From a virus: a stretch of DNA of 56,670 nucleotides. Each line of letters opens with the position of its first letter. Positions within the stretch are counted from its first letter, which is position 1. The notes beneath the pieces were generated by a model. That model was not told the DNA's origin and searched no databases. It was given only the letters and a program-made list of their open reading frames with translations. Below are positions 1 to 56,670 of the stretch, piece by piece. Where the stretch lies: positions 1 through 56,670 of the IMG/VR virus record IMGVR_UViG_3300042891_000430; one strand, 5' to 3'. Position numbers and translations under genes: made by a program.

Positions 1-2
1 AC

Positions 3-1037
3 AGCGGCATCTCCATCGAGCTTCAATCGTCGCCCGGTCTTGGCAAGTCCGAGTGGGTTGAGCAAATGCGCGCTATCATGTCCCAACGCGACGGCTTCGA
101 ATGGGGCCTTGCTACCTGCTTCCTCGCCACCATGACGCCAACTGACCTAATGGGTTACATGGTGCCACGTGATCGCGAGTTCGGCGGCAAGCAAGTCTCC
201 GTCTCTGCCTTTACTCTCCCCCCGTGGATGCAGGACCGTAATGGTGTGCCAGTCACCGAGTTCAAGCGTGGCTTCCTATTCCTTGACGAGTTCGGTCAGG
301 GTGAGCCTGAGACTAAGCGCGCCTCTGCCGAGCTGCTGCTCAATCGCCGCCTTGGTCCGTGGCAACTGCCCGATGGCTGGTCCATCATCGCAGCATCTAA
401 CCGTAGCCAAGATCGCTCTGGCGTCACCAAGTCCTTCGACTTCGTTATCAATCGCCGCCTGCAGATCGAGGTTACTCCAGATGTTACCTCGTGGGAGGTA
501 TGGGCCAACAAGAACAATATCGAGCCTCTGTTCGTAGCGTTCGCTGTGTCCAACCCACACATCGTTTTCGAGGGCAAGGTTCCCGACAAGCAAGGTCCGT
601 GGTGCACGCCACGCTCGCTCGTAATGTTGTCTCGCTTGATCCGTGCCACCTACCCCAACGGCCAGATCCCGACCGACCCCGTTGTCATCGAGCTTGCGTC
701 CGGCATGATCGGCGAGGCTGCAGCGCAGCAACTCATCGCCTTCGTCAAGCTAGGTCACGAGCTCCCCAAGTTCAGCGACATCATTGCTGACCCTGCTAAT
801 GCTCCGCTGCCCAAGGCACCAGACGCGCGTATGCTCTCGATCTACGAGCTCTCATCCCGTGTCGATGCCAAGACAGCCAAGCCAGTCCTGCAGTACGTCG
901 ACCGCTTCCCCAAAGAGTTCGCTGCTACGTTCGCCAAGTCTACGTGCCAGCGTATCCCCGAGCTCATCATGACCGATGCGTTCTCTAACTGGGCAACCAA
1001 GAACGCGACCATCGTGTCCATGATGCACGCAGCTTAA
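3..1037 (+). CDS. MoxR-type AAA+ ATPase (5' truncated by window edge)
   Basis: The reading frame is open from the first bases, so the start lies outside the window. A Walker A motif (PGLGKS) is encoded at about 33-50, a Walker B motif (FLDEFG) at about 280-297, and a sensor-1 stretch (IIAASNR) followed by an NRR arginine pair near 450. This is the arrangement of MoxR-type AAA+ ATPases, which remodel or activate partner proteins and often pair with VWA-domain proteins. The VWA/metallopeptidase-like protein encoded at 1892-3160 is the obvious partner. Probably only a few tens of N-terminal residues are missing. The family call is firm; the substrate and the role in infection are unknown. Confidence 0.88.
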   Translation, partial: SGISIELQSSPGLGKSEWVEQMRAIMSQRDGFEWGLATCFLATMTPTDLMGYMVPRDREFGGKQVSVSAFTLPPWMQDRNGVPVTEFKRGFLFLDEFGQGEPETKRASAELLLNRRLGPWQLPDGWSIIAASNRSQDRSGVTKSFDFVINRRLQIEVTPDVTSWEVWANKNNIEPLFVAFAVSNPHIVFEGKVPDKQGPWCTPRSLVMLSRLIRATYPNGQIPTDPVVIELASGMIGEAAAQQLIAFVKLGHELPKFSDIIADPANAPLPKAPDARMLSIYELSSRVDAKTAKPVLQYVDRFPKEFAATFAKSTCQRIPELIMTDAFSNWATKNATIVSMMHAA

Positions 1038-1111
1038 TCGCGGGCCGACGCTAACGACCCCACTCGCGATTAGGATAGGCCCACCCCTGATCCCCCCTCA
1101 TGGGGTGGGCC
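1035..1111. other. two intercistronic stem-loops
   Basis: An 8-bp perfect inverted repeat (1035-1042 with 1065-1072) overlaps the stop codon of the ATPase gene. It is followed by a 10-bp GC-rich inverted repeat (1078-1087 with 1102-1111, 14-base loop). No T-run follows, so this is not a standard intrinsic terminator. It may be an mRNA-processing, mRNA-stabilising or attenuating structure. Function is inferred only. Confidence 0.5.
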
Positions 1112-1144
1112 GCCCCATAACACCATTACAATTAGGAGTAACCG

Positions 1145-1567
1145 ATGCTTCCAGAGACTTATATGAAGCTGTCCGACGATCTCCGTGCGCTGACGTTAGA
1201 GATCATGGGCTGCACCATTCACGAGGAACGTAGTTCGGACTACATGACCAACTCAGGTATGTCTAAGTTCGCGAAGCAGATCGCTAGAGAATTGAAGCGA
1301 CCGTACATTCCATACATTCGCCTTACAGAATATGCCAGACTGGAAATTCCAAATAAGAAATACCTTGACGTACTGCACGCGCCACTTCGATTGGTTGCTG
1401 TGAAGCGCGAGTTCGCTACCTTTGATATGCCAGTACGATACGAGGCACTAAAGGCGTACACCACATATAACTTTAGGGGTGAAGGTCTAACGATATTTCA
1501 TACTTGGCTGCAGCGCACACAGGCAGATCCCGATATGCGCAAAGCGCTCAAGTTACCACCGAAGTAA
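1145..1567 (+). CDS. hypothetical protein, 140 aa
   Basis: The ATG is preceded by TTAGGAGTAACCG, the leader type used by many genes of this phage, which fixes the start. The product is soluble and basic, with no membrane segment and no motif I recognise. It lies between the ATPase gene and the VWA/metallopeptidase-like gene on the same strand and is probably co-transcribed with them. A role linked to that pair is only a positional inference. Confidence 0.8.
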   Translation: MLPETYMKLSDDLRALTLEIMGCTIHEERSSDYMTNSGMSKFAKQIARELKRPYIPYIRLTEYARLEIPNKKYLDVLHAPLRLVAVKREFATFDMPVRYEALKAYTTYNFRGEGLTIFHTWLQRTQADPDMRKALKLPPK

Positions 1568-1568
1568 C

Positions 1569-1886
1569 ATGGGGAAGGACTACTGGGGACCGCCCACCTA
1601 TGTGAAAGGGCAACGCATCTACAACATCAACAATCTGGCAGACATTGCCGAGCTATCTGGAGACACTATGCAAAAGACAGTAACCATCCAACTGAAGGTC
1701 CGCTTCAAGGATAAGGATCGCTTCAACATCGTACGCCGTGCCGCTGCTCAGTCCGCACGAGGCTTGCTCGCTGCCGCTCAACTCATCTCCGACGAGCACA
1801 AGCCGATGATCGCGGTCACTGCGTTCGACCCATTTGACGGCAACGAAGGTATTGATATCTTCGAACACACCACCGACGAGGAGTAA
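1569..1886 (+). CDS. hypothetical protein, 105 aa
   Basis: The frame opens one base after the previous stop. A second start at 1671 has a GGAG five bases upstream and precedes the most protein-like part (TVTIQLKVRFKDKD onward), so the real product may be only 71 aa. No family is recognised. The gene sits immediately before the VWA/metallopeptidase-like gene and should be co-translated with it. Confidence 0.65.
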   Translation: MGKDYWGPPTYVKGQRIYNINNLADIAELSGDTMQKTVTIQLKVRFKDKDRFNIVRRAAAQSARGLLAAAQLISDEHKPMIAVTAFDPFDGNEGIDIFEHTTDEE

Positions 1887-1891
1887 CCACT

Positions 1892-3160
1892 ATGACTGCA
1901 CGCACAGTTAACTCTATTCCGACTTGCGAGATCACATCTTCTCAGCTCCGTCTATGGACAGAGACACGCGCAGCTTTCCTTTGGAATTGCCCCGCCTTCT
2001 CTCATGTTCTCTACACTATGATGAACCCGTTAGGTTCAGAGTACATCGCCACGTTCACCAAAGACGTGCCGTATGCTGCGACTGACGGCGTCAATGTCCT
2101 CATCAACCCCGATACATTCTTCAAGCTCCCTCTCTCCGAGCGTATCTTCATCCTCGCTCACGAGGTTATGCACGGCATCTGGGATCACTGTGGTCAGGGT
2201 AAGCGTCTCGCCAAGTTAGGCGAGGTGCGTTACTCCGATGGTACCAAGCTCCCATACGAGCATAAGACTATGAACAAGGCGACTGACTACATTATCAATG
2301 ACGCGCTCATCGAGGCTGACGTCGGCTCGTTTCCGACAATGGGCTTACATGATCGCACCATTGCAACAGGTAACGACAGCGCCATGGATGCGTACCGCAA
2401 AGTATATGAGAACGACGATGGCGGTAGCGGCGGTAATGATGGCGGCGGTTTCGACGAGCATCTCGAACCCGGTGATGGCAAAGGTAACTCCGAGCGTAAC
2501 GAGATCGAGTGGAAGCAGGCTGTAGCTGCTGGACTTGCTGCTGCTAAAGCTCAGGGCAAGTTACCGTCCAACATCGAGCGTATGTTCGGCGACATCCTCG
2601 ATCCTCAGGTTCCGTGGACAGACAAGATCGATGCGTTCTTCGCTCGCAAGGTTGGCTCAGGCAGCTATGACTGGCGGCGTCCTGATCGTCGTCTTATCTC
2701 TCGCGAAGATCCTATCTATGCACCCGGTCGCTCAGGCCACGCTGCGGGTACTATCGTAGTAGCTATCGATACGTCCGGCTCTATCGCTGCAGATCCCGGC
2801 ATCATCGACCGCTTCTTCGCCGAGCTCTCTGGTATCGTCGAGGATCTCAAGCCTCGTCGCCTTCTCGCAGTGTGGTGCGATGCTAAGGTTCATCGCATCG
2901 ACGAGGTCGAGGACGCTAGCGATCTTCGTGCGCTACGTGCCAAACCAGTTCCCGGTTGGGGTGGTACGTCCTTCGTTCCTGTGTTCGACTGGGTTGCAGA
3001 GCATGACCTGTCTCCAGACGCTCTGGTCTATCTGACAGATGGCGACGGCTCGTTCCCCGACACACAACCAAGCTATCCAGTCCTCTGGGGTGACATCTCC
3101 AACGAGGCCAAAAAGTATCCATGGGGCGACGTAGTCGAGTGCCCCATCAAGGCATCCTGA
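1892..3160 (+). CDS. VWA-like protein with putative metallopeptidase domain
   Basis: This 422-residue protein has an HEVMH zinc-binding motif at residues 90-94 and, after a Gly/Asp-rich linker (about 170-200), a VWA-like domain with a MIDAS-type DTSGS at 293-297 and a later TDGDG stretch. This order matches bacterial proteins with an N-terminal metallopeptidase-like domain and a C-terminal VWA-like domain, commonly encoded beside MoxR ATPases. The start has GAGGAGTAACCACT upstream. It probably acts with the upstream AAA+ ATPase as a chaperone or protease-like pair. Its target is unknown. The zinc motif looks intact, so peptidase activity is possible but unproven. Confidence 0.85.
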   Translation: MTARTVNSIPTCEITSSQLRLWTETRAAFLWNCPAFSHVLYTMMNPLGSEYIATFTKDVPYAATDGVNVLINPDTFFKLPLSERIFILAHEVMHGIWDHCGQGKRLAKLGEVRYSDGTKLPYEHKTMNKATDYIINDALIEADVGSFPTMGLHDRTIATGNDSAMDAYRKVYENDDGGSGGNDGGGFDEHLEPGDGKGNSERNEIEWKQAVAAGLAAAKAQGKLPSNIERMFGDILDPQVPWTDKIDAFFARKVGSGSYDWRRPDRRLISREDPIYAPGRSGHAAGTIVVAIDTSGSIAADPGIIDRFFAELSGIVEDLKPRRLLAVWCDAKVHRIDEVEDASDLRALRAKPVPGWGGTSFVPVFDWVAEHDLSPDALVYLTDGDGSFPDTQPSYPVLWGDISNEAKKYPWGDVVECPIKAS

Positions 3161-3357
3161 CGGGGGGTAGTCTCCTACCCACGACCGCTAGTGGGGTCGG
3201 GTGAGCGTGACAGCGTGCGGTTTTCCTTCTTTTTCACCGCACGGTCTGAAGGCGCGACAAGGCAGGGTTCGGTGCCCCCGTACAGGTAAGCCGAAACATA
3301 CCACCGTGAAACCTTGCAATCCCCACACTTCTCTTTCGTAACTATTAGGAGTAACCG
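3161..3357. other. 197-base intercistronic region with stem-loops
   Basis: The region holds a 6-bp hairpin (3165-3170 with 3175-3180) directly after the stop codon and an 8-bp GC-rich stem (3214-3221 with 3236-3243) with a 14-base pyrimidine loop. The T-rich stretch lies in the loop rather than after the stem, so this is not a classical terminator. No convincing promoter was seen. The region ends in the ATTAGGAGTAACCG leader of the next gene. Confidence 0.45.
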
Positions 3358-4053
3358 ATGTCTGCTTTTAGCCCACCAGTCTTCCATGTGCTCTGCAACG
3401 CATTAGAAACTCTCAATAGGCGTATGTACTCATTGTATGAGTGCAACATCAACGCTTACGAGGTCTTTGACTATTTTGTCCCAAAGGAAGATCAGGACGC
3501 ACTGCACCGCGCACAACAACTAGGCGCACGATCCGCAACTTACAATGAAGTGACTTCCTTCAAATACGACAACGCAGTCTTTCAAGTCGACCTGCGCGGC
3601 GTGCAGAAGCTAGTCCCCAACTATCTCGCAGGATCATCCCGCACACTGACGCCAGACCTGCCGTTCTTCACACGCATATCGGAGTACATCGACAAGATCA
3701 CACCGATAGCTGACGAGTTCGCAAATGTCCGCGCAGTTCTTAGCCTACTCGACAAACATTGTAAGAACCCTAAACAGGTTAGGTTCTTCATGCCGGGTAT
3801 CACGACCCTATTCATGACCGCCGATATGAAGGATCACGCTAGGGTACTTACGCCTACACCTAAGTTACGTAGTCAGCCGACAATACCAATGGGTACTCGG
3901 CAGGCCATTATCGATGCTAACGCAACCATCGCCAAGGCTACACTACTTCCGACCAAGGACAACTCTCCGTCGGCTCGTAGGTATAGTGTTAGATTTGGCA
4001 CCAACTACGTCACCGAATGGGGCGACACAATCCGTCGTCTGGAGTGCTCATAA
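3358..4053 (+). CDS. hypothetical protein, 231 aa
   Basis: The ATG follows ATTAGGAGTAACCG. The protein is soluble, without membrane segments, cysteine clusters or nucleotide-binding motifs that I can recognise. It lies between the VWA/metallopeptidase-like gene and DNA polymerase and is flanked by stem-loops on both sides. It may be expressed as its own mRNA unit. No function is proposed. Confidence 0.8.
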   Translation: MSAFSPPVFHVLCNALETLNRRMYSLYECNINAYEVFDYFVPKEDQDALHRAQQLGARSATYNEVTSFKYDNAVFQVDLRGVQKLVPNYLAGSSRTLTPDLPFFTRISEYIDKITPIADEFANVRAVLSLLDKHCKNPKQVRFFMPGITTLFMTADMKDHARVLTPTPKLRSQPTIPMGTRQAIIDANATIAKATLLPTKDNSPSARRYSVRFGTNYVTEWGDTIRRLECS

Positions 4054-4127
4054 AAAAGGGCGGCGAGGGTAACCACCAACCTCGCCGCCCACTAACTCCC
4101 ACCCAAGGAGAGCCACCGCCGTGGCTC
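4052..4127. terminator. 11-bp stem-loop with A-tract, plus second hairpin
   Basis: An 11-bp perfect GC-rich stem (4058-4068 with 4080-4090, 11-base loop) is preceded by TAAAAAA and not followed by T. Read on the minus strand it is therefore a good intrinsic terminator, while on the plus strand it is only a hairpin. A second 7-bp stem with a 4-base loop lies at 4110-4127. Together they separate the 231-aa gene from DNA polymerase and could stop antisense read-through from the leftward late operon. Confidence 0.6.
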
Positions 4128-4186
4128 CCGATTAAATAGATCTTGTGCCCCCAACTGTCAACACCGCTACTACTAGAGTAACCAAC

Positions 4187-6061
4187 ATGCAGACAATTTA
4201 TTTAGACTTCGAGACGTACTACTCGAATGAATACTCGCTGCGGAAGATGACGCCAGTGGAGTACATCTTAGATCCACGCTACGAAACTATTGGTGCTGCC
4301 ATAGCTATTGATGATGGCGAACCTTTCTGGTTGGGCGAGGCAGAGTTCAGGCAGTGGGTACTCGATAACTATCAAGAGTTACTTAACTCGAAGATCGTCA
4401 GCCACAATGCGCTATTCGATATGTGCATCTTGGAATGGCGATATTCTCTCGTGCCGAAGCTCATGATTGATACGCTCGGCATGGCGAGGGCCAAGTGTGC
4501 CTATAACACCAACTCACTATCTCTTTCTTCACTAGCCACCCACTTTGGTATCGGCGTCAAAGGTGATGCGATCATGAAGGTCGCTGGCATGAACGCTGTG
4601 GCGATGAAGCAGGCTGGTGTCTACCAAGCTCTCGCCGACTATGCGCTTAACGATGTTGATTTGTGCCGTGAGATTTATCGTCGCCTGCAACCATACCCAG
4701 TGACAGAACTTGTCATCCAAGACATGGTTCTGCGCTGCGCTGTGCAGCCATCCTTTACTCTCAATAGTAACTTGCTCGCTGAACATCTTCACGAAGTCAG
4801 GATGAGTAAGGAGGCTCTGCTCTTCAAAGCTGGCCTAACATCACGAGACGATCTGATGAGCAACGAGAAGTTTGCTCAAGCTCTGCGTAACTTCGGCGTC
4901 GAGCCTCCCATGAAGACATCACTTACAACTGGCAAGGCTACGTATGCTTTCTCGAAGACAGACCCAGCGTTCTTAGAATTAGAAGAACACGATAACCCAG
5001 ACGTGCAGGCTCTTGTCTCTGCCCGCCTTGGGCTCAAATCTACATTAGAAGAGAGCCGCACAGAGAAATTCCTGCGCATCGCTAACCTGCAATGGCCGGA
5101 TGGAAAGTGCGCTATCATGCCTATCCCGCTGCGCTATTCTGGTGCCCACACCCACCGTCTTTCCGGCGATTGGGGCATCAACATGCAGAACCTCCCACGT
5201 GGCGGCAAGTTACGTAAGGCGCTCGTAGCCCCAGAAGGTTTCTCTGTCGTCGCCGCTGACGCGGCACAGATCGAAGCCCGCATGGTTGCTTGGTTCGCTG
5301 GCGAGCAGAAGCTCGTCGATCAATTCGCTGCCGGTGAGGACGTATACTGCTCGTTCGCCTCGGTCGTGTTCGGTCGCACGATCACCAAGGCCGACAAGAA
5401 GGAGCGCTGGATCGGCAAGACCGCAGTGCTCGGTCTGGGTTACGGCATGGGGTGGATGAAATTCCAATCCACCGTCAAAATTCTCTCTAAGAACCAGCTA
5501 GGAGAACAGATTGAGCTCGACGATGCTGAGGCCCAGCGCATCGTCACTGCCTACCGCACGACATACCCCAAGATCCCTGCAACGTGGCATATGCTGAATA
5601 GCCATCTGTCCTTCATGGCTAGTGCGTACGAGGATGAGCACAACTGCATTGGTCCGGTTACTTCGGGCGTAACCATCTATCGCGAGCGTATCGACCTGCC
5701 ATCCGGTCTATCGCTCTACTACCATAAGCTCAGGCAAGAGGACGGTCAGTGGGTCTTTGACTTTGGGCGTACGAAGAACAAGCGCATCTTTGGCGGCAAA
5801 CTACTAGAGAACATCGTCCAAGCTCTAGCACGCATTGTTGTGATGGATGCTGCGCTGCGTCTACGCAAGAAGCTCTCTACGTATGAGATCCAACTGTCTG
5901 GTCAGGTTCACGACGAACTTATCTACATTGTGCCAGACGACATGGTCGCTGTGGTTACTAAGCTAGTACTGGACGAGATGAGTACCGCCCCGAAATGGGC
6001 AGAGGGTTTGCCTCTGTCTGCAGAAGCAGAAGCTGGACCATCGTACGGAGACGCAAAATGA
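4187..6061 (+). CDS. family A DNA polymerase with 3'-5' exonuclease
   Basis: The 624-residue protein replicates phage DNA. The exonuclease domain shows Exo I (DFE, residues 7-9), Exo II (NALFD) and Exo III (YALNDVD). The polymerase domain shows motif A (ADAAQIEAR, near 358), motif B (R..GKT....GLGYG, about 406-420) and motif C (VHDE, about 574-577). There is no 5' nuclease domain, as is usual for phage enzymes of this family. An ATG at 4145 is in frame, but the ATG at 4187 follows GAGTAACCAAC and begins directly at Exo I, so 4187 was chosen. The gene also carries one GTTAC-N7-GTAAC dyad (5656-5674). Confidence 0.96.
   Translation: MQTIYLDFETYYSNEYSLRKMTPVEYILDPRYETIGAAIAIDDGEPFWLGEAEFRQWVLDNYQELLNSKIVSHNALFDMCILEWRYSLVPKLMIDTLGMARAKCAYNTNSLSLSSLATHFGIGVKGDAIMKVAGMNAVAMKQAGVYQALADYALNDVDLCREIYRRLQPYPVTELVIQDMVLRCAVQPSFTLNSNLLAEHLHEVRMSKEALLFKAGLTSRDDLMSNEKFAQALRNFGVEPPMKTSLTTGKATYAFSKTDPAFLELEEHDNPDVQALVSARLGLKSTLEESRTEKFLRIANLQWPDGKCAIMPIPLRYSGAHTHRLSGDWGINMQNLPRGGKLRKALVAPEGFSVVAADAAQIEARMVAWFAGEQKLVDQFAAGEDVYCSFASVVFGRTITKADKKERWIGKTAVLGLGYGMGWMKFQSTVKILSKNQLGEQIELDDAEAQRIVTAYRTTYPKIPATWHMLNSHLSFMASAYEDEHNCIGPVTSGVTIYRERIDLPSGLSLYYHKLRQEDGQWVFDFGRTKNKRIFGGKLLENIVQALARIVVMDAALRLRKKLSTYEIQLSGQVHDELIYIVPDDMVAVVTKLVLDEMSTAPKWAEGLPLSAEAEAGPSYGDAK
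5656..5674. repeat. GGTTAC-N7-GTAACC dyad
   Basis: Perfect 6-bp arms inside the DNA polymerase gene; one copy of the dispersed dyad. Confidence 0.75.
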
Positions 6062-6159
6062 GCCAAGCACCCCAAACTTGTTACTTTACATGGCGGTAAA
6101 ATAGGACTATCTTTTTGGTGTTCGAGGACTGATCCTTGGGCGTTTCCTCCCTTGACTTG

Positions 6160-6189
6160 GCGGGGGCTAAAACCCCCCGCTCCTTTTTT
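6160..6189 (+). terminator. intrinsic terminator after DNA polymerase
   Basis: A 7-bp GC stem (6160-6166 with 6174-6180, loop CTAAAAC) is followed by TCCTTTTTTC. This is a classical Rho-independent terminator on the plus strand and should end or attenuate the upstream mRNA. Confidence 0.85.
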
Positions 6190-6199
6190 CGGTGCGGCT

Positions 6200-6373
6200 A
6201 TGGATTGGATGGCTACTATAATTGTAATTTCGATCTGCATCGCTATCGGCATGATGATCGAAAGGCTACGCTGGCAGATCAGAGCGTACAAAGAAACTCT
6301 GCGTGCCGAAGAAGAGGTACGGTATCTATACGCTGAAGATATCGAGGGTCGTCGCAATGAACCCAACCACTGA
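6200..6373 (+). CDS. small membrane protein, 57 aa
   Basis: Starting at the ATG at 6200, the protein has one N-terminal transmembrane segment (about residues 4-19, Ile/Met-rich) followed by a charged helical tail of about 35 residues. The longer frame from 6152 would run through the terminator stem, so it was not used. No strong Shine-Dalgarno sequence is present, which lowers confidence. Its end overlaps the next gene by 17 bases. Function unknown. Confidence 0.5.
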   Translation: MDWMATIIVISICIAIGMMIERLRWQIRAYKETLRAEEEVRYLYAEDIEGRRNEPNH

Positions 6374-6707
6374 GATCGAGATACTAAAGGGCCGCATTGG
6401 TGATCTAGAAAAGACGCTAAAGCTAGTTGACCCACTAACCGCAACGTACAAACTACCGCCCGCTCTTCGTAAAATTTTTGGACTACTCGTAGCACTGCCG
6501 TACGTAACCCACGAAATGCTCGAACAGCAGCTTGGCCTTACAGCATCGGCACGGGTAGCCATCCACCGTCTTCGCCGTCGCCTTAAACCGTACGGCATCG
6601 AAATCAAATCGCGTTTCTCTGTTGGCTATTGGATCGAGAAAGAGACGCGGGACAAAATTCAAGGGGTTACTTCTAGTGGTAACTCCAAGACCGAGCTCTC
6701 TGCCTGA
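6357..6707 (+). CDS. winged-helix DNA-binding protein (OmpR/PhoB C-terminal-like)
   Basis: From the ATG at 6357 (GAGGGTCGTCGCA upstream) the product is 116 residues. An N-terminal coiled-coil-like helix (about 1-27) precedes a region patterned like the DNA-binding domain of OmpR/PhoB regulators: a helix pair with a THEMLEQQLG stretch, a recognition-helix-like run ending RLRRRLKPYG, and a terminal hairpin ending VGYWI. No receiver domain is present. It is a candidate phage transcription regulator. An in-frame ATG at 6303 would add 18 unconvincing residues. The family call rests on pattern and is moderate. Confidence 0.65.
   Translation: MNPTTEIEILKGRIGDLEKTLKLVDPLTATYKLPPALRKIFGLLVALPYVTHEMLEQQLGLTASARVAIHRLRRRLKPYGIEIKSRFSVGYWIEKETRDKIQGVTSSGNSKTELSA
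6666..6683. repeat. GTTAC-N8-GTAAC dyad
   Basis: 5-bp arms with an 8-base spacer near the 3' end of the winged-helix gene. Confidence 0.55.
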
Positions 6708-6719
6708 CAGTGCGAGAGA

Positions 6720-6739
6720 CGACAGCAATGGTGCTGTCG
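6720..6739. other. stem-loop downstream of winged-helix gene
   Basis: 7-bp perfect stem (6720-6726 with 6733-6739) with a 6-base loop in the 127-base gap after the winged-helix gene. No T-run follows. Confidence 0.45.
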
Positions 6740-6799
6740 CTGGTTCATAGCTACATAGTGGCTCTGCTCCAACCCTACTGTCTCTCTGTTCAACTTGCT

Positions 6800-6823
6800 C
6801 CCGGCGAAAGCCGGGGGCCTTTT
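6800..6823 (+). terminator. GAAA-loop hairpin terminator
   Basis: CCCGGC-GAAA-GCCGGG (6800-6815) is followed by GGCCTTTT. A GC stem with a GNRA loop and a short T-run resembles common phage intrinsic terminators. The T-run is short, so termination may be partial. Confidence 0.6.
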
Positions 6824-6834
6824 GGAAAACCATC

Positions 6835-6924
6835 ATGAGCGAGTACTTCATCCACGTCTTCATCTTTATGGTAGGTGTAGCCGCAGGATCATTGTTCGCT
6901 TGTTTTTATGAGCGTTCAAAATGA
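6835..6924 (+). CDS. 29-residue transmembrane microprotein
   Basis: The short frame encodes a protein that is almost entirely one hydrophobic segment (FIFMVGVAAGSLFACF) with a short charged tail. Its TGA overlaps the ATG of the deaminase gene (ATGA), which suggests translational coupling and supports it as a real gene. No clear Shine-Dalgarno sequence was seen. Function unknown. Confidence 0.5.
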   Translation: MSEYFIHVFIFMVGVAAGSLFACFYERSK

Positions 6925-7385
6925 TGCTGGACATACCCGATGTCACAAAGAAATGGGATCACAGGTATCTTCAACTCGCTGCTATCGTTGCTACGTGGTC
7001 AAAAGATCCGTCCACGAAAGTCGGTGCAGTTATCGTACGACCCAACCGCACCGTTGTGTCGCTTGGTTATAACGGGTTTCCGCGATCCGTTAGAGATGAC
7101 GGGGCGCTTTATAACGACCGTCCGACCAAGCTATTGCGGACGGTACATGCAGAAGCGAACGCGATCCTAACGGCAGGTCAATCTGTCAAAGGCTGCACGA
7201 TTTACGTATCACCATTACACCCTTGCGCTACGTGTGCTGGGATCATCATCCAGTCTGGTATCTCACGTGTTGTAGCTTACATGCCAAGTAAACCACTGGC
7301 TTGGGAGCAGAGTTTTGCTGCAGCGCAAGAGATGTTCGACGAAGCCCGCGTTGTGGTTAACGTGACTACGGAAGTAACCGACTGA
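6921..7385 (+). CDS. deoxycytidylate (dCMP) deaminase
   Basis: The 154-residue protein carries the zinc-dependent deaminase signature: HAE (His76, Glu78) and PCATC (Cys102, Cys105). The N-terminal part (DPSTKVGAVIV, then GYNGFP) is typical of dCMP deaminases. The enzyme would convert dCMP to dUMP and feed dTTP synthesis for phage replication. No thymidylate synthase is visible here, so the host enzyme presumably completes the pathway. The start could be either of two adjacent ATGs (6921 or 6924); the ATGA overlap favours 6921. Confidence 0.93.
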   Translation: MMLDIPDVTKKWDHRYLQLAAIVATWSKDPSTKVGAVIVRPNRTVVSLGYNGFPRSVRDDGALYNDRPTKLLRTVHAEANAILTAGQSVKGCTIYVSPLHPCATCAGIIIQSGISRVVAYMPSKPLAWEQSFAAAQEMFDEARVVVNVTTEVTD

Positions 7386-7392
7386 GGAAGTA

Positions 7393-7575
7393 ATGACTAC
7401 CACCCAATACACTTTGATCCATATGCCAACCACCAAAAGAGGCAGATGGTTTATTGCCCGCCGCAGTGTCGGAGATACCTACATAACCGTGGCCGAGTGC
7501 CACACCGAATACGCGGCGCGGGAACTGCTGAAAGAACTCACGCAGAAGCCCGATAAACTGGAACGGATCGAATGA
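7393..7575 (+). CDS. hypothetical protein, 60 aa
   Basis: The ATG has GAGGAAGTA directly upstream. The stop overlaps the start of the Cas4-like nuclease gene (ATGA). The small soluble protein has a beta-rich start and a helical end (ARELLKEL). No family recognised. Its place inside a coupled run of DNA-metabolism genes suggests a role there. Confidence 0.75.
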   Translation: MTTTQYTLIHMPTTKRGRWFIARRSVGDTYITVAECHTEYAARELLKELTQKPDKLERIE

Positions 7576-8264
7576 GTTTCACAGTTACTACCACACGTAA
7601 CCGGCCAAAGCCTTTCTCTTGGTCTTACAGCAAGCTCAAGAACTACGAGACTTGCCCTAAGCGTCACTGGCATCTCGACATCGCCAAGGACGTGAAGGAA
7701 GAAGAGAGTGAGCATATCCAGTACGGTAACGCTCTGCACAAGGCACTAGCAGAACGTATCGAGAAAGGTACCCCTCTGCCGAAGCCGTTCGAGAAGAACG
7801 AAGAGTGGTGCCTAAAGGTTATTGGTGACGGCACAGCTCGGCTTCTCGTCGAGCAGAAGCTAGCTATCAACAAAGACTTTGGGCCATGCTCATGGTTCGG
7901 AGATGAGGCTTGGTACCGTGGTATCGCTGACGTGATTAAGATCGTCGGCCCCGTAGCTGTCGTACTAGACTGGAAGACTGGGAAGATCCAAGAAGACGGA
8001 TCGCAGCTTGCGCTTATGGCTCAGTGTGTTTTCGCACACCACCCAGACGTGCAGAAGATCCGCACAGAATTTGTCTGGCTTAAAGAAGACGCAACCACAC
8101 GCGCTGACTTCACACGTGATGACATGCCTAAGATTTGGAATGGTCTGCTGCCTCGTGTGAAGACGTTAGAAGACGCCTCAGTCTCGGTTAACTACCCACC
8201 CAAGCCGGGAAATCTTTGCCGCCGTTGGTGCCCTGTTACACAGTGTCCGCACAATGGTGAGTGA
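7572..8264 (+). CDS. Cas4-like / RecB-family Fe-S nuclease (PD-(D/E)XK)
   Basis: The 230-residue protein has the Cas4/AddB-type layout. Cys28 stands near the N-terminus in a SYSKLKNYETCP motif, and three more cysteines close the protein (Cys216, Cys220, Cys225), together forming a likely [4Fe-4S] site. Between them lie nuclease residues: an Asp at about 120 and an LDWKTGK motif at about 132-138. Such proteins are DNA exonucleases that process ends in recombination. It overlaps its neighbours by 4 bases upstream and 1 base downstream, so it is translated together with the VRR-NUC and helicase genes. Confidence 0.85.
   Translation: MSFTVTTTRNRPKPFSWSYSKLKNYETCPKRHWHLDIAKDVKEEESEHIQYGNALHKALAERIEKGTPLPKPFEKNEEWCLKVIGDGTARLLVEQKLAINKDFGPCSWFGDEAWYRGIADVIKIVGPVAVVLDWKTGKIQEDGSQLALMAQCVFAHHPDVQKIRTEFVWLKEDATTRADFTRDDMPKIWNGLLPRVKTLEDASVSVNYPPKPGNLCRRWCPVTQCPHNGE
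7584..7601. repeat. GTTAC-N8-GTAAC dyad
   Basis: 5-bp arms and an 8-base spacer, starting 13 bases inside the Cas4-like gene. Confidence 0.55.
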
Positions 8265-8548
8265 TGTCGACGCCGGAAGGCAAAGTAAAACGAAAGGTAT
8301 CGGAGTTACTAAAGAAGTACCCCGGTATGTATTACGAAATGCCCGTTCCCGGTGGGTACGGGAAAAGCGGTCTAGATTATTTTGGCTGCTACAAAGGAAA
8401 GTTCTTCTCGGTCGAGACTAAAGCGCCCGGTAAGAAACCAACTGAACGACAACAACTAACCATCGCTGCAATCACCCGTGCTGGCGGTGCCGTCTTCGTC
8501 ATCGATGGGGACACCACCCAACTCAAAGAATGGCTCGACCACCAATGA
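8264..8548 (+). CDS. VRR-NUC domain nuclease
   Basis: The 94-residue protein matches the compact VRR-NUC fold: GKSGLDYFGCYKG, then FSVETKAPG (catalytic Asp...Glu-x-Lys), then TERQ with the conserved Gln, and a closing beta-strand (GAVFVIDG). These are stand-alone phage nucleases of the PD-(D/E)XK class, probably acting on branched or replication DNA. A GTG at 8261 precedes the ATG at 8264; the ATG shares a base with the upstream stop (TGATG) and was chosen. Its stop overlaps the helicase start (ATGA). Confidence 0.88.
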   Translation: MSTPEGKVKRKVSELLKKYPGMYYEMPVPGGYGKSGLDYFGCYKGKFFSVETKAPGKKPTERQQLTIAAITRAGGAVFVIDGDTTQLKEWLDHQ

Positions 8549-10086
8549 TCCATATCTCTTCCAAGCATCGCGTCGTCGGAGTGCCTTACCGCCCCGACGT
8601 CGCAAACCTCTTTCCCTCTGCGAAGAAGGTTACTCTGAATGGTAACCCGCACATTGTAATTCCTCACAACCTTGAGGAAACAAGAGTGCTTCGCAATCTC
8701 GGGTACGAAATCCCCGCGCCCGTGCTGTCTCACTACGATTGGGCTGATGGAAAGCCGTTCGAAGTGCAGAAGAAAACCGTGGCGATGCTCACCACAAACC
8801 CGCGCTCTTATGTGCTGAACGGCATGGGTACGGGTAAGACTAAGAGCGCGCTGTGGGCGTTTGATTACCTCCGCTCAGTAGGCATGGCTAACAAGATGCT
8901 GGTGGTAGCCCCGCTGTCGACGATGAACTTCACTTGGGCAAGAGAGATCTTTAACACACTGCCGCACCTGTCTAGCGTGACTTTACACGGCTCACGCACC
9001 AAGCGATTGGAGCGCCTCGCAGAAGATCACGATATCTATATCATTAACCACGATGGCCTGAAGGTTATCGCTGACGAAATAAAGAACCGCAAAGACATCG
9101 ACGTCCTATGCCTCGACGAGCTTGCTGTCTATCGCAATGGTGGTTCAGACCGCACGAAGAAAACGCGCGAGATCGCTAAGCATTTCCCATGGGTATGGGG
9201 GATGACAGGGTCGCCAACGCCTAACGAACCAACGGACGCTTGGGCTCAGGCAACCATCGTAACACCGAACACAGTACCGAAATACTTCTCGCGCTTTCGC
9301 GAAGACCTGATGCAGCGCGTCACACAATTTAAGTGGGTACCTAAGCCAGACGCTATCGAGAAAGCTTTCTCTGCTCTGCAACCTGCCGTGCGTTACACAC
9401 TCGACGATATCCTCGAACTCCCCGAAGTGGTGGAGAGGACGCAGGATATCGAGATGGGTCCGAAGCAGGAGAAGATCTACAAACAGATGAAGGACAACGC
9501 CTACGCAGCGATTGCAGCGAAAGAGATCACGGCTATGAACGCAGGTGCCGTCCTCAATAAGTTGTTACAAATCAGCGCGGGCTGGGTCTACGCCAAGGAG
9601 AAGGAGGTTGTTACACTAGATAACGACAATCGCCTGCAAGCCCTAGTCGATACTATTGATAGTACCGAACGTAAGGTCATCGTCTTCGTGCCGTTTGTCC
9701 ATGCCCTGCAAGGCATCAAGACGCGGCTCTTCAAGGAGGGCATCGAGTGCGAAGCTGTCTCTGGAGAGACGCCACGCGCACACCGAGATCAGATCTTCAA
9801 CATCTTCCAGAACACCGGCAAGCTCAGGGTTCTGGTCGCTCATCCGCAGTGTATGGCCCATGGTGTTACATTGACTGCGGCTGATACTATTATATGGTTT
9901 GCCCCTACAACCTCGCTCGAAATCTTTGAGCAAGCCAATGCCCGCATCCGCCGTGTGGGGCAGAAGCATAAGCAACTCGTTCTTATGTTTCAGTCGACGG
10001 ATGCAGAACGTCGAATGTACTCGCGACTAAGGTCTAAGCAGAAAGTCCAGAATACCCTTCTCGAAATGTTTGCCGAGAACTCGTAA
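8545..10086 (+). CDS. SNF2-like superfamily 2 helicase/ATPase
   Basis: The 513-residue protein has the SF2/SNF2 motifs in order: Walker A (GMGTGKT, 93-99), motif II (LDELA, near 190, in place of the usual DEAH), motif III (MTGSPTPN), and motif VI (QANARIRRVGQ, near 462). It would translocate on DNA and remodel replication or recombination intermediates. The ATG at 8545 overlaps the VRR-NUC stop; the upstream in-frame start at 8530 was rejected for that reason. It forms a three-gene coupled unit with the Cas4-like and VRR-NUC nucleases. A GGTTAC-N8-GTAACC dyad lies at 8628-8647. Confidence 0.92.
   Translation: MIHISSKHRVVGVPYRPDVANLFPSAKKVTLNGNPHIVIPHNLEETRVLRNLGYEIPAPVLSHYDWADGKPFEVQKKTVAMLTTNPRSYVLNGMGTGKTKSALWAFDYLRSVGMANKMLVVAPLSTMNFTWAREIFNTLPHLSSVTLHGSRTKRLERLAEDHDIYIINHDGLKVIADEIKNRKDIDVLCLDELAVYRNGGSDRTKKTREIAKHFPWVWGMTGSPTPNEPTDAWAQATIVTPNTVPKYFSRFREDLMQRVTQFKWVPKPDAIEKAFSALQPAVRYTLDDILELPEVVERTQDIEMGPKQEKIYKQMKDNAYAAIAAKEITAMNAGAVLNKLLQISAGWVYAKEKEVVTLDNDNRLQALVDTIDSTERKVIVFVPFVHALQGIKTRLFKEGIECEAVSGETPRAHRDQIFNIFQNTGKLRVLVAHPQCMAHGVTLTAADTIIWFAPTTSLEIFEQANARIRRVGQKHKQLVLMFQSTDAERRMYSRLRSKQKVQNTLLEMFAENS
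8628..8647. repeat. GGTTAC-N8-GTAACC dyad
   Basis: 6-bp perfect arms and an 8-base spacer near the 5' end of the helicase gene. Confidence 0.6.
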
Positions 10087-10102
10087 CCACCGGAGTAACC
10101 AC

Positions 10103-10498
10103 ATGACTGATAATAGGATCGACATCAGCGTACGTGTCGAGCAGTACGTCAAGTTGCGGGATAAGATCAAAGAGATCGAGACCCGCCACAAAGAGGAATT
10201 AAAACCGTACAAGGATACACTTGAGAAACTAAATTCAGTTATACTGCAGCATCTCACTCAAGTAGGTGGCGAAAGCATCCGCACCCAAGCTGGTACGGCT
10301 TACGTCACCGAGAAGAAAACGGCGTCACTTGCCGATCCGCAGGCTTTCATGGACTACGTTGTTACTAACAGCGCGTGGGACTTGTTGGACCGCAAGGCAA
10401 ACGTGAAGGCTGTCACTGACTATATCGATGAACACAAAGCACCCCCTCCGGGTGTCAACTATTCGACGACCAATATGGTCGGCGTCCGTCGCTCGTAA
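10103..10498 (+). CDS. hypothetical coiled-coil protein, 131 aa
   Basis: The ATG at 10103 follows CGGAGTAACCAC; the earlier in-frame start at 10070 lacks such a site and overlaps the helicase. Residues of about 10-45 form a charged coiled-coil-like helix (KIKEIETRHKEELKP), followed by a compact C-terminal region. This is a common but uncharacterised protein type next to phage ssDNA-binding and primase genes. A role in replication or nuclease control is a positional inference only. Confidence 0.8.
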   Translation: MTDNRIDISVRVEQYVKLRDKIKEIETRHKEELKPYKDTLEKLNSVILQHLTQVGGESIRTQAGTAYVTEKKTASLADPQAFMDYVVTNSAWDLLDRKANVKAVTDYIDEHKAPPPGVNYSTTNMVGVRRS

Positions 10499-10513
10499 TC
10501 CCAAGGAGTATCT

Positions 10514-11473
10514 ATGAGCAATATCACTATCCCATCCAAGTTCGGTGCCGTCTCGACGGTATTCGCAAACGCAGCAATCAATAACGACCTGTCCGCTGGT
10601 GTCGTGTCGGGCTTCGGCATCATCAGCTACCGTGGCAAAGTCTGGCGTACTAAGTATCGCGGCGAAGAGCGCGATCTCATGCGCGAAGATGGTGACGGCC
10701 CGCGTGCATCCATCGAAGTCGTGATCGTAAAGGCAACTGGACACCTGTCCAAAATCTTTTACGAGAACGGGTATGTAGAAGGTTCGACAGCCGCACCGGA
10801 TTGCTGGTCATCAAACGGCGTTACCCCCGATAGTAACGCCCCGAAGAAGCAGCACTCAGCTTGTGCGACATGCAAGCAGAACGCCTTCGGCGCTCGCATC
10901 ACACCATCAGGCAAGGCTGGTAAGGCTTGTTCGGATAGCAAGCGTCTCGCCATCGTGCCGCTGGAAGACCTCGACAACGAAGTCTATGGTGGTCCTATGC
11001 TGCTTCGTGTCCCGGCTGCATCGCTCAGCGACCTCGCTACGTTCGGCACCAAGATGCAGGCTCTCGGCTATCCCTATCAGTCCATCGGTGTTCGCATCTC
11101 GTTCGACACCAAGGAAGCCTATCCGAAGTTCGTGTTCTCGGCGATCCGTCCGCTGACCGACGAGGAAGCTGCCAAGGTCGTCGCTTATCAAACAGACCCG
11201 CGTGTTGCGCGTGTCCTGTCTGAAGCATCTGACTATCAGGCTGGCACTGCTCCTGAAGCCGCTCCGGCTCTAGACGCCGTGTTTGAACAGCCACCGGCTG
11301 CGAAGGCTGCTCCGGCCCCCGTGCCGCACGACCCGGTTACTGGCGAAGTAACCGAAGCCCCCAAGGCTGCGGCTAAGAAGCCTGCGGTTAAGAAGCCTGA
11401 GCCTGTTAAGGAAGAGGCTGCACCGTCATCCTTTGAAGACGAGCTTGACGCTGCATTGGACGACCTGATCTGA
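10514..11473 (+). CDS. putative ssDNA-binding replication protein with zinc-binding cysteines
   Basis: The 319-residue protein has a cysteine/histidine cluster (HSACATCK followed by another Cys about 24 residues later) that could bind zinc, then a beta-rich core, a Pro/Ala/Lys-rich linker (about 245-300) and a strongly acidic tail (FEDELDAALDDLI). An acidic C-terminal tail after a flexible linker is typical of phage and bacterial ssDNA-binding proteins. The position just upstream of the primase-helicase gene fits. Start: GGAGTATCT precedes the ATG. The SSB assignment is an inference, not a family match. Two dyads (10817, 11334) lie inside the gene. Confidence 0.65.
   Translation: MSNITIPSKFGAVSTVFANAAINNDLSAGVVSGFGIISYRGKVWRTKYRGEERDLMREDGDGPRASIEVVIVKATGHLSKIFYENGYVEGSTAAPDCWSSNGVTPDSNAPKKQHSACATCKQNAFGARITPSGKAGKACSDSKRLAIVPLEDLDNEVYGGPMLLRVPAASLSDLATFGTKMQALGYPYQSIGVRISFDTKEAYPKFVFSAIRPLTDEEAAKVVAYQTDPRVARVLSEASDYQAGTAPEAAPALDAVFEQPPAAKAAPAPVPHDPVTGEVTEAPKAAAKKPAVKKPEPVKEEAAPSSFEDELDAALDDLI
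10817..10840. repeat. GGCGTTAC-N8-GTAACGCC dyad
   Basis: 8-bp perfect arms with an 8-base spacer inside the SSB-like gene. Confidence 0.65.
11334..11354. repeat. CGGTTACT-N5-AGTAACCG dyad
   Basis: 8-bp perfect arms around GGCGA inside the SSB-like gene; the longest perfect copy of the N7-class dyad. Confidence 0.8.
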
Positions 11474-11481
11474 CGCATCAC

Positions 11482-11505
11482 GGGCAGGGGCTACGGTCCC
11501 TGCCC
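11482..11505. other. 8-bp intercistronic stem-loop
   Basis: GGGCAGGG (11482-11489) pairs with CCCTGCCC (11498-11505) across an 8-base loop, just after the SSB-like stop codon. No T-run follows. Confidence 0.5.
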
Positions 11506-11535
11506 CCCAATAATCTCCCCACTCGGAGTACCGCC

Positions 11536-14481
11536 GTGTCTTTCAGTGACGCCCAAGAATTTTTAGCAAGAGCCCTGCCGTGGCCAGAGGATGGTCAGGG
11601 GTTCGTTAACATTCACTGGACCACAGTACGCCGCAAGCCGGATGGAGTTATCGACGAGACCGCTAAACCGCTATGGTCTGGTCGAGCTAGCTCATCCGTT
11701 GCGGAAGCCATTCGTACAATTCAATGGGCCAGCAAGCTCGAAGATACCCGTGACATCTACGTCTGCATGTCACGCCAATCTATGTGCGATGAGCGCACAT
11801 CAAAGAAGGGTCACAAGTACCGCAACGCTGTGCGGCATAGTGACAATGCCCTGTCTCTCAAGTCCTTCTTCATTGACGTCGATGTGAAGGAAGGTGCCTA
11901 TAGTACTACAAAGGAAGCGGTGACTGCGTTCGGGCAGTTCCGTCGGGCGGCAAATCTGCCGCCGCCTACATTTGTAGTAGCATCGGGGTCAGGCGGTTTT
12001 CATGCACATTGGGTACTCGCAGAACCAATCTCGCGCAATGAGTGGTTGGAATACTCACATAAGCTCGTGGCTGCGGTTAAACAGTTCGGCCTGCTATGCG
12101 ACACCCAGTGCAGTATCGACGCGGCCCGTGTGCTTCGCGTACCGGACACACGCAACTTCAAGTATGAGCCCCCGCGCGATGTTCGGTTCCTCCTTCCTCC
12201 CGGCGAAGAGTATTCATTCGAACGCATAAAGACAGCGCTTGAGCCATACCAGACGGGCTACAAGGCTGAGCCGACACTGCCAGCTCGCACCCCGATCACG
12301 GGCGACAATGACCTCGCTGCGGGCATTGAGGTGGTCAAGGCAAACCCTGTTGTCCTAGCTGACACGGCACGGGAGTGTGCCTTCATCCGCGAAGCTATCG
12401 ATACTGGCGGCGCTGCCTACGACAACCCGCTCTGGAACCTGACAACCCTGATCTCAACCTTCACAGAAGGCGGGCGACAGGACGCGCACATCATGGCGTG
12501 CGGGCATCCTGAGTACAGCGCTGAAAGCACGGACGAGCTCTATGACCGCAAGGTTGTGGAGCGTGAGAAGAAGAACCTCGGCTGGCCCAAGTGTACGTCT
12601 ATTGCCGCTGGTTACTCTGGTTGTAACGTCTGCCCGCACCGCATGGATGGGAAGTCCCCCTTAAATTTTTCCCAAGCGAACAAGCCAGCAGTCTCTAACA
12701 CCATCAAACCATCTAACGACCTCCCTGAGGGGTACGTTAGAGACGCGGATAAAGTGGTCTATCAACTGGTCCAAGATGCCAAAGGTCAGACGATCAACGT
12801 GGCTGTTGCCCCCTATCCTGTTACGGATGGATGGCTTCAGCGTAATCCTTGGATGCTCAACTTCACGGTTGAGATCAATGAGGACATCACCACGCAGATC
12901 AGTATCCCGTTCGAACTGCTCCCCACAAAGGAGCCATTCTTCAAGCACGTCAGCAATCAAGGAATGAACCTGCAAGAACACTTCATGCGTAGGTTCAAGG
13001 AGTTTATCATGGCTTGGGTAGACAAGCTCAGACAGGGACGTAACTCGGTAGTAACCTCATCGCCATTTGGCTGGGTCGTCAACAACGGTAAGGACGAGGG
13101 CTTCTCCTACGGTGGGTTAGTTTACACCCCCCATGGGGATCGCCCTGCAGCGAACACAGACCCCGTACTGCAGCGCCAGTACACACCTAGCGGTGACCGT
13201 CAGCCGTGGATCGATGCGGCTCAGATGATTACCGATCAGAAGCGGCAAGACCTCAACATAATCCTTGTGTCTGCGTTCGCAGCCCCGCTCCTGAGGCCGC
13301 TCGGAGAGCAAGGTGTTTTGATCTCAGCGTTCTCGACAGAGACAGGCATCGGCAAGTCGACGGCTGTGAAGGTGGCGCAGTCGGTTTGGGGTGACCCCAT
13401 CCGTGGCGTCCAGTCACTCAGCGACACACCTAACTCAGTCATCAACAAACTGGGTGAGCTCAAGAACCTTCCGCTGTACTGGGACGAGCTCAAGAGCGTT
13501 GAGGACACAGACCGCTTCGTCAACAAAGTCCTTTTCCAACTGACAGGCGGCAAGGAGAAGTCGCGCCTCAACACCCGTGCTGAACAGCGCCACTCCGGTG
13601 TGTGGGAGACGCTGATGTTAGTGGCTTCTAACGAGCCGCTCATCGACCACGTCGCTAGAGCCAATCGTACCTCCTCTGCCGGTACTGTCCGCATGATGGA
13701 GTACACGGTTACTCCGGGAGTAATCGGTCAGATCGACCCGACAGAAGCATCGCTCAAGATCTCTCGTCTCAAGGACAACCACGGCATCATCGGGCGGGAC
13801 TACGCTGAGTTCCTTGGCCACAATCATGACCAAGTTCTTGCAGACGTAACCGATACTTCAAAGCGCCTGACCGAGAAGCTCAAGCTCAATCCCGATGAAC
13901 GCTTCTGGCGCGTGTGTGCTTCGTCTCTCATTCAGGGGGCGACGTACGCCAACCAGTTAGGTTTCACGGCAATCGATCTCGATGTGTTCGAAGAGTATGT
14001 CTGCAAGCTGATCGGTGAGATGCGTCACGAGCGTAAGTCTCAGACGGTCAACATGAAGGACAAGCTCAACGTGTCGGACGTCATGTCTCGGTACCTAGAC
14101 ACCATGAGAGCACGCAACACCCTCTTTACGAACCGCATCCACGTATCGAAGGGTAAGCCCCCAGCCAACTCCATCAGCGTGCAGCGTGACGCTTCTAGGC
14201 TTGACGCAGTACGTGTACAGGTCGGCCTTGAAGACGGGCTGCTACGCATGACTGAGTACGATTTCAGAGACTGGCTTGGCGAGAACAACTACTCTCCTAC
14301 TATCTTCATGAAGGCCATGGAGCAGGAGTTCGGGCAGCAGCAAGTCACTGGTCGCATGGGCTCCGGCACGCAGTACGCCTCGGGTACCCAGCGACTTCTG
14401 CAGATCCAGCTAGCTGGCACACCACTCGCCGAGATCGCAGCAAAAGACATCGAGCCGGAGGTAAATGCAAATGAAGGTTGA
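11536..14481 (+). CDS. primase-helicase fusion
   Basis: The 981-residue protein starts at GTG (CGGAGTACCGCC upstream). The N-terminal third looks like an archaeo-eukaryotic-type (RepB-like) primase: FFIDVDVKEG (Asp pair near 113), GSGGFHAHW (about 152-160) and DAARVLRVPDTRNFK. The C-terminal half is a ring-helicase-like ATPase: Walker A ETGIGKST (near 602-609), Walker B-like LYWDEL (near 646-651) and an ASNEP sensor. It would prime and unwind DNA at the fork alongside the family A polymerase. It contains a perfect dyad (12611) and a near-perfect one (13706). Confidence 0.87.
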   Translation: MSFSDAQEFLARALPWPEDGQGFVNIHWTTVRRKPDGVIDETAKPLWSGRASSSVAEAIRTIQWASKLEDTRDIYVCMSRQSMCDERTSKKGHKYRNAVRHSDNALSLKSFFIDVDVKEGAYSTTKEAVTAFGQFRRAANLPPPTFVVASGSGGFHAHWVLAEPISRNEWLEYSHKLVAAVKQFGLLCDTQCSIDAARVLRVPDTRNFKYEPPRDVRFLLPPGEEYSFERIKTALEPYQTGYKAEPTLPARTPITGDNDLAAGIEVVKANPVVLADTARECAFIREAIDTGGAAYDNPLWNLTTLISTFTEGGRQDAHIMACGHPEYSAESTDELYDRKVVEREKKNLGWPKCTSIAAGYSGCNVCPHRMDGKSPLNFSQANKPAVSNTIKPSNDLPEGYVRDADKVVYQLVQDAKGQTINVAVAPYPVTDGWLQRNPWMLNFTVEINEDITTQISIPFELLPTKEPFFKHVSNQGMNLQEHFMRRFKEFIMAWVDKLRQGRNSVVTSSPFGWVVNNGKDEGFSYGGLVYTPHGDRPAANTDPVLQRQYTPSGDRQPWIDAAQMITDQKRQDLNIILVSAFAAPLLRPLGEQGVLISAFSTETGIGKSTAVKVAQSVWGDPIRGVQSLSDTPNSVINKLGELKNLPLYWDELKSVEDTDRFVNKVLFQLTGGKEKSRLNTRAEQRHSGVWETLMLVASNEPLIDHVARANRTSSAGTVRMMEYTVTPGVIGQIDPTEASLKISRLKDNHGIIGRDYAEFLGHNHDQVLADVTDTSKRLTEKLKLNPDERFWRVCASSLIQGATYANQLGFTAIDLDVFEEYVCKLIGEMRHERKSQTVNMKDKLNVSDVMSRYLDTMRARNTLFTNRIHVSKGKPPANSISVQRDASRLDAVRVQVGLEDGLLRMTEYDFRDWLGENNYSPTIFMKAMEQEFGQQQVTGRMGSGTQYASGTQRLLQIQLAGTPLAEIAAKDIEPEVNANEG
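12611..12627. repeat. GTTAC-N7-GTAAC dyad
   Basis: 5-bp arms, 7-base spacer, in the primase-helicase gene; read in a different codon frame from the copy at 11334. Confidence 0.65.
13706..13726. repeat. CGGTTACT-N5-AGTAATCG near-perfect dyad
   Basis: 8-base arms around CCGGG with a single change (C to T) that would still pair as G-U in RNA; in the primase-helicase gene. Confidence 0.6.
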
Positions 14482-14671
14482 TTTGTTCGATTGGGTCGAT
14501 GAGCTCGACCCAGACACACGCAAACTCCAAGACCGCATCAAGTGGTTAGAGATGACCAAGAAGCGGTATGAAGATGCTCTCAACGAGATCATCTACGACA
14601 AGAAAGTTAACACCCTCGTGCAGGCTGTTATCCGTGCAAAGCAGGCACTTGGGGTGGCGAACGATGACTAA
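14471..14671 (+). CDS. hypothetical small coiled protein, 66 aa
   Basis: A GGAGG at 14457-14461 serves an ATG at 14465 (3 bases away) or 14471 (9 bases away); the latter spacing is better. The gene overlaps the primase-helicase 3' end by 11 bases. The protein is acidic at the N-terminus and helical throughout (KLQDRIKWLEMTKKRYEDAL). No family recognised. Confidence 0.7.
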   Translation: MKVDLFDWVDELDPDTRKLQDRIKWLEMTKKRYEDALNEIIYDKKVNTLVQAVIRAKQALGVANDD

Positions 14672-14858
14672 CTGGAGACTTAGAAAACAACTGCGAGAAG
14701 AACGTCTAAGCCGCCCCCTTGGGAAGCTGGATTTCGAGGTTGTTACAAAGTTAGAGACAGCTCATAACGGGCGCGTCATTCCAATGACTTTACCCTTGGT
14801 AAAGTGGCTGGATAGGGCTGACAAACGTATTAAGGCATTGGATAGTCTAAGGAAATGA
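14664..14858 (+). CDS. hypothetical small basic protein, 64 aa
   Basis: The ATG at 14664 overlaps the preceding stop by 8 bases; the longer in-frame ORF from 14568 is mostly a shadow of the upstream gene. The N-terminus is Arg-rich (RLRKQLREERLSR), followed by a helical end. No function is proposed. Confidence 0.6.
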   Translation: MTNWRLRKQLREERLSRPLGKLDFEVVTKLETAHNGRVIPMTLPLVKWLDRADKRIKALDSLRK

Positions 14859-14867
14859 CGGTTACAC

Positions 14868-14905
14868 CCTTGTAACAGGTAGTGGCTATACTCCCTGTTA
14901 CAAGG
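14868..14905 (+). promoter_or_regulatory. 12-bp inverted repeat covering a ribosome-binding site
   Basis: CCTTGTAACAGG (14868-14879) pairs perfectly with CCTGTTACAAGG (14894-14905) across a 14-base loop. The right arm contains most of AAGGAGG, the Shine-Dalgarno sequence of the ATG at 14914, so the folded RNA would hide it. The loop holds TATACT (14887-14892), a possible -10 element, but no good -35 was seen. As DNA, the two arms could be an operator. Either way this is a likely control site for the next two genes. Confidence 0.65.
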
Positions 14906-14913
14906 AGGCCACC

Positions 14914-15141
14914 ATGTCCAATGTTATCAAGTTCACTGGCGAGACGCTCTTAGACCTTAACCCAGACGATATCCTTGAAGAAGCCAAGGGTAAGCTGGAG
15001 AAGGTCATGATTATTGGCTACACCGAGGAAGGTGACGAATACTTCAGCTCCTCGTTTGCCGACGGCATGACCGCTGTATGGTTGCTTGAGCGCTTCAAAA
15101 ATTTTCTCGTCAATATAGTAGACGATGAGGATGACGACTGA
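14914..15141 (+). CDS. hypothetical acidic protein, 75 aa
   Basis: A strong AAGGAGG precedes the ATG but lies in the arm of the 14868-14905 inverted repeat. The protein is soluble, with a patterned C-terminal helix (LLERFKNFLVNIV) and an acidic DDEDDD end. Its stop shares a base with the start of the ribbon-helix-helix gene (TGATG). No function assigned. Confidence 0.8.
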   Translation: MSNVIKFTGETLLDLNPDDILEEAKGKLEKVMIIGYTEEGDEYFSSSFADGMTAVWLLERFKNFLVNIVDDEDDD

Positions 15142-15371
15142 TGGGGCGACCCAGAAATCCATTCACCAATAAAACGTACAACATCATCCTGTCGGAAGAG
15201 CTGTACGATTGGGTACAAAAAATAGCGCGCCAGAAAGGTAAGTCTGGCGCGTCTTATATCCGTGAGATATTAGCTAAAGAGAAGCGGATCGAGGACAGGT
15301 TAAAGGATGTGATGGATGCCTTAGACACCATCGCGCCACCCACGATTACGGTTCTTGGAGACGACACGTAG
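15141..15371 (+). CDS. ribbon-helix-helix (CopG/Arc-like) protein
   Basis: The 76-residue protein has a short basic N-terminus, a beta-strand (TYNIILSEEL) and two helices (YDWVQKIARQKG and ASYIREILAKEK), the layout of ribbon-helix-helix DNA-binding dimers. It is translationally coupled to the gene before it and sits behind an inverted-repeat control element, as expected for an autoregulated repressor pair. Its 3' end overlaps the convergent HNH gene by 51 bases. The family call is good by pattern; the target is unknown. Confidence 0.75.
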   Translation: MGRPRNPFTNKTYNIILSEELYDWVQKIARQKGKSGASYIREILAKEKRIEDRLKDVMDALDTIAPPTITVLGDDT

Positions 15372-15587
15372 GTTACTCTTAGAGTTACCACCGCCGTGAC
15401 GTAGCGGCTTCTTATGATCTACGTCTTTCCCATCACCCTTCTGCACACGGCCTTCCTTCATGAGCATGTCGCGCGCTTTGTTGCGCTCGACACGGTTCTT
15501 CACCTGCTCAGGCTTGGCGTTGTAGCCACGAGACAGCTTCTTCATTTGCTCAGGCGTGCGGTGAGTGACGGGATCGCGCTTGCTCAT
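15321..15587 (-). CDS. small HNH endonuclease-like protein
   Basis: The 88-residue basic protein carries a compact HNH pattern (VDHKKPLRHGG, then NSKSNLRVVSKNRN). Such free-standing small HNH proteins are common in tailed phages, as homing-type or packaging-associated nucleases. It is the last gene of the 35-kb leftward transcript and converges on the rightward early genes with a 51-base tail overlap. The ATG at 15587 is two bases from the stop of the giant virion protein. Confidence 0.82.
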   Translation of the reverse strand: MSKRDPVTHRTPEQMKKLSRGYNAKPEQVKNRVERNKARDMLMKEGRVQKGDGKDVDHKKPLRHGGGNSKSNLRVVSKNRNRGWRDGV

Positions 15588-15589
15588 TC

Positions 15590-18500
15590 TTACTTCCCGG
15601 TGTTGTAGTAGTCGATGTCTTCGAGGATATACTGGTTCCGCTTGTTCGTGCGGATACCCTGCACGACAGTACCCTTCTTCTCTTCCGTTTGTCGACGCTT
15701 CTCAGAGGCACGAAGATCTTTCATGTCGATCTGTGCGTCCTTCGGTTTGCCACGATTGAACTTCTCAATCGCGATCATCGCCTTCGCACGGTTGTTAGGG
15801 TTAGACACCCAGTCATTCATGAGCTTCTGACGCTCTTTATTGTAGCGTGCAAGATCACCCTGAATGGCGCTGCGCTCTTCAAAGCGCTCTGCCTCGCGTG
15901 CAGGCGTGAAGCCGATAGCCCGCGTGACTTTCTCTTGCGTCGTGTAAGGAGTGAACGTCTGGCGACCAGCTTCGTTCTTGAGACCTTCCTTACTAACGCG
16001 ATCAGCTTTGAGATAATCAGAGAGCGCTTTGATCGGGATGGTAAGCTCAGCGGCTTTCTGCCAGTCACCGCTCATCGCTGCACGGAAGCCCTTAACAGCA
16101 TCGACAACGTATGCCGTAGGAGCACCGCCAACGAGCTTGGCGACGTACGCCCATGCCGCGTCTTCAGTATCGCCGCGCGGTTCGCCGAACAAGATTGTCG
16201 GGAAGCCGAGACGGTTAGATGTATCGACGCCAATCATGCGCGTGAGACCACGACTTGCGATCTCGCCACCTTCGTTGCCAAGCATACCAGCCATGTAGCG
16301 ACGGACCATGCGTTCGAAGTCGCTTGGCTTGAAGTCAGAGATGTTAAGTGCGTTCGCAAGCAACAGTGCGATCTTCGCCAACTCCATGCCGGGAAGCCCA
16401 AGCACGCCAGCCATAGCCGCGTAGCTTGCCGTATAGATAGCGAGAGCGCGAACAGCCTTAACGCGATCTCCGGGGCTTTCGTTGCGGATGGCGCGACCAA
16501 CTTGGCGTCCAACTGCGTGGATCGAACCCTGCAAGAACAGTTTGAACTGCAGAGGGAGGCGCAAGTACTTGTTGCGGAATGTTGGCGGTACGTTCGTCGG
16601 AGACGAATTGAACTGCGAGTTACTGACCACGTCCTGCGCGTAACGCATGGCCTTCTCGTGGTCACCGCCATTACGCTTCATCTCAAGACGATAAGCAGCA
16701 AGTGCGGTAACGGTACGGTTAACTGCTTCCACTGCACGGGGCAGAGCGCGTGCAACATTCGACAGGTAGTCGATACCCTTATCCGCACCAGCAACAACTT
16801 TGTCGCCGATTGTTTTACCACCGCGCTGGCGCTTGATAGCCGTCATGTCAAACCCGGCGTCAGGGTCGACGACACCACGATCAACGAGGAAGTCTAGAAG
16901 CTCCTGCTCCTTAGGAGACAGACGGGCCTTAACCTGCTCGATGTAAGGCGCGTTACCATCTTTGCCTATAACAGCTTTAACCGTTTCAGCAGCGCCGCGA
17001 CCGAGCAACCGTCCAGCCGAGACATCATTGTACGCTTTTACGATGTGGTAGGCAGAGCGTGCTGCACCGTGATCGCCACCAAGCTCAGCAAACGTGTACG
17101 TAATCTGCGTGAGGTTGGTCATGCTGTAGCCAAGCGACAGCAGTTTGTCCGCGTAGGACAAAGCGTTCACGCGGTCTACACCACGGCCAAACGAAGATGC
17201 TTCTTCGATAGCGTTAGAGCCGATGACACGGTTCTCAACTTCGTTAGCAAGACGGCGAGCCATCGTGCCGTTGCCGGTACCCAGTGCAGAGAGCTTTTCG
17301 GTACGGTCGTTAAGATCCTTCAGCGCCTTAGTCATCGCCTCTTGGAACTTCGTGCGGGCCATATAGCCTGCAGAGCGCTCCATATATTCGATGGTGTTAC
17401 GCACGAAGTCAGTCGACATACCCGCCACGTTACGGCGAGGCATCTGTGTGCTCTGAATACGGTTCGGACCCATCATAGTGATGGAAAACTCGTTCAGAAT
17501 ACCAGTGATCTCGTTGCGCTGAGTAGGTGTCAGCTTAGACGTACCGAGCCGCTGCTCAGCCGTCTCCATCAGGGAACGGATCTGGTTAGGCAGCAGGTCG
17601 CGCCACTGACCAGTCGTGAGGTTCTTACGATCCTCTGGGTCAGACATTGCCAGACCTTCATCACGCAACTCCTTGGTGCGGGACTTGGCTTCCGACAGGC
17701 TCTCGACAAACTCGGTATAGCGATCCTGCACGGTGACACGGAAGCGCTGCTCGCCATCAACGTCCTGCTTAGTGACCTTGATCTGCTCGCCCTTGTCGTC
17801 CGTGAAGAAGTCTTTACCCGTCTTAGGATCGATATAGACGCTCTCAAAGCTAGTGGGGAGAGACTGCTTACGCACCCACTCCTCAGCATCTTTGCGGTCC
17901 TTAAAGTCGAATGTGTTGTCGCGCACCTTAGTGGCGTTGGCCGGAGCTTCGATCTTGTATCGGCCATGGACAACGAAGTCGCCACGACGAGCGAAGTTAA
18001 AGTACGGGCCATCAAGACGGGCAGCGTCAACTACGTTCGCAATATGCTTGGCTAGGATCGGACCAACCGCATCGACATCTGCAGCCGTAGTTTTGCCATC
18101 CATGAAGCGCTGTGCCACTGCGGGATCATCGATATCCGCACCGCGAAGAACGGCATCGACGACTGTACGCAAACGCGCATCAAGCATCTTAGGCAGCATG
18201 TCACGGATCTTTGTATAGATCTGTGCCAGCTCTGGCGTCTTATCTGCAAGTGCCTTGAAGCGTTCGGCTAGCTGCGGATGCTGAGACTTGCCCCAGACAC
18301 CGGACATTTTGTCCTTACCAAGATGCTTGTTCTTGGGGTCTGCAAGGGGAACATCGGGATGCACTTGGGCGCGGGAAGCGTCGAGTGCAATCGCAACCAT
18401 TTCCTCAAAGCCGTTACCCTTGAACTTGTTGCTAGCTGCAGCGAGCTCAATGAGGTCAGCTTCGAAGTCAGTAAGGATTTTAGCCTTCTCTCTACCCTGC

Positions 18501-21500
18501 ATCTGTACAAGGTCAGAGATAGTGCGGAGCGGGTTAGTATCCTTCCCAAATATGCGGTCGCCCATCTGAGCGATTTCGTTCAAACGAGAAAGCGCAATAG
18601 TGGCTTTGGTAGGAGTTCTGTAACTCGCAGTCGGTACGAACATCGCTTCTGCGACGGTCGTAGCTTCCTTCTTAATCTCAGTCTCAGCCTTTGGCTTCGG
18701 CTGTTCGTTACTACCGAAGTTACTGGCGAGCTCATCGATAAAGGGCTTAGCGTTCTTAAAGTTGAAGTCGGCACCGAGCTCTTCTTTAAGTACGTTCACA
18801 AGCTCCGTTGCCGTCTCGCGATCAACGCCACGGCTCTCAAGCTCACGACGGATGCTAGCGTCGATACCACGACGAGCAGCGTAGTCTGGAACATTAACGT
18901 CGCGAACTTCGCGCGCGGCCATGGCACGCGCCATCTCTTCGGGCTTGAGTGCAGAGTATTTTGCACCGCGAGGAAGTGCCTCACGTTCTTCAAATGCACG
19001 GTCAGTATAGCGGATAGCTTCTTCAAGGGCCGAGCGTGTATTCGGCGTAGTGCCAAGCGTCTGACGGACGAGGTCGACCATCGCCTTGAACGTGTCACGC
19101 ACCCAGCCGCCAGCCGGGTTGATGTTCATAGCGCGGAGCTGTGCGTCAGAGATCTTGATCTCTGTGAGCAAGTCTTGGAAGTCAGGGTTGGACCAAGTCT
19201 CCGAGATAAACTCGTCAGCGTTCTTGAGGCCGTACCGAACATCAAGCGCTTCGTATGCTGCTTTGAGCTCGGGGTTGTTCTCAAGCTCGCTCTTCACAAA
19301 ATCGCGAAGGCTTTCGATCTGCTTAGCAAGAGCCTTGTTACGGCGGATAGCATTTGCCAGCACACCATGCAGCGCCTCATGGATAATGAGGTTGCGTCCT
19401 TCCCGCGTGCCGGGAACATAATAGTCCTCATGGATGAGGATATGGTTCTTGATCGGATCGTAAGCACCTGCAATGCGGTCGCTACGCCCAGTCAGGATAT
19501 TGGCGCGGCGCATTGTGTCGTTATCGACGACCATTACCTTCATGTCGCCAATGAGGCGCATGATACGGCTTTCGATAAAATCGCTTAACGCGTTACGAAC
19601 CTTCTTCTTGTCCCCAGTGAGTACGTTCTCAGCGAACATCTCACGGACAGTCGTTTCGCGGCTTGCGTAGATTGGCTCGTCTGAGATCTCGTTAATGAGA
19701 CGGCGGAACTCGCTTGTCTGCAAACGGCTGATCGGAAACTCAGCGTTGGCACGAACAGCGGCAAGGAACTCGCCCTTGTCAGAACGGACGATCCAATTCT
19801 TAAACTGGCTATCCGTCATGTTGTTCAGGCGTTCGGCAAGGCGAGCCTTCTCAGAACCACGCGACGAGTACTCAGCCTTCAGAAGATCATAGATGCTGAC
19901 TTCGCGACCAGTAAGTTTGGCGTAATTATCAGCCGCGTCTTCTGCGGCTTTGGCGCGGTTCTCGTCCAGAGAGATGTAGTTCTGCTGATCGTTAACGTCA
20001 GACTGACCGCCAGACTTATCACTCTTTTTGCTGTCGAGATGAAGACGTGCAATCTCTTCGAGCTGCTCCTTTGGAAGAGCAAGGAACGCATCCTTATCCT
20101 TCTGCCGCTTGAGCTGAGTTTCTACGATATCGTCAATGGCAGCTTTAACCTGCGCGTCAGTGTAGTCGCGCTTCTCCACCTCAGGAGGAGTTTCGGGTTC
20201 AGGAAGTTCTGCCTTAGCTGCAGCTTCTTCCTCTGCTACGCGACGACGTTCGATGGTCTCAAGATTAGCTTCATGTTCTTGCTGCCATGCAGCATCAATC
20301 TTTTTAGTGCGCTCAGTGTTTGCAGCCGAGCGGCCACGTGTCTGACCAGACTTCGCTTCAGCGGCGTCCTTGTAATACTGCGGTGCAGCATCTCCAGCGG
20401 TCTTAACGGCAGTGAGGGCGCGGCGCACAAATCGGTCGCGTGCTTTCGGGTTAGTCGTATCAGGGGCAACACCGAAGTCACGGTTGTCGCCTTCTGTAGT
20501 CAAGCGATAACCGCGCTGCGCGGCAGCGGCTTCGCGGGCAAGTTCTGCTTCCTGCTCAGCGCTACGAAGGATACGACGCGGCGGCTGCTCAGCCTTCGGC
20601 GGCGTTACTTCGGTAGTAACAGGAGCTTCCGACGCTGCTGCCTTTGGCTTTTCGGGAGCCTTAACGCGGCGGCGCACACGCTCAACGATTGGCCCAGTCT
20701 TGGGACCGGCACCGGCGGGAGGAGTTTCGACGCGCTCTGCTATGACTTCCTGCGGTGTGCGGACTTCGACAGTATCAGTAGGTGCAGCCTGTTCGGCTAC
20801 CTTGGCGATATCAGCGTTAACCGTCTCGCTGCTCGTCAGAGCATCAGTCTTCGGCGTACCAGCTTCATCACGAACTGTGATGGCTGCAGGCTCTGCGCCA
20901 CGCTCTTCGACGGCACGAACTGCTTCTGTCTTAGAAGTATCACCCATGCCAAGGGCTTCGTTAAGACGCCCCTTTTTATCAAGATCACGCAGAGCTTTGG
21001 CGGTAATCTTTTTGGGGTTGTAGTACGCACGAGTACCGCTCGGCAGCTTGATGGACTTCATACCTTCTGGCAGAGGAGGGATGCCATTCTGCACAAGTTG
21101 GCGATCTTCAAACGTCACACCTTCTGGGAACAAAACAGTAGAACGGCCAGCTTCAGGACTGACCATATCATTGACCTGAGCCTCAAACTGTTCGGGCTTC
21201 TCGGCAACAGTTGGTTCGCCCTGCGTGCGTTGTTCGATTGTAGGCTCAGGCTGGGTTGCTTCGATACCAGCTTTGATATTTTCGTCTTCGATCTGACGCT
21301 TTGTCTTACCTTCTGGCGGTGTCAGCGATAGCTCGCTGAAATCTAACCTGCCTGTGGTCCAATGGCTTTTACCGTTCTTGCTTGTATAGAAGCCAAACGA
21401 TGGACCAGTTGTGCCGTCAGAAAATACAGACCGCACAACGGTGCGCGGTAAGCGGCGTCTGCCAGAAAGGAAAGCACCAATCCCAGTCGCAGGTTCCTTG

Positions 21501-23020
21501 TGCTCGACTGTGAATGTGAGAACGCCATCCGGCGTATATAGCTTTGTTCCCTCGGGAAGCTTCTGCAGCGTCTCATACGCGGCACGTGGATACGCTTTTG
21601 TACCCTGCGCTTCAACAACATCAGAGAACGAGACGTCAGCGGGGGCAGGCTTAGCTTCTTCAGTAGTTTTAGCTGCGGCTTCCTCAGCCGCGCGCTGCTC
21701 TCTAACGCGGCGCACAAGCTCTTTAGCTCGCTCGTTAAGATCGTTCTTCGCTGCGGCCTCAACCGTCGGATCGATATCAGTTGTCGTTGCCGTACCAGCG
21801 TCAGGCTTTACTGCTTCTGCTACTGCCGGATCGACACCAGCGGGTGGGCGGGCAGCACGTTCTTCTGCACGGCGCTCGATGCGGCCAGCAACCTTTACAC
21901 CACCAAACGGGACACCGCTGAAGAACGCATTAACAGTAGCATCCGCGACCTTAGCTGCACGATGAACAAAGTCTTCGTTACCACCGAAGTAACCGGCCAG
22001 AAGCTCGGTCGTTGCAGCGCTAGCGAACCCGCCAACGGCAAACATGGCAGGATCGGCGACGGCCAGACGAGCAAGATCGCGTGTGAAGTTCTGTGTGAAC
22101 TTACCCGGATCGCCGATGTACTTAACCATCAAACCAGTGGCGAGACCGTTCACGGCACCGCCAATGAGTGAAATCCTACGGACGTCCTGCTGTGTTAGCT
22201 CGCCAGACTTGAGCTTGTCTTGGATGCCCTTGTCTTCGAGCAAAGCGTTGTACGTCGCACCGATACCTTGCACGGCACCAATGCCCACGCCTGTCGCGAC
22301 ACCGCCAAGCATGAAAGGAGCGAAGCCACCAAAGCCTTCGCCAAAACGCTCCATCAGGTATGTGCCGAAATCCCCGACACCCCTAACTTCGCTCAGGCTA
22401 TTGATCTCACCGCGAACCAGTTTGGCCTGACCTTCAGACCAATCAGCAAGATCTTTGGCCCAGTCCAGTTTGATCTCTTCGTTCGTCAGAAGTTCTGACA
22501 TCACGTTGAGACCACGTGCCGCTTCACCAATCGAACCAGCCATACCCTTAGCGGCAGACATGGTGAACGGTGCGACGAGCTTAGAAGCGAGCTGACCAGC
22601 TACGACGTTACCGCCAGCGGGGTCATAGAAGTCGCCCATAGCGTTACTAACGCCAAGGCCAACGTCACGAAACTGATCGCCTTCGTTACCAAGCCCTTGG
22701 TCACGCGGCTGCTCTTGGAAAACAGAACTGTCGCGCACACGCTCGGGCTCGGAGGCTGGCATGGGGGCATCGCGCATGATCGCAAGACCTGCGCTATCAC
22801 CCATCGGATCAGTGCCCATCAGCGGAGGCTCAACGCGCCCCGGTGCGGTCTCTTTCTCTGGCTCAGTCGAGCTAATATCACGCAGATATTGTTCGCCAGC
22901 CTTTAGAGCTTGGCCGACAAAACCCGGCTTCGGATTGTTTTCATCATAGAGAAACTGTTCGAAATCCAGTTTCTCATCCGCATTGCTTTTGAGAAACTGT
23001 TCGAAATCGAGCTCAGCCAT
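15590..23020 (-). CDS. giant internal virion protein with metallopeptidase-like motif, 2476 aa
   Basis: The ATG at 23020 shares a base with the preceding stop (TGATG). The N-terminus repeats LDFEQFL twice within 20 residues. A glycine/alanine-rich hydrophobic stretch follows (about 130-330), then long charged Pro/Ala/Glu linkers (about 380-1000). A zinc-peptidase-like HEALHG sits near residue 1213. The C-terminal third is helical, with features of large polyvalent proteins that podoviruses eject into the host (RNKYLRLPLQFKLF region near 2150). It is presumably packaged in the virion and ejected with DNA to build the envelope channel or act on host targets. Two GTTAC-N7-GTAAC dyads (20604, 21977) lie within it. 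Confidence 0.85.
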   Translation of the reverse strand: MAELDFEQFLKSNADEKLDFEQFLYDENNPKPGFVGQALKAGEQYLRDISSTEPEKETAPGRVEPPLMGTDPMGDSAGLAIMRDAPMPASEPERVRDSSVFQEQPRDQGLGNEGDQFRDVGLGVSNAMGDFYDPAGGNVVAGQLASKLVAPFTMSAAKGMAGSIGEAARGLNVMSELLTNEEIKLDWAKDLADWSEGQAKLVRGEINSLSEVRGVGDFGTYLMERFGEGFGGFAPFMLGGVATGVGIGAVQGIGATYNALLEDKGIQDKLKSGELTQQDVRRISLIGGAVNGLATGLMVKYIGDPGKFTQNFTRDLARLAVADPAMFAVGGFASAATTELLAGYFGGNEDFVHRAAKVADATVNAFFSGVPFGGVKVAGRIERRAEERAARPPAGVDPAVAEAVKPDAGTATTTDIDPTVEAAAKNDLNERAKELVRRVREQRAAEEAAAKTTEEAKPAPADVSFSDVVEAQGTKAYPRAAYETLQKLPEGTKLYTPDGVLTFTVEHKEPATGIGAFLSGRRRLPRTVVRSVFSDGTTGPSFGFYTSKNGKSHWTTGRLDFSELSLTPPEGKTKRQIEDENIKAGIEATQPEPTIEQRTQGEPTVAEKPEQFEAQVNDMVSPEAGRSTVLFPEGVTFEDRQLVQNGIPPLPEGMKSIKLPSGTRAYYNPKKITAKALRDLDKKGRLNEALGMGDTSKTEAVRAVEERGAEPAAITVRDEAGTPKTDALTSSETVNADIAKVAEQAAPTDTVEVRTPQEVIAERVETPPAGAGPKTGPIVERVRRRVKAPEKPKAAASEAPVTTEVTPPKAEQPPRRILRSAEQEAELAREAAAAQRGYRLTTEGDNRDFGVAPDTTNPKARDRFVRRALTAVKTAGDAAPQYYKDAAEAKSGQTRGRSAANTERTKKIDAAWQQEHEANLETIERRRVAEEEAAAKAELPEPETPPEVEKRDYTDAQVKAAIDDIVETQLKRQKDKDAFLALPKEQLEEIARLHLDSKKSDKSGGQSDVNDQQNYISLDENRAKAAEDAADNYAKLTGREVSIYDLLKAEYSSRGSEKARLAERLNNMTDSQFKNWIVRSDKGEFLAAVRANAEFPISRLQTSEFRRLINEISDEPIYASRETTVREMFAENVLTGDKKKVRNALSDFIESRIMRLIGDMKVMVVDNDTMRRANILTGRSDRIAGAYDPIKNHILIHEDYYVPGTREGRNLIIHEALHGVLANAIRRNKALAKQIESLRDFVKSELENNPELKAAYEALDVRYGLKNADEFISETWSNPDFQDLLTEIKISDAQLRAMNINPAGGWVRDTFKAMVDLVRQTLGTTPNTRSALEEAIRYTDRAFEEREALPRGAKYSALKPEEMARAMAAREVRDVNVPDYAARRGIDASIRRELESRGVDRETATELVNVLKEELGADFNFKNAKPFIDELASNFGSNEQPKPKAETEIKKEATTVAEAMFVPTASYRTPTKATIALSRLNEIAQMGDRIFGKDTNPLRTISDLVQMQGREKAKILTDFEADLIELAAASNKFKGNGFEEMVAIALDASRAQVHPDVPLADPKNKHLGKDKMSGVWGKSQHPQLAERFKALADKTPELAQIYTKIRDMLPKMLDARLRTVVDAVLRGADIDDPAVAQRFMDGKTTAADVDAVGPILAKHIANVVDAARLDGPYFNFARRGDFVVHGRYKIEAPANATKVRDNTFDFKDRKDAEEWVRKQSLPTSFESVYIDPKTGKDFFTDDKGEQIKVTKQDVDGEQRFRVTVQDRYTEFVESLSEAKSRTKELRDEGLAMSDPEDRKNLTTGQWRDLLPNQIRSLMETAEQRLGTSKLTPTQRNEITGILNEFSITMMGPNRIQSTQMPRRNVAGMSTDFVRNTIEYMERSAGYMARTKFQEAMTKALKDLNDRTEKLSALGTGNGTMARRLANEVENRVIGSNAIEEASSFGRGVDRVNALSYADKLLSLGYSMTNLTQITYTFAELGGDHGAARSAYHIVKAYNDVSAGRLLGRGAAETVKAVIGKDGNAPYIEQVKARLSPKEQELLDFLVDRGVVDPDAGFDMTAIKRQRGGKTIGDKVVAGADKGIDYLSNVARALPRAVEAVNRTVTALAAYRLEMKRNGGDHEKAMRYAQDVVSNSQFNSSPTNVPPTFRNKYLRLPLQFKLFLQGSIHAVGRQVGRAIRNESPGDRVKAVRALAIYTASYAAMAGVLGLPGMELAKIALLLANALNISDFKPSDFERMVRRYMAGMLGNEGGEIASRGLTRMIGVDTSNRLGFPTILFGEPRGDTEDAAWAYVAKLVGGAPTAYVVDAVKGFRAAMSGDWQKAAELTIPIKALSDYLKADRVSKEGLKNEAGRQTFTPYTTQEKVTRAIGFTPAREAERFEERSAIQGDLARYNKERQKLMNDWVSNPNNRAKAMIAIEKFNRGKPKDAQIDMKDLRASEKRRQTEEKKGTVVQGIRTNKRNQYILEDIDYYNTGK
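20604..20620. repeat. GTTACT-N5-AGTAAC dyad
   Basis: 6-bp perfect arms around TCGGT, inside the giant virion-protein gene; same spacer as the copy at 32045. Confidence 0.75.
21977..21993. repeat. GTTAC-N7-GTAAC dyad
   Basis: 5-bp arms in the giant virion-protein gene, in a different codon frame from the copy at 20604. Confidence 0.65.
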
Positions 23021-25053
23021 CACAGTCCCTCAGTCGAAAATCCGTTTTCTTTCAGGTAGTTTAGCATATCCTGACGTCTAGCTGGGTTCTCTTTTAGGAC
23101 ACGCTTAGCTTCTTTCATATCTTCTGCGGAGAGAGGAGAAGGACCACGGTCACGAACTGACTTCTGCACGCCCATGATCTGGCGTGCCGTCGCACCATCA
23201 ACGATCACAGGGCGGTTGTCACCAATACGCAGACGACCTGAACTGTCGAAACGTACAGGCGTGTTTGGGTCGACAGCTTCATTCATCAAACGAGCCACTT
23301 GGCCCTTAGTCATCTCGTTCTTCTGGCCAATGACAACGGCAGCATCTTGGATGCGGCCAATGTCTTTTTTCGGTAAGCGCTTGGCAAGCATAGTCGGAGC
23401 TTCTGGAGTACCAGCAATAGCTTCTTCGTACTCTTTGTAGACATCGTTGAGCTTCTCGCCCTTGACCGAAAGGTTCGTCGTGTTCTCCGAACGGATATCG
23501 GCCTTCGTCGATCCAAGCTGACCAGTCGTCATGCTCTCAACAAAGCGGCCACGAGCGCGTGCCGGGGCAGTAGCCTCAGAACGTGCATCGCCTTGGACGA
23601 CCGGGATCGCTTCGCCAGTGTCGACATCCTTGTCAGACAGCATATCGACGTAACCACGGGTAGTAACCGCACGGGTCATTTTATCGACGTCGACCGCTTC
23701 GCTAGCCTTAGCCTTTGCTGAACCGCTGGGAGACAATGGTGTCACGCCAAGACCGCGCAATGCGTAAGCTACGCCAGTATCAGAGCGCTTCTTAGCTGGG
23801 ATATTCTGACGTACACCAGCAACGATCTTGCCGTAAACTTCGGTAGCCTTGTCCTCAATCCGCGCACGCTCTTCCTCCGTCTCAGCGGCAGCGTGTTGGC
23901 GTTTGAGGATGTTATGCTCCTTAATCAGAGCGGTAGTATCAATAGCTTCAGTGGCTGGAGCTGTTGCACCGGCCTTAGCCTGAGGCTTCGCACCAATCCC
24001 ACGCGCTTTGGCTTGCGCTGCAACCTGACCGAGCTGTTGTGTGAACGCCTGACCGCTTCTGAGTTGCTGCGCCATCTGGGCAAGCTGCGGCGGTGTAGCG
24101 TTAATCTCTTCCTGAGTGACGTTACCCTTAACGATCTTAGCTTTAACTGCCCCATCGGGGCCGACGGTGAAGTCTTCACCCTCAGTCGCAACTGCCGGAC
24201 GGATCTGCATCGGGCCCGGAAGATCGTAATTGTAGGCGTCGGCGATCAACTTAGCTGCAGAGCGAACGTCACCGTCTTCGAGTGCCTGTGTGGCAAGCAT
24301 ACCGCGCGTCTGCGAGTTAGCCTTGTTGTACATAAGAAGGCCATTGGCAGCGGCGGCACCCTTATCGGGTTCGCCCTTCTTATCATAGTACTCGTACATC
24401 GCTGCGATACGCGCCGCGCTCTTGGCTTCCTCAGGAAGCACATTGTCGGGATCGATGATCTGATCGAGGGCTGCAATTTGGTCCTTAGTGAACGCGCCCT
24501 TGTTCTGGGCGAACGCGCGATACTTGTCTTCGCCGCCGTCGACAGCCACAGCTTCGTTACTAGCCGTGAGGTTCTGGACCATGTTCTTAACACCGGCATC
24601 CACGCCGGGAGACGCAAGCTCGAACATCTTGTCTGCTACGTCGAACTGCTCAGTATTAGTGGGAGCGGCTTCATCTGACGGCGTAGTAGCATCGTCAACA
24701 GCGCGCTTTATGCTCGAACCTACGAGACCGCCAGTCGCGTAAAGTTCAGACGTGCCTGCCCCAATGTTGGGGTCCATCTTGTTGTAGTTAATGATGTCTT
24801 CGTCGAGCTTATTTAGTGTGTTGATGTCGCCAGCGCGGAACGCGCGACCGCGAGCACCAAGCAGGCTCTTCGCACCAGCTTCGAAATCAGACAACGAACT
24901 ATCTTCGTCTTCGTCACTACCATAACCGTAATGGCGCTTTGAAGCACCACTACGGGCCTTGAGGTAGGCTTTGCGGTACTCGCTATCGTCCATCATCTTC
25001 CAGCCAGACTGCAGGCCAGCGGTGAACTCTTTAAGCTCTTGAGCGAAACCCAT
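23020..25053 (-). CDS. putative internal virion protein, 677 aa
   Basis: The protein is largely helical and Ala/Lys/Glu-rich, without membrane segments or recognised catalytic motifs. It lies between two other probable internal virion genes, overlapping the giant-protein start at its 3' end and the 364-aa gene's stop at its 5' end. By position it is likely ejected or held in the capsid with those proteins. No family can be named from sequence alone. Confidence 0.8.
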   Translation of the reverse strand: MGFAQELKEFTAGLQSGWKMMDDSEYRKAYLKARSGASKRHYGYGSDEDEDSSLSDFEAGAKSLLGARGRAFRAGDINTLNKLDEDIINYNKMDPNIGAGTSELYATGGLVGSSIKRAVDDATTPSDEAAPTNTEQFDVADKMFELASPGVDAGVKNMVQNLTASNEAVAVDGGEDKYRAFAQNKGAFTKDQIAALDQIIDPDNVLPEEAKSAARIAAMYEYYDKKGEPDKGAAAANGLLMYNKANSQTRGMLATQALEDGDVRSAAKLIADAYNYDLPGPMQIRPAVATEGEDFTVGPDGAVKAKIVKGNVTQEEINATPPQLAQMAQQLRSGQAFTQQLGQVAAQAKARGIGAKPQAKAGATAPATEAIDTTALIKEHNILKRQHAAAETEEERARIEDKATEVYGKIVAGVRQNIPAKKRSDTGVAYALRGLGVTPLSPSGSAKAKASEAVDVDKMTRAVTTRGYVDMLSDKDVDTGEAIPVVQGDARSEATAPARARGRFVESMTTGQLGSTKADIRSENTTNLSVKGEKLNDVYKEYEEAIAGTPEAPTMLAKRLPKKDIGRIQDAAVVIGQKNEMTKGQVARLMNEAVDPNTPVRFDSSGRLRIGDNRPVIVDGATARQIMGVQKSVRDRGPSPLSAEDMKEAKRVLKENPARRQDMLNYLKENGFSTEGL

Positions 25054-26147
25054 TAGACGGCTCCACGGGATGCAAATGTCGGGGGTTGAATTGGTGCCAT
25101 ACCAACTTCAGGGATTGCTCCAGAACGCTGCGGAAGATCCGTGCGCTCCTTCTTAGCTTTCTCGATCATTTGGTGCATGGTCTTCTCGCCGACCCAAGCG
25201 ACGACGTCCTTAGGAACAACGAACTCGCCAGCGTTCAGACGGGCAGGGACATCGTCGACGGCCTTACCACGTGTCGGAGAAGCTTCGGCTGGGACTGCGC
25301 CACCAGAGACCGGACCACCATCTTCAAGGTAAGACATAGCCGCTTTGGCTCCGATACCAAGAACGGTACCAGCCAGACCGCCCCAACCTGATGAGCTGGA
25401 CTGATTAGCCTTCCAAGCATCAAGCGAGTTCTGGTAACCCATATTGAGGATGTTGCCCCAAGTACCAACGGCTTGGTTGCCGAGACCCTGCCACTGAGTA
25501 GCCGTTCCCATGGTGTTAGCACCGGAGGCTGTGGTAGCGAGGCCAGCATTGACTGCTTGGTTACCACCCTGAAGTGCAGTGCCGTATGTAGCGGCAACCT
25601 GACCGGGGTAGCCCCTGCCGACGTTGATGGCTTCAGAACGCAGGGCGCGGGATACCGCGTCAACCTGAGCGTTGGCTTGGTTACCAGCAGCCGCCGTAGC
25701 AGCCGCCTGACCTGTACGAGCGCCGATATCAAGAGCAGCGTAACGGGTCGAGCTCGGATCAATACCGAAACTCTCAAGGTTACGGGTAGCGGCCTCGCGA
25801 GCGCGGTCAAACTGCTGGGCTACGCCAGCTTGGGCGCGTCCAACTTCAAGTTCGCGGCGTTCTTTAGTGCCATATGTCGAGGCGTCCCGTATGAGGTCCA
25901 TCTCAAGCGGGCGGTATTTCTCGGTATAGAAGGCGCGATCAGCTTCGGCGGCTCGCTGATTGTCCTCCATGATCTGCATGGCGCGGCCAATGACGCGGTC
26001 TGAGACTTCGCGGTCAAGCCTATATTGTTCCTTAGCCCAGTCTAGCTGCTCACGGCCTAGCTTATAGGAGTACTCGGCAGACTTCTCTGAGGCTGCGGCG
26101 AGTTGGCTATAATCTGGTGCCGGAGGTGCCTTAGCTTTACCACCCAT
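25053..26147 (-). CDS. putative internal virion protein, 364 aa
   Basis: A charged coiled-coil N-terminus (about 1-110) leads to a Gly/Ala/Gln-rich middle (about 140-270) containing SGWGGLAGTVLGIGAKAAM, a possible membrane-active helix. The C-terminal motif DDVPARLNAGEFVVPKDVV recurs in internal proteins of podoviruses of marine and soil alphaproteobacteria, as far as I recall. The gene is joined to both neighbours by TAATG overlaps. Likely part of the ejected protein set. Confidence 0.8.
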   Translation of the reverse strand: MGGKAKAPPAPDYSQLAAASEKSAEYSYKLGREQLDWAKEQYRLDREVSDRVIGRAMQIMEDNQRAAEADRAFYTEKYRPLEMDLIRDASTYGTKERRELEVGRAQAGVAQQFDRAREAATRNLESFGIDPSSTRYAALDIGARTGQAAATAAAGNQANAQVDAVSRALRSEAINVGRGYPGQVAATYGTALQGGNQAVNAGLATTASGANTMGTATQWQGLGNQAVGTWGNILNMGYQNSLDAWKANQSSSSGWGGLAGTVLGIGAKAAMSYLEDGGPVSGGAVPAEASPTRGKAVDDVPARLNAGEFVVPKDVVAWVGEKTMHQMIEKAKKERTDLPQRSGAIPEVGMAPIQPPTFASRGAV

Positions 26148-26587
26148 TACGCAGCCTCCTGCATCAAAAACTCGCGGCTAGGTTTCAGTTTTAGCCAACG
26201 GCAGTCTTCACGAACCATAGACACAACGATCAAGTCCTCGTCTGGGAAGACATCCTTGATCCGAGCCTCTATCTTAAACCCTAATTTAAGGTCAAAGTCT
26301 AGGGCATGACTGTTGTTTGCAGGTATTTGGCCGAACAGTTTCCGGCATCCTAGCTGCACAAATGGGTAATGGAACGTGATCCAAAGCATGTCCCTACTGG
26401 CCCACTTTGCATCAATACCATAGGTGTGCAGGTTAATACTTGCACCAGTGTACCCATTGAAAATAACGCCACCAGTCAACTCACCATTGCGGACATTAGA
26501 GATGACGCGGTCGACGGCTGGATTGAACTGTACGCCTGCCCCTTCGGCTATTAGATATCCGTGAACTGGATTACCTAGCTCGATCAT
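26147..26587 (-). CDS. GNAT-like acetyltransferase-type protein
   Basis: From the ATG at 26587 (TAATG overlap with the upstream stop) the protein is 146 residues. The pattern of GGVIFNGYTGASINLHTYG, a central ITFHYPFVQLGCRKLFGQIP stretch and a late KLGFKIEARIKDVF resembles GNAT-fold proteins found among podovirus structural genes. The usual acetyl-CoA loop is not clearly recognisable, so enzymatic activity is uncertain. It may modify a virion or host protein. Confidence 0.6.
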   Translation of the reverse strand: MIELGNPVHGYLIAEGAGVQFNPAVDRVISNVRNGELTGGVIFNGYTGASINLHTYGIDAKWASRDMLWITFHYPFVQLGCRKLFGQIPANNSHALDFDLKLGFKIEARIKDVFPDEDLIVVSMVREDCRWLKLKPSREFLMQEAA

Positions 26588-29118
26588 TAACCACACAGAT
26601 AGATGCAAGCGACAAGTTTAACTTCGTCCGGTGAAGAGAATGTAACATTCTCACGGGCTTTGGCAACGGTGCAACCACGGACAATGTCATCGGCTTGCTT
26701 CATACCTTTACCCGGCATGGAGGACGAGACAATGAGGTCGCCTGTCTCAATGTCGCCATTTTCTCCACAGACGAGAACCTGACCTTCACCCAAAGCATTG
26801 ACGGCGATGTAGTCGTAGTTACCGCGCATGGCCTCCCAGATAGGGGTCATCTCGTTCTCGACATACCTGTCCTCTGTAAGGATAACAGGCCACTCTACGC
26901 TCCCATCACGAGCTGCCTCTGTCTGAGGGGGAGGGTTCTGATCGAATACTGCCGGTGGCATGGTATTGCCGAGACGTCCGTGTTTATACGCAACTACCCC
27001 AACAACACCTTTTTGGTTTTGGCGACTGCTTTTCTCAACCCGGCAAAGGACGTTAGACACACTACGACGGACAAGGCACTCCACATCGACAACGATCTCT
27101 CCAATTTCGACGTCATAGTCTATCTCAGTAAGAGCATCGTGAGCACCAGTAAACGGGCCATAGTTTATCCCGTTACCTTCGGCATAAAAATCATAGCCGT
27201 TAGCTACGCCGACAAGTCCAGATGTGTACCCAGTTGAGAAGTTAGATCGGCCACGAACGCCATGGTTGAAGGCTCCACCATCAGCGCCAAGGCCGTAGAT
27301 ACACTCAACTCCGTTAGCACTGGTACTAAGTGCTGGTAGGTTTGGGTCTGCGATGTTGCCGCCACTTAGGCAGGTAGTAATCGGTCGCCACAGAAATACG
27401 TTCTGGTTGCCGGTATACGCCTGCAAAATGTACTGGCCGCTACTATTGGTAATTAGAAGGTTCACAGCCGTGAGCGTGCCGCCACTAATGCGGTTAGCGC
27501 TTAAACTACCAGTAGTGATTTTACCCGCGTCGAGATCGCCAATATAGGCGCTGCCTATAGCTGCGAGATCGATATAGGTCGCGACGTTAGAAGTCCTGAT
27601 CTTGTCTAATACTGCAAATGGCCCGAGCCCACTCACCTGCGTATTAGGAAGCGACCCAGTAATCTTAGAAGCCGACAGCGCAGCATCAACCGCGAGCTGA
27701 CCGCTACTAATAAAAAACGGTGTCGCTGTACCAGTTGGTGTGGTTACGATGAACTGGTCTGTGTTGAACTTGATACGACTTGTGCCATTTGAGAACGCTT
27801 GGATACGCATCCCAGCACTGCTGTAGGTAGAGTTAGGACCACTCTCAGCCGCACGGACCTGTACCTGAAATTCTGCAGCCGCTCCGTCCGATGGACTAGC
27901 GCTTGCCAGAAGTTGGTAGAACCCGCCAGCCGAACCACCAGTGGTCTTAACTTCAAGGCTGTTAAGGTCAGACGCTAGGGCGCTCGTACCATTAGCTGTC
28001 GTAACCTGCGTACCGTTAATCGTCGCAGTGTTACCATCAGGGCCAATCGATACAAGGTTATCGAGGCGAGTAGCCGTAGTCTTATCGCCGTCAGTCTTTG
28101 AAATGCTCTCGGTGACAAGAGTTGAAAGCAGCACGCCGAGGCTGTCGACGTTTGTAACAACTTGCCACGCCGACCCCGTCCACTTTTTAAGGGTGTTAGC
28201 TAAAGCGGTATCCAGCCAAAGATCATTAACGGCAATAACGCGAGGCGTCCTAGACTGAATGAACGCAGTTGTCTGCGTCTGCCAGCTAGATCCGTTATAG
28301 ACCTTCAGTAACGTAGTCGTAGTGTCGAACCAGATAGTTCCAACAGATGGCGAAGTTGGAGCTGTCGACTGAATGAACGCAGACCGAGTAGCCCATAGAG
28401 AACCATTCCACTGCTTAATAACTGGTGGCGACGTGTTAACATCGACCCAGTAATCGTTAACTAGAAGCGAGCGTGGGAAGTTACTTTGGATATAGGTATA
28501 GGCGTTAGTTGACGCGGTAGTAACAGCGTTAATCTGTGTGGCAATCGCACCATCTGGACCTGACAACGCAAGGATATCGGTAGTAACCGCCGCGATCATG
28601 CCCTGCGTTTGAGCGTTTACCGTATCGATACGGCCAGACAACGCCTGTGTCGCTGTCGAGCGGGCTAGCTGCTCTGTTACGATCTTAGCGTTAGTGTCAT
28701 CGACTGCCGCATCTAGCTGAACGATCTGAGCTTTAGTTACGGCATTGGTATCCTCAATACCTTGCCGAAACATATCTAGCGCGTTCTGCAACGTGGCGAG
28801 CGCAATACGCGCCTCACGCTGGTTCTGCTCAGCTAATTTAGCTGCTTGCGCCGCCGCTTTGTCTAGGATCTGATCGAGTGTCGGATCTAGGAGGATCTTA
28901 CTCCAGTTCGTCTTCTCTGTAGATATAGTGACCGCTTTCTTAATGGCGGTATCGAGATCTGCAACCGTAGCAACCCATGCACTGCTATCGCCAGTCTGAC
29001 GACTTAGAACCTCTACAGTCTGCTTGAGGGCGCGAACAGCCGTTGCGACACTATCTAGTGTCGTTCCAACTTCGGGGATAGCTGCGTATTTGTTATTACG
29101 AACATCAACCACGTCCAA
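26587..29118 (-). CDS. tail fibre / tail tip protein, 843 aa
   Basis: The N-terminal 170 residues are coiled-coil-like. Three related segments follow (DYWVDVNTSPPVIKQWNGSLW, GTIWFDTTTTLLKVYNGSSW, DLWLDTALANTLKKWTGSAW), a repeat seen in phage fibres. A beta-rich shaft ends in a domain with GEGQVLVCGENGDIETGD that resembles Peptidase_G2-type self-cleaving or trimerising fibre ends. It is probably a receptor-binding or tail-tip component. Its 5' end overlaps the adjoining tail gene by 14 bases. Confidence 0.75.
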   Translation of the reverse strand: MDVVDVRNNKYAAIPEVGTTLDSVATAVRALKQTVEVLSRQTGDSSAWVATVADLDTAIKKAVTISTEKTNWSKILLDPTLDQILDKAAAQAAKLAEQNQREARIALATLQNALDMFRQGIEDTNAVTKAQIVQLDAAVDDTNAKIVTEQLARSTATQALSGRIDTVNAQTQGMIAAVTTDILALSGPDGAIATQINAVTTASTNAYTYIQSNFPRSLLVNDYWVDVNTSPPVIKQWNGSLWATRSAFIQSTAPTSPSVGTIWFDTTTTLLKVYNGSSWQTQTTAFIQSRTPRVIAVNDLWLDTALANTLKKWTGSAWQVVTNVDSLGVLLSTLVTESISKTDGDKTTATRLDNLVSIGPDGNTATINGTQVTTANGTSALASDLNSLEVKTTGGSAGGFYQLLASASPSDGAAAEFQVQVRAAESGPNSTYSSAGMRIQAFSNGTSRIKFNTDQFIVTTPTGTATPFFISSGQLAVDAALSASKITGSLPNTQVSGLGPFAVLDKIRTSNVATYIDLAAIGSAYIGDLDAGKITTGSLSANRISGGTLTAVNLLITNSSGQYILQAYTGNQNVFLWRPITTCLSGGNIADPNLPALSTSANGVECIYGLGADGGAFNHGVRGRSNFSTGYTSGLVGVANGYDFYAEGNGINYGPFTGAHDALTEIDYDVEIGEIVVDVECLVRRSVSNVLCRVEKSSRQNQKGVVGVVAYKHGRLGNTMPPAVFDQNPPPQTEAARDGSVEWPVILTEDRYVENEMTPIWEAMRGNYDYIAVNALGEGQVLVCGENGDIETGDLIVSSSMPGKGMKQADDIVRGCTVAKARENVTFSSPDEVKLVACIYLCG

Positions 29119-30445
29119 GCTCCCTTGAAGTCGACGCGATCTGAATATCAGTTACGATCACACGAGCTTCAATCTCGAACTGCCACTCCTCAGCCATAAA
29201 GCCTGACGGCAGGCGGAACTCTTCCCCTGAGGTACGGAGCTCTCGCGAGAAGCGCAACACGCCGTCGCAATAGACGCGGAAGATACCATACATACTCGCA
29301 GTGAGCGTAGTTGGGTTTACAACACGGTCGATAAGGGTAGGTGCGCCGGGAGGAACAGTGAAATAGATCTTGGCTGCGCCAAGGTTTTCTTTCTTGTTCA
29401 TCTTAAAGATCTTCGACCGCCACTTATACGGTTGAAGATTTGTGCTGTCTGGGTTGTCGAGGACAAAAACCTGACCGCCTTTGATAATCAAAGGCAAAGC
29501 TGACCACGGGTCTGCGATGATGTTACTAATCGCGTACGACGTATCTTTAAGCTGGATGTACCCAAGGCGCGAGTTTGAAGCCGACGGATCAATCATGATC
29601 CCATTCGTCTCCGTAATGCCCGGTGTCTCGTACGCCATATAGGCAGTGTTAAACTGCACGGCGCGAAGCTTATAGATGTTGCTGCGGCTCTTCCACTCCG
29701 CCGGACCAATAAGTCCCTGCGTCAAGTTCGTAACCTGACCGGGAGTGGCAACGACAAGACCATTCGGGCTGGAGTAAATGACGCCGTTTGGCGTTGAGAT
29801 GATTGAAGCTCGCGACGTGCATGGCTCGTAAGAGTTAATCTTGGCGAGCGACATAACAGACGGATGCACGCCTGTGGCAGTCCACGGTGAGCCTGTCGTG
29901 CAGATAATAAGCGTCTGACCCATGACGCCACAGCCAACAACAGGGTAGTCGACGGCTACAGCATATTCGGCAGGCCATGCGTGCGGGCGGTATGGTTCGC
30001 AGAACCACACTTCGTTATCTTTCCACGCAGCGATGATCCCGTTAGGCATCGCTACCCAGCCTTTCAGGCTGCTATCTGGCGGTATCCATCCGGTACTCTG
30101 CAACTGTTCGTTACCAGTGATATCGTCATCAGTCTTGTTGTCAGAATAGCTGGTAACACCTACTGCGATCTCATCGACACGAAAATAAGTTGCGATACCT
30201 AGTACAGATGTAACAGTACGATACACGCGCTTAGTCGTGATCGATCTACCGTTTAACTGCGATGAGGTAGGGTCCGGGATCAGCAGCGACCAAGTCTCGC
30301 CGACGTTACCAGTCTTAACGGTCGGAGCGCTTGGGGGGCCTTCTTCGCCGAACTCAGATACATACGTATATACGTACGACCGGACAACCGTAATCGGGTC
30401 GACCCAAAAGTCATCTCCACCAGAACCAACGGTTGTATCAGTCAT
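29105..30445 (-). CDS. podovirus tail structural protein, 446 aa
   Basis: The protein is beta-rich, with repeated strand-turn units of the propeller type (WVAMPNGIIAAWKDNEVWF, TPNGVIYSSPNGLVVATPG) and a final beta-sandwich. It matches the style of podovirus tail tube or nozzle proteins. It overlaps the upstream gene by ATGA, and the two may be halves of one tail protein, since the start of the upstream product looks like the N-terminus of the same family. Confidence in a structural role is high; the exact position in the tail is inferred. Confidence 0.75.
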   Translation of the reverse strand: MTDTTVGSGGDDFWVDPITVVRSYVYTYVSEFGEEGPPSAPTVKTGNVGETWSLLIPDPTSSQLNGRSITTKRVYRTVTSVLGIATYFRVDEIAVGVTSYSDNKTDDDITGNEQLQSTGWIPPDSSLKGWVAMPNGIIAAWKDNEVWFCEPYRPHAWPAEYAVAVDYPVVGCGVMGQTLIICTTGSPWTATGVHPSVMSLAKINSYEPCTSRASIISTPNGVIYSSPNGLVVATPGQVTNLTQGLIGPAEWKSRSNIYKLRAVQFNTAYMAYETPGITETNGIMIDPSASNSRLGYIQLKDTSYAISNIIADPWSALPLIIKGGQVFVLDNPDSTNLQPYKWRSKIFKMNKKENLGAAKIYFTVPPGAPTLIDRVVNPTTLTASMYGIFRVYCDGVLRFSRELRTSGEEFRLPSGFMAEEWQFEIEARVIVTDIQIASTSRELGRG

Positions 30446-31929
30446 CCGTTACCCCCCGTGCCACCGCCACCGCCAGTGTTCGGATCATAAGGTGAAAAAT
30501 ATGCGTTCTGGTTTACGACTGGGAACGCGGTAAATCCGTTAATCTGGTTACCACTCAGATCAAGAACCTTAACGCGGCTATCTTCGGCAGCGTCATAAGT
30601 TACGAGAACTTGATCGCCATAGAGCGTAGTGATCGGAATAGTAAGGACAACAAGAGCATCAACCCCGTCGACATTGACTTGTGTCGGGACATGGTTTGTA
30701 CCGTTAACAATAACCCCGAAGCGTGTCGGAGCCGGGGAGTTTGTAATCAACTTCTCGTTGAACTTCAGGTTCACGATATTATTGATTGCCGAGTTAGCAA
30801 TCATAGACGGCCTTGAGTTATCGCCAGCCGTGTTCTCAACCGGCTTCATCACGAAGCCCTGAGCATCATTACCAGCCGTATCTTGGATCGCATTAGCGTC
30901 GTTGCTAATCGTAGGATCAGTGTATGAGACAGTAACAACTGCACCGACGGATACTGCGCTCGCGAGCGTAAGGATCACGCAACGATCAGGCGGGTAGATC
31001 GACATCGAAGACACGTTAACCTTCGCGCCGTTTGCCAAAACATTGAACGTCGACGTTGCCGGAAGATTGGTATCTTGAAGCGGATTTGCATCCGTAAACC
31101 AGACCTTGAGCGTCACACCATCCGGCTCAAGAAGGGCCTGACGGAACGTAGGTCCGATCTTGTCTGACGTATCGTTCCCGACTGTAAGCGTAAATGAAGC
31201 AACGTCGTTACCAGCTTCATCCTGCAGGGCTGACTTATCGTCACCAGTGGTTGGATCTTTGTACGTCAGAGTAATGACTTCGTTTGGATCTACGGGCTCG
31301 GACAGGTTGAGCGTGCATGTGCGCGCTGGGCCGTCGATAGCAACTGACGCGATCTCAAACGTGCGCGTAGGCGAAGTCACCGTAAACGCAGTGGCAGGTG
31401 GAGGGTTAACTGCATCAAGCCTACGCTCCTCAGTGAACTTGATGAGAAGCATGGCACCGCTAACACTGGCAGACGATACAGTCGGAGCAACTGTATCGTC
31501 TGGCGTAACTGGAGCAGCAACATTGGGAGCGCTACCCGGTGCAGGTATCCCAAGTTTATAGGCGCTATTCCCAGTAGCGATGCGAGAGTACGTATTGTAC
31601 GTCGGGACTGTATTAGGTCCGACCCAGTAAAACCGCCTGTAACTGTCATCACGAACCGGAGCTCGTAAGACCTCTACATCGATATCTTGGAACTCCATCC
31701 ACACGGACGTGTTAAACGTATCTCCAGAATATGGATCGCTCGGGATACGGTAAACGCGAGTAGCAGCCGGGTTAACTAGATTACGCACAAGGCGCGGCGA
31801 CTTCATGCCGTCGAGCGCACCAGAGTACATCCATGTGTTTTCGGCCAGCGCCGCACCACCGTCAGGGAGCAGACGATCATCCTGTATGGGGATCATACCC
31901 CCAAAGACGTTGATGCGAAGCGCGACCAT
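30442..31929 (-). CDS. tail protein with Ig-like (SwmB-type) repeats, 495 aa
   Basis: The first about 130 residues (INVFGGMIPIQDDRLLPDGG...) resemble the start of podovirus tail tube/nozzle proteins. Then follow at least three similar domains of about 100 residues (about 143-240, 242-340, 345-445), each with a strand set, TVTLTL-like run, VTYxDPTT and a GND/GNQ end, the pattern of SwmB-type Ig-like domains. The protein ends in a Gly-rich tail (GGGGGTGGNG). The Ig-like repeats probably stick out from the tail and bind host surface sugars. Confidence 0.75.
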   Translation of the reverse strand: MVALRINVFGGMIPIQDDRLLPDGGAALAENTWMYSGALDGMKSPRLVRNLVNPAATRVYRIPSDPYSGDTFNTSVWMEFQDIDVEVLRAPVRDDSYRRFYWVGPNTVPTYNTYSRIATGNSAYKLGIPAPGSAPNVAAPVTPDDTVAPTVSSASVSGAMLLIKFTEERRLDAVNPPPATAFTVTSPTRTFEIASVAIDGPARTCTLNLSEPVDPNEVITLTYKDPTTGDDKSALQDEAGNDVASFTLTVGNDTSDKIGPTFRQALLEPDGVTLKVWFTDANPLQDTNLPATSTFNVLANGAKVNVSSMSIYPPDRCVILTLASAVSVGAVVTVSYTDPTISNDANAIQDTAGNDAQGFVMKPVENTAGDNSRPSMIANSAINNIVNLKFNEKLITNSPAPTRFGVIVNGTNHVPTQVNVDGVDALVVLTIPITTLYGDQVLVTYDAAEDSRVKVLDLSGNQINGFTAFPVVNQNAYFSPYDPNTGGGGGTGGNG

Positions 31930-31936
31930 TTAACAC

Positions 31937-32098
31937 TCACTTACCGTTCTTAGCCAAAGCCTTCTTGCCAGCTTCAATCTCTTCGAGCGTAGCTTTGCTC
32001 AAAGCAACAGGAGCGGCATCGGCCTTCTGTTCTGTTACGGTAACAGTTACTTCGGTAGTAACTTCCGAAGTAGCTTCGACTTTAGGTGACTTAGCCAT
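31937..32098 (-). CDS. small Val/Thr-rich protein, 53 aa
   Basis: The ATG at 32098 follows AAAGGAACTAAC, a good ribosome-binding site; an earlier in-frame ATG (32122) lacks one. The VT-rich middle (EVTTEVTVTVTE) is encoded by overlapping GTTAC/GTAAC words, including a 7-bp dyad. No function recognised. It is one of five short MAK-starting proteins in this stretch. Confidence 0.7.
   Translation of the reverse strand: MAKSPKVEATSEVTTEVTVTVTEQKADAAPVALSKATLEEIEAGKKALAKNGK
32032..32063. repeat. double dyad: CTGTTAC-N-GTAACAG and AGTTACT-N5-AGTAACT
   Basis: A 7-bp palindrome (32032-32046) abuts a 7-bp N5 dyad (32045-32063, spacer TCGGT). Densest cluster of the motif in the window, inside the 53-aa gene. 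Confidence 0.7.
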
Positions 32099-32109
32099 GT
32101 TAGTTCCTT

Positions 32110-32364
32110 TCAGCAGTTCCAAGCCCGCAACGACTTGTTGATGCGGGAGTTAGGGTCATTGGCTGTTTTAGCGCTAGTCAGTTTCTTTTTCATCCCTTTC
32201 ATTCGGGCACAGAAACTGTCACGGCGCGGCCCACCTTCGGGTTGTGGTGGCTTGAGACCCGGCTTACCGGGATTAGCTTTGTTGTAAGCTGCGCGGCCCT
32301 TGGCGTTCAAGCCGCCTTTAGGGTCTTTTCCTTCCTTACGCTGCCATGCTGGGGTCTTAGCCAT
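32110..32364 (-). CDS. small basic phage protein, 84 aa
   Basis: Starts MAKTPAWQRKEGKDPKGGLNA and ends RINKSLRAWNC. This lysine/glycine-rich type recurs widely in marine and soil phage genomes as an unnamed small protein, as far as I recall. The ATG at 32364 shares a base with the upstream stop (TGATG). The short Cys-containing end and high charge suggest nucleic acid or virion binding, but this is unproven. Confidence 0.8.
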   Translation of the reverse strand: MAKTPAWQRKEGKDPKGGLNAKGRAAYNKANPGKPGLKPPQPEGGPRRDSFCARMKGMKKKLTSAKTANDPNSRINKSLRAWNC

Positions 32365-32528
32365 CACTTACCCTTCCGAGCTGCACGCATATTATCGACG
32401 AGGTTAGGGTACGGACGTCCAGCTTTACTCGCCATAGCTTTAGCTTTGGCTTTCTGAGCTTCAGACATCTTCTTAGAAGGACCGAGGCCCTTTGGTCTCG
32501 GCTTATCCCAAACAGGTGTCTTTGCCAT
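32364..32528 (-). CDS. small basic protein, 54 aa
   Basis: A short frame between two coupled genes encodes MAKTPVWDKPRPKGLGPSKK... ending RAARKGK. Both ends overlap neighbours as TGATG, which supports it as real. It resembles the adjacent 84-aa protein at its first residues (MAKTPxW). Lys/Ala-rich; function unknown. Confidence 0.75.
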   Translation of the reverse strand: MAKTPVWDKPRPKGLGPSKKMSEAQKAKAKAMASKAGRPYPNLVDNMRAARKGK

Positions 32529-32710
32529 CACTTGCCCTTGTTCATTTTGGACAAGGTCTGAGCCAAGCGAGCACGCTGACCAACTTTGCCTTTTTGCTTA
32601 GCTGCCGCTTCGAGCTTAGCCTTGGGGATCTTCTGACCCTGAGGGACACCTAGATCCTTATGGAGCTGACCCGGCTTCTTAATCGCTTTGGCGATCCAGT
32701 TCTTAGCCAT
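32528..32710 (-). CDS. small basic protein, 60 aa
   Basis: Begins MAKNWIAKAIKKPGQLHKDLG and ends SKMNKGK. The pattern AIKKPGxLHKxLG is frequent in small phage proteins of unknown function. It is translationally coupled to the genes on both sides (TAATG upstream, TGATG downstream). Strongly basic. Confidence 0.8.
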   Translation of the reverse strand: MAKNWIAKAIKKPGQLHKDLGVPQGQKIPKAKLEAAAKQKGKVGQRARLAQTLSKMNKGK

Positions 32711-33510
32711 TACCAGTTTCCTGACGAGAACGGCTGCTCATTCTTAATAAGCAGGATGGTAAACATTGATGAGACCAGATTGTTATTGTTTGAGCCCACA
32801 GCAGTGGCACCAACACAATACTTCTCTGGGATCACAAGCGGGTATTTGAAGTTGTACTCAACAGCGCCATTGTTAATAGCGACGACTGCACCGACGCGGG
32901 CCACATGATCGGGGCCGGTAACAAGTAACTTACCAACAACGCTAGTCGTTCCAACTTCTTGACCAGAAGTGAACATACCCTCGACGATATAACCGGTAAA
33001 ACCATTCGGCACGGTGAAGTGCCCAGTGGTTCGTTGGTTGAATGTTGGGAAGATTAAATCCCAACGAACGGCTGGTACGCCAAGCGTAACTACCCCAGTC
33101 CCGATGTTAATAACGCCTACGTTATGGCCAGCAGACCCAACGGTAAGGACAGTTACGTTGTTGACCGCTGCAAAGGTATTGGTCGTGGTAACAGCAGTCT
33201 GACCGCTCAGGGTGACGATCTCAAAGATTTCGTCGTAGTTAGCGTTGACCCCGTCAATCCGAATAGTACGGGCACCTATACCGGCACCAGCGTCGTCCGT
33301 TGAGGTTGAGCTAACGAGAAGTTGAGCCGGTGACTGGCCGTGCGGAACCTTGCCGCCATCCGGCCAAACACTTTCTTCAGCCGTATCTAAGTCTTGGTTA
33401 TAACCAAAGACGGTTAGAGACCGGTGATAAGGGATATTGCCACGGGCGACCTGCAGCTCAAAAGGCTCAGACTTACGGTTCTCTGATATCGAAGATACAG
33501 GACGACCCAT
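32710..33510 (-). CDS. putative virion structural protein, 266 aa
   Basis: Beta-rich protein with Thr/Val/Gly-rich strands (TVLTVGSAGHNVGVINIGTG) and a compact C-terminal domain. No catalytic motif. The gene opens the small-protein/tail segment and is followed by a TAATG overlap. It resembles decoration or fibre-like proteins of marine phages in style; exact family not recognised. Confidence 0.7.
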   Translation of the reverse strand: MGRPVSSISENRKSEPFELQVARGNIPYHRSLTVFGYNQDLDTAEESVWPDGGKVPHGQSPAQLLVSSTSTDDAGAGIGARTIRIDGVNANYDEIFEIVTLSGQTAVTTTNTFAAVNNVTVLTVGSAGHNVGVINIGTGVVTLGVPAVRWDLIFPTFNQRTTGHFTVPNGFTGYIVEGMFTSGQEVGTTSVVGKLLVTGPDHVARVGAVVAINNGAVEYNFKYPLVIPEKYCVGATAVGSNNNNLVSSMFTILLIKNEQPFSSGNW

Positions 33511-33541
33511 GGCATACCCCCCAGTTAAGACAGCTTAACTA

Positions 33542-33694
33542 TTAGCAGCCTTTGCGACCTTTCACCATGCCGCCTTTCTTCATGAACGGCATCTTGGTGT
33601 CCTTCTTCATCATGTCAGCCTTAGGGCTCATCTTCTTGTCCATAGCTTTTCCCTTCTTCTCGAAAGGCATAGGACGCTTTGACATTTTAGCCAT
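33542..33694 (-). CDS. Met/Lys-rich small protein, 50 aa
   Basis: The short frame encodes MAKMSKRPMPFEKKGKAMDKK... ending GGMVKGRKGC, with about one third Lys/Arg and an unusual eleven methionines. Its ATG shares a base with the outer-spanin stop (TGATG), so it is coupled to the lysis genes. Function unknown. Confidence 0.7.
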   Translation of the reverse strand: MAKMSKRPMPFEKKGKAMDKKMSPKADMMKKDTKMPFMKKGGMVKGRKGC

Positions 33695-33888
33695 CAGTCT
33701 TCTCCGCAGAAGCCCATCCGTCGGGCGTTGTTGAACTTATTCCCCCGAATGGTTTCGGGGGTATCTTTGGCAGACCAACTGGTGGCAGGCCAAACTGCGC
33801 ACACGCTACTGACAGTCACGGCAGTGTCCGTCGTTCTCATGCAACTTGCTAGGATCAGTGCTGACAGCATCACCACGACGTATCGCAT
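33694..33888 (-). CDS. outer-membrane spanin lipoprotein (Rz1-like)
   Basis: 64 residues with a signal sequence and lipobox ending LASC (Cys16), so the mature protein would be lipidated and held in the outer membrane. It starts inside the inner-spanin gene in another frame, the usual Rz/Rz1 arrangement. The C-terminal part (DTPETIRGNKFNNARR) is typical of o-spanins in this type of lysis cassette. Together with the inner spanin it would fuse the two membranes at the end of lysis. Confidence 0.85.
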   Translation of the reverse strand: MRYVVVMLSALILASCMRTTDTAVTVSSVCAVWPATSWSAKDTPETIRGNKFNNARRMGFCGED

Positions 33889-34048
33889 TTGTGATCCTCT
33901 CTAGAGTATTGTGCATGATCTCTAACTGGGCATCGCTACGGGCATCGCCCCTAATCTTCCAGTAGAGACCACCGAGAATAGCTATGGTGACGAGGAATAT
34001 ACCAACATAGCGTCCGATTGGCGAGAGGAACCAAGCTATAACCGGCAC
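33806..34048 (-). CDS. inner-membrane spanin (Rz-like)
   Basis: A GTG at 34048 lies three bases after the lysozyme stop with GAGG upstream and gives an 80-residue protein: an N-terminal transmembrane segment (about 12-29), a periplasmic helix (RSDAQLEIMHNTLERITNAIRR) and a short Cys-containing end. Longer ATG versions would overlap lysozyme by 40 bases or more and add a charged leader before the membrane segment. Partner of the overlapping Rz1-like lipoprotein. Confidence 0.8.
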   Translation of the reverse strand: MPVIAWFLSPIGRYVGIFLVTIAILGGLYWKIRGDARSDAQLEIMHNTLERITNAIRRGDAVSTDPSKLHENDGHCRDCQ

Positions 34049-34050
34049 GG

Positions 34051-34818
34051 TTAAGCGCCCTCTTCCTTGAGCATCTGGTATCGCCAATACCATATAGCGA
34101 CCGCCATAACGACAATGGCTATAGCGATCCAAAAGCTTGGCGAACGCACCAAGGCTGTCAAAATCCCGACACTGTCGTGCGTAGTGGACGCCGCTGAGAC
34201 CGCTTGGTTGAACTGGCTCGCAGCCTCAAGACCGCCAGCAATCCCTACGCCGACGGAGGTGTTGGCGATGCGGGACTTCGTAATCGGCTTCGGAGGCTGC
34301 GGTACGTCGACCGGTGTGGCAGCAGATGCCACGCGATTAGTCTTGATCTCCCGCCATAGAGCCACTTCAGCGCGACGGCGATTAACAAGTCCCGGAAGAA
34401 CCTTCCCATTGTCGTTCACCCACTTCATGAACTCAGCGGGAACCTGATCGAATTTCTTAGCGTTAACACGCTTGAGCAGAGTAGAGCGAGCGAAGGCCCC
34501 CCTGCCGACATTGAACGTGAAAGAAACCAGAGCGTCAAATTGCTCTTGGGTGAGGTCGACCGTGACAAGTTCTGACACCTGCTGGGCAACTGCCGTAACG
34601 TCCCTATCGAAGATATTCTCGCCTTCAGCCTTAGTGATAACCATCCCGGCTTCTGGGATCGGATCACCGGCAGCGGCGGTATGACCGTATCCAATAGTTA
34701 ACATCCCGATAACAGGCCCGCCCTTGTAATGCTTCTTTGGCTTGGCGTCGTCATAGCAGTAGGGGATGAAGGTCTCCCAGCTCTTGATGAGCTTGCGACC
34801 CTTTGGTCCTACGTTCAT
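34051..34818 (-). CDS. endolysin: GH24 lysozyme with C-terminal membrane segment
   Basis: The ATG at 34818 overlaps the preceding stop (ATGA) with GGAG nine bases upstream; the in-frame ATG at 34833 is less likely. The T4-lysozyme-type catalytic Glu15 (KSWETF) is followed by LTIGYGHT and FDALVSFTFNVG, so it should cut peptidoglycan glycan strands. At the C-terminus a linker (about 165-220) leads to a strong transmembrane helix (FWIAIAIVVMAVAIWYW) and a short charged tail. The enzyme may be membrane-tethered until release. Confidence 0.92.
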   Translation of the reverse strand: MNVGPKGRKLIKSWETFIPYCYDDAKPKKHYKGGPVIGMLTIGYGHTAAAGDPIPEAGMVITKAEGENIFDRDVTAVAQQVSELVTVDLTQEQFDALVSFTFNVGRGAFARSTLLKRVNAKKFDQVPAEFMKWVNDNGKVLPGLVNRRRAEVALWREIKTNRVASAATPVDVPQPPKPITKSRIANTSVGVGIAGGLEAASQFNQAVSAASTTHDSVGILTALVRSPSFWIAIAIVVMAVAIWYWRYQMLKEEGA

Positions 34819-35033
34819 CGTGGAAGGCTCCATAAATAACTAAGTACTTTGGTGGCAGCGATTGTAATGGCTGATGCTGCACCGCCAACCATAACCATGA
34901 CCTTCCACCCGCCTCTGGCCTGATGCAAGATCTGAAGCATCTCATTCTGGTTCTTAATAAGTGTCGCAACATCCCGCTCCAAGCGGTCGATCTTGGCTTC
35001 AAAGTTACCGACTGTGCGCTGGATGTCGTCCAT
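34815..35033 (-). CDS. putative holin (coiled coil plus one membrane helix)
   Basis: 72 residues: an N-terminal coiled-coil helix (FEAKIDRLERDVATLIKNQNEMLQ region) and one C-terminal membrane segment (about 45-66). The layout resembles XhlA-type holin or holin-associated proteins. It is directly upstream of and coupled to the lysozyme gene, which supports the role. Confidence 0.7.
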   Translation of the reverse strand: MDDIQRTVGNFEAKIDRLERDVATLIKNQNEMLQILHQARGGWKVMVMVGGAASAITIAATKVLSYLWSLPR

Positions 35034-35039
35034 GGTTGG

Positions 35040-35330
35040 TCACCGGGCTGTCAAGTTGTATGAGATGGTATTAACTTCGGTGTCGCCTTTAGAGGTCAGC
35101 GCCCTTATTTCGACATCGTACTGTACATTGGCTTCGCCACCAGAGACATAGAAAACTACAAGTTTGCCATCGACGAGATGGTACTCGTCGACATCGAACT
35201 GGTTTTGTGTCTGAGGAGTTACTACGAAAGTAACCTCTTCAACGAGCTCATCGTCATCGAGCCATATACTATAGTCGATGTTGTAGCGTTTCCGCTCGGT
35301 CGGTCTCTTGAAGTATCTTCCTAAGAGCAT
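35040..35330 (-). CDS. small beta-sandwich-type phage protein, 96 aa
   Basis: The ATG at 35330 has GGAG eight bases upstream; an ATG at 35354 would extend it further into the bilin reductase gene. The product begins MLLGRYFKRPTERKRY and then has alternating strands (VEEVTFVVTP, LVVFYVSGG, VQYDVEIRAL), like short Ig-like phage tail accessory proteins. It overlaps the bilin reductase end by 10 bases and contains a dyad. Confidence 0.75.
   Translation of the reverse strand: MLLGRYFKRPTERKRYNIDYSIWLDDDELVEEVTFVVTPQTQNQFDVDEYHLVDGKLVVFYVSGGEANVQYDVEIRALTSKGDTEVNTISYNLTAR
35218..35234. repeat. GTTACT-N5-AGTAAC dyad
   Basis: 6-bp perfect arms around ACGAA in the gene next to the bilin reductase. 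Confidence 0.75.
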
Positions 35331-35980
35331 GGCGGCAACTCCGGGAATAGGCATGTCTGGATGAAGTCATGCACTGTCTCTTCGTCAAAGCCAAGAGACA
35401 TCATGACCTTAGGCGTATGCGGGTTGCACTTTTGGTTGCGACAATACCTATTCTGAGCGTCGGTATACTCGCCACTTATAGCACCTATGCTATTGAGGTG
35501 GTAGTTCAGGGTGTCGTCTACTAAGTCTAAAACTGTCTTCAGTTCGGCTTGATCTGAGATGTTACCTGCAGCGACCATGCTTGAGCTAAATATCTCGCGC
35601 GCCCAATCTGGTAAAGATCTCTCCTTACTCCACTCAAGACCTTTGACCCGGTTAGAGAACCACTCAAGCATCGGGCTATTGGGGTCTATGGGGCTGAAAT
35701 CGTGGAAGGCTCCGGTGACTTTGTTTGGTCCTGCGATCAGGTCAAAGCCAAAAATGGGCGAGCCGTCAGTAGTGTGTGGGAACACCGTCAGGTGCATCAT
35801 GTAGAGCTTCTTCGTGTCCCGCACGTCGACGACGTCGAGATGGGCGCGACGGAAGGTATCCGCACGCCAGACACAGTTAAGCCATGGGTATCTGTGGCCT
35901 TCGTCTACTGGTTCGTAAGACGAGAAGCGTGCGATGATTTGATCTTTAAGGGCGTCAAGATGCGCGAATGTCGTGGGCAT
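35321..35980 (-). CDS. ferredoxin-dependent bilin reductase (PcyA/PcyX/PebS family)
   Basis: The 219-residue protein shows the family core: RRAHLDV, MHLTVFPHT, SPIFGFDLIAGPNKV and DFSP, then YCRNQKCNPHT and CLFP near the C-terminus. Against Synechocystis PcyA (Glu76, His88, Asp105), the matching residues are Asp49, His63 and Asp80. Family members reduce biliverdin with electrons from ferredoxin to phycocyanobilin or phycoerythrobilin. Keeping His and Asp while replacing Glu points to a PcyX-like rather than PcyA enzyme; which bilin is made cannot be told from sequence. GAGG lies six bases before the ATG, inside the heme oxygenase gene (26-base overlap). No phage ferredoxin was seen. Confidence 0.92.
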   Translation of the reverse strand: MPTTFAHLDALKDQIIARFSSYEPVDEGHRYPWLNCVWRADTFRRAHLDVVDVRDTKKLYMMHLTVFPHTTDGSPIFGFDLIAGPNKVTGAFHDFSPIDPNSPMLEWFSNRVKGLEWSKERSLPDWAREIFSSSMVAAGNISDQAELKTVLDLVDDTLNYHLNSIGAISGEYTDAQNRYCRNQKCNPHTPKVMMSLGFDEETVHDFIQTCLFPELPPCS

Positions 35981-36491
35981 CCGACACCTCGTCGAACAGT
36001 CTTAAGGCGAAGTCAAAGACCCGGTTCGCCTCTTCTCCAAGCTCGTCAGATAGTTTCTCACGAACCTTCTTCACCAGCTCTGCACGATCCTTAAAGTCGT
36101 ACATGGTGCATGAGCCGGGAGCGACCTTCTTGATGATCTGCCCGCCATAAAGGTCTGCGAAGTGCCGTCCGTATACATGAGCCCAGAGATAGTCCGGCTT
36201 CACCCAGTCGAGGTAGCGGATATACTCTCTGGTTGATGGGTATATGTCAGACACACGCTCTAGTTCGTAAAAATCGCGCCAGATGTGCTGTGACCTGTAC
36301 AGGTCTTCGATACCATCAAACATGCCATGCTGGTAAATCTTCTGCTCAAGCGCTTCGTAACAAGTCGCTTGGTTGGCAAGGAAGTCCGCATAGATTTTGT
36401 CCGGCATTTCGCCGGACAATAGAAGCACAACAAAGCGGTGGTGTTCCGCCTTGTCATGCTTCTCTTTGATAGCGTCCCGAAGGCTCATCAT
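35955..36491 (-). CDS. biliverdin-forming heme oxygenase
   Basis: The 178-residue protein matches the heme oxygenase fold: LRDAIKEKHDKAEHHRF with the proximal heme ligand His12, and a distal-helix motif YGRHFADLYGGQIIKK (about 107-122) equivalent to the Gly-rich kinked helix of HO-1 (RYLGDLSGGQ). It would open heme to biliverdin, releasing iron and CO, and supply the adjacent bilin reductase. Its ATG overlaps the upstream stop (ATGA) and no Shine-Dalgarno sequence is evident, so translation is probably coupled. Usual length is about 200-240; this one is compact, as in phages. Confidence 0.92.
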   Translation of the reverse strand: MMSLRDAIKEKHDKAEHHRFVVLLLSGEMPDKIYADFLANQATCYEALEQKIYQHGMFDGIEDLYRSQHIWRDFYELERVSDIYPSTREYIRYLDWVKPDYLWAHVYGRHFADLYGGQIIKKVAPGSCTMYDFKDRAELVKKVREKLSDELGEEANRVFDFALRLFDEVSDAHDIRAS

Positions 36492-36745
36492 GCAGCCGGG
36501 AGGGAAGGGGGTGCCGGAAGGCCGAGTTCTTCCGCTAGAGCAACCGCTGCGGCGTGCTCAATCTCTTGCACTTGGCGGTCGGTTTTACCGGCATATCGGT
36601 CCTTAACGCTGTCTGTTGCAGCGTCATAGTAGAACCTATGCTGCAACTGGTTAGAGTTAGGAGCTTCATAGGCCCCATCATCTGTCACAACCAGAACTGG
36701 GTTGTTAGCCAAATCGCCGAGGACATTGAATTTAAGTTTTGCCAT
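36488..36745 (-). CDS. hypothetical protein, 85 aa
   Basis: Small protein starting MAKLKFNVLGDLANNP with an acidic helical C-terminus (VQEIEHAAAVALAEELG) and a Pro/Ala end. No cysteine, so no covalent bilin attachment is expected. It is directly upstream of and coupled to heme oxygenase and follows an adhesin-like gene; it could be a fibre accessory or a partner of the bilin genes. No family recognised. Confidence 0.7.
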   Translation of the reverse strand: MAKLKFNVLGDLANNPVLVVTDDGAYEAPNSNQLQHRFYYDAATDSVKDRYAGKTDRQVQEIEHAAAVALAEELGLPAPPSLPAA

Positions 36746-36755
36746 TTCTCAGACC

Positions 36756-38177
36756 TCAGTACGGAAGGTTAGATTGGAAGTCGAACTCAGAAACGTGAGT
36801 AAGACCCGGATAGTTAGTTGTATTTGGGCCCGGTGCTGACGGGAAATACACAGTAGTTGTGAATACATCTGGAGATCCACCAGCCGTCAGCGACGGTGAA
36901 GCATATCCAAAGATGTAAGCTGCCGTGTAGTTAGAAGCGTAGAAATTCCCGTTTTCAATAAACGCAAACTGGTTGTTGCGATATTTAACAGGATAAGAAC
37001 CAGAGGTAGTGTTGTTGCTAGTTGGCGAAGAGATCCACGAGCTATTGCGTTTGTCGATAACCCACCCACGCATACCACACTGGTAGTAGTAATAGACTGC
37101 CCAAGCGCAAACCATGCTACCATCACGTGTCTGCATTTGGCGCTGACCGTATGCCTCGCCCTGATCCACCCCATAAGATGTCGTCATGCTTTGCGAGCCA
37201 ACAAGTGTATTTGACAGAGAAGCATCGCCTGTGGCGCGAGTTATCTTCCACAAATAATAGTTATTGCTATTCTCGTTAAACGAGCTGACGAAGATAGAAC
37301 CATCATCGACGAGAACCCATTTTGAGTTAAAACGCCCTTCGTTGGTGTTTACCCAAGATGCAAGAGTTGTATTAAGCAGTACGTCAGGGTTGCCAAGCGT
37401 TGCCACGTTACCCACTACAGCGTCAAAATCAAAGTTCTTCCAGATACCGATATTGACACGACCGCTAGTCGTAGACGTAAAGCAAGCGACCATAAGTTCT
37501 TTACGAACGGCGTTATAGGACGCGGAGCCGTACATAGACGTAATCTGGCTACCGCCATCATACGTCGTAAAGATGCTTGCTAAATTCTTCTTAGGACGCG
37601 GGAACGGATCAGTAGCCGTGACAGCGTAAGGAACTGGTGTCTGCTCTGGACTAACAGTAAGCCACCCAGATGAAAACTGCATAGTCAGCTTCTTATTGGC
37701 GTGGTCGCTATTAACAAAAGCTCTATTAGCGCGGACTGGTGCGGTTGCAGTCTGTGTTAAGAAGCGGAGAGACGATGACATAATAATGCCACGCTCAGAA
37801 GCCCAAGCAGCAGCTTGACCGTATTCGCCCATACTCGCGGTACCGCAAAGTGGGAGCGAATACGATGATGTTGACATAGCTGTTTGTGTATTTGGTCCCA
37901 TGCTAGCGTTGTACATTTGCCCAGCATTTTGGACATATGTTGTATTCTGGTTCTCAAGATCGTTAGTAAACCCTGCAGCGTAATTCTGGCCGATTAAGTT
38001 CGCCGCTGCCCCGATACGCCGAAACTCACCGTCGTAGAATACTGCTCCGCAAAACGTTGACGACGTGTTGAACGACATCATTGCATACGATGCGCGCGGC
38101 ATAGCTTGCCCTGACATCGTATTGAAAGCGCCGATTGTGTTCTGGGTACCAGAAGTGACTTGCGAAAGGAAAGCCAT
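36756..38177 (-). CDS. putative adhesin / tail-associated protein, 473 aa
   Basis: A Ser/Thr/Asn/Tyr-rich, beta-patterned protein with many aromatic residues (YYYYQCGMRGW), no signal peptide and no enzymatic motif. Composition and location after the long fibre gene fit a receptor-binding or virion-surface protein. It resembles the unnamed beta-rich proteins of marine phages; exact family not recognised. Confidence 0.7.
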   Translation of the reverse strand: MAFLSQVTSGTQNTIGAFNTMSGQAMPRASYAMMSFNTSSTFCGAVFYDGEFRRIGAAANLIGQNYAAGFTNDLENQNTTYVQNAGQMYNASMGPNTQTAMSTSSYSLPLCGTASMGEYGQAAAWASERGIIMSSSLRFLTQTATAPVRANRAFVNSDHANKKLTMQFSSGWLTVSPEQTPVPYAVTATDPFPRPKKNLASIFTTYDGGSQITSMYGSASYNAVRKELMVACFTSTTSGRVNIGIWKNFDFDAVVGNVATLGNPDVLLNTTLASWVNTNEGRFNSKWVLVDDGSIFVSSFNENSNNYYLWKITRATGDASLSNTLVGSQSMTTSYGVDQGEAYGQRQMQTRDGSMVCAWAVYYYYQCGMRGWVIDKRNSSWISSPTSNNTTSGSYPVKYRNNQFAFIENGNFYASNYTAAYIFGYASPSLTAGGSPDVFTTTVYFPSAPGPNTTNYPGLTHVSEFDFQSNLPY

Positions 38178-38192
38178 CGTTATTTCTCCGTG

Positions 38193-41105
38193 TTAGACCA
38201 GACGCCAGCCGTAGGTGGCCCCAGAATAAGTCAGTTCGATAGATGCGTTTTGGACATCGAGGAATAGGTCTTCACTAAGACCCATAATCTTCAGTCCATT
38301 TCGTGCGACACGCAGATTGAATTGTTGGAACGTGCCAGCTAGATCCGCGATCTTCACGCGCGCATTAAGCGAAGGCGATGCCGGGAGTGTTACCGTGAAC
38401 GGACCAGATGTCGTATTGCAGAAGAGGAAATCTCCAGAGACCGCCGTGTAGTTTGCGGTTTTGGTATTCCACGATCCGCCGACGCTAGCGAGACCCGTAT
38501 CAACATAAGTCTTAACCGCGTACTCAGTAGGCACCGCCGTGTTGGAGTTACCCGACAGTGTAGCGTCCGACGAGAACTCGTTGATGGTCTCGCCGAGCTG
38601 CGCACCAATCGAACCCAGTCGCAGCGAGGTCAGACCGGCGAGGTCGAACGCGCTGGCGTTAAGAGTTGCACGGCCCGTTGCTTGGTCGATGCGGAAGTAC
38701 TCGCCAACTCGGAAGTTACCATCTTGGTCGGTCGAGACGTAGAACACGCGACCGGGGAAAGCTTCATCCGTCTCATTACCCTGCGCTGCCGGTTGTGTCG
38801 GCTCTCCCGGATAATTGGTTGTCGAAACACCGCCCGTGCCAATCGACAAGAAGTCGTGACCGGTAAGGCGGATTTGCGAGTACTTCGAGCGAAGCGTAAC
38901 AACCGCACCGCTGGCAGAACCTGACGGCTTTTCTTGTGCCAGAACAACCGTGATGATGCTGCTGGCGTTGGTCCAAGTACCCGTGACGCTCTGCACCACA
39001 TAGGCAAACGTGTCGCCAGTAATCTGGATCGACTGACCGGGCTTCGGCAGTGCGGTGAGGTTATTCATCACCAGCACGAAGCCCTTCTGATTTTCCAGAG
39101 CGCCGTTCGAAACCGTCCCTGTGCCGCCACCTGTAAAGGTCAGCGCCTGACCGCTTGTGAACGTACCGGTCGCATCGCGGACGTACACCTTGTTAGCAGT
39201 CGTCTGGACATTGGTCACAGTCGCCGAACCGGTCGCCGAAGTGACCGTATCTCCGACGTTGATATTGCCACCACCGTACAAGAAGTTGAGCTGCTGGCCG
39301 AGCAACGCACCTGTTACTGGGGTTTCGCCAGCGTCAAAGCCACGCGACGTTGCACCCCAAGTGCCATAGCTATTGTTACCGTTGAGTGCGCGGATGAAGC
39401 CGCCACCCGACGCGGTATAGCCAAAGTAGCAGTAGTAGGTGAAACAGGAGACGATTTCAGCCTTACCGCCGTCCTTCACCCAGTAGCCGATACCGTTGTC
39501 GTTGATGACGGTGTAACCGTGGAAGATCATTGTCTTCGCACCGGTCGCATGGACCGTGCCGTCGATCAGAGCGCCAATCGCACCGGAACCGATAAACGCG
39601 CACTCCAGAACGTAGGGCGACTTATGGGTAATCGGCGAAGCCGGATTGAACCCAACGACCACACCTTTAATCGTCGAAGTTGTGACGTCGGCGGCTGTTG
39701 TGCCCGGAACCCAACCGGTCATACCAGTAAACGTCATCTTGTTCAGGATTGAGCCATTGCTCATCTGGAACATAGTCGACTGGTTGTTTGGAGTTACGCC
39801 ATCATCGCTCAAACCAGCCTTAGGCTGCACGATGACGGTACGTTGATTATCACCAACAATGGCGACGTTAGCCGGGACAACAATCGGAAGCTGCTCCGAA
39901 TAAGTACCAGTTTTGACAAAGATGGTTGAGCCAGTCGGAGCCTGTTGGCAAGCATACTTGATCGACGCAAACGGATAGGCTTGGTTCTTACCAGCCGTAG
40001 TCGCGTCTACACCGTGCGGAGCAACCCAGAAAACCTTGTCTGAAGCTGTTGCACCAATCCAATCAATCGTCGATCCGTCAGCAGAAACAGTAAGCGAGCG
40101 ACCATTATCACCAGAGACAATAGCCGGAAGAACGTCTGCGCCACCGAGAACAAACGCTGCCCACTTACTAGCTGTAAGGTCGGTATTAAAGTCAGCGGCA
40201 GAGGTGTGATCTATAGTCGCGATGTAAGCCGAACCGACAGCATCCTTCACAACATCATCGCGAAGGTATGATGTGGCAGTCGCCCATGCACCGCGCCAGC
40301 GGATGCCGCTGTTAAACTTCACCCACTTATTAGCAGCGAGGTCCGTCTCGAACGTAGTTGAAGCATTACGAACAACACAGATGTACGAGTTACCGCCGTG
40401 GTTAACCACGTCGTTAATGTAGTATTCTGTAGCTGTCGTCCACGCTCCGCGCGAACGGATGCCTTCATTGAACAACTGCCAATAAGCAGAGTTCAGAACG
40501 CCCGTGCTATTGATAGGGAGCTGATTAGTGTTGTTGGCCGTAGCTTTGTAAATGTTCGCGCCATAAGCTACGACATCGCCGGGGACGTAGGCAGTTGCAG
40601 AAGACCAGATACCGGCAGCGGAAATACCCTCGACAAACCGATCCCAGAAGGTCGTGTTGGTCGGCAGATTGCCCGAGGTGTCCTGCTTGGCGATGTACGC
40701 CGACGCGCCGTACTGAACAACGTCGTTCTTCTGGTACTGTGTAGCTCCGCTATAAGCACCTTCGTACTGAATACCATCCGCGAACTGCGACCAGTAAGTC
40801 GCGTTCGGCGGGGTGTTACCCGTCGTGTCCTTAATCGCGATGTAAACTTTACCGCCGTGAGCAACGCCGTCGCCGACTTTGTAAGCTGTGCCAGAGGCGT
40901 AGGCACCCTTGAACTTGATACCCTCAACCATCAGAGCCCAGTAATCAGTCTCTGTCGGCAGGTGTCCTGACGTCTTCAGCCCGTAGGTATAGACGTAGAC
41001 GTTACCGCCGTACTTAACGATGTCATTCGTTTCGTAAACGGTGCTCGAAGACCAGTCGCCGCTGAAGCTGAAGCGGAGCTTCCCAAGGTCAATCAAAGTT
41101 GTCAT
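38193..41105 (-). CDS. long tail fibre with six sugar-binding-like repeats, 970 aa
   Basis: Residues of about 16-325 hold six repeats of about 50 aa with the pattern G-W/Y-xxxT-x-Y-xxxD-V-xx-G-x-x-Y, resembling carbohydrate-binding modules of the chitin-binding type. A parallel beta-helix-like section follows (VFWVAPHGVDATTAGKN... with FASIKYACQQAPTGS), a style shared with cyanophage and marine-phage fibres. The C-terminus has a NEFSSDATLSGNSNTAVPTEYAVKTYV-like segment and a small end domain. It is the main candidate receptor-binding fibre. Confidence 0.82.
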   Translation of the reverse strand: MTTLIDLGKLRFSFSGDWSSSTVYETNDIVKYGGNVYVYTYGLKTSGHLPTETDYWALMVEGIKFKGAYASGTAYKVGDGVAHGGKVYIAIKDTTGNTPPNATYWSQFADGIQYEGAYSGATQYQKNDVVQYGASAYIAKQDTSGNLPTNTTFWDRFVEGISAAGIWSSATAYVPGDVVAYGANIYKATANNTNQLPINSTGVLNSAYWQLFNEGIRSRGAWTTATEYYINDVVNHGGNSYICVVRNASTTFETDLAANKWVKFNSGIRWRGAWATATSYLRDDVVKDAVGSAYIATIDHTSAADFNTDLTASKWAAFVLGGADVLPAIVSGDNGRSLTVSADGSTIDWIGATASDKVFWVAPHGVDATTAGKNQAYPFASIKYACQQAPTGSTIFVKTGTYSEQLPIVVPANVAIVGDNQRTVIVQPKAGLSDDGVTPNNQSTMFQMSNGSILNKMTFTGMTGWVPGTTAADVTTSTIKGVVVGFNPASPITHKSPYVLECAFIGSGAIGALIDGTVHATGAKTMIFHGYTVINDNGIGYWVKDGGKAEIVSCFTYYCYFGYTASGGGFIRALNGNNSYGTWGATSRGFDAGETPVTGALLGQQLNFLYGGGNINVGDTVTSATGSATVTNVQTTANKVYVRDATGTFTSGQALTFTGGGTGTVSNGALENQKGFVLVMNNLTALPKPGQSIQITGDTFAYVVQSVTGTWTNASSIITVVLAQEKPSGSASGAVVTLRSKYSQIRLTGHDFLSIGTGGVSTTNYPGEPTQPAAQGNETDEAFPGRVFYVSTDQDGNFRVGEYFRIDQATGRATLNASAFDLAGLTSLRLGSIGAQLGETINEFSSDATLSGNSNTAVPTEYAVKTYVDTGLASVGGSWNTKTANYTAVSGDFLFCNTTSGPFTVTLPASPSLNARVKIADLAGTFQQFNLRVARNGLKIMGLSEDLFLDVQNASIELTYSGATYGWRLV

Positions 41106-41332
41106 AGGAACCTCGCCTGAAGATGTCCGTTAGATGCCCACTGGAACTGCACAGTATCGCGCGTCCAAAACCACTGCTTATAGTCGTACTTGTCAACTAC
41201 CCCATCTTGGGGAAGTACAACAGGTGACCCATCGTTAATAATCTCCATGACGAGACCACCGTCATCCGGGTTAAACCGAAAGCCGTAAAAGGTCTTATCA
41301 GCGAGATCGCTACCTTCGTAAAAGCCCGCCAT
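41102..41332 (-). CDS. hypothetical small virion-associated protein, 76 aa
   Basis: Acidic, aromatic-rich protein (DYKQWFWTRDTVQFQW). It overlaps the fibre start by 4 bases and the next gene's stop (TAATG). Similar small proteins precede fibre genes in several marine phages as I recall; role unknown. Confidence 0.75.
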   Translation of the reverse strand: MAGFYEGSDLADKTFYGFRFNPDDGGLVMEIINDGSPVVLPQDGVVDKYDYKQWFWTRDTVQFQWASNGHLQARFL

Positions 41333-41658
41333 TACGAAACCCCTGCGAGGATAGACGCTATAACATCAAATGCGTCGGCAAGCACGCTCTGAGCTATGAT
41401 GGCATCGCCAGACGCCAGAACGAGCTTATTCCCACGCATAACCTCGACGTTTTCACCGTTACCGATCCGAAGATCTTTAACGATAAACGTATCGCCGCCT
41501 GCCTTCCGAAGGATCAAGCTCACCGGCAAAATGCCACCCGTCTTATTGGCAAGGTTGCACCCAATCAGGATCGCCTTCGACCCTGCGGGCACAGTGTAGA
41601 CCACAGCCTCGGCTGTGCCAACATTCCGTGCAACGGCATTGATGAAACTTGTGGCCAT
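41332..41658 (-). CDS. hypothetical beta-sandwich-like protein, 108 aa
   Basis: Contains AVVYTVPAGSKAILIGCNLANKT, a strand pattern often seen in small phage head/tail decoration or fibre-attachment proteins. No catalytic motif. Coupled to the 76-aa gene downstream. Structural role inferred. Confidence 0.75.
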   Translation of the reverse strand: MATSFINAVARNVGTAEAVVYTVPAGSKAILIGCNLANKTGGILPVSLILRKAGGDTFIVKDLRIGNGENVEVMRGNKLVLASGDAIIAQSVLADAFDVIASILAGVS

Positions 41659-41661
41659 TCG

Positions 41662-41838
41662 TCACCCAAGCGCTATGGATAGGACAAGAGCAACATCATT
41701 AGCAATCGGCTCGATAGAAGCCTGCGTGTCCTGAATTTCTTGGTTCAGGTTGATGAAGTTCTGGTCCACTTCTGCGTTGGTTAGGGGGCTACCTTTGGCG
41801 GTAGGTCCAACCTCGCGGGTCGTGATCTCTGCTGCCAT
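41662..41838 (-). CDS. short conserved fibre-associated protein, 58 aa
   Basis: The short frame encodes MAAEITTREVGPTAKGSPLT followed by NAEVDQNFINLN and a helical end. The KGSPLTNAEVDxNFxxLN motif is very common at the N-terminus of tail fibres and as stand-alone proteins in cyanophages and marine phages, where it probably forms a trimeric attachment stalk. Clearly a real gene by motif and position. Confidence 0.78.
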   Translation of the reverse strand: MAAEITTREVGPTAKGSPLTNAEVDQNFINLNQEIQDTQASIEPIANDVALVLSIALG

Positions 41839-41854
41839 CTGAGCCCCCTACCGA

Positions 41855-42304
41855 TTAGTTGACCGTGACCGTCCAAGTGACCGTCATGCTGTCACCCGCC
41901 TGCTTGTTAACCACCGGGAACACCGTGCGGCAAAGCATTGTACCACCGGTACCGGCATTAAAGATACCAGCTTCCGTGACCGCGCCAGTACCAACGCCAG
42001 CGGCGAAGGAGGCGATGTACGTGATCTGGTTAGCCGTCACTGTCGTGCTTGTCAGCGTAACGCGACTTGCCGAAATCTCGGTCTCAAGCGTCGTATCAGC
42101 AGCGGCTGCGGCGGTCGTCCCCGTGCCAAGGCTCATATGGCTCATGACGCTAGCCGTAGCGTCCTTCATACGGTTAACGATGAAGTTGAGACCGGTATTC
42201 ACGACAAGGTTCTTGAGGAGAACATCCTCCTTTACCTGACCGTCAGGACCAGAGAGCACAACGCGGAGCTCACCGGTAGCTTTGAGAGTGTCGATGTTCT
42301 GCAT
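41855..42304 (-). CDS. putative tail/fibre structural protein, 149 aa
   Basis: Begins with MQNIDTLKATGELRVVLSGPDG and contains LLKNLVVNTGLNFIVNRM, then Thr/Ala-rich beta-strands (SRVTLTSTTVTANQITYIASF) and GAVTEAGIFNAG. This pattern recurs in small phage structural proteins that form part of the tail tip or fibre base. Its exact place is unknown. Confidence 0.75.
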   Translation of the reverse strand: MQNIDTLKATGELRVVLSGPDGQVKEDVLLKNLVVNTGLNFIVNRMKDATASVMSHMSLGTGTTAAAAADTTLETEISASRVTLTSTTVTANQITYIASFAAGVGTGAVTEAGIFNAGTGGTMLCRTVFPVVNKQAGDSMTVTWTVTVN

Positions 42305-42313
42305 CTTCTGTCC

Positions 42314-43705
42314 TCAAGTAAAAGTTCGTTCTTGGCCGACATACCCCTGTGAGAAGTATGTACTATCACAATAATCAGTCCAAAACAGCCCACCTGTGTC
42401 GTTTGCTGTAAGAACTTCAGCCAATGGCTTCTGCAGCGATACTTGCCGCTGCTCAACTAAGACTAGGTTCTCGACTACTGCCTTATTGAAGATAGTAGTC
42501 TGATCGTCCTCTGTCGTAGTAGTTCCGTCAAAGTCGTCTGTAACCGAAACCCCATTATACAAGTTTTTGTATAACGTAGGCGCATAAGTATCTGTTATTG
42601 TTTGATTATCTAGCTGCGGGGGGACGCCACCTGCAGCGATGCGGACAACTTCAACAAGCTCGCTATTGGTAACTACGTCCAACGCTACAAAGTTGATGTC
42701 CCGTAGGATGCTGTCGGTAGTTGTTACAAAGTCATTGAGTGACTTTGTAAACGCATTAGTCAGGATCTCAGAACTGATTACAGCATCAGTAGACCCCTTG
42801 TAGAACTCTACCGTCCGATCTTCGAACGTATGTGCATTATCAGTCGTAGCAATTTCAGCCGACGTATAGAACAAGTCAGAAGTATGGACTGTGCTGGAAG
42901 TCGGCTTATCAAGGTCATGTACAGCCTGCTCAGTCGCCAAGAACGTATCGGAGCGCTGTACGCTCATATCGAACTGGTGGTTCTCTGAAGTCAGAACCGT
43001 ATCGAGTAGAGCCTTATTCAGGAACATGACCTGACCGTCGTCGGTCAAAGCCACAACCGAGATATCGTCTGTCGCGTCTGCTACGTCCAAGAACTCGCGT
43101 ACGTAGGCCACGGTACGAGAGTACAGATCCGAAGTTACTACCGTATCAACTGCGGCCTTGCCCACCAAGTTGGTAGTAAGGTCTGATTGTGTAATGGTGT
43201 CTTGACGAGACGTGTCCAAAGAATAGGACAGATCTTCGTTTGCTAGGACTATGTCCTGCCGAAGTTTGTTTATAGCAGTAGCAAAGTCGCCATCCGAGCT
43301 GGCAACAATCGTAAACAGCCCCTTGCCGATAGCCTTCGCGTTCGTATCCGAAACAATAAAGGCATCCTGCAAGGACTTACCAACGCCACGAATAGCTTGG
43401 TCGATTGCGTCGACTTCGTCCGCGCGTAGCTTCGCAATGGAAAAAATACGCTGGTCGAGAGTGGTAGCTACGTCATCCAGATTAATAAGGATGAAGAAGC
43501 GACCAGTATCGACGTTATCAGCCTGCAGAAGTGTGGCGCGAACAGCGACAGAAAGAGCGTTAGCGGATGCGCTTGCAACCAGTAAAGCGGCTGAGGCAAG
43601 GGCTTCTAGCTTAACTTCAGCTTCGACAGCCTCTACGCGCGCACGAGCTTTAAGCAGCGAGTACGCTGCTACAGCTTTGAGGCGCAGGCTGTCGATCTTC
43701 GTCAA
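42314..43705 (-). CDS. repeat-containing virion protein, 463 aa
   Basis: After an Ala-rich helical start (about 1-60), about 15 loose repeats with the theme D-x-V-x-T-S-D/E run through residues 120-400 (TVVTSDLYSRTV, TVLTSENHQFDM, STVHTSDLFYTS, AVISSEILTNAF). The C-terminus (DSTYFSQGYVGQERTF) resembles a motif at the end of structural proteins in marine phages. Probably an elongated virion protein. A strong hairpin lies within the gene (42724-42750). Confidence 0.72.
   Translation of the reverse strand: MTKIDSLRLKAVAAYSLLKARARVEAVEAEVKLEALASAALLVASASANALSVAVRATLLQADNVDTGRFFILINLDDVATTLDQRIFSIAKLRADEVDAIDQAIRGVGKSLQDAFIVSDTNAKAIGKGLFTIVASSDGDFATAINKLRQDIVLANEDLSYSLDTSRQDTITQSDLTTNLVGKAAVDTVVTSDLYSRTVAYVREFLDVADATDDISVVALTDDGQVMFLNKALLDTVLTSENHQFDMSVQRSDTFLATEQAVHDLDKPTSSTVHTSDLFYTSAEIATTDNAHTFEDRTVEFYKGSTDAVISSEILTNAFTKSLNDFVTTTDSILRDINFVALDVVTNSELVEVVRIAAGGVPPQLDNQTITDTYAPTLYKNLYNGVSVTDDFDGTTTTEDDQTTIFNKAVVENLVLVEQRQVSLQKPLAEVLTANDTGGLFWTDYCDSTYFSQGYVGQERTFT
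42724..42750. repeat. 11-bp perfect inverted repeat inside a coding region
   Basis: TTACAAAGTCA (42724-42734) and TGACTTTGTAA (42740-42750) flank a 5-base loop. It would fold as a stable hairpin in the mRNA of the 463-aa gene or serve as a protein site. Confidence 0.6.
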
Positions 43706-44097
43706 AACTGCTTCCTAACCTGAAAGATAAGGGGCGAATAGACGGTCTGAATACCAGCGTTTGGAGCCGGAAATGTGACTTCGATTTCGCCTTCGTACTG
43801 ACCGGCTGGGATATTGAGCTGGCCAGTAGAGAATTGAAATGCAACGCGACCGCCAGAACCCGGCTCATCGTACGCCTGACCCGGAAGGGCCTGAGTGACG
43901 TTACCGTCAGCGTCTTCATAACCAGCCTGCAGGTAGCCTGTCAGGTTAAAAAGAACTGTCGACGATCCAGACGCACGAAACTTCAGGAGCACAGATGAAC
44001 CTGCGATATCCACGATATCCCCGGTGTTCGCATCCGTAATCACGCACTTAATCTGCGGTCGTGTATCGCCTTGGACTAGCTTGATCTTACTGGCCAT
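43702..44097 (-). CDS. phage structural protein, BppU/Ig-like, 131 aa
   Basis: Starts KIKLVQGDTRPQIKCVITDA and has strands such as SSVLLKFRASGSSTVLF and AGQYEGEIEVTFP, the pattern of N-terminal domains of baseplate/tail proteins of the BppU type. Overlaps the next gene by 4 bases. Structural role likely. Confidence 0.72.
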   Translation of the reverse strand: MASKIKLVQGDTRPQIKCVITDANTGDIVDIAGSSVLLKFRASGSSTVLFNLTGYLQAGYEDADGNVTQALPGQAYDEPGSGGRVAFQFSTGQLNIPAGQYEGEIEVTFPAPNAGIQTVYSPLIFQVRKQF

Positions 44098-44100
44098 GGA

Positions 44101-44706
44101 TCACCACTGCAATTTTCTACGAGACGCGAAAGTCTGAGGGAAGGACCAGCGCTGGCCACGGTATACGTTGCCATGGATAGTCTCTGCCGTAGCTCTACCA
44201 ATGGCCTGAGAAAAGCGCTTCATGTGGAACGACGCCAACTGCGGCTGAGAGTATGGCTTAGCAATTTGGCTCATCATCCGACCCAAGACCCCGTCAAGGA
44301 TCTCATTCGCATAGCGACCTAAGATCCACTCAGGAAACTCCGGGTACCCTTCGTTATCTGGCGGATCGGTAATTGTAAGAGATACCGTAGCAACGTACGT
44401 CTCTACCTTAGCCGGATCAGTATGAAGCTGGATCGTACCGGGCTCAGGCATCTTAGCCGATACAGGAGACCCATAAGACGTCCTGATCTCCATCAGACGT
44501 GTGATGGAGGCGTTAGCAATCGTAAAAACGTAGTACGTCTTTTCGCTCGGATTGACTTCGAACGGGACTTCTTCCTGCCAGCAATTCGTAGACTGCAGGA
44601 AGTCGTCAACGGTCGAAAAGAGCTCTAACTTCAAAGTGCCGTCCAAGGCACCGGGAAGTCGAACCCTGAGTTGATCCATCAGGCGGTTGAAGTCTGCGTT
44701 TGCCAT
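44101..44706 (-). CDS. tail tube or head-tail adaptor protein, 201 aa
   Basis: Mixed alpha/beta protein with a C-terminal RGQRWSFPQTFASRRK motif and a helical middle (GRYANEILDGVLGRMMSQIAKPY). Position between the smaller adaptor and the fibre genes, and the general pattern, match tail tubular protein A-like or adaptor proteins in podoviruses. Confidence 0.7.
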   Translation of the reverse strand: MANADFNRLMDQLRVRLPGALDGTLKLELFSTVDDFLQSTNCWQEEVPFEVNPSEKTYYVFTIANASITRLMEIRTSYGSPVSAKMPEPGTIQLHTDPAKVETYVATVSLTITDPPDNEGYPEFPEWILGRYANEILDGVLGRMMSQIAKPYSQPQLASFHMKRFSQAIGRATAETIHGNVYRGQRWSFPQTFASRRKLQW

Positions 44707-44713
44707 CTAGACC

Positions 44714-45067
44714 TCACGCCGAAATTGTCTGGAGCTGAGCGATGAACTTAGCCATGAAGCCAGAGGCTCTCTGATCCTGCGTAGCCTCGTCATCGCGAAG
44801 CTGGGCAAACCCGCACATAAAGTACAAGAACGCCAGCCGATACTGAGGATCAATGGAGACAGACGCAGTCAAGTTACTAGGAGAGTAACTAGGAAGCTGG
44901 CCTCTAAAATTGGCAAGAAAGAGATCTGGGCGCAGTCGACGCGCTTCTAGAAACGCGAAGTTAAAAGCTTCAACCAGATCAGCCGTAGGATAACGGTACG
45001 GCTCCACCTCGTCTAAGAGGAGGCGTCGGGCCGAGACGATGTAATCGTTTACGGTATCAAGCGCCAT
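44714..45067 (-). CDS. head-tail adaptor (gp6-like), 117 aa
   Basis: Helical protein with VNDYIVSARRLLLDEVEPYRYP and EARRLRPDLFL motifs, then a helix pair near the C-terminus. This sequence pattern is typical of small podovirus adaptor proteins that follow the capsid gene and join the portal to the tail. Carries one dyad (44873-44891). Confidence 0.75.
   Translation of the reverse strand: MALDTVNDYIVSARRLLLDEVEPYRYPTADLVEAFNFAFLEARRLRPDLFLANFRGQLPSYSPSNLTASVSIDPQYRLAFLYFMCGFAQLRDDEATQDQRASGFMAKFIAQLQTISA
44873..44891. repeat. AGTTACT-N5-AGTAACT dyad
   Basis: 7-bp perfect arms around AGGAG in the adaptor gene; read in a different codon frame from the V-T-encoding copies. Confidence 0.78.
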
Positions 45068-45078
45068 CAGAGCCCCAC

Positions 45079-45121
45079 AAGAAAGAAGAAACTCCCCCCG
45101 TCAACCGAGCCGGGGGGAGTT
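45079..45121 (-). terminator. intrinsic terminator after the capsid gene
   Basis: On the minus strand, AACTCCCCCCG pairs with CGGGGGGAGTT (45090-45100 and 45111-45121, 11 bp, 10-base loop), followed by TCTTCTTTCTT. This is a strong Rho-independent terminator placed just after the capsid gene, which would raise capsid mRNA relative to downstream tail genes if it is leaky. Confidence 0.9.
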
Positions 45122-45128
45122 CTCAGGC

Positions 45129-46118
45129 TTACGCCTTAGTGATGATCGCCTGCGACAGAGCGATGCCGTCAACGACCTTGTAGCCGTAGATCTGCAAGCC
45201 ACGGAGGATGTTCGAGAACGAACGCTCAGAGCGGATCGTTTCGACCTTCGTGAACTGCGAGGCGAACGTCAAGCCGTGGGCATGGCCCGCGTACATGGCG
45301 TATTCGCCAGCGGCGAGGCCACCAGCAACGCCAGCCGGAAGCAGGTTCGAGGTATAGATCGTGAAACGATCAACCTGACCGATCAGGCCGTTACGGAGCG
45401 GGGTGACGCTGTCGCCCGTCAGGTAAGCCTGACGAAGTTCCGAGCGCTTGACGAGGTTAGCAGCCCAAACCGGCATAACGAGCCAACGGCCATTTTCCGG
45501 GATGTTCTGTTCGTCAAGAGCCTGACCCATGCGCAGGATGGCGTCGAGAACTTCAACTTCGCCAGAAGCCGGGTTCGCAGCCTTGAGGGCAAGCGGAGAG
45601 GTCGTGGCACCGAGGTTGATGTTGCCCGAGATCTTACCGGCAGTCGCGCCACGGTTCTTGACATCGGCCTGACCGAGGATGCCCTTGAGGACGTCCGTGT
45701 CGACCGTGATCTTGAACTGCTGCGAAGCGTCGTCAGCCCACATCGACATGATGTTGAGGTCCGACTGGATCTCCATGACGTCGTCCAGCGCGAGAGCAAA
45801 GTACTTGCCCTTGTCGATGGCCAGTTCGAGGACGTTGCCCGTCGGACGCTCGATTTCGAGGTCGCCGTCGAGGCGGTAGTCCTTGATCGAAACCGTCGGC
45901 TTCGTGCGGATCTTGACCTTGTCGCCCTGATTACGGATTTCACCTTCGTAGTCGGTGTTCGAGATCGCCGACAGAACGGTGTTCGCGTAAAACTTTTCGA
46001 CAAGTTTGCCCGACCAGATTTCAGGAACGAAACCGGTCGTATAGAAGTTACCCGAACCGGACGAACCGGCGGGCCAAAGAACGGGGGTAGTACCTGCCCC
46101 AGCTTGATTGATTGCCAT
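45129..46118 (-). CDS. major capsid protein (HK97-like fold)
   Basis: 329 residues. Contains FVPEIWSGKLVEKFYANTVL, GDKVKIRTKPTVSIKDY, ALDDVMEIQSDLN, then LDEQNIPENGRWLVMPVWAANLVK and a C-terminal segment with TKVETIRSERSFSN and LQIYGYKVVDGIALSQA. This series (P-domain and A-domain motifs) is typical of HK97-fold podovirus coat proteins. It follows the scaffold gene and precedes a strong terminator, the usual arrangement for the most abundant virion protein. Confidence 0.92.
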   Translation of the reverse strand: MAINQAGAGTTPVLWPAGSSGSGNFYTTGFVPEIWSGKLVEKFYANTVLSAISNTDYEGEIRNQGDKVKIRTKPTVSIKDYRLDGDLEIERPTGNVLELAIDKGKYFALALDDVMEIQSDLNIMSMWADDASQQFKITVDTDVLKGILGQADVKNRGATAGKISGNINLGATTSPLALKAANPASGEVEVLDAILRMGQALDEQNIPENGRWLVMPVWAANLVKRSELRQAYLTGDSVTPLRNGLIGQVDRFTIYTSNLLPAGVAGGLAAGEYAMYAGHAHGLTFASQFTKVETIRSERSFSNILRGLQIYGYKVVDGIALSQAIITKA

Positions 46119-46140
46119 TGTAGTGGCTCCTCAGAGAAGG

Positions 46141-47178
46141 TTATCTGATGCGCCCTTCTCTCTCAGCTTCGAAGATCTGCCTTTCTAGGCGATCCCGATC
46201 CGCATCACGGCCTTTGAATTTTCCAGCAGCCGCGTCAGCGTAAAACTTCGAGATTTGAGCGCGCGTGAAGATGGGCTTCTCAGCGGGAGCAGATGTCGCT
46301 GCCGCAGACTTGGCTCTGCCCGGTGCCGCTAGGTTTTCCAGAGACATCTTGGCGGGAGCTTCTGTCCGGCCTGTCTCCGCACTCGCGGGGTCCAAAGCAG
46401 CCTCTTCAGCGAGGAAGCCTGTAAAGAAAGCCTGCACCCGAGGGGTATCGTTCCGCTCAAACGCGGCTTTCAATAGTTCATGTCTAATAGCACCAGAATA
46501 AAGGTCTGGCAACTGGAGCCAAGTAAGGAAGTTCTCATCCTTATTAATTTCACGCCAGTTGGGCACTTTTTCATCTAGTGACGAGAGCATACGGGTACGC
46601 GCATCTTGTGCGACATAGCCGTTTACTCCCTGAAGACGTGCTTCAAGTTCGGCGATCTTAGCTTCGTACTTGTTGATTACTGGAAGAAGTTCTTCCTTTG
46701 CTTTCTTACCAACAACCTTGAGGAACTCCTGACCGTAGTCGTTCTCCTCTTCGGGGGTAATCAAGCGTTCAATCGCAGCTTCTTCGCCTTTCTCCGCCGG
46801 TGCAGCAGAGGAAACCTGCATCGTCGCAATGACGTTCTGCAAGCTGGCAACCTGCTCAGAGAGCGATCTCATCTGTTCATTGGCGCGGTCGTACCGGCCT
46901 TTCATCGACTTATAACGATGTTCCCAAGACTGCTCATCTTCTGCTTTAGGCTGTTCAGGAGTTCCCGTAATAGGGGCTTCCTTGGCCTCTGTCTGGGTAG
47001 CTTCAATGGTTTCTTGGTTCGAGGCTTCAGAGGCGGTCTCTTCTGGCTTCTCTTCCGTGTTCCCATTCTCGGTATCCTGAGCAGCAGCTTCCTGCTGGTA
47101 GTACGCATCTGCCTTGGCCCCAGCGGCTAGTACAGCGGCGGGGATTTTAACATTCGGGTCAACTCGGTTGGTATCCAT
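46141..47178 (-). CDS. capsid scaffolding protein
   Basis: 345 residues, highly charged. The N-terminal half is Glu/Ala/Thr/Gln-rich and disordered-looking (about 25-85), followed by a coiled coil (ANEQMRSLSEQVASLQNVIATM, about 97-118) and a helical C-terminus with a basic end (RDRLERQIFEAEREGR). No signal or catalytic motif. Immediately upstream of the capsid gene, as in podovirus head operons. Confidence 0.87.
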   Translation of the reverse strand: MDTNRVDPNVKIPAAVLAAGAKADAYYQQEAAAQDTENGNTEEKPEETASEASNQETIEATQTEAKEAPITGTPEQPKAEDEQSWEHRYKSMKGRYDRANEQMRSLSEQVASLQNVIATMQVSSAAPAEKGEEAAIERLITPEEENDYGQEFLKVVGKKAKEELLPVINKYEAKIAELEARLQGVNGYVAQDARTRMLSSLDEKVPNWREINKDENFLTWLQLPDLYSGAIRHELLKAAFERNDTPRVQAFFTGFLAEEAALDPASAETGRTEAPAKMSLENLAAPGRAKSAAATSAPAEKPIFTRAQISKFYADAAAGKFKGRDADRDRLERQIFEAEREGRIR

Positions 47179-47417
47179 TATTTCGTCTTTCTTTCGATCT
47201 GGTCGGCACTCTTGAGAGCTTCACGCAAAAGACGAAGGAGCGTACTCGCGTTTTGAGCACGGCCTTGGGCTCGCTGAAGTTCTTCTAGCGGCGACGAGAT
47301 ACAGTTGGAGATTTGGATATCTGTGTAGGAAACAAATGCCCCCAAGAACTCATTCCAAGTCTCGGGGGCAGTTCTCGCTAACTTTGCGGCAGCGAGAATG
47401 AGGTCGCGATCACTCAT
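47178..47417 (-). CDS. small helical protein, 79 aa
   Basis: Helical protein starting MSDRDLILAAAKLARTAPETWNEF with a central FVSYTDIQISNCISS and a C-terminal helix (LLRLLREALKSADQIERK). Such small proteins commonly lie between portal and scaffold genes in related phages. Overlaps the scaffold start (TAATG). No known role. Confidence 0.78.
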   Translation of the reverse strand: MSDRDLILAAAKLARTAPETWNEFLGAFVSYTDIQISNCISSPLEELQRAQGRAQNASTLLRLLREALKSADQIERKTK

Positions 47418-47587
47418 CGACCACCATACATTTTACGCAGCTTGACCTGCTGTTTGCCTGAGGCATCAGCGGGTGTCAGCTTAGCGTAATTAGTGATTGA
47501 GCCTGACTTAGTCAGCTCATTCACTGCTTTTTTGGAAGGGAGAATGGGTTCTCCCTTCCGATAGTCTCTAACCGAGGGCTTCTTCAC
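47414..47587 (-). CDS. small basic protein, 57 aa (GTG start)
   Basis: A GTG start gives MKKPSVRDYRKGEPILPSKK followed by AVNELTKSGSITNYAKLTPADASGKQQVK. The protein-like pattern and its ATGA overlap with the 79-aa gene support it. Only a weak ribosome-binding site is seen, and no ATG alternative exists in frame. Function unknown. Confidence 0.6.
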   Translation of the reverse strand: MKKPSVRDYRKGEPILPSKKAVNELTKSGSITNYAKLTPADASGKQQVKLRKMYGGR

Positions 47588-47595
47588 GAAGACAC

Positions 47596-47793
47596 TCAGC
47601 GGGCTTTAGCGGGCGTAGCAGCGCCCTTGCCAGCCATCTTGCCTTTACCACCCATCGGGAACTGGCCTGTAGCCGAACCCGTCGGGCCTGTACGGCCAGC
47701 CGCTTGGTCAAGAACCTTCTTGCCCGTCATCTTGCCTTTACCACCACCAGTCGCGAAGGAGACCTTCGGACCACTCGTCACTTTAGACTTCAT
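47596..47793 (-). CDS. Gly/Lys-rich small protein, 65 aa
   Basis: The ATG at 47793 has GGAG eight bases upstream; a GTG two codons earlier is also possible. The protein repeats GGKGKM twice (GGGKGKMTGKK, MGGKGKMAGKG), a small repeat unit. Basic and probably flexible; perhaps nucleic acid or virion-associated. No family known. Confidence 0.68.
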   Translation of the reverse strand: MKSKVTSGPKVSFATGGGKGKMTGKKVLDQAAGRTGPTGSATGQFPMGGKGKMAGKGAATPAKAR

Positions 47794-47821
47794 TGCCACT
47801 ACTCCTGTACCTTGGCCAAGG

Positions 47822-48067
47822 TTAACAACAACTCTTCTTGTAGTTGTTGGTCGTATTCACCATTCCGCCGTCACTGAAGGAAGGAACCTTCACTTTCGGA
47901 GTAGAACGTGAACTCTTTGGGAACAGCTTGCGTAGGTCGTTAGGCGACCCACCAGCGTTCTGACCCCTTCCGCGAAGTTGCGACAACTGCGGAGCTGATA
48001 CTTCGCCACCTTTAATCGCCTTAGCGCGTGGTGGCTTGGAAGAGACTTTTGTGAACTTGATAGCCAT
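47822..48067 (-). CDS. small basic protein, 81 aa
   Basis: Basic N-terminal half (KFTKVSSKPPRAKAIKGGE) and a C-terminal tail FSDGGMVNTTNNYKKSCC with a Cys pair. Coupled to the upstream acidic-tailed gene (TAATG). Unnamed small head-region protein; function unknown. Confidence 0.75.
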   Translation of the reverse strand: MAIKFTKVSSKPPRAKAIKGGEVSAPQLSQLRGRGQNAGGSPNDLRKLFPKSSRSTPKVKVPSFSDGGMVNTTNNYKKSCC

Positions 48068-48240
48068 TAGTCTTCTTCCTCTTCATCTTCTTCCTCTTCA
48101 GGCTCTTCCTTTTCCATGGATTTGCCCTTCGAGTAATCTGACGAACCAGAGGTACAGATCTTAATAGAAACAAGACCGCCCTGCTCGTAATGATTAACCT
48201 TTACCAGCTTACCGGCATCGGTATTCGGCTTCGTCTTCAT
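48067..48240 (-). CDS. small protein with acidic tail, 57 aa
   Basis: The short frame encodes MKTKPNTDAGKLVKVNHYEQGG... and ends in a run of Glu/Asp. Its first 24 residues closely match the first 24 of the adjoining 122-aa protein, so the two share a duplicated N-terminal module. Coupled on both sides (TGATG upstream, TAATG downstream). Confidence 0.72.
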   Translation of the reverse strand: MKTKPNTDAGKLVKVNHYEQGGLVSIKICTSGSSDYSKGKSMEKEEPEEEEDEEEED

Positions 48241-48608
48241 CACTCGTCGTCCTTGCTCTTGGCGGCGCGAGCACGAGCGCGAGCGCTATTAGGATTGTTA
48301 TATTTCTCTTCAATCGCATCTGTGATGCTCTTCCCTCGCACGCGGCCTGTATCTGCTGGGCTAGGACGACCATCTACTTTCACAATGATGGGCAAACCGG
48401 CTGAGGGACGCCCCATCTTTTCGTCCATCTCATTTTCTTGAGCTTGGCGTTCCATCGACCATTTCGCATAACGATAGTCAGCTCCGCGACTAACATCGCG
48501 TGCCTCACGACCGCCTTCAGATGTATCAGCGGCGCGGACAGACCCACCTTGCTCGTAGCTGTTAATTTTCACGAGCTTACCAGCTTTATGGTTCGGCTTG
48601 TACTTCAC
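48240..48608 (-). CDS. hypothetical protein, 122 aa
   Basis: Begins MKYKPNHKAGKLVKINSYEQ, nearly the same as the next gene's start, then a charged helical body and a basic C-terminal (NSARARARAAKSKDDE). Its start overlaps the portal stop by 4 bases, placing it in the head-assembly operon. Function unknown. Confidence 0.75.
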   Translation of the reverse strand: MKYKPNHKAGKLVKINSYEQGGSVRAADTSEGGREARDVSRGADYRYAKWSMERQAQENEMDEKMGRPSAGLPIIVKVDGRPSPADTGRVRGKSITDAIEEKYNNPNSARARARAAKSKDDE

Positions 48609-50662
48609 TGGGAACCCCCTGCGATGTTGGTGCGCGGACCCATGTCGCCAGTGACATTCCCGCCTTGTGGTGCCTGATTGCCCTGAGCTTGCGCCCCAGC
48701 CTGAGCCATAGCTTGCATCTGCTGGATCTGCTTGTCGAGATCATCTTCGTTCGGAACAACCGGGTGACCGTCCAGTCCGATGGTTGAAGCGACAGATCGG
48801 AGGACAGACGCGCGACCCTTCGGACCCATGATCTGGGTATCAATGGGGTTAGCTGTGATCTGCAAGAACTCAAGCTGACGCGAACGCTGCGTTTCTTTTT
48901 GCACTGCAACAGAGACGCCCATGACCTTGATGGTCTCATCGCCCTGTAGGATGCCTGTAGGATCGGTGAGCATCAGCATGTCGAGAAGCTGTCTCAGAAG
49001 CGGATCGAGGACGTCGCGGTCGACGTTCGACGCAACGGTCTGGAGAACCTTGCTGGCGTTACCCATAAGCATCGCCAGACCGGAGGCTGTCCGACCCGCA
49101 CCACCTGCACCAGCGCCAGAGAGGTAACGCGGGATTGCCGAGATCTCATCGGCGATCTCTGAGAACTTTTGGTAGACACCAAGCAGCTCCGTAGCGTTTG
49201 AGTTCGGCTGGAAGAAGTCGACGGGCTTAGAACTACCGCCACCACCCATTGGGTCGCTCTGAACGTGCCAGCGCTTCCATGGATAGAGCTCTTCGCCATC
49301 TTCATCGGGCGACAGTCGGTCATCGTTCACGACGACCTGAGGGCCGGACGAGATAGACAGGTTGTTAACCAGAGCACGCAGCGAAGCGTTACACACGCTT
49401 TCAATATCGTCGAGAATGTCGGGAAGAGCGTTGCCGACAACCGTGCCGGGAACCTTCTCGAACGACGTAACGAAATAGTTGTGCCGCTTGCGCGGGCTCG
49501 GGCTCATTTGAACTTTGATGATATGGCGTCCGACCAGCCACGCCTGCACGAAATAATCGCGCATCGCATCGGGTACTTGCTCTTTGTCCATGCCCCATTC
49601 GAGCAACATGCGACCCTGCACATTGCCGTGGAACTCAAGGATTGAGAGCATCCCAGACTGGTTTACGTGCGGATCTTCGCGGCTCTCGTTAACAGCACGC
49701 TCGCTATCCGACGCATCCCAATCTTCGTTCAGACCACCACGACCGTACTCATCGAGCACTGCTCGGATGGCGTCATGGTTGTAGCCGGGAAGATCGAGGA
49801 GGTCGTTAAGGTCCGTGCGTGTTATGCGGTCACGCTCAATGACTGCTGCGTCTTCGATGTCGGAGACACCCGGCGTCCACCAGATATCGAATGGAGAAAC
49901 GCGCTTCCACATAAGACGTGGCTTCTGCATCACCACAGCTTGACCGTTCTTCCACTGCACTGTTGGTACGATCTTAACGAACGGACCCTTGAGCACAGCA
50001 AACGGGAACAGCGGGAGATCCGACAAAAACTCCGACAGTGCTTTATAGAACCCGCCCTCAATGAGGATCTCGTCGACCTTGTCCTCAGCGAGGCGCGTAC
50101 GGTTCTTGGCGCGCTTCTTAGCTGCCTGACGCGCCGCTTCAACGAGCTGAGTTGTACGGTCACGGACCTGAGTTAGATCAGGTTGTTGTCCGGTCTGCGC
50201 CGTAAGCATTGATAGTTCAGACTGTACTAACATCTGGACAGACTGGAGAACTTCTTCCGGGATATCCGGGTCCGGTGTCGGGTCGAGGCCCCACGGACGG
50301 TCTGGTGCCAAGTACACATCGCGAAGGAGTGACGAGGCACCTCGGCACTTCATGGCCACGATGCGGGCATACACTTCCGACCCACCAAACTTGCGGATCT
50401 CGGCAAGCTGCGTCGGATCGTACTGACCCTTAAACACGCGAAGAGCTCGCAAAAGACGCTCCGTCCACCCAGCATTACCTGAGTTCCGGTGCCTCTTCAT
50501 GATGTCGAACTGCTCGCGGATATACTGAGCCAAGCTCGTCATCGCGGGCTGTTGCGAAGCATCCTGCTGCTGTGCGCGCTCCTCATCAGCCGCCTTCATT
50601 GCGGCTGTAAGTTTGGCTGGTCCCACTACTCGAAGGACGCCCATTCCGACTAATTCAGCCAT
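48605..50662 (-). CDS. portal protein (podovirus type)
   Basis: 685 residues. Contains motifs typical of large podovirus portals: a helical N-terminus (LAQYIREQFDIMKRHRNSG), FKGQYDPTQLAEIRKFGGSEVYARIVAMKCR, RVSPFDIWWTPGVSDIEDAAVIERDRIT, a central VTSFEKVPGTVVG, and DEISAIPRYLSGAGAGGAGRTASGLAML, then a Gln/Ala-rich flexible end. It would form the dodecameric portal through which DNA is packaged. First gene of the leftward late operon, divergent from terminase. Confidence 0.93.
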   Translation of the reverse strand: MAELVGMGVLRVVGPAKLTAAMKAADEERAQQQDASQQPAMTSLAQYIREQFDIMKRHRNSGNAGWTERLLRALRVFKGQYDPTQLAEIRKFGGSEVYARIVAMKCRGASSLLRDVYLAPDRPWGLDPTPDPDIPEEVLQSVQMLVQSELSMLTAQTGQQPDLTQVRDRTTQLVEAARQAAKKRAKNRTRLAEDKVDEILIEGGFYKALSEFLSDLPLFPFAVLKGPFVKIVPTVQWKNGQAVVMQKPRLMWKRVSPFDIWWTPGVSDIEDAAVIERDRITRTDLNDLLDLPGYNHDAIRAVLDEYGRGGLNEDWDASDSERAVNESREDPHVNQSGMLSILEFHGNVQGRMLLEWGMDKEQVPDAMRDYFVQAWLVGRHIIKVQMSPSPRKRHNYFVTSFEKVPGTVVGNALPDILDDIESVCNASLRALVNNLSISSGPQVVVNDDRLSPDEDGEELYPWKRWHVQSDPMGGGGSSKPVDFFQPNSNATELLGVYQKFSEIADEISAIPRYLSGAGAGGAGRTASGLAMLMGNASKVLQTVASNVDRDVLDPLLRQLLDMLMLTDPTGILQGDETIKVMGVSVAVQKETQRSRQLEFLQITANPIDTQIMGPKGRASVLRSVASTIGLDGHPVVPNEDDLDKQIQQMQAMAQAGAQAQGNQAPQGGNVTGDMGPRTNIAGGSQ

Positions 50663-50760
50663 GAAATATGTTCCGTTGCGCTCGCCCAGCTCGACGAACC
50701 TACACTAGATACAGTATGGTGACCCCACTTGACAACTATTCATCCCCAGTGGGAGCTCGA
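50663..50760. promoter_or_regulatory. divergent intergenic region between portal and terminase
   Basis: 98 bases separate the portal start (leftward) from the small-terminase start (rightward), so promoters for both directions should lie here or in the flanking codons. A TTGACA hexamer occurs at 50729-50734 on the plus strand, but no well-placed -10 was seen. Promoter identity is therefore unproven. Confidence 0.4.
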
Positions 50761-51240
50761 ATGACTGCCCTCGTTACAACCGAAAGCGAGATTAGTGAGC
50801 TTGAACTTCTGAAACTCGCTCGCGAAATCGCAATGGATATTCGACCGCTCGACGAAATACTAAACACTCACAATATCACCAAAGACCAGTTCGAGCGTAT
50901 CGCCGCCCTCCCCCGTTTCCAGCTTTACCTAGAGAGCGAAGCCTCGGCATGGCACGGCTCTCTTAATACACACGAGCGTGTGAAGCTGAAGGCGGCAGCT
51001 ATGTTAGAAGAGTGGCTCCCTGAGCTGAACATGCGTATGCACGACCGCTCAGAGAACCTCAACGCAAAGATCGAAGCGGGCAAACTCGCTCGCGACCTCG
51101 CCGGTTTCGCCAAGAATGGTGTCGGTGTGGAAGGCATGGGTGAGAAGTTCTCCGTGACCATCAATCTCGGTCAGGACAGCAAGCTCACCTTTGAGAAGCA
51201 GTTACCACCCATAGTAATTGACGCCGAAGAGGCCCATTGA
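50761..51240 (+). CDS. putative small terminase subunit
   Basis: The ATG at 50761 has GGGAG six bases upstream; the earlier in-frame start at 50668 was rejected. The 159-residue product has an N-terminal helical region with a possible DNA-binding helix pair (LDEILNTHNITKDQFERIAAL), a coiled middle (SENLNAKIEAGKLARDL) and a beta-type end. Position immediately before the large terminase, sharing a base (TGATG), strongly suggests the DNA-recognition subunit. No direct family motif was seen. Confidence 0.75.
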   Translation: MTALVTTESEISELELLKLAREIAMDIRPLDEILNTHNITKDQFERIAALPRFQLYLESEASAWHGSLNTHERVKLKAAAMLEEWLPELNMRMHDRSENLNAKIEAGKLARDLAGFAKNGVGVEGMGEKFSVTINLGQDSKLTFEKQLPPIVIDAEEAH

Positions 51241-52640
51241 TGCCCAACATCAACTTCACTGCCCCGCCTACATGCGCCGCTTTCATGAAATCAGAGGCAT
51301 TTTTCCGCCTTATCGCTGGTCCGGTGGGCTCTGGTAAGACAACAGCGTGCCTTTTTGAGCTTTTTAGGCGTGCTTGTGAGCAAAAACCGGGTCCAGATGG
51401 CTTCCGACATACCCGTTTTGCCATCCTCAGACAGACCCTTTCACAGCTAAAAATGACCGTTTTGAAGGACATTACGACGTGGTTAGAGGGTATTGCGACC
51501 TATAAAGTGTCCGAAAACACCGTCTATATCACCATCGGAGACGTCAAAAGTGAGTGGGTTTTGATCCCATTAGAGGACGTTGAGGACCAAAGACGCCTGT
51601 TATCGTCCCAGCTCACGGGTGCATGGCTCTCAGAATGTATCGAAATCGACGTTGCGCTCGTACCTGCTATCGCGGGACGCTGTGGCCGTTACCCATCCAA
51701 GGCCCAAGGTGGCCCAAGCTGGTTCGGCATCATCGCTGACACCAACATGCCGACTGTCGGCAGCGAGTGGTGGAAGCTTATGGACCAAGATGTACCTGCG
51801 GACTGGCAGGTTTTCATCCAACCGGGTGGCCTAGAAGAAAACGCCGAGAACATCGACAACCTACCGGGTGGTCGGGAGTACTATGAGCGCCTGTCACGGT
51901 CTAATGGTGAAGACTGGGTCAAGCGTTACGTTCATGCACAATACGGAGCTGACCCCTCGGGCTCGGCTGTGTTCCGCTCATCCTTCAAGCAGCAGTTCCA
52001 TGTCGTCGATGAGCTCGAACCTGTTATGGTCCACCCTCTCATCATTGGGCAGGACTTTGGCCGCAACCCTGCAAGCATAATCTGCCAGCTAGATCACAAG
52101 GGCAGACTGCTCGTGTTGGAAGAAATTCTGGCAGACGACGTTGGCCTCGAACTTCACATCCGCACAGCACTACGCCCCACCCTTATGCAAGATCGGTACA
52201 TGGGGAGACCGGTTGTTATCGTTGGTGACCCTGCAGGTATCCAGCGCTCCACGTCTTACGAAGAGACATCTTTTGACGTGCTAAAGCGCGAAGGTTTTAT
52301 GTGTTACCCCGCCCCGACTAACAAGATCGATGCTCGTCTTCGCGCAGTAGAAAGTTTCCTGCTGGCCCAGCGTGACGGCGGTCCGGCAATCATGTTCGAC
52401 CGTGGTCGGTGCCCGCACCTCATCATGGGTATGAACGGCGGGTACCGTTTTGCCAAAACACGTCAGGGTCAGTTGCGCCCCCTGCCGGACAAGAATGACT
52501 TCTCTCACATCTCTGACGCACTGCAATATGCGGCGACTGCAGCTCATGGCGGTATGAGCGGTATGATCGCAGCGCGGTTGATGGGCCAGAGGCGGTCAAA
52601 TGGTCCAAAACAGCGTATCAGCGCTGCAGCATGGACTTAA
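51240..52640 (+). CDS. large terminase subunit
   Basis: The 466-residue protein has an ATPase Walker A (GPVGSGKT, residues 27-34), a region ending WLSECIE consistent with Walker B, and a nuclease domain with acidic residues in IGQDFGRNPAS, VIVGDPAG and DFSHISDALQY. It cuts and pumps phage DNA into the procapsid. The ATG at 51240 shares a base with the small-terminase stop; an upstream TTG is less likely. Its 3' end overlaps a convergent small gene by 4 bases. Confidence 0.95.
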   Translation: MPNINFTAPPTCAAFMKSEAFFRLIAGPVGSGKTTACLFELFRRACEQKPGPDGFRHTRFAILRQTLSQLKMTVLKDITTWLEGIATYKVSENTVYITIGDVKSEWVLIPLEDVEDQRRLLSSQLTGAWLSECIEIDVALVPAIAGRCGRYPSKAQGGPSWFGIIADTNMPTVGSEWWKLMDQDVPADWQVFIQPGGLEENAENIDNLPGGREYYERLSRSNGEDWVKRYVHAQYGADPSGSAVFRSSFKQQFHVVDELEPVMVHPLIIGQDFGRNPASIICQLDHKGRLLVLEEILADDVGLELHIRTALRPTLMQDRYMGRPVVIVGDPAGIQRSTSYEETSFDVLKREGFMCYPAPTNKIDARLRAVESFLLAQRDGGPAIMFDRGRCPHLIMGMNGGYRFAKTRQGQLRPLPDKNDFSHISDALQYAATAAHGGMSGMIAARLMGQRRSNGPKQRISAAAWT

Positions 52641-52837
52641 TGCGGCATCTCTGGATCGTTATGGGTTTCTAGACTGCCTTTAAGTTCCTCCCGCAAAAGC
52701 AGGAGGCACGCCATATCACGCTCAAATTCCATAATAAGCGACGTGTCCGCGATGTTGTCTATCGCGACTGACAGTGAGTGGATCATGCGCTCAAGCGCCT
52801 GCACCTGATCCCATTCTGTTACTTCGATCACCTTCAT
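52637..52837 (-). CDS. hypothetical small acidic protein, 66 aa
   Basis: The only leftward gene in the right end of the window, overlapping the terminase 3' end by 4 bases. The product is helical (IEVTEWDQVQALERMIHSLSVAID) with no recognised motif. Its isolation from the other leftward genes is unusual; it may be transcribed from the non-coding region to its right. Confidence 0.6.
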   Translation of the reverse strand: MKVIEVTEWDQVQALERMIHSLSVAIDNIADTSLIMEFERDMACLLLLREELKGSLETHNDPEMPH

Positions 52838-53363
52838 ACGCGCAGTTTAATGGTTCGATGGTGTTATGGCTAGACTGGTAGTTGTTACGTAATTGTTACC
52901 AAATGGTTTTTTGGTTTTATATATTTTTTAAGTACCTAACAAAGAGCCACCCCCCCACCCCCCTCCCCTGTCCATATACCCCCCCGCCCCCCTCCAAAAC
53001 CCCACTCAGCCGGTTACTACCATGGTTACCAGACGACGATAAGACGGTGAGAAAAAACCCACTCGATTATCTGCCGCCATGGGTGAGGGCCACGCTCTCA
53101 GGCTGTTTGACATCGCGATAGGGGGACCATTTGGGAACGGGCGCTCGCATCGCGCTGACTTATTAAAAAGATGCGCTAGGTGAATGATCCCCCCATGGGT
53201 GCGAAGTATGGGGAACCGAGTGACACTTAAGCGACCGCCTCATGCGGAAGGGCTAGCAACCACAAACATAAGACGGTCGACCGCAACACCACACAACCAT
53301 CTATTGCGCGGGGCGCTAGTCCCGCGTGTTTGTAACTTTGCCAGTAACTATCGGAGTAACACC
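52838..53363. other. 526-base non-coding region: AT-rich and C-rich tracts
   Basis: Largest gap in the window. It opens with repeated GTTAC words and an AT-rich run (about 52905-52932), then a strongly C-rich tract (about 52949-53005) with several runs of five or more C. Further on is a 6-bp inverted repeat CGCATC/GATGCG (about 53147-53178) around TTATTAAAAAG. The end has three GTAAC words exactly 12 bases apart (53332, 53344, 53356) leading into a ribosome-binding site. Candidate replication origin or early promoter region; no specific promoter could be fixed. Short ORFs here look spurious. Confidence 0.5.
53332..53360 (+). repeat. three GTAAC direct repeats, 12-base period
   Basis: GTAAC occurs at 53332, 53344 and 53356, with the last inside the GGAGTAAC leader of the next gene. 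Other leaders in this phage show two copies with the same period. Confidence 0.6.
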
Positions 53364-53447
53364 ATGACCTATCGTAAGGTTGGCGGGCTTCACTTTGTCC
53401 GCATCGGATCTTTCGGCTTCTCTTTTTTCTTCTCACGCAAGGGCTAA
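53364..53447 (+). CDS. 27-residue microprotein
   Basis: The ATG follows CGGAGTAACACC, the common leader of this phage, giving MTYRKVGGLHFVRIGSFGFS and an FFFSRKG end. It is followed after 4 bases by the next ATG. Very short but supported by the leader. Aromatic/hydrophobic; function unknown. Confidence 0.5.
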   Translation: MTYRKVGGLHFVRIGSFGFSFFFSRKG

Positions 53448-53451
53448 CACC

Positions 53452-53664
53452 ATGACAAATCCCGGTTGGGCTTATAACGACAAGACCGCATCACGCATCA
53501 AAGCTTTCGCTCGCAAGGGTGCGATCTTTACATGGTCCGATGTGACCTATGATCCTAAGGCTAAGACTAAAGCATATGCTCCGGCCCGTCCTGAGCCCGT
53601 TTTGACTGCGGCACAGGCGGCATGGGTTGTCGACGCCCCCCGTCTAATCAAGAAACGTAAGTAA
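53452..53664 (+). CDS. hypothetical protein, 70 aa
   Basis: Start at 53452 (after GGGCTAACACC) gives a basic soluble protein beginning MTNPGWAYNDKTASRIKAFA and ending RLIKKRK. The longer in-frame ORF from 53380 overlaps the microprotein and was rejected. No family. Confidence 0.65.
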   Translation: MTNPGWAYNDKTASRIKAFARKGAIFTWSDVTYDPKAKTKAYAPARPEPVLTAAQAAWVVDAPRLIKKRK

Positions 53665-53930
53665 CTACAGATAGTTAGGCCCGTTCTGGGTCAAGTAACC
53701 CGGCATGAGCCCCCCTTCCTCTTCTATTCTTATTCTTAATTCTATATTCTACAAAACATATATAACGGTATCTCAACTAGCGGGTGCGATGGTCTTATTC
53801 TACCGTAACACCATAACACCCCTATACCGTGTATATGATCGTAGAATTGTAGAATTAAGAATAACCCCACTCAACCACCCATTACCATCATTGTAACCCG
53901 GCAATAATGCCAACCATCAGGAGAACCACC
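53665..53930. other. 266-base intergenic region with long imperfect inverted repeat
   Basis: Arms of about 41 bases (53730-53771 and 53824-53864) are inverted copies of each other with a few mismatches and short indels, and include a 15-base perfect block (53730-53744 with 53850-53864). The region is AT-rich, unlike most of the genome. It could form a long hairpin RNA, an origin structure or an attenuator. An ORF of 63 codons across it has no leader and is probably not a gene. Confidence 0.6.
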
Positions 53931-54620
53931 ATGACTAACGTAGCAATCCTCAACAATGGCTTCGACACACTCCGCAAGGAATACTTGGGCGAGATTACCA
54001 AGGACGGCGCATTGTCCGGCAAGGGCAAGAACGCATGGCCTAACGTCACGCTCCGCACCGTGCAGGCTGCACGTGATGGCTTGATTACCGTCGACGATGC
54101 AATGCTGATCTTTGAGACTTTCGCCCGCGCAGAAGGCAAGGCTCTTGTGCATGACCGCCCCAAGGATAGCGTCAAGAAAACCAAATCAGAAATTACCAAG
54201 ATGATCGAATGCGGGCAGCTCGTTAACGTCGACGCCGTAGAAGTCATGTCTCGTGCAGTGACTATCTATGGTAACCTCAAGACTGAGGGTGCTGAGCTAA
54301 AGGCTGCATATACAGGCTATGTGCAAGTGATCCGTGACCAGCTCAAGTCACCAGACTATGCCTTGGATGACGATGCTATCGCTCATGCACTCTGCAAGGG
54401 CGAGGCTAAGCCCGCATCAGTCGAGACTAAACTAAAGCAAGCGCTTGCTGCACTCGAAGCCGCAGTCAAGATTAACGACGCGGACGAAAACCCGGTCGAC
54501 CTAAGCTCAGTCACCAAAGCTGCATCCCTCGTGCAGTCTACTCTATCCTTCATGGCAACCAACGCAGAACGCCGCGCGCTTCTCGCTAAGCTCTCAATTC
54601 TCGACAGCAAAGCAGCGTAA
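53931..54620 (+). CDS. hypothetical protein, 229 aa
   Basis: The ATG at 53931 follows AGGAGAACCACC. The product is soluble and helical, with Ala/Lys-rich segments and no cysteine cluster or membrane segment. No motif recognised. It is the largest protein of the right-end early-type region. Its function cannot be inferred beyond an early phage role. Confidence 0.8.
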   Translation: MTNVAILNNGFDTLRKEYLGEITKDGALSGKGKNAWPNVTLRTVQAARDGLITVDDAMLIFETFARAEGKALVHDRPKDSVKKTKSEITKMIECGQLVNVDAVEVMSRAVTIYGNLKTEGAELKAAYTGYVQVIRDQLKSPDYALDDDAIAHALCKGEAKPASVETKLKQALAALEAAVKINDADENPVDLSSVTKAASLVQSTLSFMATNAERRALLAKLSILDSKAA

Positions 54621-54633
54621 CAATCCAGAGTAA

Positions 54634-54653
54634 CGGGGGGCACGAGCCCCCCG
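54634..54653 (+). other. 8-bp GC-rich stem-loop
   Basis: CGGGGGGC (54634-54641) pairs with GCCCCCCG (54646-54653) over a 4-base loop. CCTTACACC follows, so it lacks a real T-run. Intercistronic structure of the same type as those at 1078 and 11482. Confidence 0.55.
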
Positions 54654-54708
54654 CCTTACACCATAACACCACTCAACCATCCCGCCCCATAGTAACTAGG
54701 AGAGTAAC

Positions 54709-54870
54709 ATGAACCCCTTCTGCTACGGTCTTATGATGCACGCCTACTTCCTCGGCTTGCCCGGTCTATGGGATGACGATTGCTATATCGTCTACTCCGG
54801 TTGCTATGACGGCATAGGCGAGGATGCAGTCACAATCCCCCATAACTTCTCAGTCCGTATCTTTTACTAA
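54709..54870 (+). CDS. small Cys/Tyr-rich protein, 53 aa
   Basis: The ATG follows TAGGAGAGTAAC. The product begins MNPFCYGLMMHAYFLGLPG and contains a DDDCYIVYSGCYDG segment. Three cysteines and many aromatics, no membrane helix. Leader and spacing support a gene; function unknown. Confidence 0.62.
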   Translation: MNPFCYGLMMHAYFLGLPGLWDDDCYIVYSGCYDGIGEDAVTIPHNFSVRIFY

Positions 54871-54881
54871 GGAGAGTAACC

Positions 54882-55085
54882 ATGCTTCAGGTACGTGAGA
54901 TCCTTATCGGCACTAATCCTCGTGCCGTCATCCATGGCACGGCACGCAACATTAACGATGCACTAGAGCTCGTGCCCGGTACCGTGTTCCTCTACGAGGA
55001 AGATCTGCAGAACCCCAACCACTATGACGTCGCTGCTATCTGCGAGAATGAAGTACGCACATTCACCATCGAACCCGTCAAGTAA
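54882..55085 (+). CDS. hypothetical protein, 67 aa
   Basis: The ATG follows AAGGAGAGTAACC. Beta-patterned small protein (VREILIGTNPRAVIHGTARN, then CENEVRTFTIEPVK). Its stop codon lies in GTAAC and starts a 12-base repeat with the next leader. No family recognised. Confidence 0.72.
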   Translation: MLQVREILIGTNPRAVIHGTARNINDALELVPGTVFLYEEDLQNPNHYDVAAICENEVRTFTIEPVK

Positions 55086-55099
55086 CAATAGGAGTAACC

Positions 55100-55405
55100 A
55101 TGTCAGCTCACCACCCATACGTCTGCCATTGTGATCCGGGCCATGCGTGGCTTGAAGTATCGCTTAACGACATGATCGATGTTGGCTTGCATCCATGGGA
55201 CTTCACGCGCTGGTCCTATTACCATAGTAGTAACCGCACATTCTTCCTCGAGGAGGATGTCGATATGGGGACGTTCATCACGTCCTACATAGCTAAGTAT
55301 GGCGAGCAGCCTAAGCTCATCGAACAAAACTATAACTACGATTGTTACGTCAGATCACTTGACGCTAACCCCATCCCGCGCGGCACTGAGCCTGCGTTCA
55401 GGTAA
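55100..55405 (+). CDS. hypothetical protein, 101 aa
   Basis: The ATG follows ATAGGAGTAACC. Acidic, aromatic-rich soluble protein (SAHHPYVCHCDPGHAW start). Early Cys/His residues (HHPYVCHCDPGH) could bind a metal but no known pattern is matched. Stop in GTAAC, as for the preceding gene. Confidence 0.72.
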   Translation: MSAHHPYVCHCDPGHAWLEVSLNDMIDVGLHPWDFTRWSYYHSSNRTFFLEEDVDMGTFITSYIAKYGEQPKLIEQNYNYDCYVRSLDANPIPRGTEPAFR

Positions 55406-55423
55406 CCATTGGAGTAACCACCC

Positions 55424-55579
55424 ATGTCCCGCCGTAACACCAACACACGCTATGACCTAAAGACTATCGTAGACCGCTATATCAAAGAACAGATCGCTCG
55501 CCTTGGCCCTATCGAACCTGTCGTGTTCGTGCCGGTCCCGGTTACTCCCAAGCGTAACCGGAGGAAGCGTCATGCTTGA
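55424..55579 (+). CDS. small basic protein, 51 aa
   Basis: The ATG follows TTGGAGTAACCACCC. The product starts MSRRNTNTRYDLKTIVDRYI and ends PKRNRRKRHA; both ends are strongly basic, suggesting nucleic acid binding. Its 3' end overlaps the membrane microprotein by 8 bases and contains the dyad at 55538. Confidence 0.65.
   Translation: MSRRNTNTRYDLKTIVDRYIKEQIARLGPIEPVVFVPVPVTPKRNRRKRHA
55538..55561. repeat. CCGGTTAC-N8-GTAACCGG dyad
   Basis: 8-bp perfect arms with an 8-base spacer. The right arm overlaps the start of GGAGG, the ribosome-binding site of the ATG at 55572, so a folded RNA could block it. Confidence 0.7.
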
Positions 55580-55667
55580 TGATGAGTTCACTCTCATTGT
55601 GTCGTCTATCGGCATCGCGCTAGCGCTCATTATCGCAACCCCATACATCGCAGCCTACGTGCGATAG
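55572..55667 (+). CDS. 31-residue membrane microprotein
   Basis: The ATG has CGGAGGAAGCGTC upstream and overlaps the preceding gene. The protein is a short acidic start followed by one membrane helix (FTLIVSSIGIALALIIATPY). Similar in type to the microprotein at 6835. Function unknown. Confidence 0.55.
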   Translation: MLDDEFTLIVSSIGIALALIIATPYIAAYVR

Positions 55668-55676
55668 TGCGCTATC

Positions 55677-56069
55677 ATGATGCGCGCGCTGCTCTGTGGC
55701 TGGTTGGCAATCTGTCCGCCAGTCACCGGCACCGCTGTCGTGCAGGACGGTGACACCATTACTATCGATGGTAACAAGTTCCGTCTTTACGGCATCGACG
55801 CCGAAGAGCTAAACACAATGCACGGTCGTGCTGCACGTTCAGCACTCATACGATTGATTGGGACTAGCGTAGTAACCTGCGTCCCAACCAAAACAACATC
55901 ACACCATCGCATCGTCGCGAAGTGCAGCACATCTGACATACCCGATTTGGGTCGTGAGATGGTTAAACGAGGCTATGCGTTGGACTGCTATCGCTACTCA
56001 TTCGGTTACTACAGAAGTTACGAAGCGCCCGATGCACGGGTTCGATTATCTCAAGCGCCATACTGTTAG
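55677..56069 (+). CDS. secreted SNase-like (thermonuclease family) protein
   Basis: 130 residues. A hydrophobic signal-like N-terminus (about 1-19, ALLCGWLAICPP) is followed by QDGDTITIDGNKFRLYGIDAEEL, the staphylococcal-nuclease active-site region (Asp, Arg, Asp and Glu present), and by RIVAKC in the place of the second catalytic Arg. It would degrade nucleic acid in the periplasm or outside. No clear ribosome-binding site; the start may be either of two ATGs (55677, 55680). The sequence after the core is short, so the fold may be minimal. Confidence 0.78.
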   Translation: MMRALLCGWLAICPPVTGTAVVQDGDTITIDGNKFRLYGIDAEELNTMHGRAARSALIRLIGTSVVTCVPTKTTSHHRIVAKCSTSDIPDLGREMVKRGYALDCYRYSFGYYRSYEAPDARVRLSQAPYC

Positions 56070-56079
56070 GAGAGAAGTT

Positions 56080-56469
56080 ATGCGTAAGGAAAGCATCAAA
56101 GTTTGCAGCGCGTTTATTGAAGGCAAGCCATCCAACGGCAAGCGCACCTACACCGACGGCCTGACACTCTATCTGCACGGAAACTGCATCGCGTGGTGGG
56201 ATAATTCGTTCGACACCGACACCGGCACCCTGCGCCGCATCCTGCACATGAATTGCTGCGGGTGGCCGAGCGTCACAACAAAAGACCGGCTCAACACATT
56301 GCTTAGACTACTTGGCATCCGTGCAGGTTACTTCACGAGTAACCACCAACTCTACTATGGCAGCAAGCTGCGCCCAGTCGACAAGCATGAGACGATCACC
56401 ATCGACGTCGACCTGACGATTGAGCTCGAACGAGCCGACCAATCACACCATTACACCATCGCAGCGTAA
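56080..56469 (+). CDS. hypothetical protein, 129 aa
   Basis: The ATG at 56080 follows TTAGGAGAGAAGTT; the longer frame from 55954 overlaps the nuclease and was rejected. The protein has KVCSAFIEGKPSNGKRTYTD, then GLTLYLHGNCIAWW and a WPSVTTKDRLNTLLRLLG segment, a pattern seen in small unnamed phage proteins. Contains a perfect 7-bp dyad (56326-56344). Confidence 0.75.
   Translation: MRKESIKVCSAFIEGKPSNGKRTYTDGLTLYLHGNCIAWWDNSFDTDTGTLRRILHMNCCGWPSVTTKDRLNTLLRLLGIRAGYFTSNHQLYYGSKLRPVDKHETITIDVDLTIELERADQSHHYTIAA
56326..56344. repeat. GGTTACT-N5-AGTAACC dyad
   Basis: 7-bp perfect arms around TCACG, matching the full consensus, inside the 129-aa gene. Confidence 0.8.
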
Positions 56470-56484
56470 CAACGGAGAGTAACG

Positions 56485-56655
56485 ATGCTTCTCTATGAGA
56501 CTATCGACCCAAACAATTTAACCGAGCGCGACATCGAGTATCTGGCTGACATGCTCAGTGAAATACTCACGGAAAAGCACGGCAAATCGATTGGCTCGCT
56601 GTCTTTTAGCATCTCTGTGCAGTTCGATTTTCTTGAAGATAACAACGGAGAGTAA
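56485..56655 (+). CDS. hypothetical small acidic protein, 56 aa
   Basis: The ATG follows CGGAGAGTAACG. Product starts MLLYETIDPNNLTERDIEYL and ends FLEDNNGE. Its last codons (GGA GAG TAA) also serve as the ribosome-binding site of the next gene. Function unknown. Confidence 0.7.
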   Translation: MLLYETIDPNNLTERDIEYLADMLSEILTEKHGKSIGSLSFSISVQFDFLEDNNGE

Positions 56656-56656
56656 C

Positions 56657-56670
56657 ATGCGTTCATTCAT
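56657..56670 (+). CDS. start of a gene cut by the window end
   Basis: An ATG follows GGAGAGTAAC exactly as for the genes before it; only MRSF and part of the next codon remain. Nothing further can be said. Confidence 0.4.

Follow-up and report, generated by a model that had tools for sequence, protein, structure and literature searches.

A heme oxygenase and a PcyX-type bilin reductase encoded in the tail module of a short-tailed phage related to Rhizobium phages

Gene pairs for heme oxygenase (HO) and ferredoxin-dependent bilin reductase (FDBR) were first described from cyanophages, with PebS and PcyA as the reductases. Pairs in other phages have also been published, including PcyX from a marine viral metagenome (PcyX_EBK42635; Ledermann 2016, 2018, as cited in PMC11480375), the pair of Pelagibacter phage Mosig EXVC030M (MT647606), and those of freshwater phage CB_2 and other contigs (PMC11480375); the novelty that the original prediction saw in an HO-FDBR pair of a non-cyanophage had thus been anticipated. 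The product of PcyX is phycoerythrobilin, and Asp55 is a PcyX-specific residue, a phage FDBR without it yielding phycocyanobilin (PMC11480375). That study left as an open question what heme-to-bilin genes do for phages whose hosts are non-photosynthetic bacteria.

The window analyzed here is the whole 56,670-nucleotide stretch of IMG/VR virus record IMGVR_UViG_3300042891_000430 (positions 1 to 56,670). Two overlapping genes were located on the minus strand at 35321-36491, exactly where they had been predicted, encoding an HO of 178 aa (35955..36491) and an FDBR of 219 aa (35321..35980) with an overlap of 26 nt. Both proteins exceeded the curated cut-offs of their Pfam families: the HO matched Heme_oxygenase (PF01126; E=1.4e-17, 64.6 bits, cut-off 23) and the FDBR matched Fe_bilin_red (PF05996; E=1e-20, 74.8 bits, cut-off 31). 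Among PDB entries, the HO matched HO-1 and HO-2 structures (top E ~9e-12). Foldseek searches agreed with the assignments, as the AlphaFold model of the HO (pLDDT 95.6) retrieved heme oxygenases and that of the FDBR (pLDDT 90.4) retrieved PcyA, PcyX, PebA, PebB, and PebS. The two-step route from heme via biliverdin to a phycobilin, as originally proposed, is supported. A separate IMG/VR record from a different metagenome (L002) contained both genes and both flanks identical to those of the window, and two further records (L003 and L004) had a pair 97-98% identical to it, followed by the same genes downstream; an assembly artefact was dismissed on these grounds, the cassette having been found again across four virus records. 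Comparison with L003 gave dN/dS values of 0.079 for the FDBR and 0.157 for the HO, indicating purifying selection.

Judged by its sequence, the window FDBR is of the PcyX kind, as opposed to PcyA or PebS. Its top PDB match was PcyX_EBK42635 (5owg) with an E-value of 4.5e-53, whereas PcyA reached only 2.3e-14. Asp49, His63, and Asp80, the residues singled out in the original prediction, were invariant across a 30-sequence alignment, and the same D/H/D pattern was common to all 65 viral rows and 5owg. Position 49 corresponds to PcyA Glu76; it was Asp in 65/65 viral rows as well as in 5owg, whereas each of the five PcyA references (that of Synechocystis and four from cyanophages) had Glu there. 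Equating Asp49 with PcyX Asp55 depends on an inferred 8-residue numbering offset for the 5owg chain. His63 and Asp80 keep PcyA His88 and Asp105. In a tree of 72 sequences, covering neither alphaproteobacterial (AX) PcyA (e.g. that of Bradyrhizobium ORS278) nor CB_2 PcyA, the window FDBR fell inside the PcyX clade with PcyX_5owg and Mosig. The five PcyA references formed their own group, split off with support of 100/96, and PebS was distant, although the deep branching order is unsure owing to long branches. Phycoerythrobilin is accordingly the product expected from the PcyX-like identity.

The cassette lies within a one-strand gene row in the order tail fibre, 473-aa protein, 85-aa protein, HO, FDBR, gp77 adaptor, 72-aa protein, and lysozyme. 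The module carrying it begins with the tail fibre gene (38193..41105, minus strand; phrog_9851, E=3e-213), homologs of which stand upstream of cassettes in other phages. The following gene (36756..38177, minus) had no Pfam or PHROG match, and from its position between fibre and cassette its 473-aa product is probably a tail or receptor-binding protein. Overlaps of 4, 26, and 34 nt run along the next four genes, since the 85-aa protein gene (36488..36745, minus) overlaps the HO start, and the start of the podophage fibre-tail adaptor gp77 gene (PF23148; 35040..35354, minus) overlaps the FDBR end and forms the downstream cassette edge. Further downstream in the same block, a phage lysozyme (endolysin) is encoded (34051..34833, minus; PF00959, E=9.3e-40). 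In L003 and L004, the gene before HO encodes a tail-assembly chaperone (PF16778). Membership in this tail/lysis block suggests, on gene order only, that the cassette would be expressed late; a promoter/terminator scan around it gave counts no higher than chance. No 2OG-Fe(II) oxygenase gene was seen beside the window cassette, no 5-ALA synthase (AlaS; TIGR01821) was found in the window, and ferredoxin was encoded neither in the window nor in 26 longer records. Iron carriage by the tail fibre ("Ferrojan horse") was considered and gained no support from the His-x-His motif, other iron sites lying beyond that result, as no such motif was present in the fibre (38193-41105) or in cassette-adjacent homologs, except one in Mosig. 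Elsewhere in the window, the C-terminal part of a 2477-aa protein (15590-23023) matched DarB-like antirestriction proteins (phrog_10089, E=1.5e-31).

The backbone is that of a podovirus-type, short-tailed phage. The closest isolates were Rhizobium phages RHph_TM27A and its kin, with identities of 61-65% for portal, 67% for capsid, 59% for terminase, and 46% for DNA polymerase, followed by HMO-2011-type phages of Roseobacter, SAR116, and SAR11. Neither HO nor FDBR was found in RHph_TM27A. Homologs of the gp77 adaptor occur without the cassette in RHph_TM27A (37%) and in L103 (39%), a contig whose capsid is 85% identical to that of the window. None of 80 capsid relatives fetched from viral contigs carried HO or FDBR, although many of the loci do not extend across the cassette site and about 10 reach the gp77 adaptor. 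Because RHph_TM27A and capsid relatives such as L103 lack both genes, we regard the cassette as accessory in this lineage. The nearest isolates uphold the alphaproteobacterial look of the gene content noted originally, and an alphaproteobacterial host is likely, not proven, on this sequence relatedness. Portal homologs were found in 1/385 genomes of Alphaproteobacteria (27% identity) and in 7/369 of Gammaproteobacteria (26-39%), and as they also occur in the latter they do not decide the host class. FDBR was found in three of the 385 sampled Alphaproteobacteria genomes: a PcyX-bearing metagenome-assembled genome (MAG), one with two distant FDBRs, and one below the cut-off.

Relatives were encoded on 109 viral contigs at the threshold used. 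HO was near FDBR in 80/80 fetched loci, and the two genes overlapped or were at most 20 nt apart in 78/86. Three contexts recurred around the pair. In podovirus-type loci, a homologous tail fibre was present, in many cases with a tail-assembly chaperone and 2OG-Fe(II) oxygenases. In T4-like phages such as Mosig, the pair was placed between tail genes and neck genes. In phages of larger size, with records of up to 280 kb, genes for Hsp70, Hsp20, and ClpS were found, mostly directly before HO. The cassette had Hsp70/DnaK (E=6e-258), Hsp20 (E=2e-19), and ClpS adaptor (E=3e-26) genes as neighbours in 43/87 loci, including four MAG contigs. Hsp70/DnaK, Hsp20, ClpS, HO, and FDBR form a one-strand row at L035:6646-10603 and in about 40 further loci (L039-L081); no published description of this cluster was found among open-licence papers, and chaperones, ClpS, and tail fibres go unmentioned in the main text of PMC11480375. 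Genes for 2OG-Fe(II) oxygenases adjoined the pair or lay between HO and FDBR in L007, L008, L013, L031, and others. A gene between HO and FDBR was seen at L007:3413-5173 and L031:8881-10648, the L007 member of its cluster being a 2OG-Fe(II) oxygenase (PF13640). 5-ALA synthase (TIGR01821) was detected only in seven large-phage records; no podovirus or T4-like record that was tested encoded it, and the records may be fragments. Among bacteria, PcyX occurred on five MAG contigs, four of them with the same surrounding genes as the large-phage loci and thus probably phage sequence; none was found on plasmids. A search for pmoC, which had no responding control, gave no match in the large phages.

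Several individual loci were distinctive. Downstream of their cassette, the large phages have CsgF (PF10614) and a weak curlin-repeat match (PF07012, just below the cut-off), at 12278-12754 and 14306-15121 in L035; curli/T8SS genes are known from pelagiphages (PMC9599517). Two HO-FDBR cassettes in opposite orientation were present on one phage contig (L076:9363-10600 and 16728-17976). At L022:9408-9945, HO is split into two overlapping ORFs, by a frameshift or a sequencing error, and the FDBR is intact. T4-like phages have a gene for a Nol-like carbamoyltransferase (phrog_1601) near their cassette (L034:6558-8375).

The active site of the window HO is largely kept. Both features named in the original prediction recurred throughout the alignment, the proximal His12 (HO-1 His25) in 60/60 rows with a letter and the distal Gly-Gly (Gly116-Gly117; HO-1 G143-G144) in 62/62; Arg109 (R136) and Asp113 (D140) are also kept. 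At the position of HO-1 Gly139, where canonical HO has Gly, the window HO has Ala112, and family profile and fold still match; Gly was present in 60 of the 62 rows and Ala in two, those of window/L002 and L003. Replacement of Gly139 in human HO-1 was reported to produce a peroxidase (Liu et al. 2000; Lad et al. 2005; both as cited in PMC5542595). By analogy, heme cleavage by the window HO may be weak. The confinement of Ala112 to these rows, together with the human HO-1 literature, would fit a drifted HO with poor oxygenase or with heme peroxidase activity, leaving the FDBR to use mainly host-made biliverdin; we consider this quite unlikely, because purifying selection on the HO persists, the other active-site residues named above are kept, and the fold is predicted with confidence. 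The selection argues that the HO is functional in some sense.

Taken together, we hold with good confidence that the cassette consists of an HO and a PcyX-type FDBR with phycoerythrobilin as the predicted product in a short-tailed phage setting, a judgment that covers enzyme identity, product, and setting jointly and leaves the benefit aside. In the proposed mechanism, HO would open host heme to biliverdin IXalpha, Fe(II), and CO, and the FDBR would reduce biliverdin with four electrons, supplied presumably by host ferredoxin, to 15,16-dihydrobiliverdin and then to phycoerythrobilin. The benefit would be host heme turnover late in infection, with iron freed and biliverdin removed, and not pigment or light signalling. 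Within the HO-PcyX reading, we mildly and tentatively favour heme/iron turnover as the most likely benefit, because the pairs of relatives adjoin Fe(II)-dependent oxygenases and ferrochelatase and because infection by one pelagiphage is reported to raise host iron-uptake genes (PMC12753301); the same oxygenase-ferrochelatase pairing is reported for pelagiphages (PMC9599517). Turnover for iron does not explain the reduction of biliverdin to phycoerythrobilin. Heme degradation would be motivated without any iron need if the cassette served stress protection, removing free heme from respiratory-protein turnover and providing a bilin antioxidant, so that cell and phage proteins are shielded until lysis. 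Given the chaperone genes in about half of the loci, this comes close behind and is nearly as likely, while in itself still doubtful: the window cassette has no flanking chaperone genes of the Hsp70/Hsp20/ClpS kind, podovirus and T4-like cassettes adjoin tail genes instead, and no redox genes lie near the cassette.

Interference with light sensing, in which host bacteriophytochromes end up locked or chromophore-free through phycoerythrobilin or the loss of biliverdin, appears improbable. Bacteriophytochromes are present in many rhizobia, and the nearest isolates of the window phage are Rhizobium phages. However, the late structural/lysis position, away from early takeover genes, is poorly suited to signalling, and Mosig, the known isolate with the pair, infects SAR11, in which we know of no phytochromes. 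The PcyX route does pass through 15,16-dihydrobiliverdin, a bilin in which the C15=C16 double bond is missing (PMC11480375; PMC13193486), and a phage HO with PcyA supplied chromophore for a functional phytochrome in E. coli (PMC11480375). That phage phycoerythrobilin actually strips biliverdin from, or locks, the bacteriophytochromes of a non-photosynthetic host, an idea drawn from chemistry alone, is more doubtful still. Pigment supply for phycobilisomes of a cyanobacterial host, as suggested by the cyanophage origin of the first described pairs, is scarcely credible. The FDBR clade leaves out cyanophage PcyA and PebS, and for the structural and replication genes the matches are to phages of Rhizobium, Roseobacter, SAR116, and SAR11 instead of cyanophages. 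The cyanophage auxiliary gene set was not recovered: in keeping with the lack of photosystem genes noted originally, psbA (PF00124) was absent from the window and from 26/26 longer records, and the window backbone is of Rhizobium-phage/HMO-2011 type.

With the window, the phages concerned gain a short-tailed lineage that has close kin growing on Rhizobium, a culturable host, and whose cassette-free relatives are available for comparison with the cassette-bearing phage. The same pair recurs in a podoviral tail module, in the tail/neck region of T4-like phages alongside Fe(II)-dioxygenases, and beside DnaK-Hsp20-ClpS. With the lineage, the cassette-free relatives, and these three neighbourhoods, experiments can tell the iron, stress, and light-signalling readings apart. 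If the bacteriophytochrome reading were true, it would amount to viral control of light sensing in a heterotroph host.

Compared with known systems, the window FDBR shares with PcyX_EBK42635 its family, the Asp at the PcyA Glu76 position, the His/Asp pair, and an adjacent HO; the two differ in that the amino-acid sequence is well diverged and the window represents a podovirus of Rhizobium-phage type. Mosig has the same gene order, overlap, and upstream tail fibre and likewise a non-cyanobacterial host (SAR11), with 47% identity to the window for the FDBR and 34% for the HO. In contrast, it is a T4-like myovirus and carries neck genes downstream where the window has the gp77 adaptor, and its HO-PcyX pair is closely preceded by genes for four 2OG-Fe(II) oxygenases and a ferrochelatase. 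The vHemO-vPcyA/X-valaS cassette of CB_2 likewise combines a phage HO and FDBR with a proposed alphaproteobacterial host, and its enzyme activity is proven; its FDBR lacks PcyX Asp55 and makes phycocyanobilin, whereas the window FDBR has Asp, and CB_2 encodes a 5-ALA synthase (PMC11480375) that the window lacks, so that the three-gene hemO-pcyA/X-valaS arrangement does not apply here. Cyanophage PcyA and PebS share the phage-encoded FDBR fold and function class and have cyanobacterial hosts; PcyA is 23-30% identical to the window FDBR with Glu instead of Asp, and PebS is a distant branch. RHph_TM27A and its kin resemble the window in backbone without the cassette. Against these systems, three features are new: the HO-PcyX pair in a podovirus lineage with Rhizobium-phage kin, a link not found in the literature surveyed; a natural Gly139-to-Ala change in a phage HO; and three recurrent gene contexts, including DnaK-Hsp20-ClpS-HO-FDBR in large phages.
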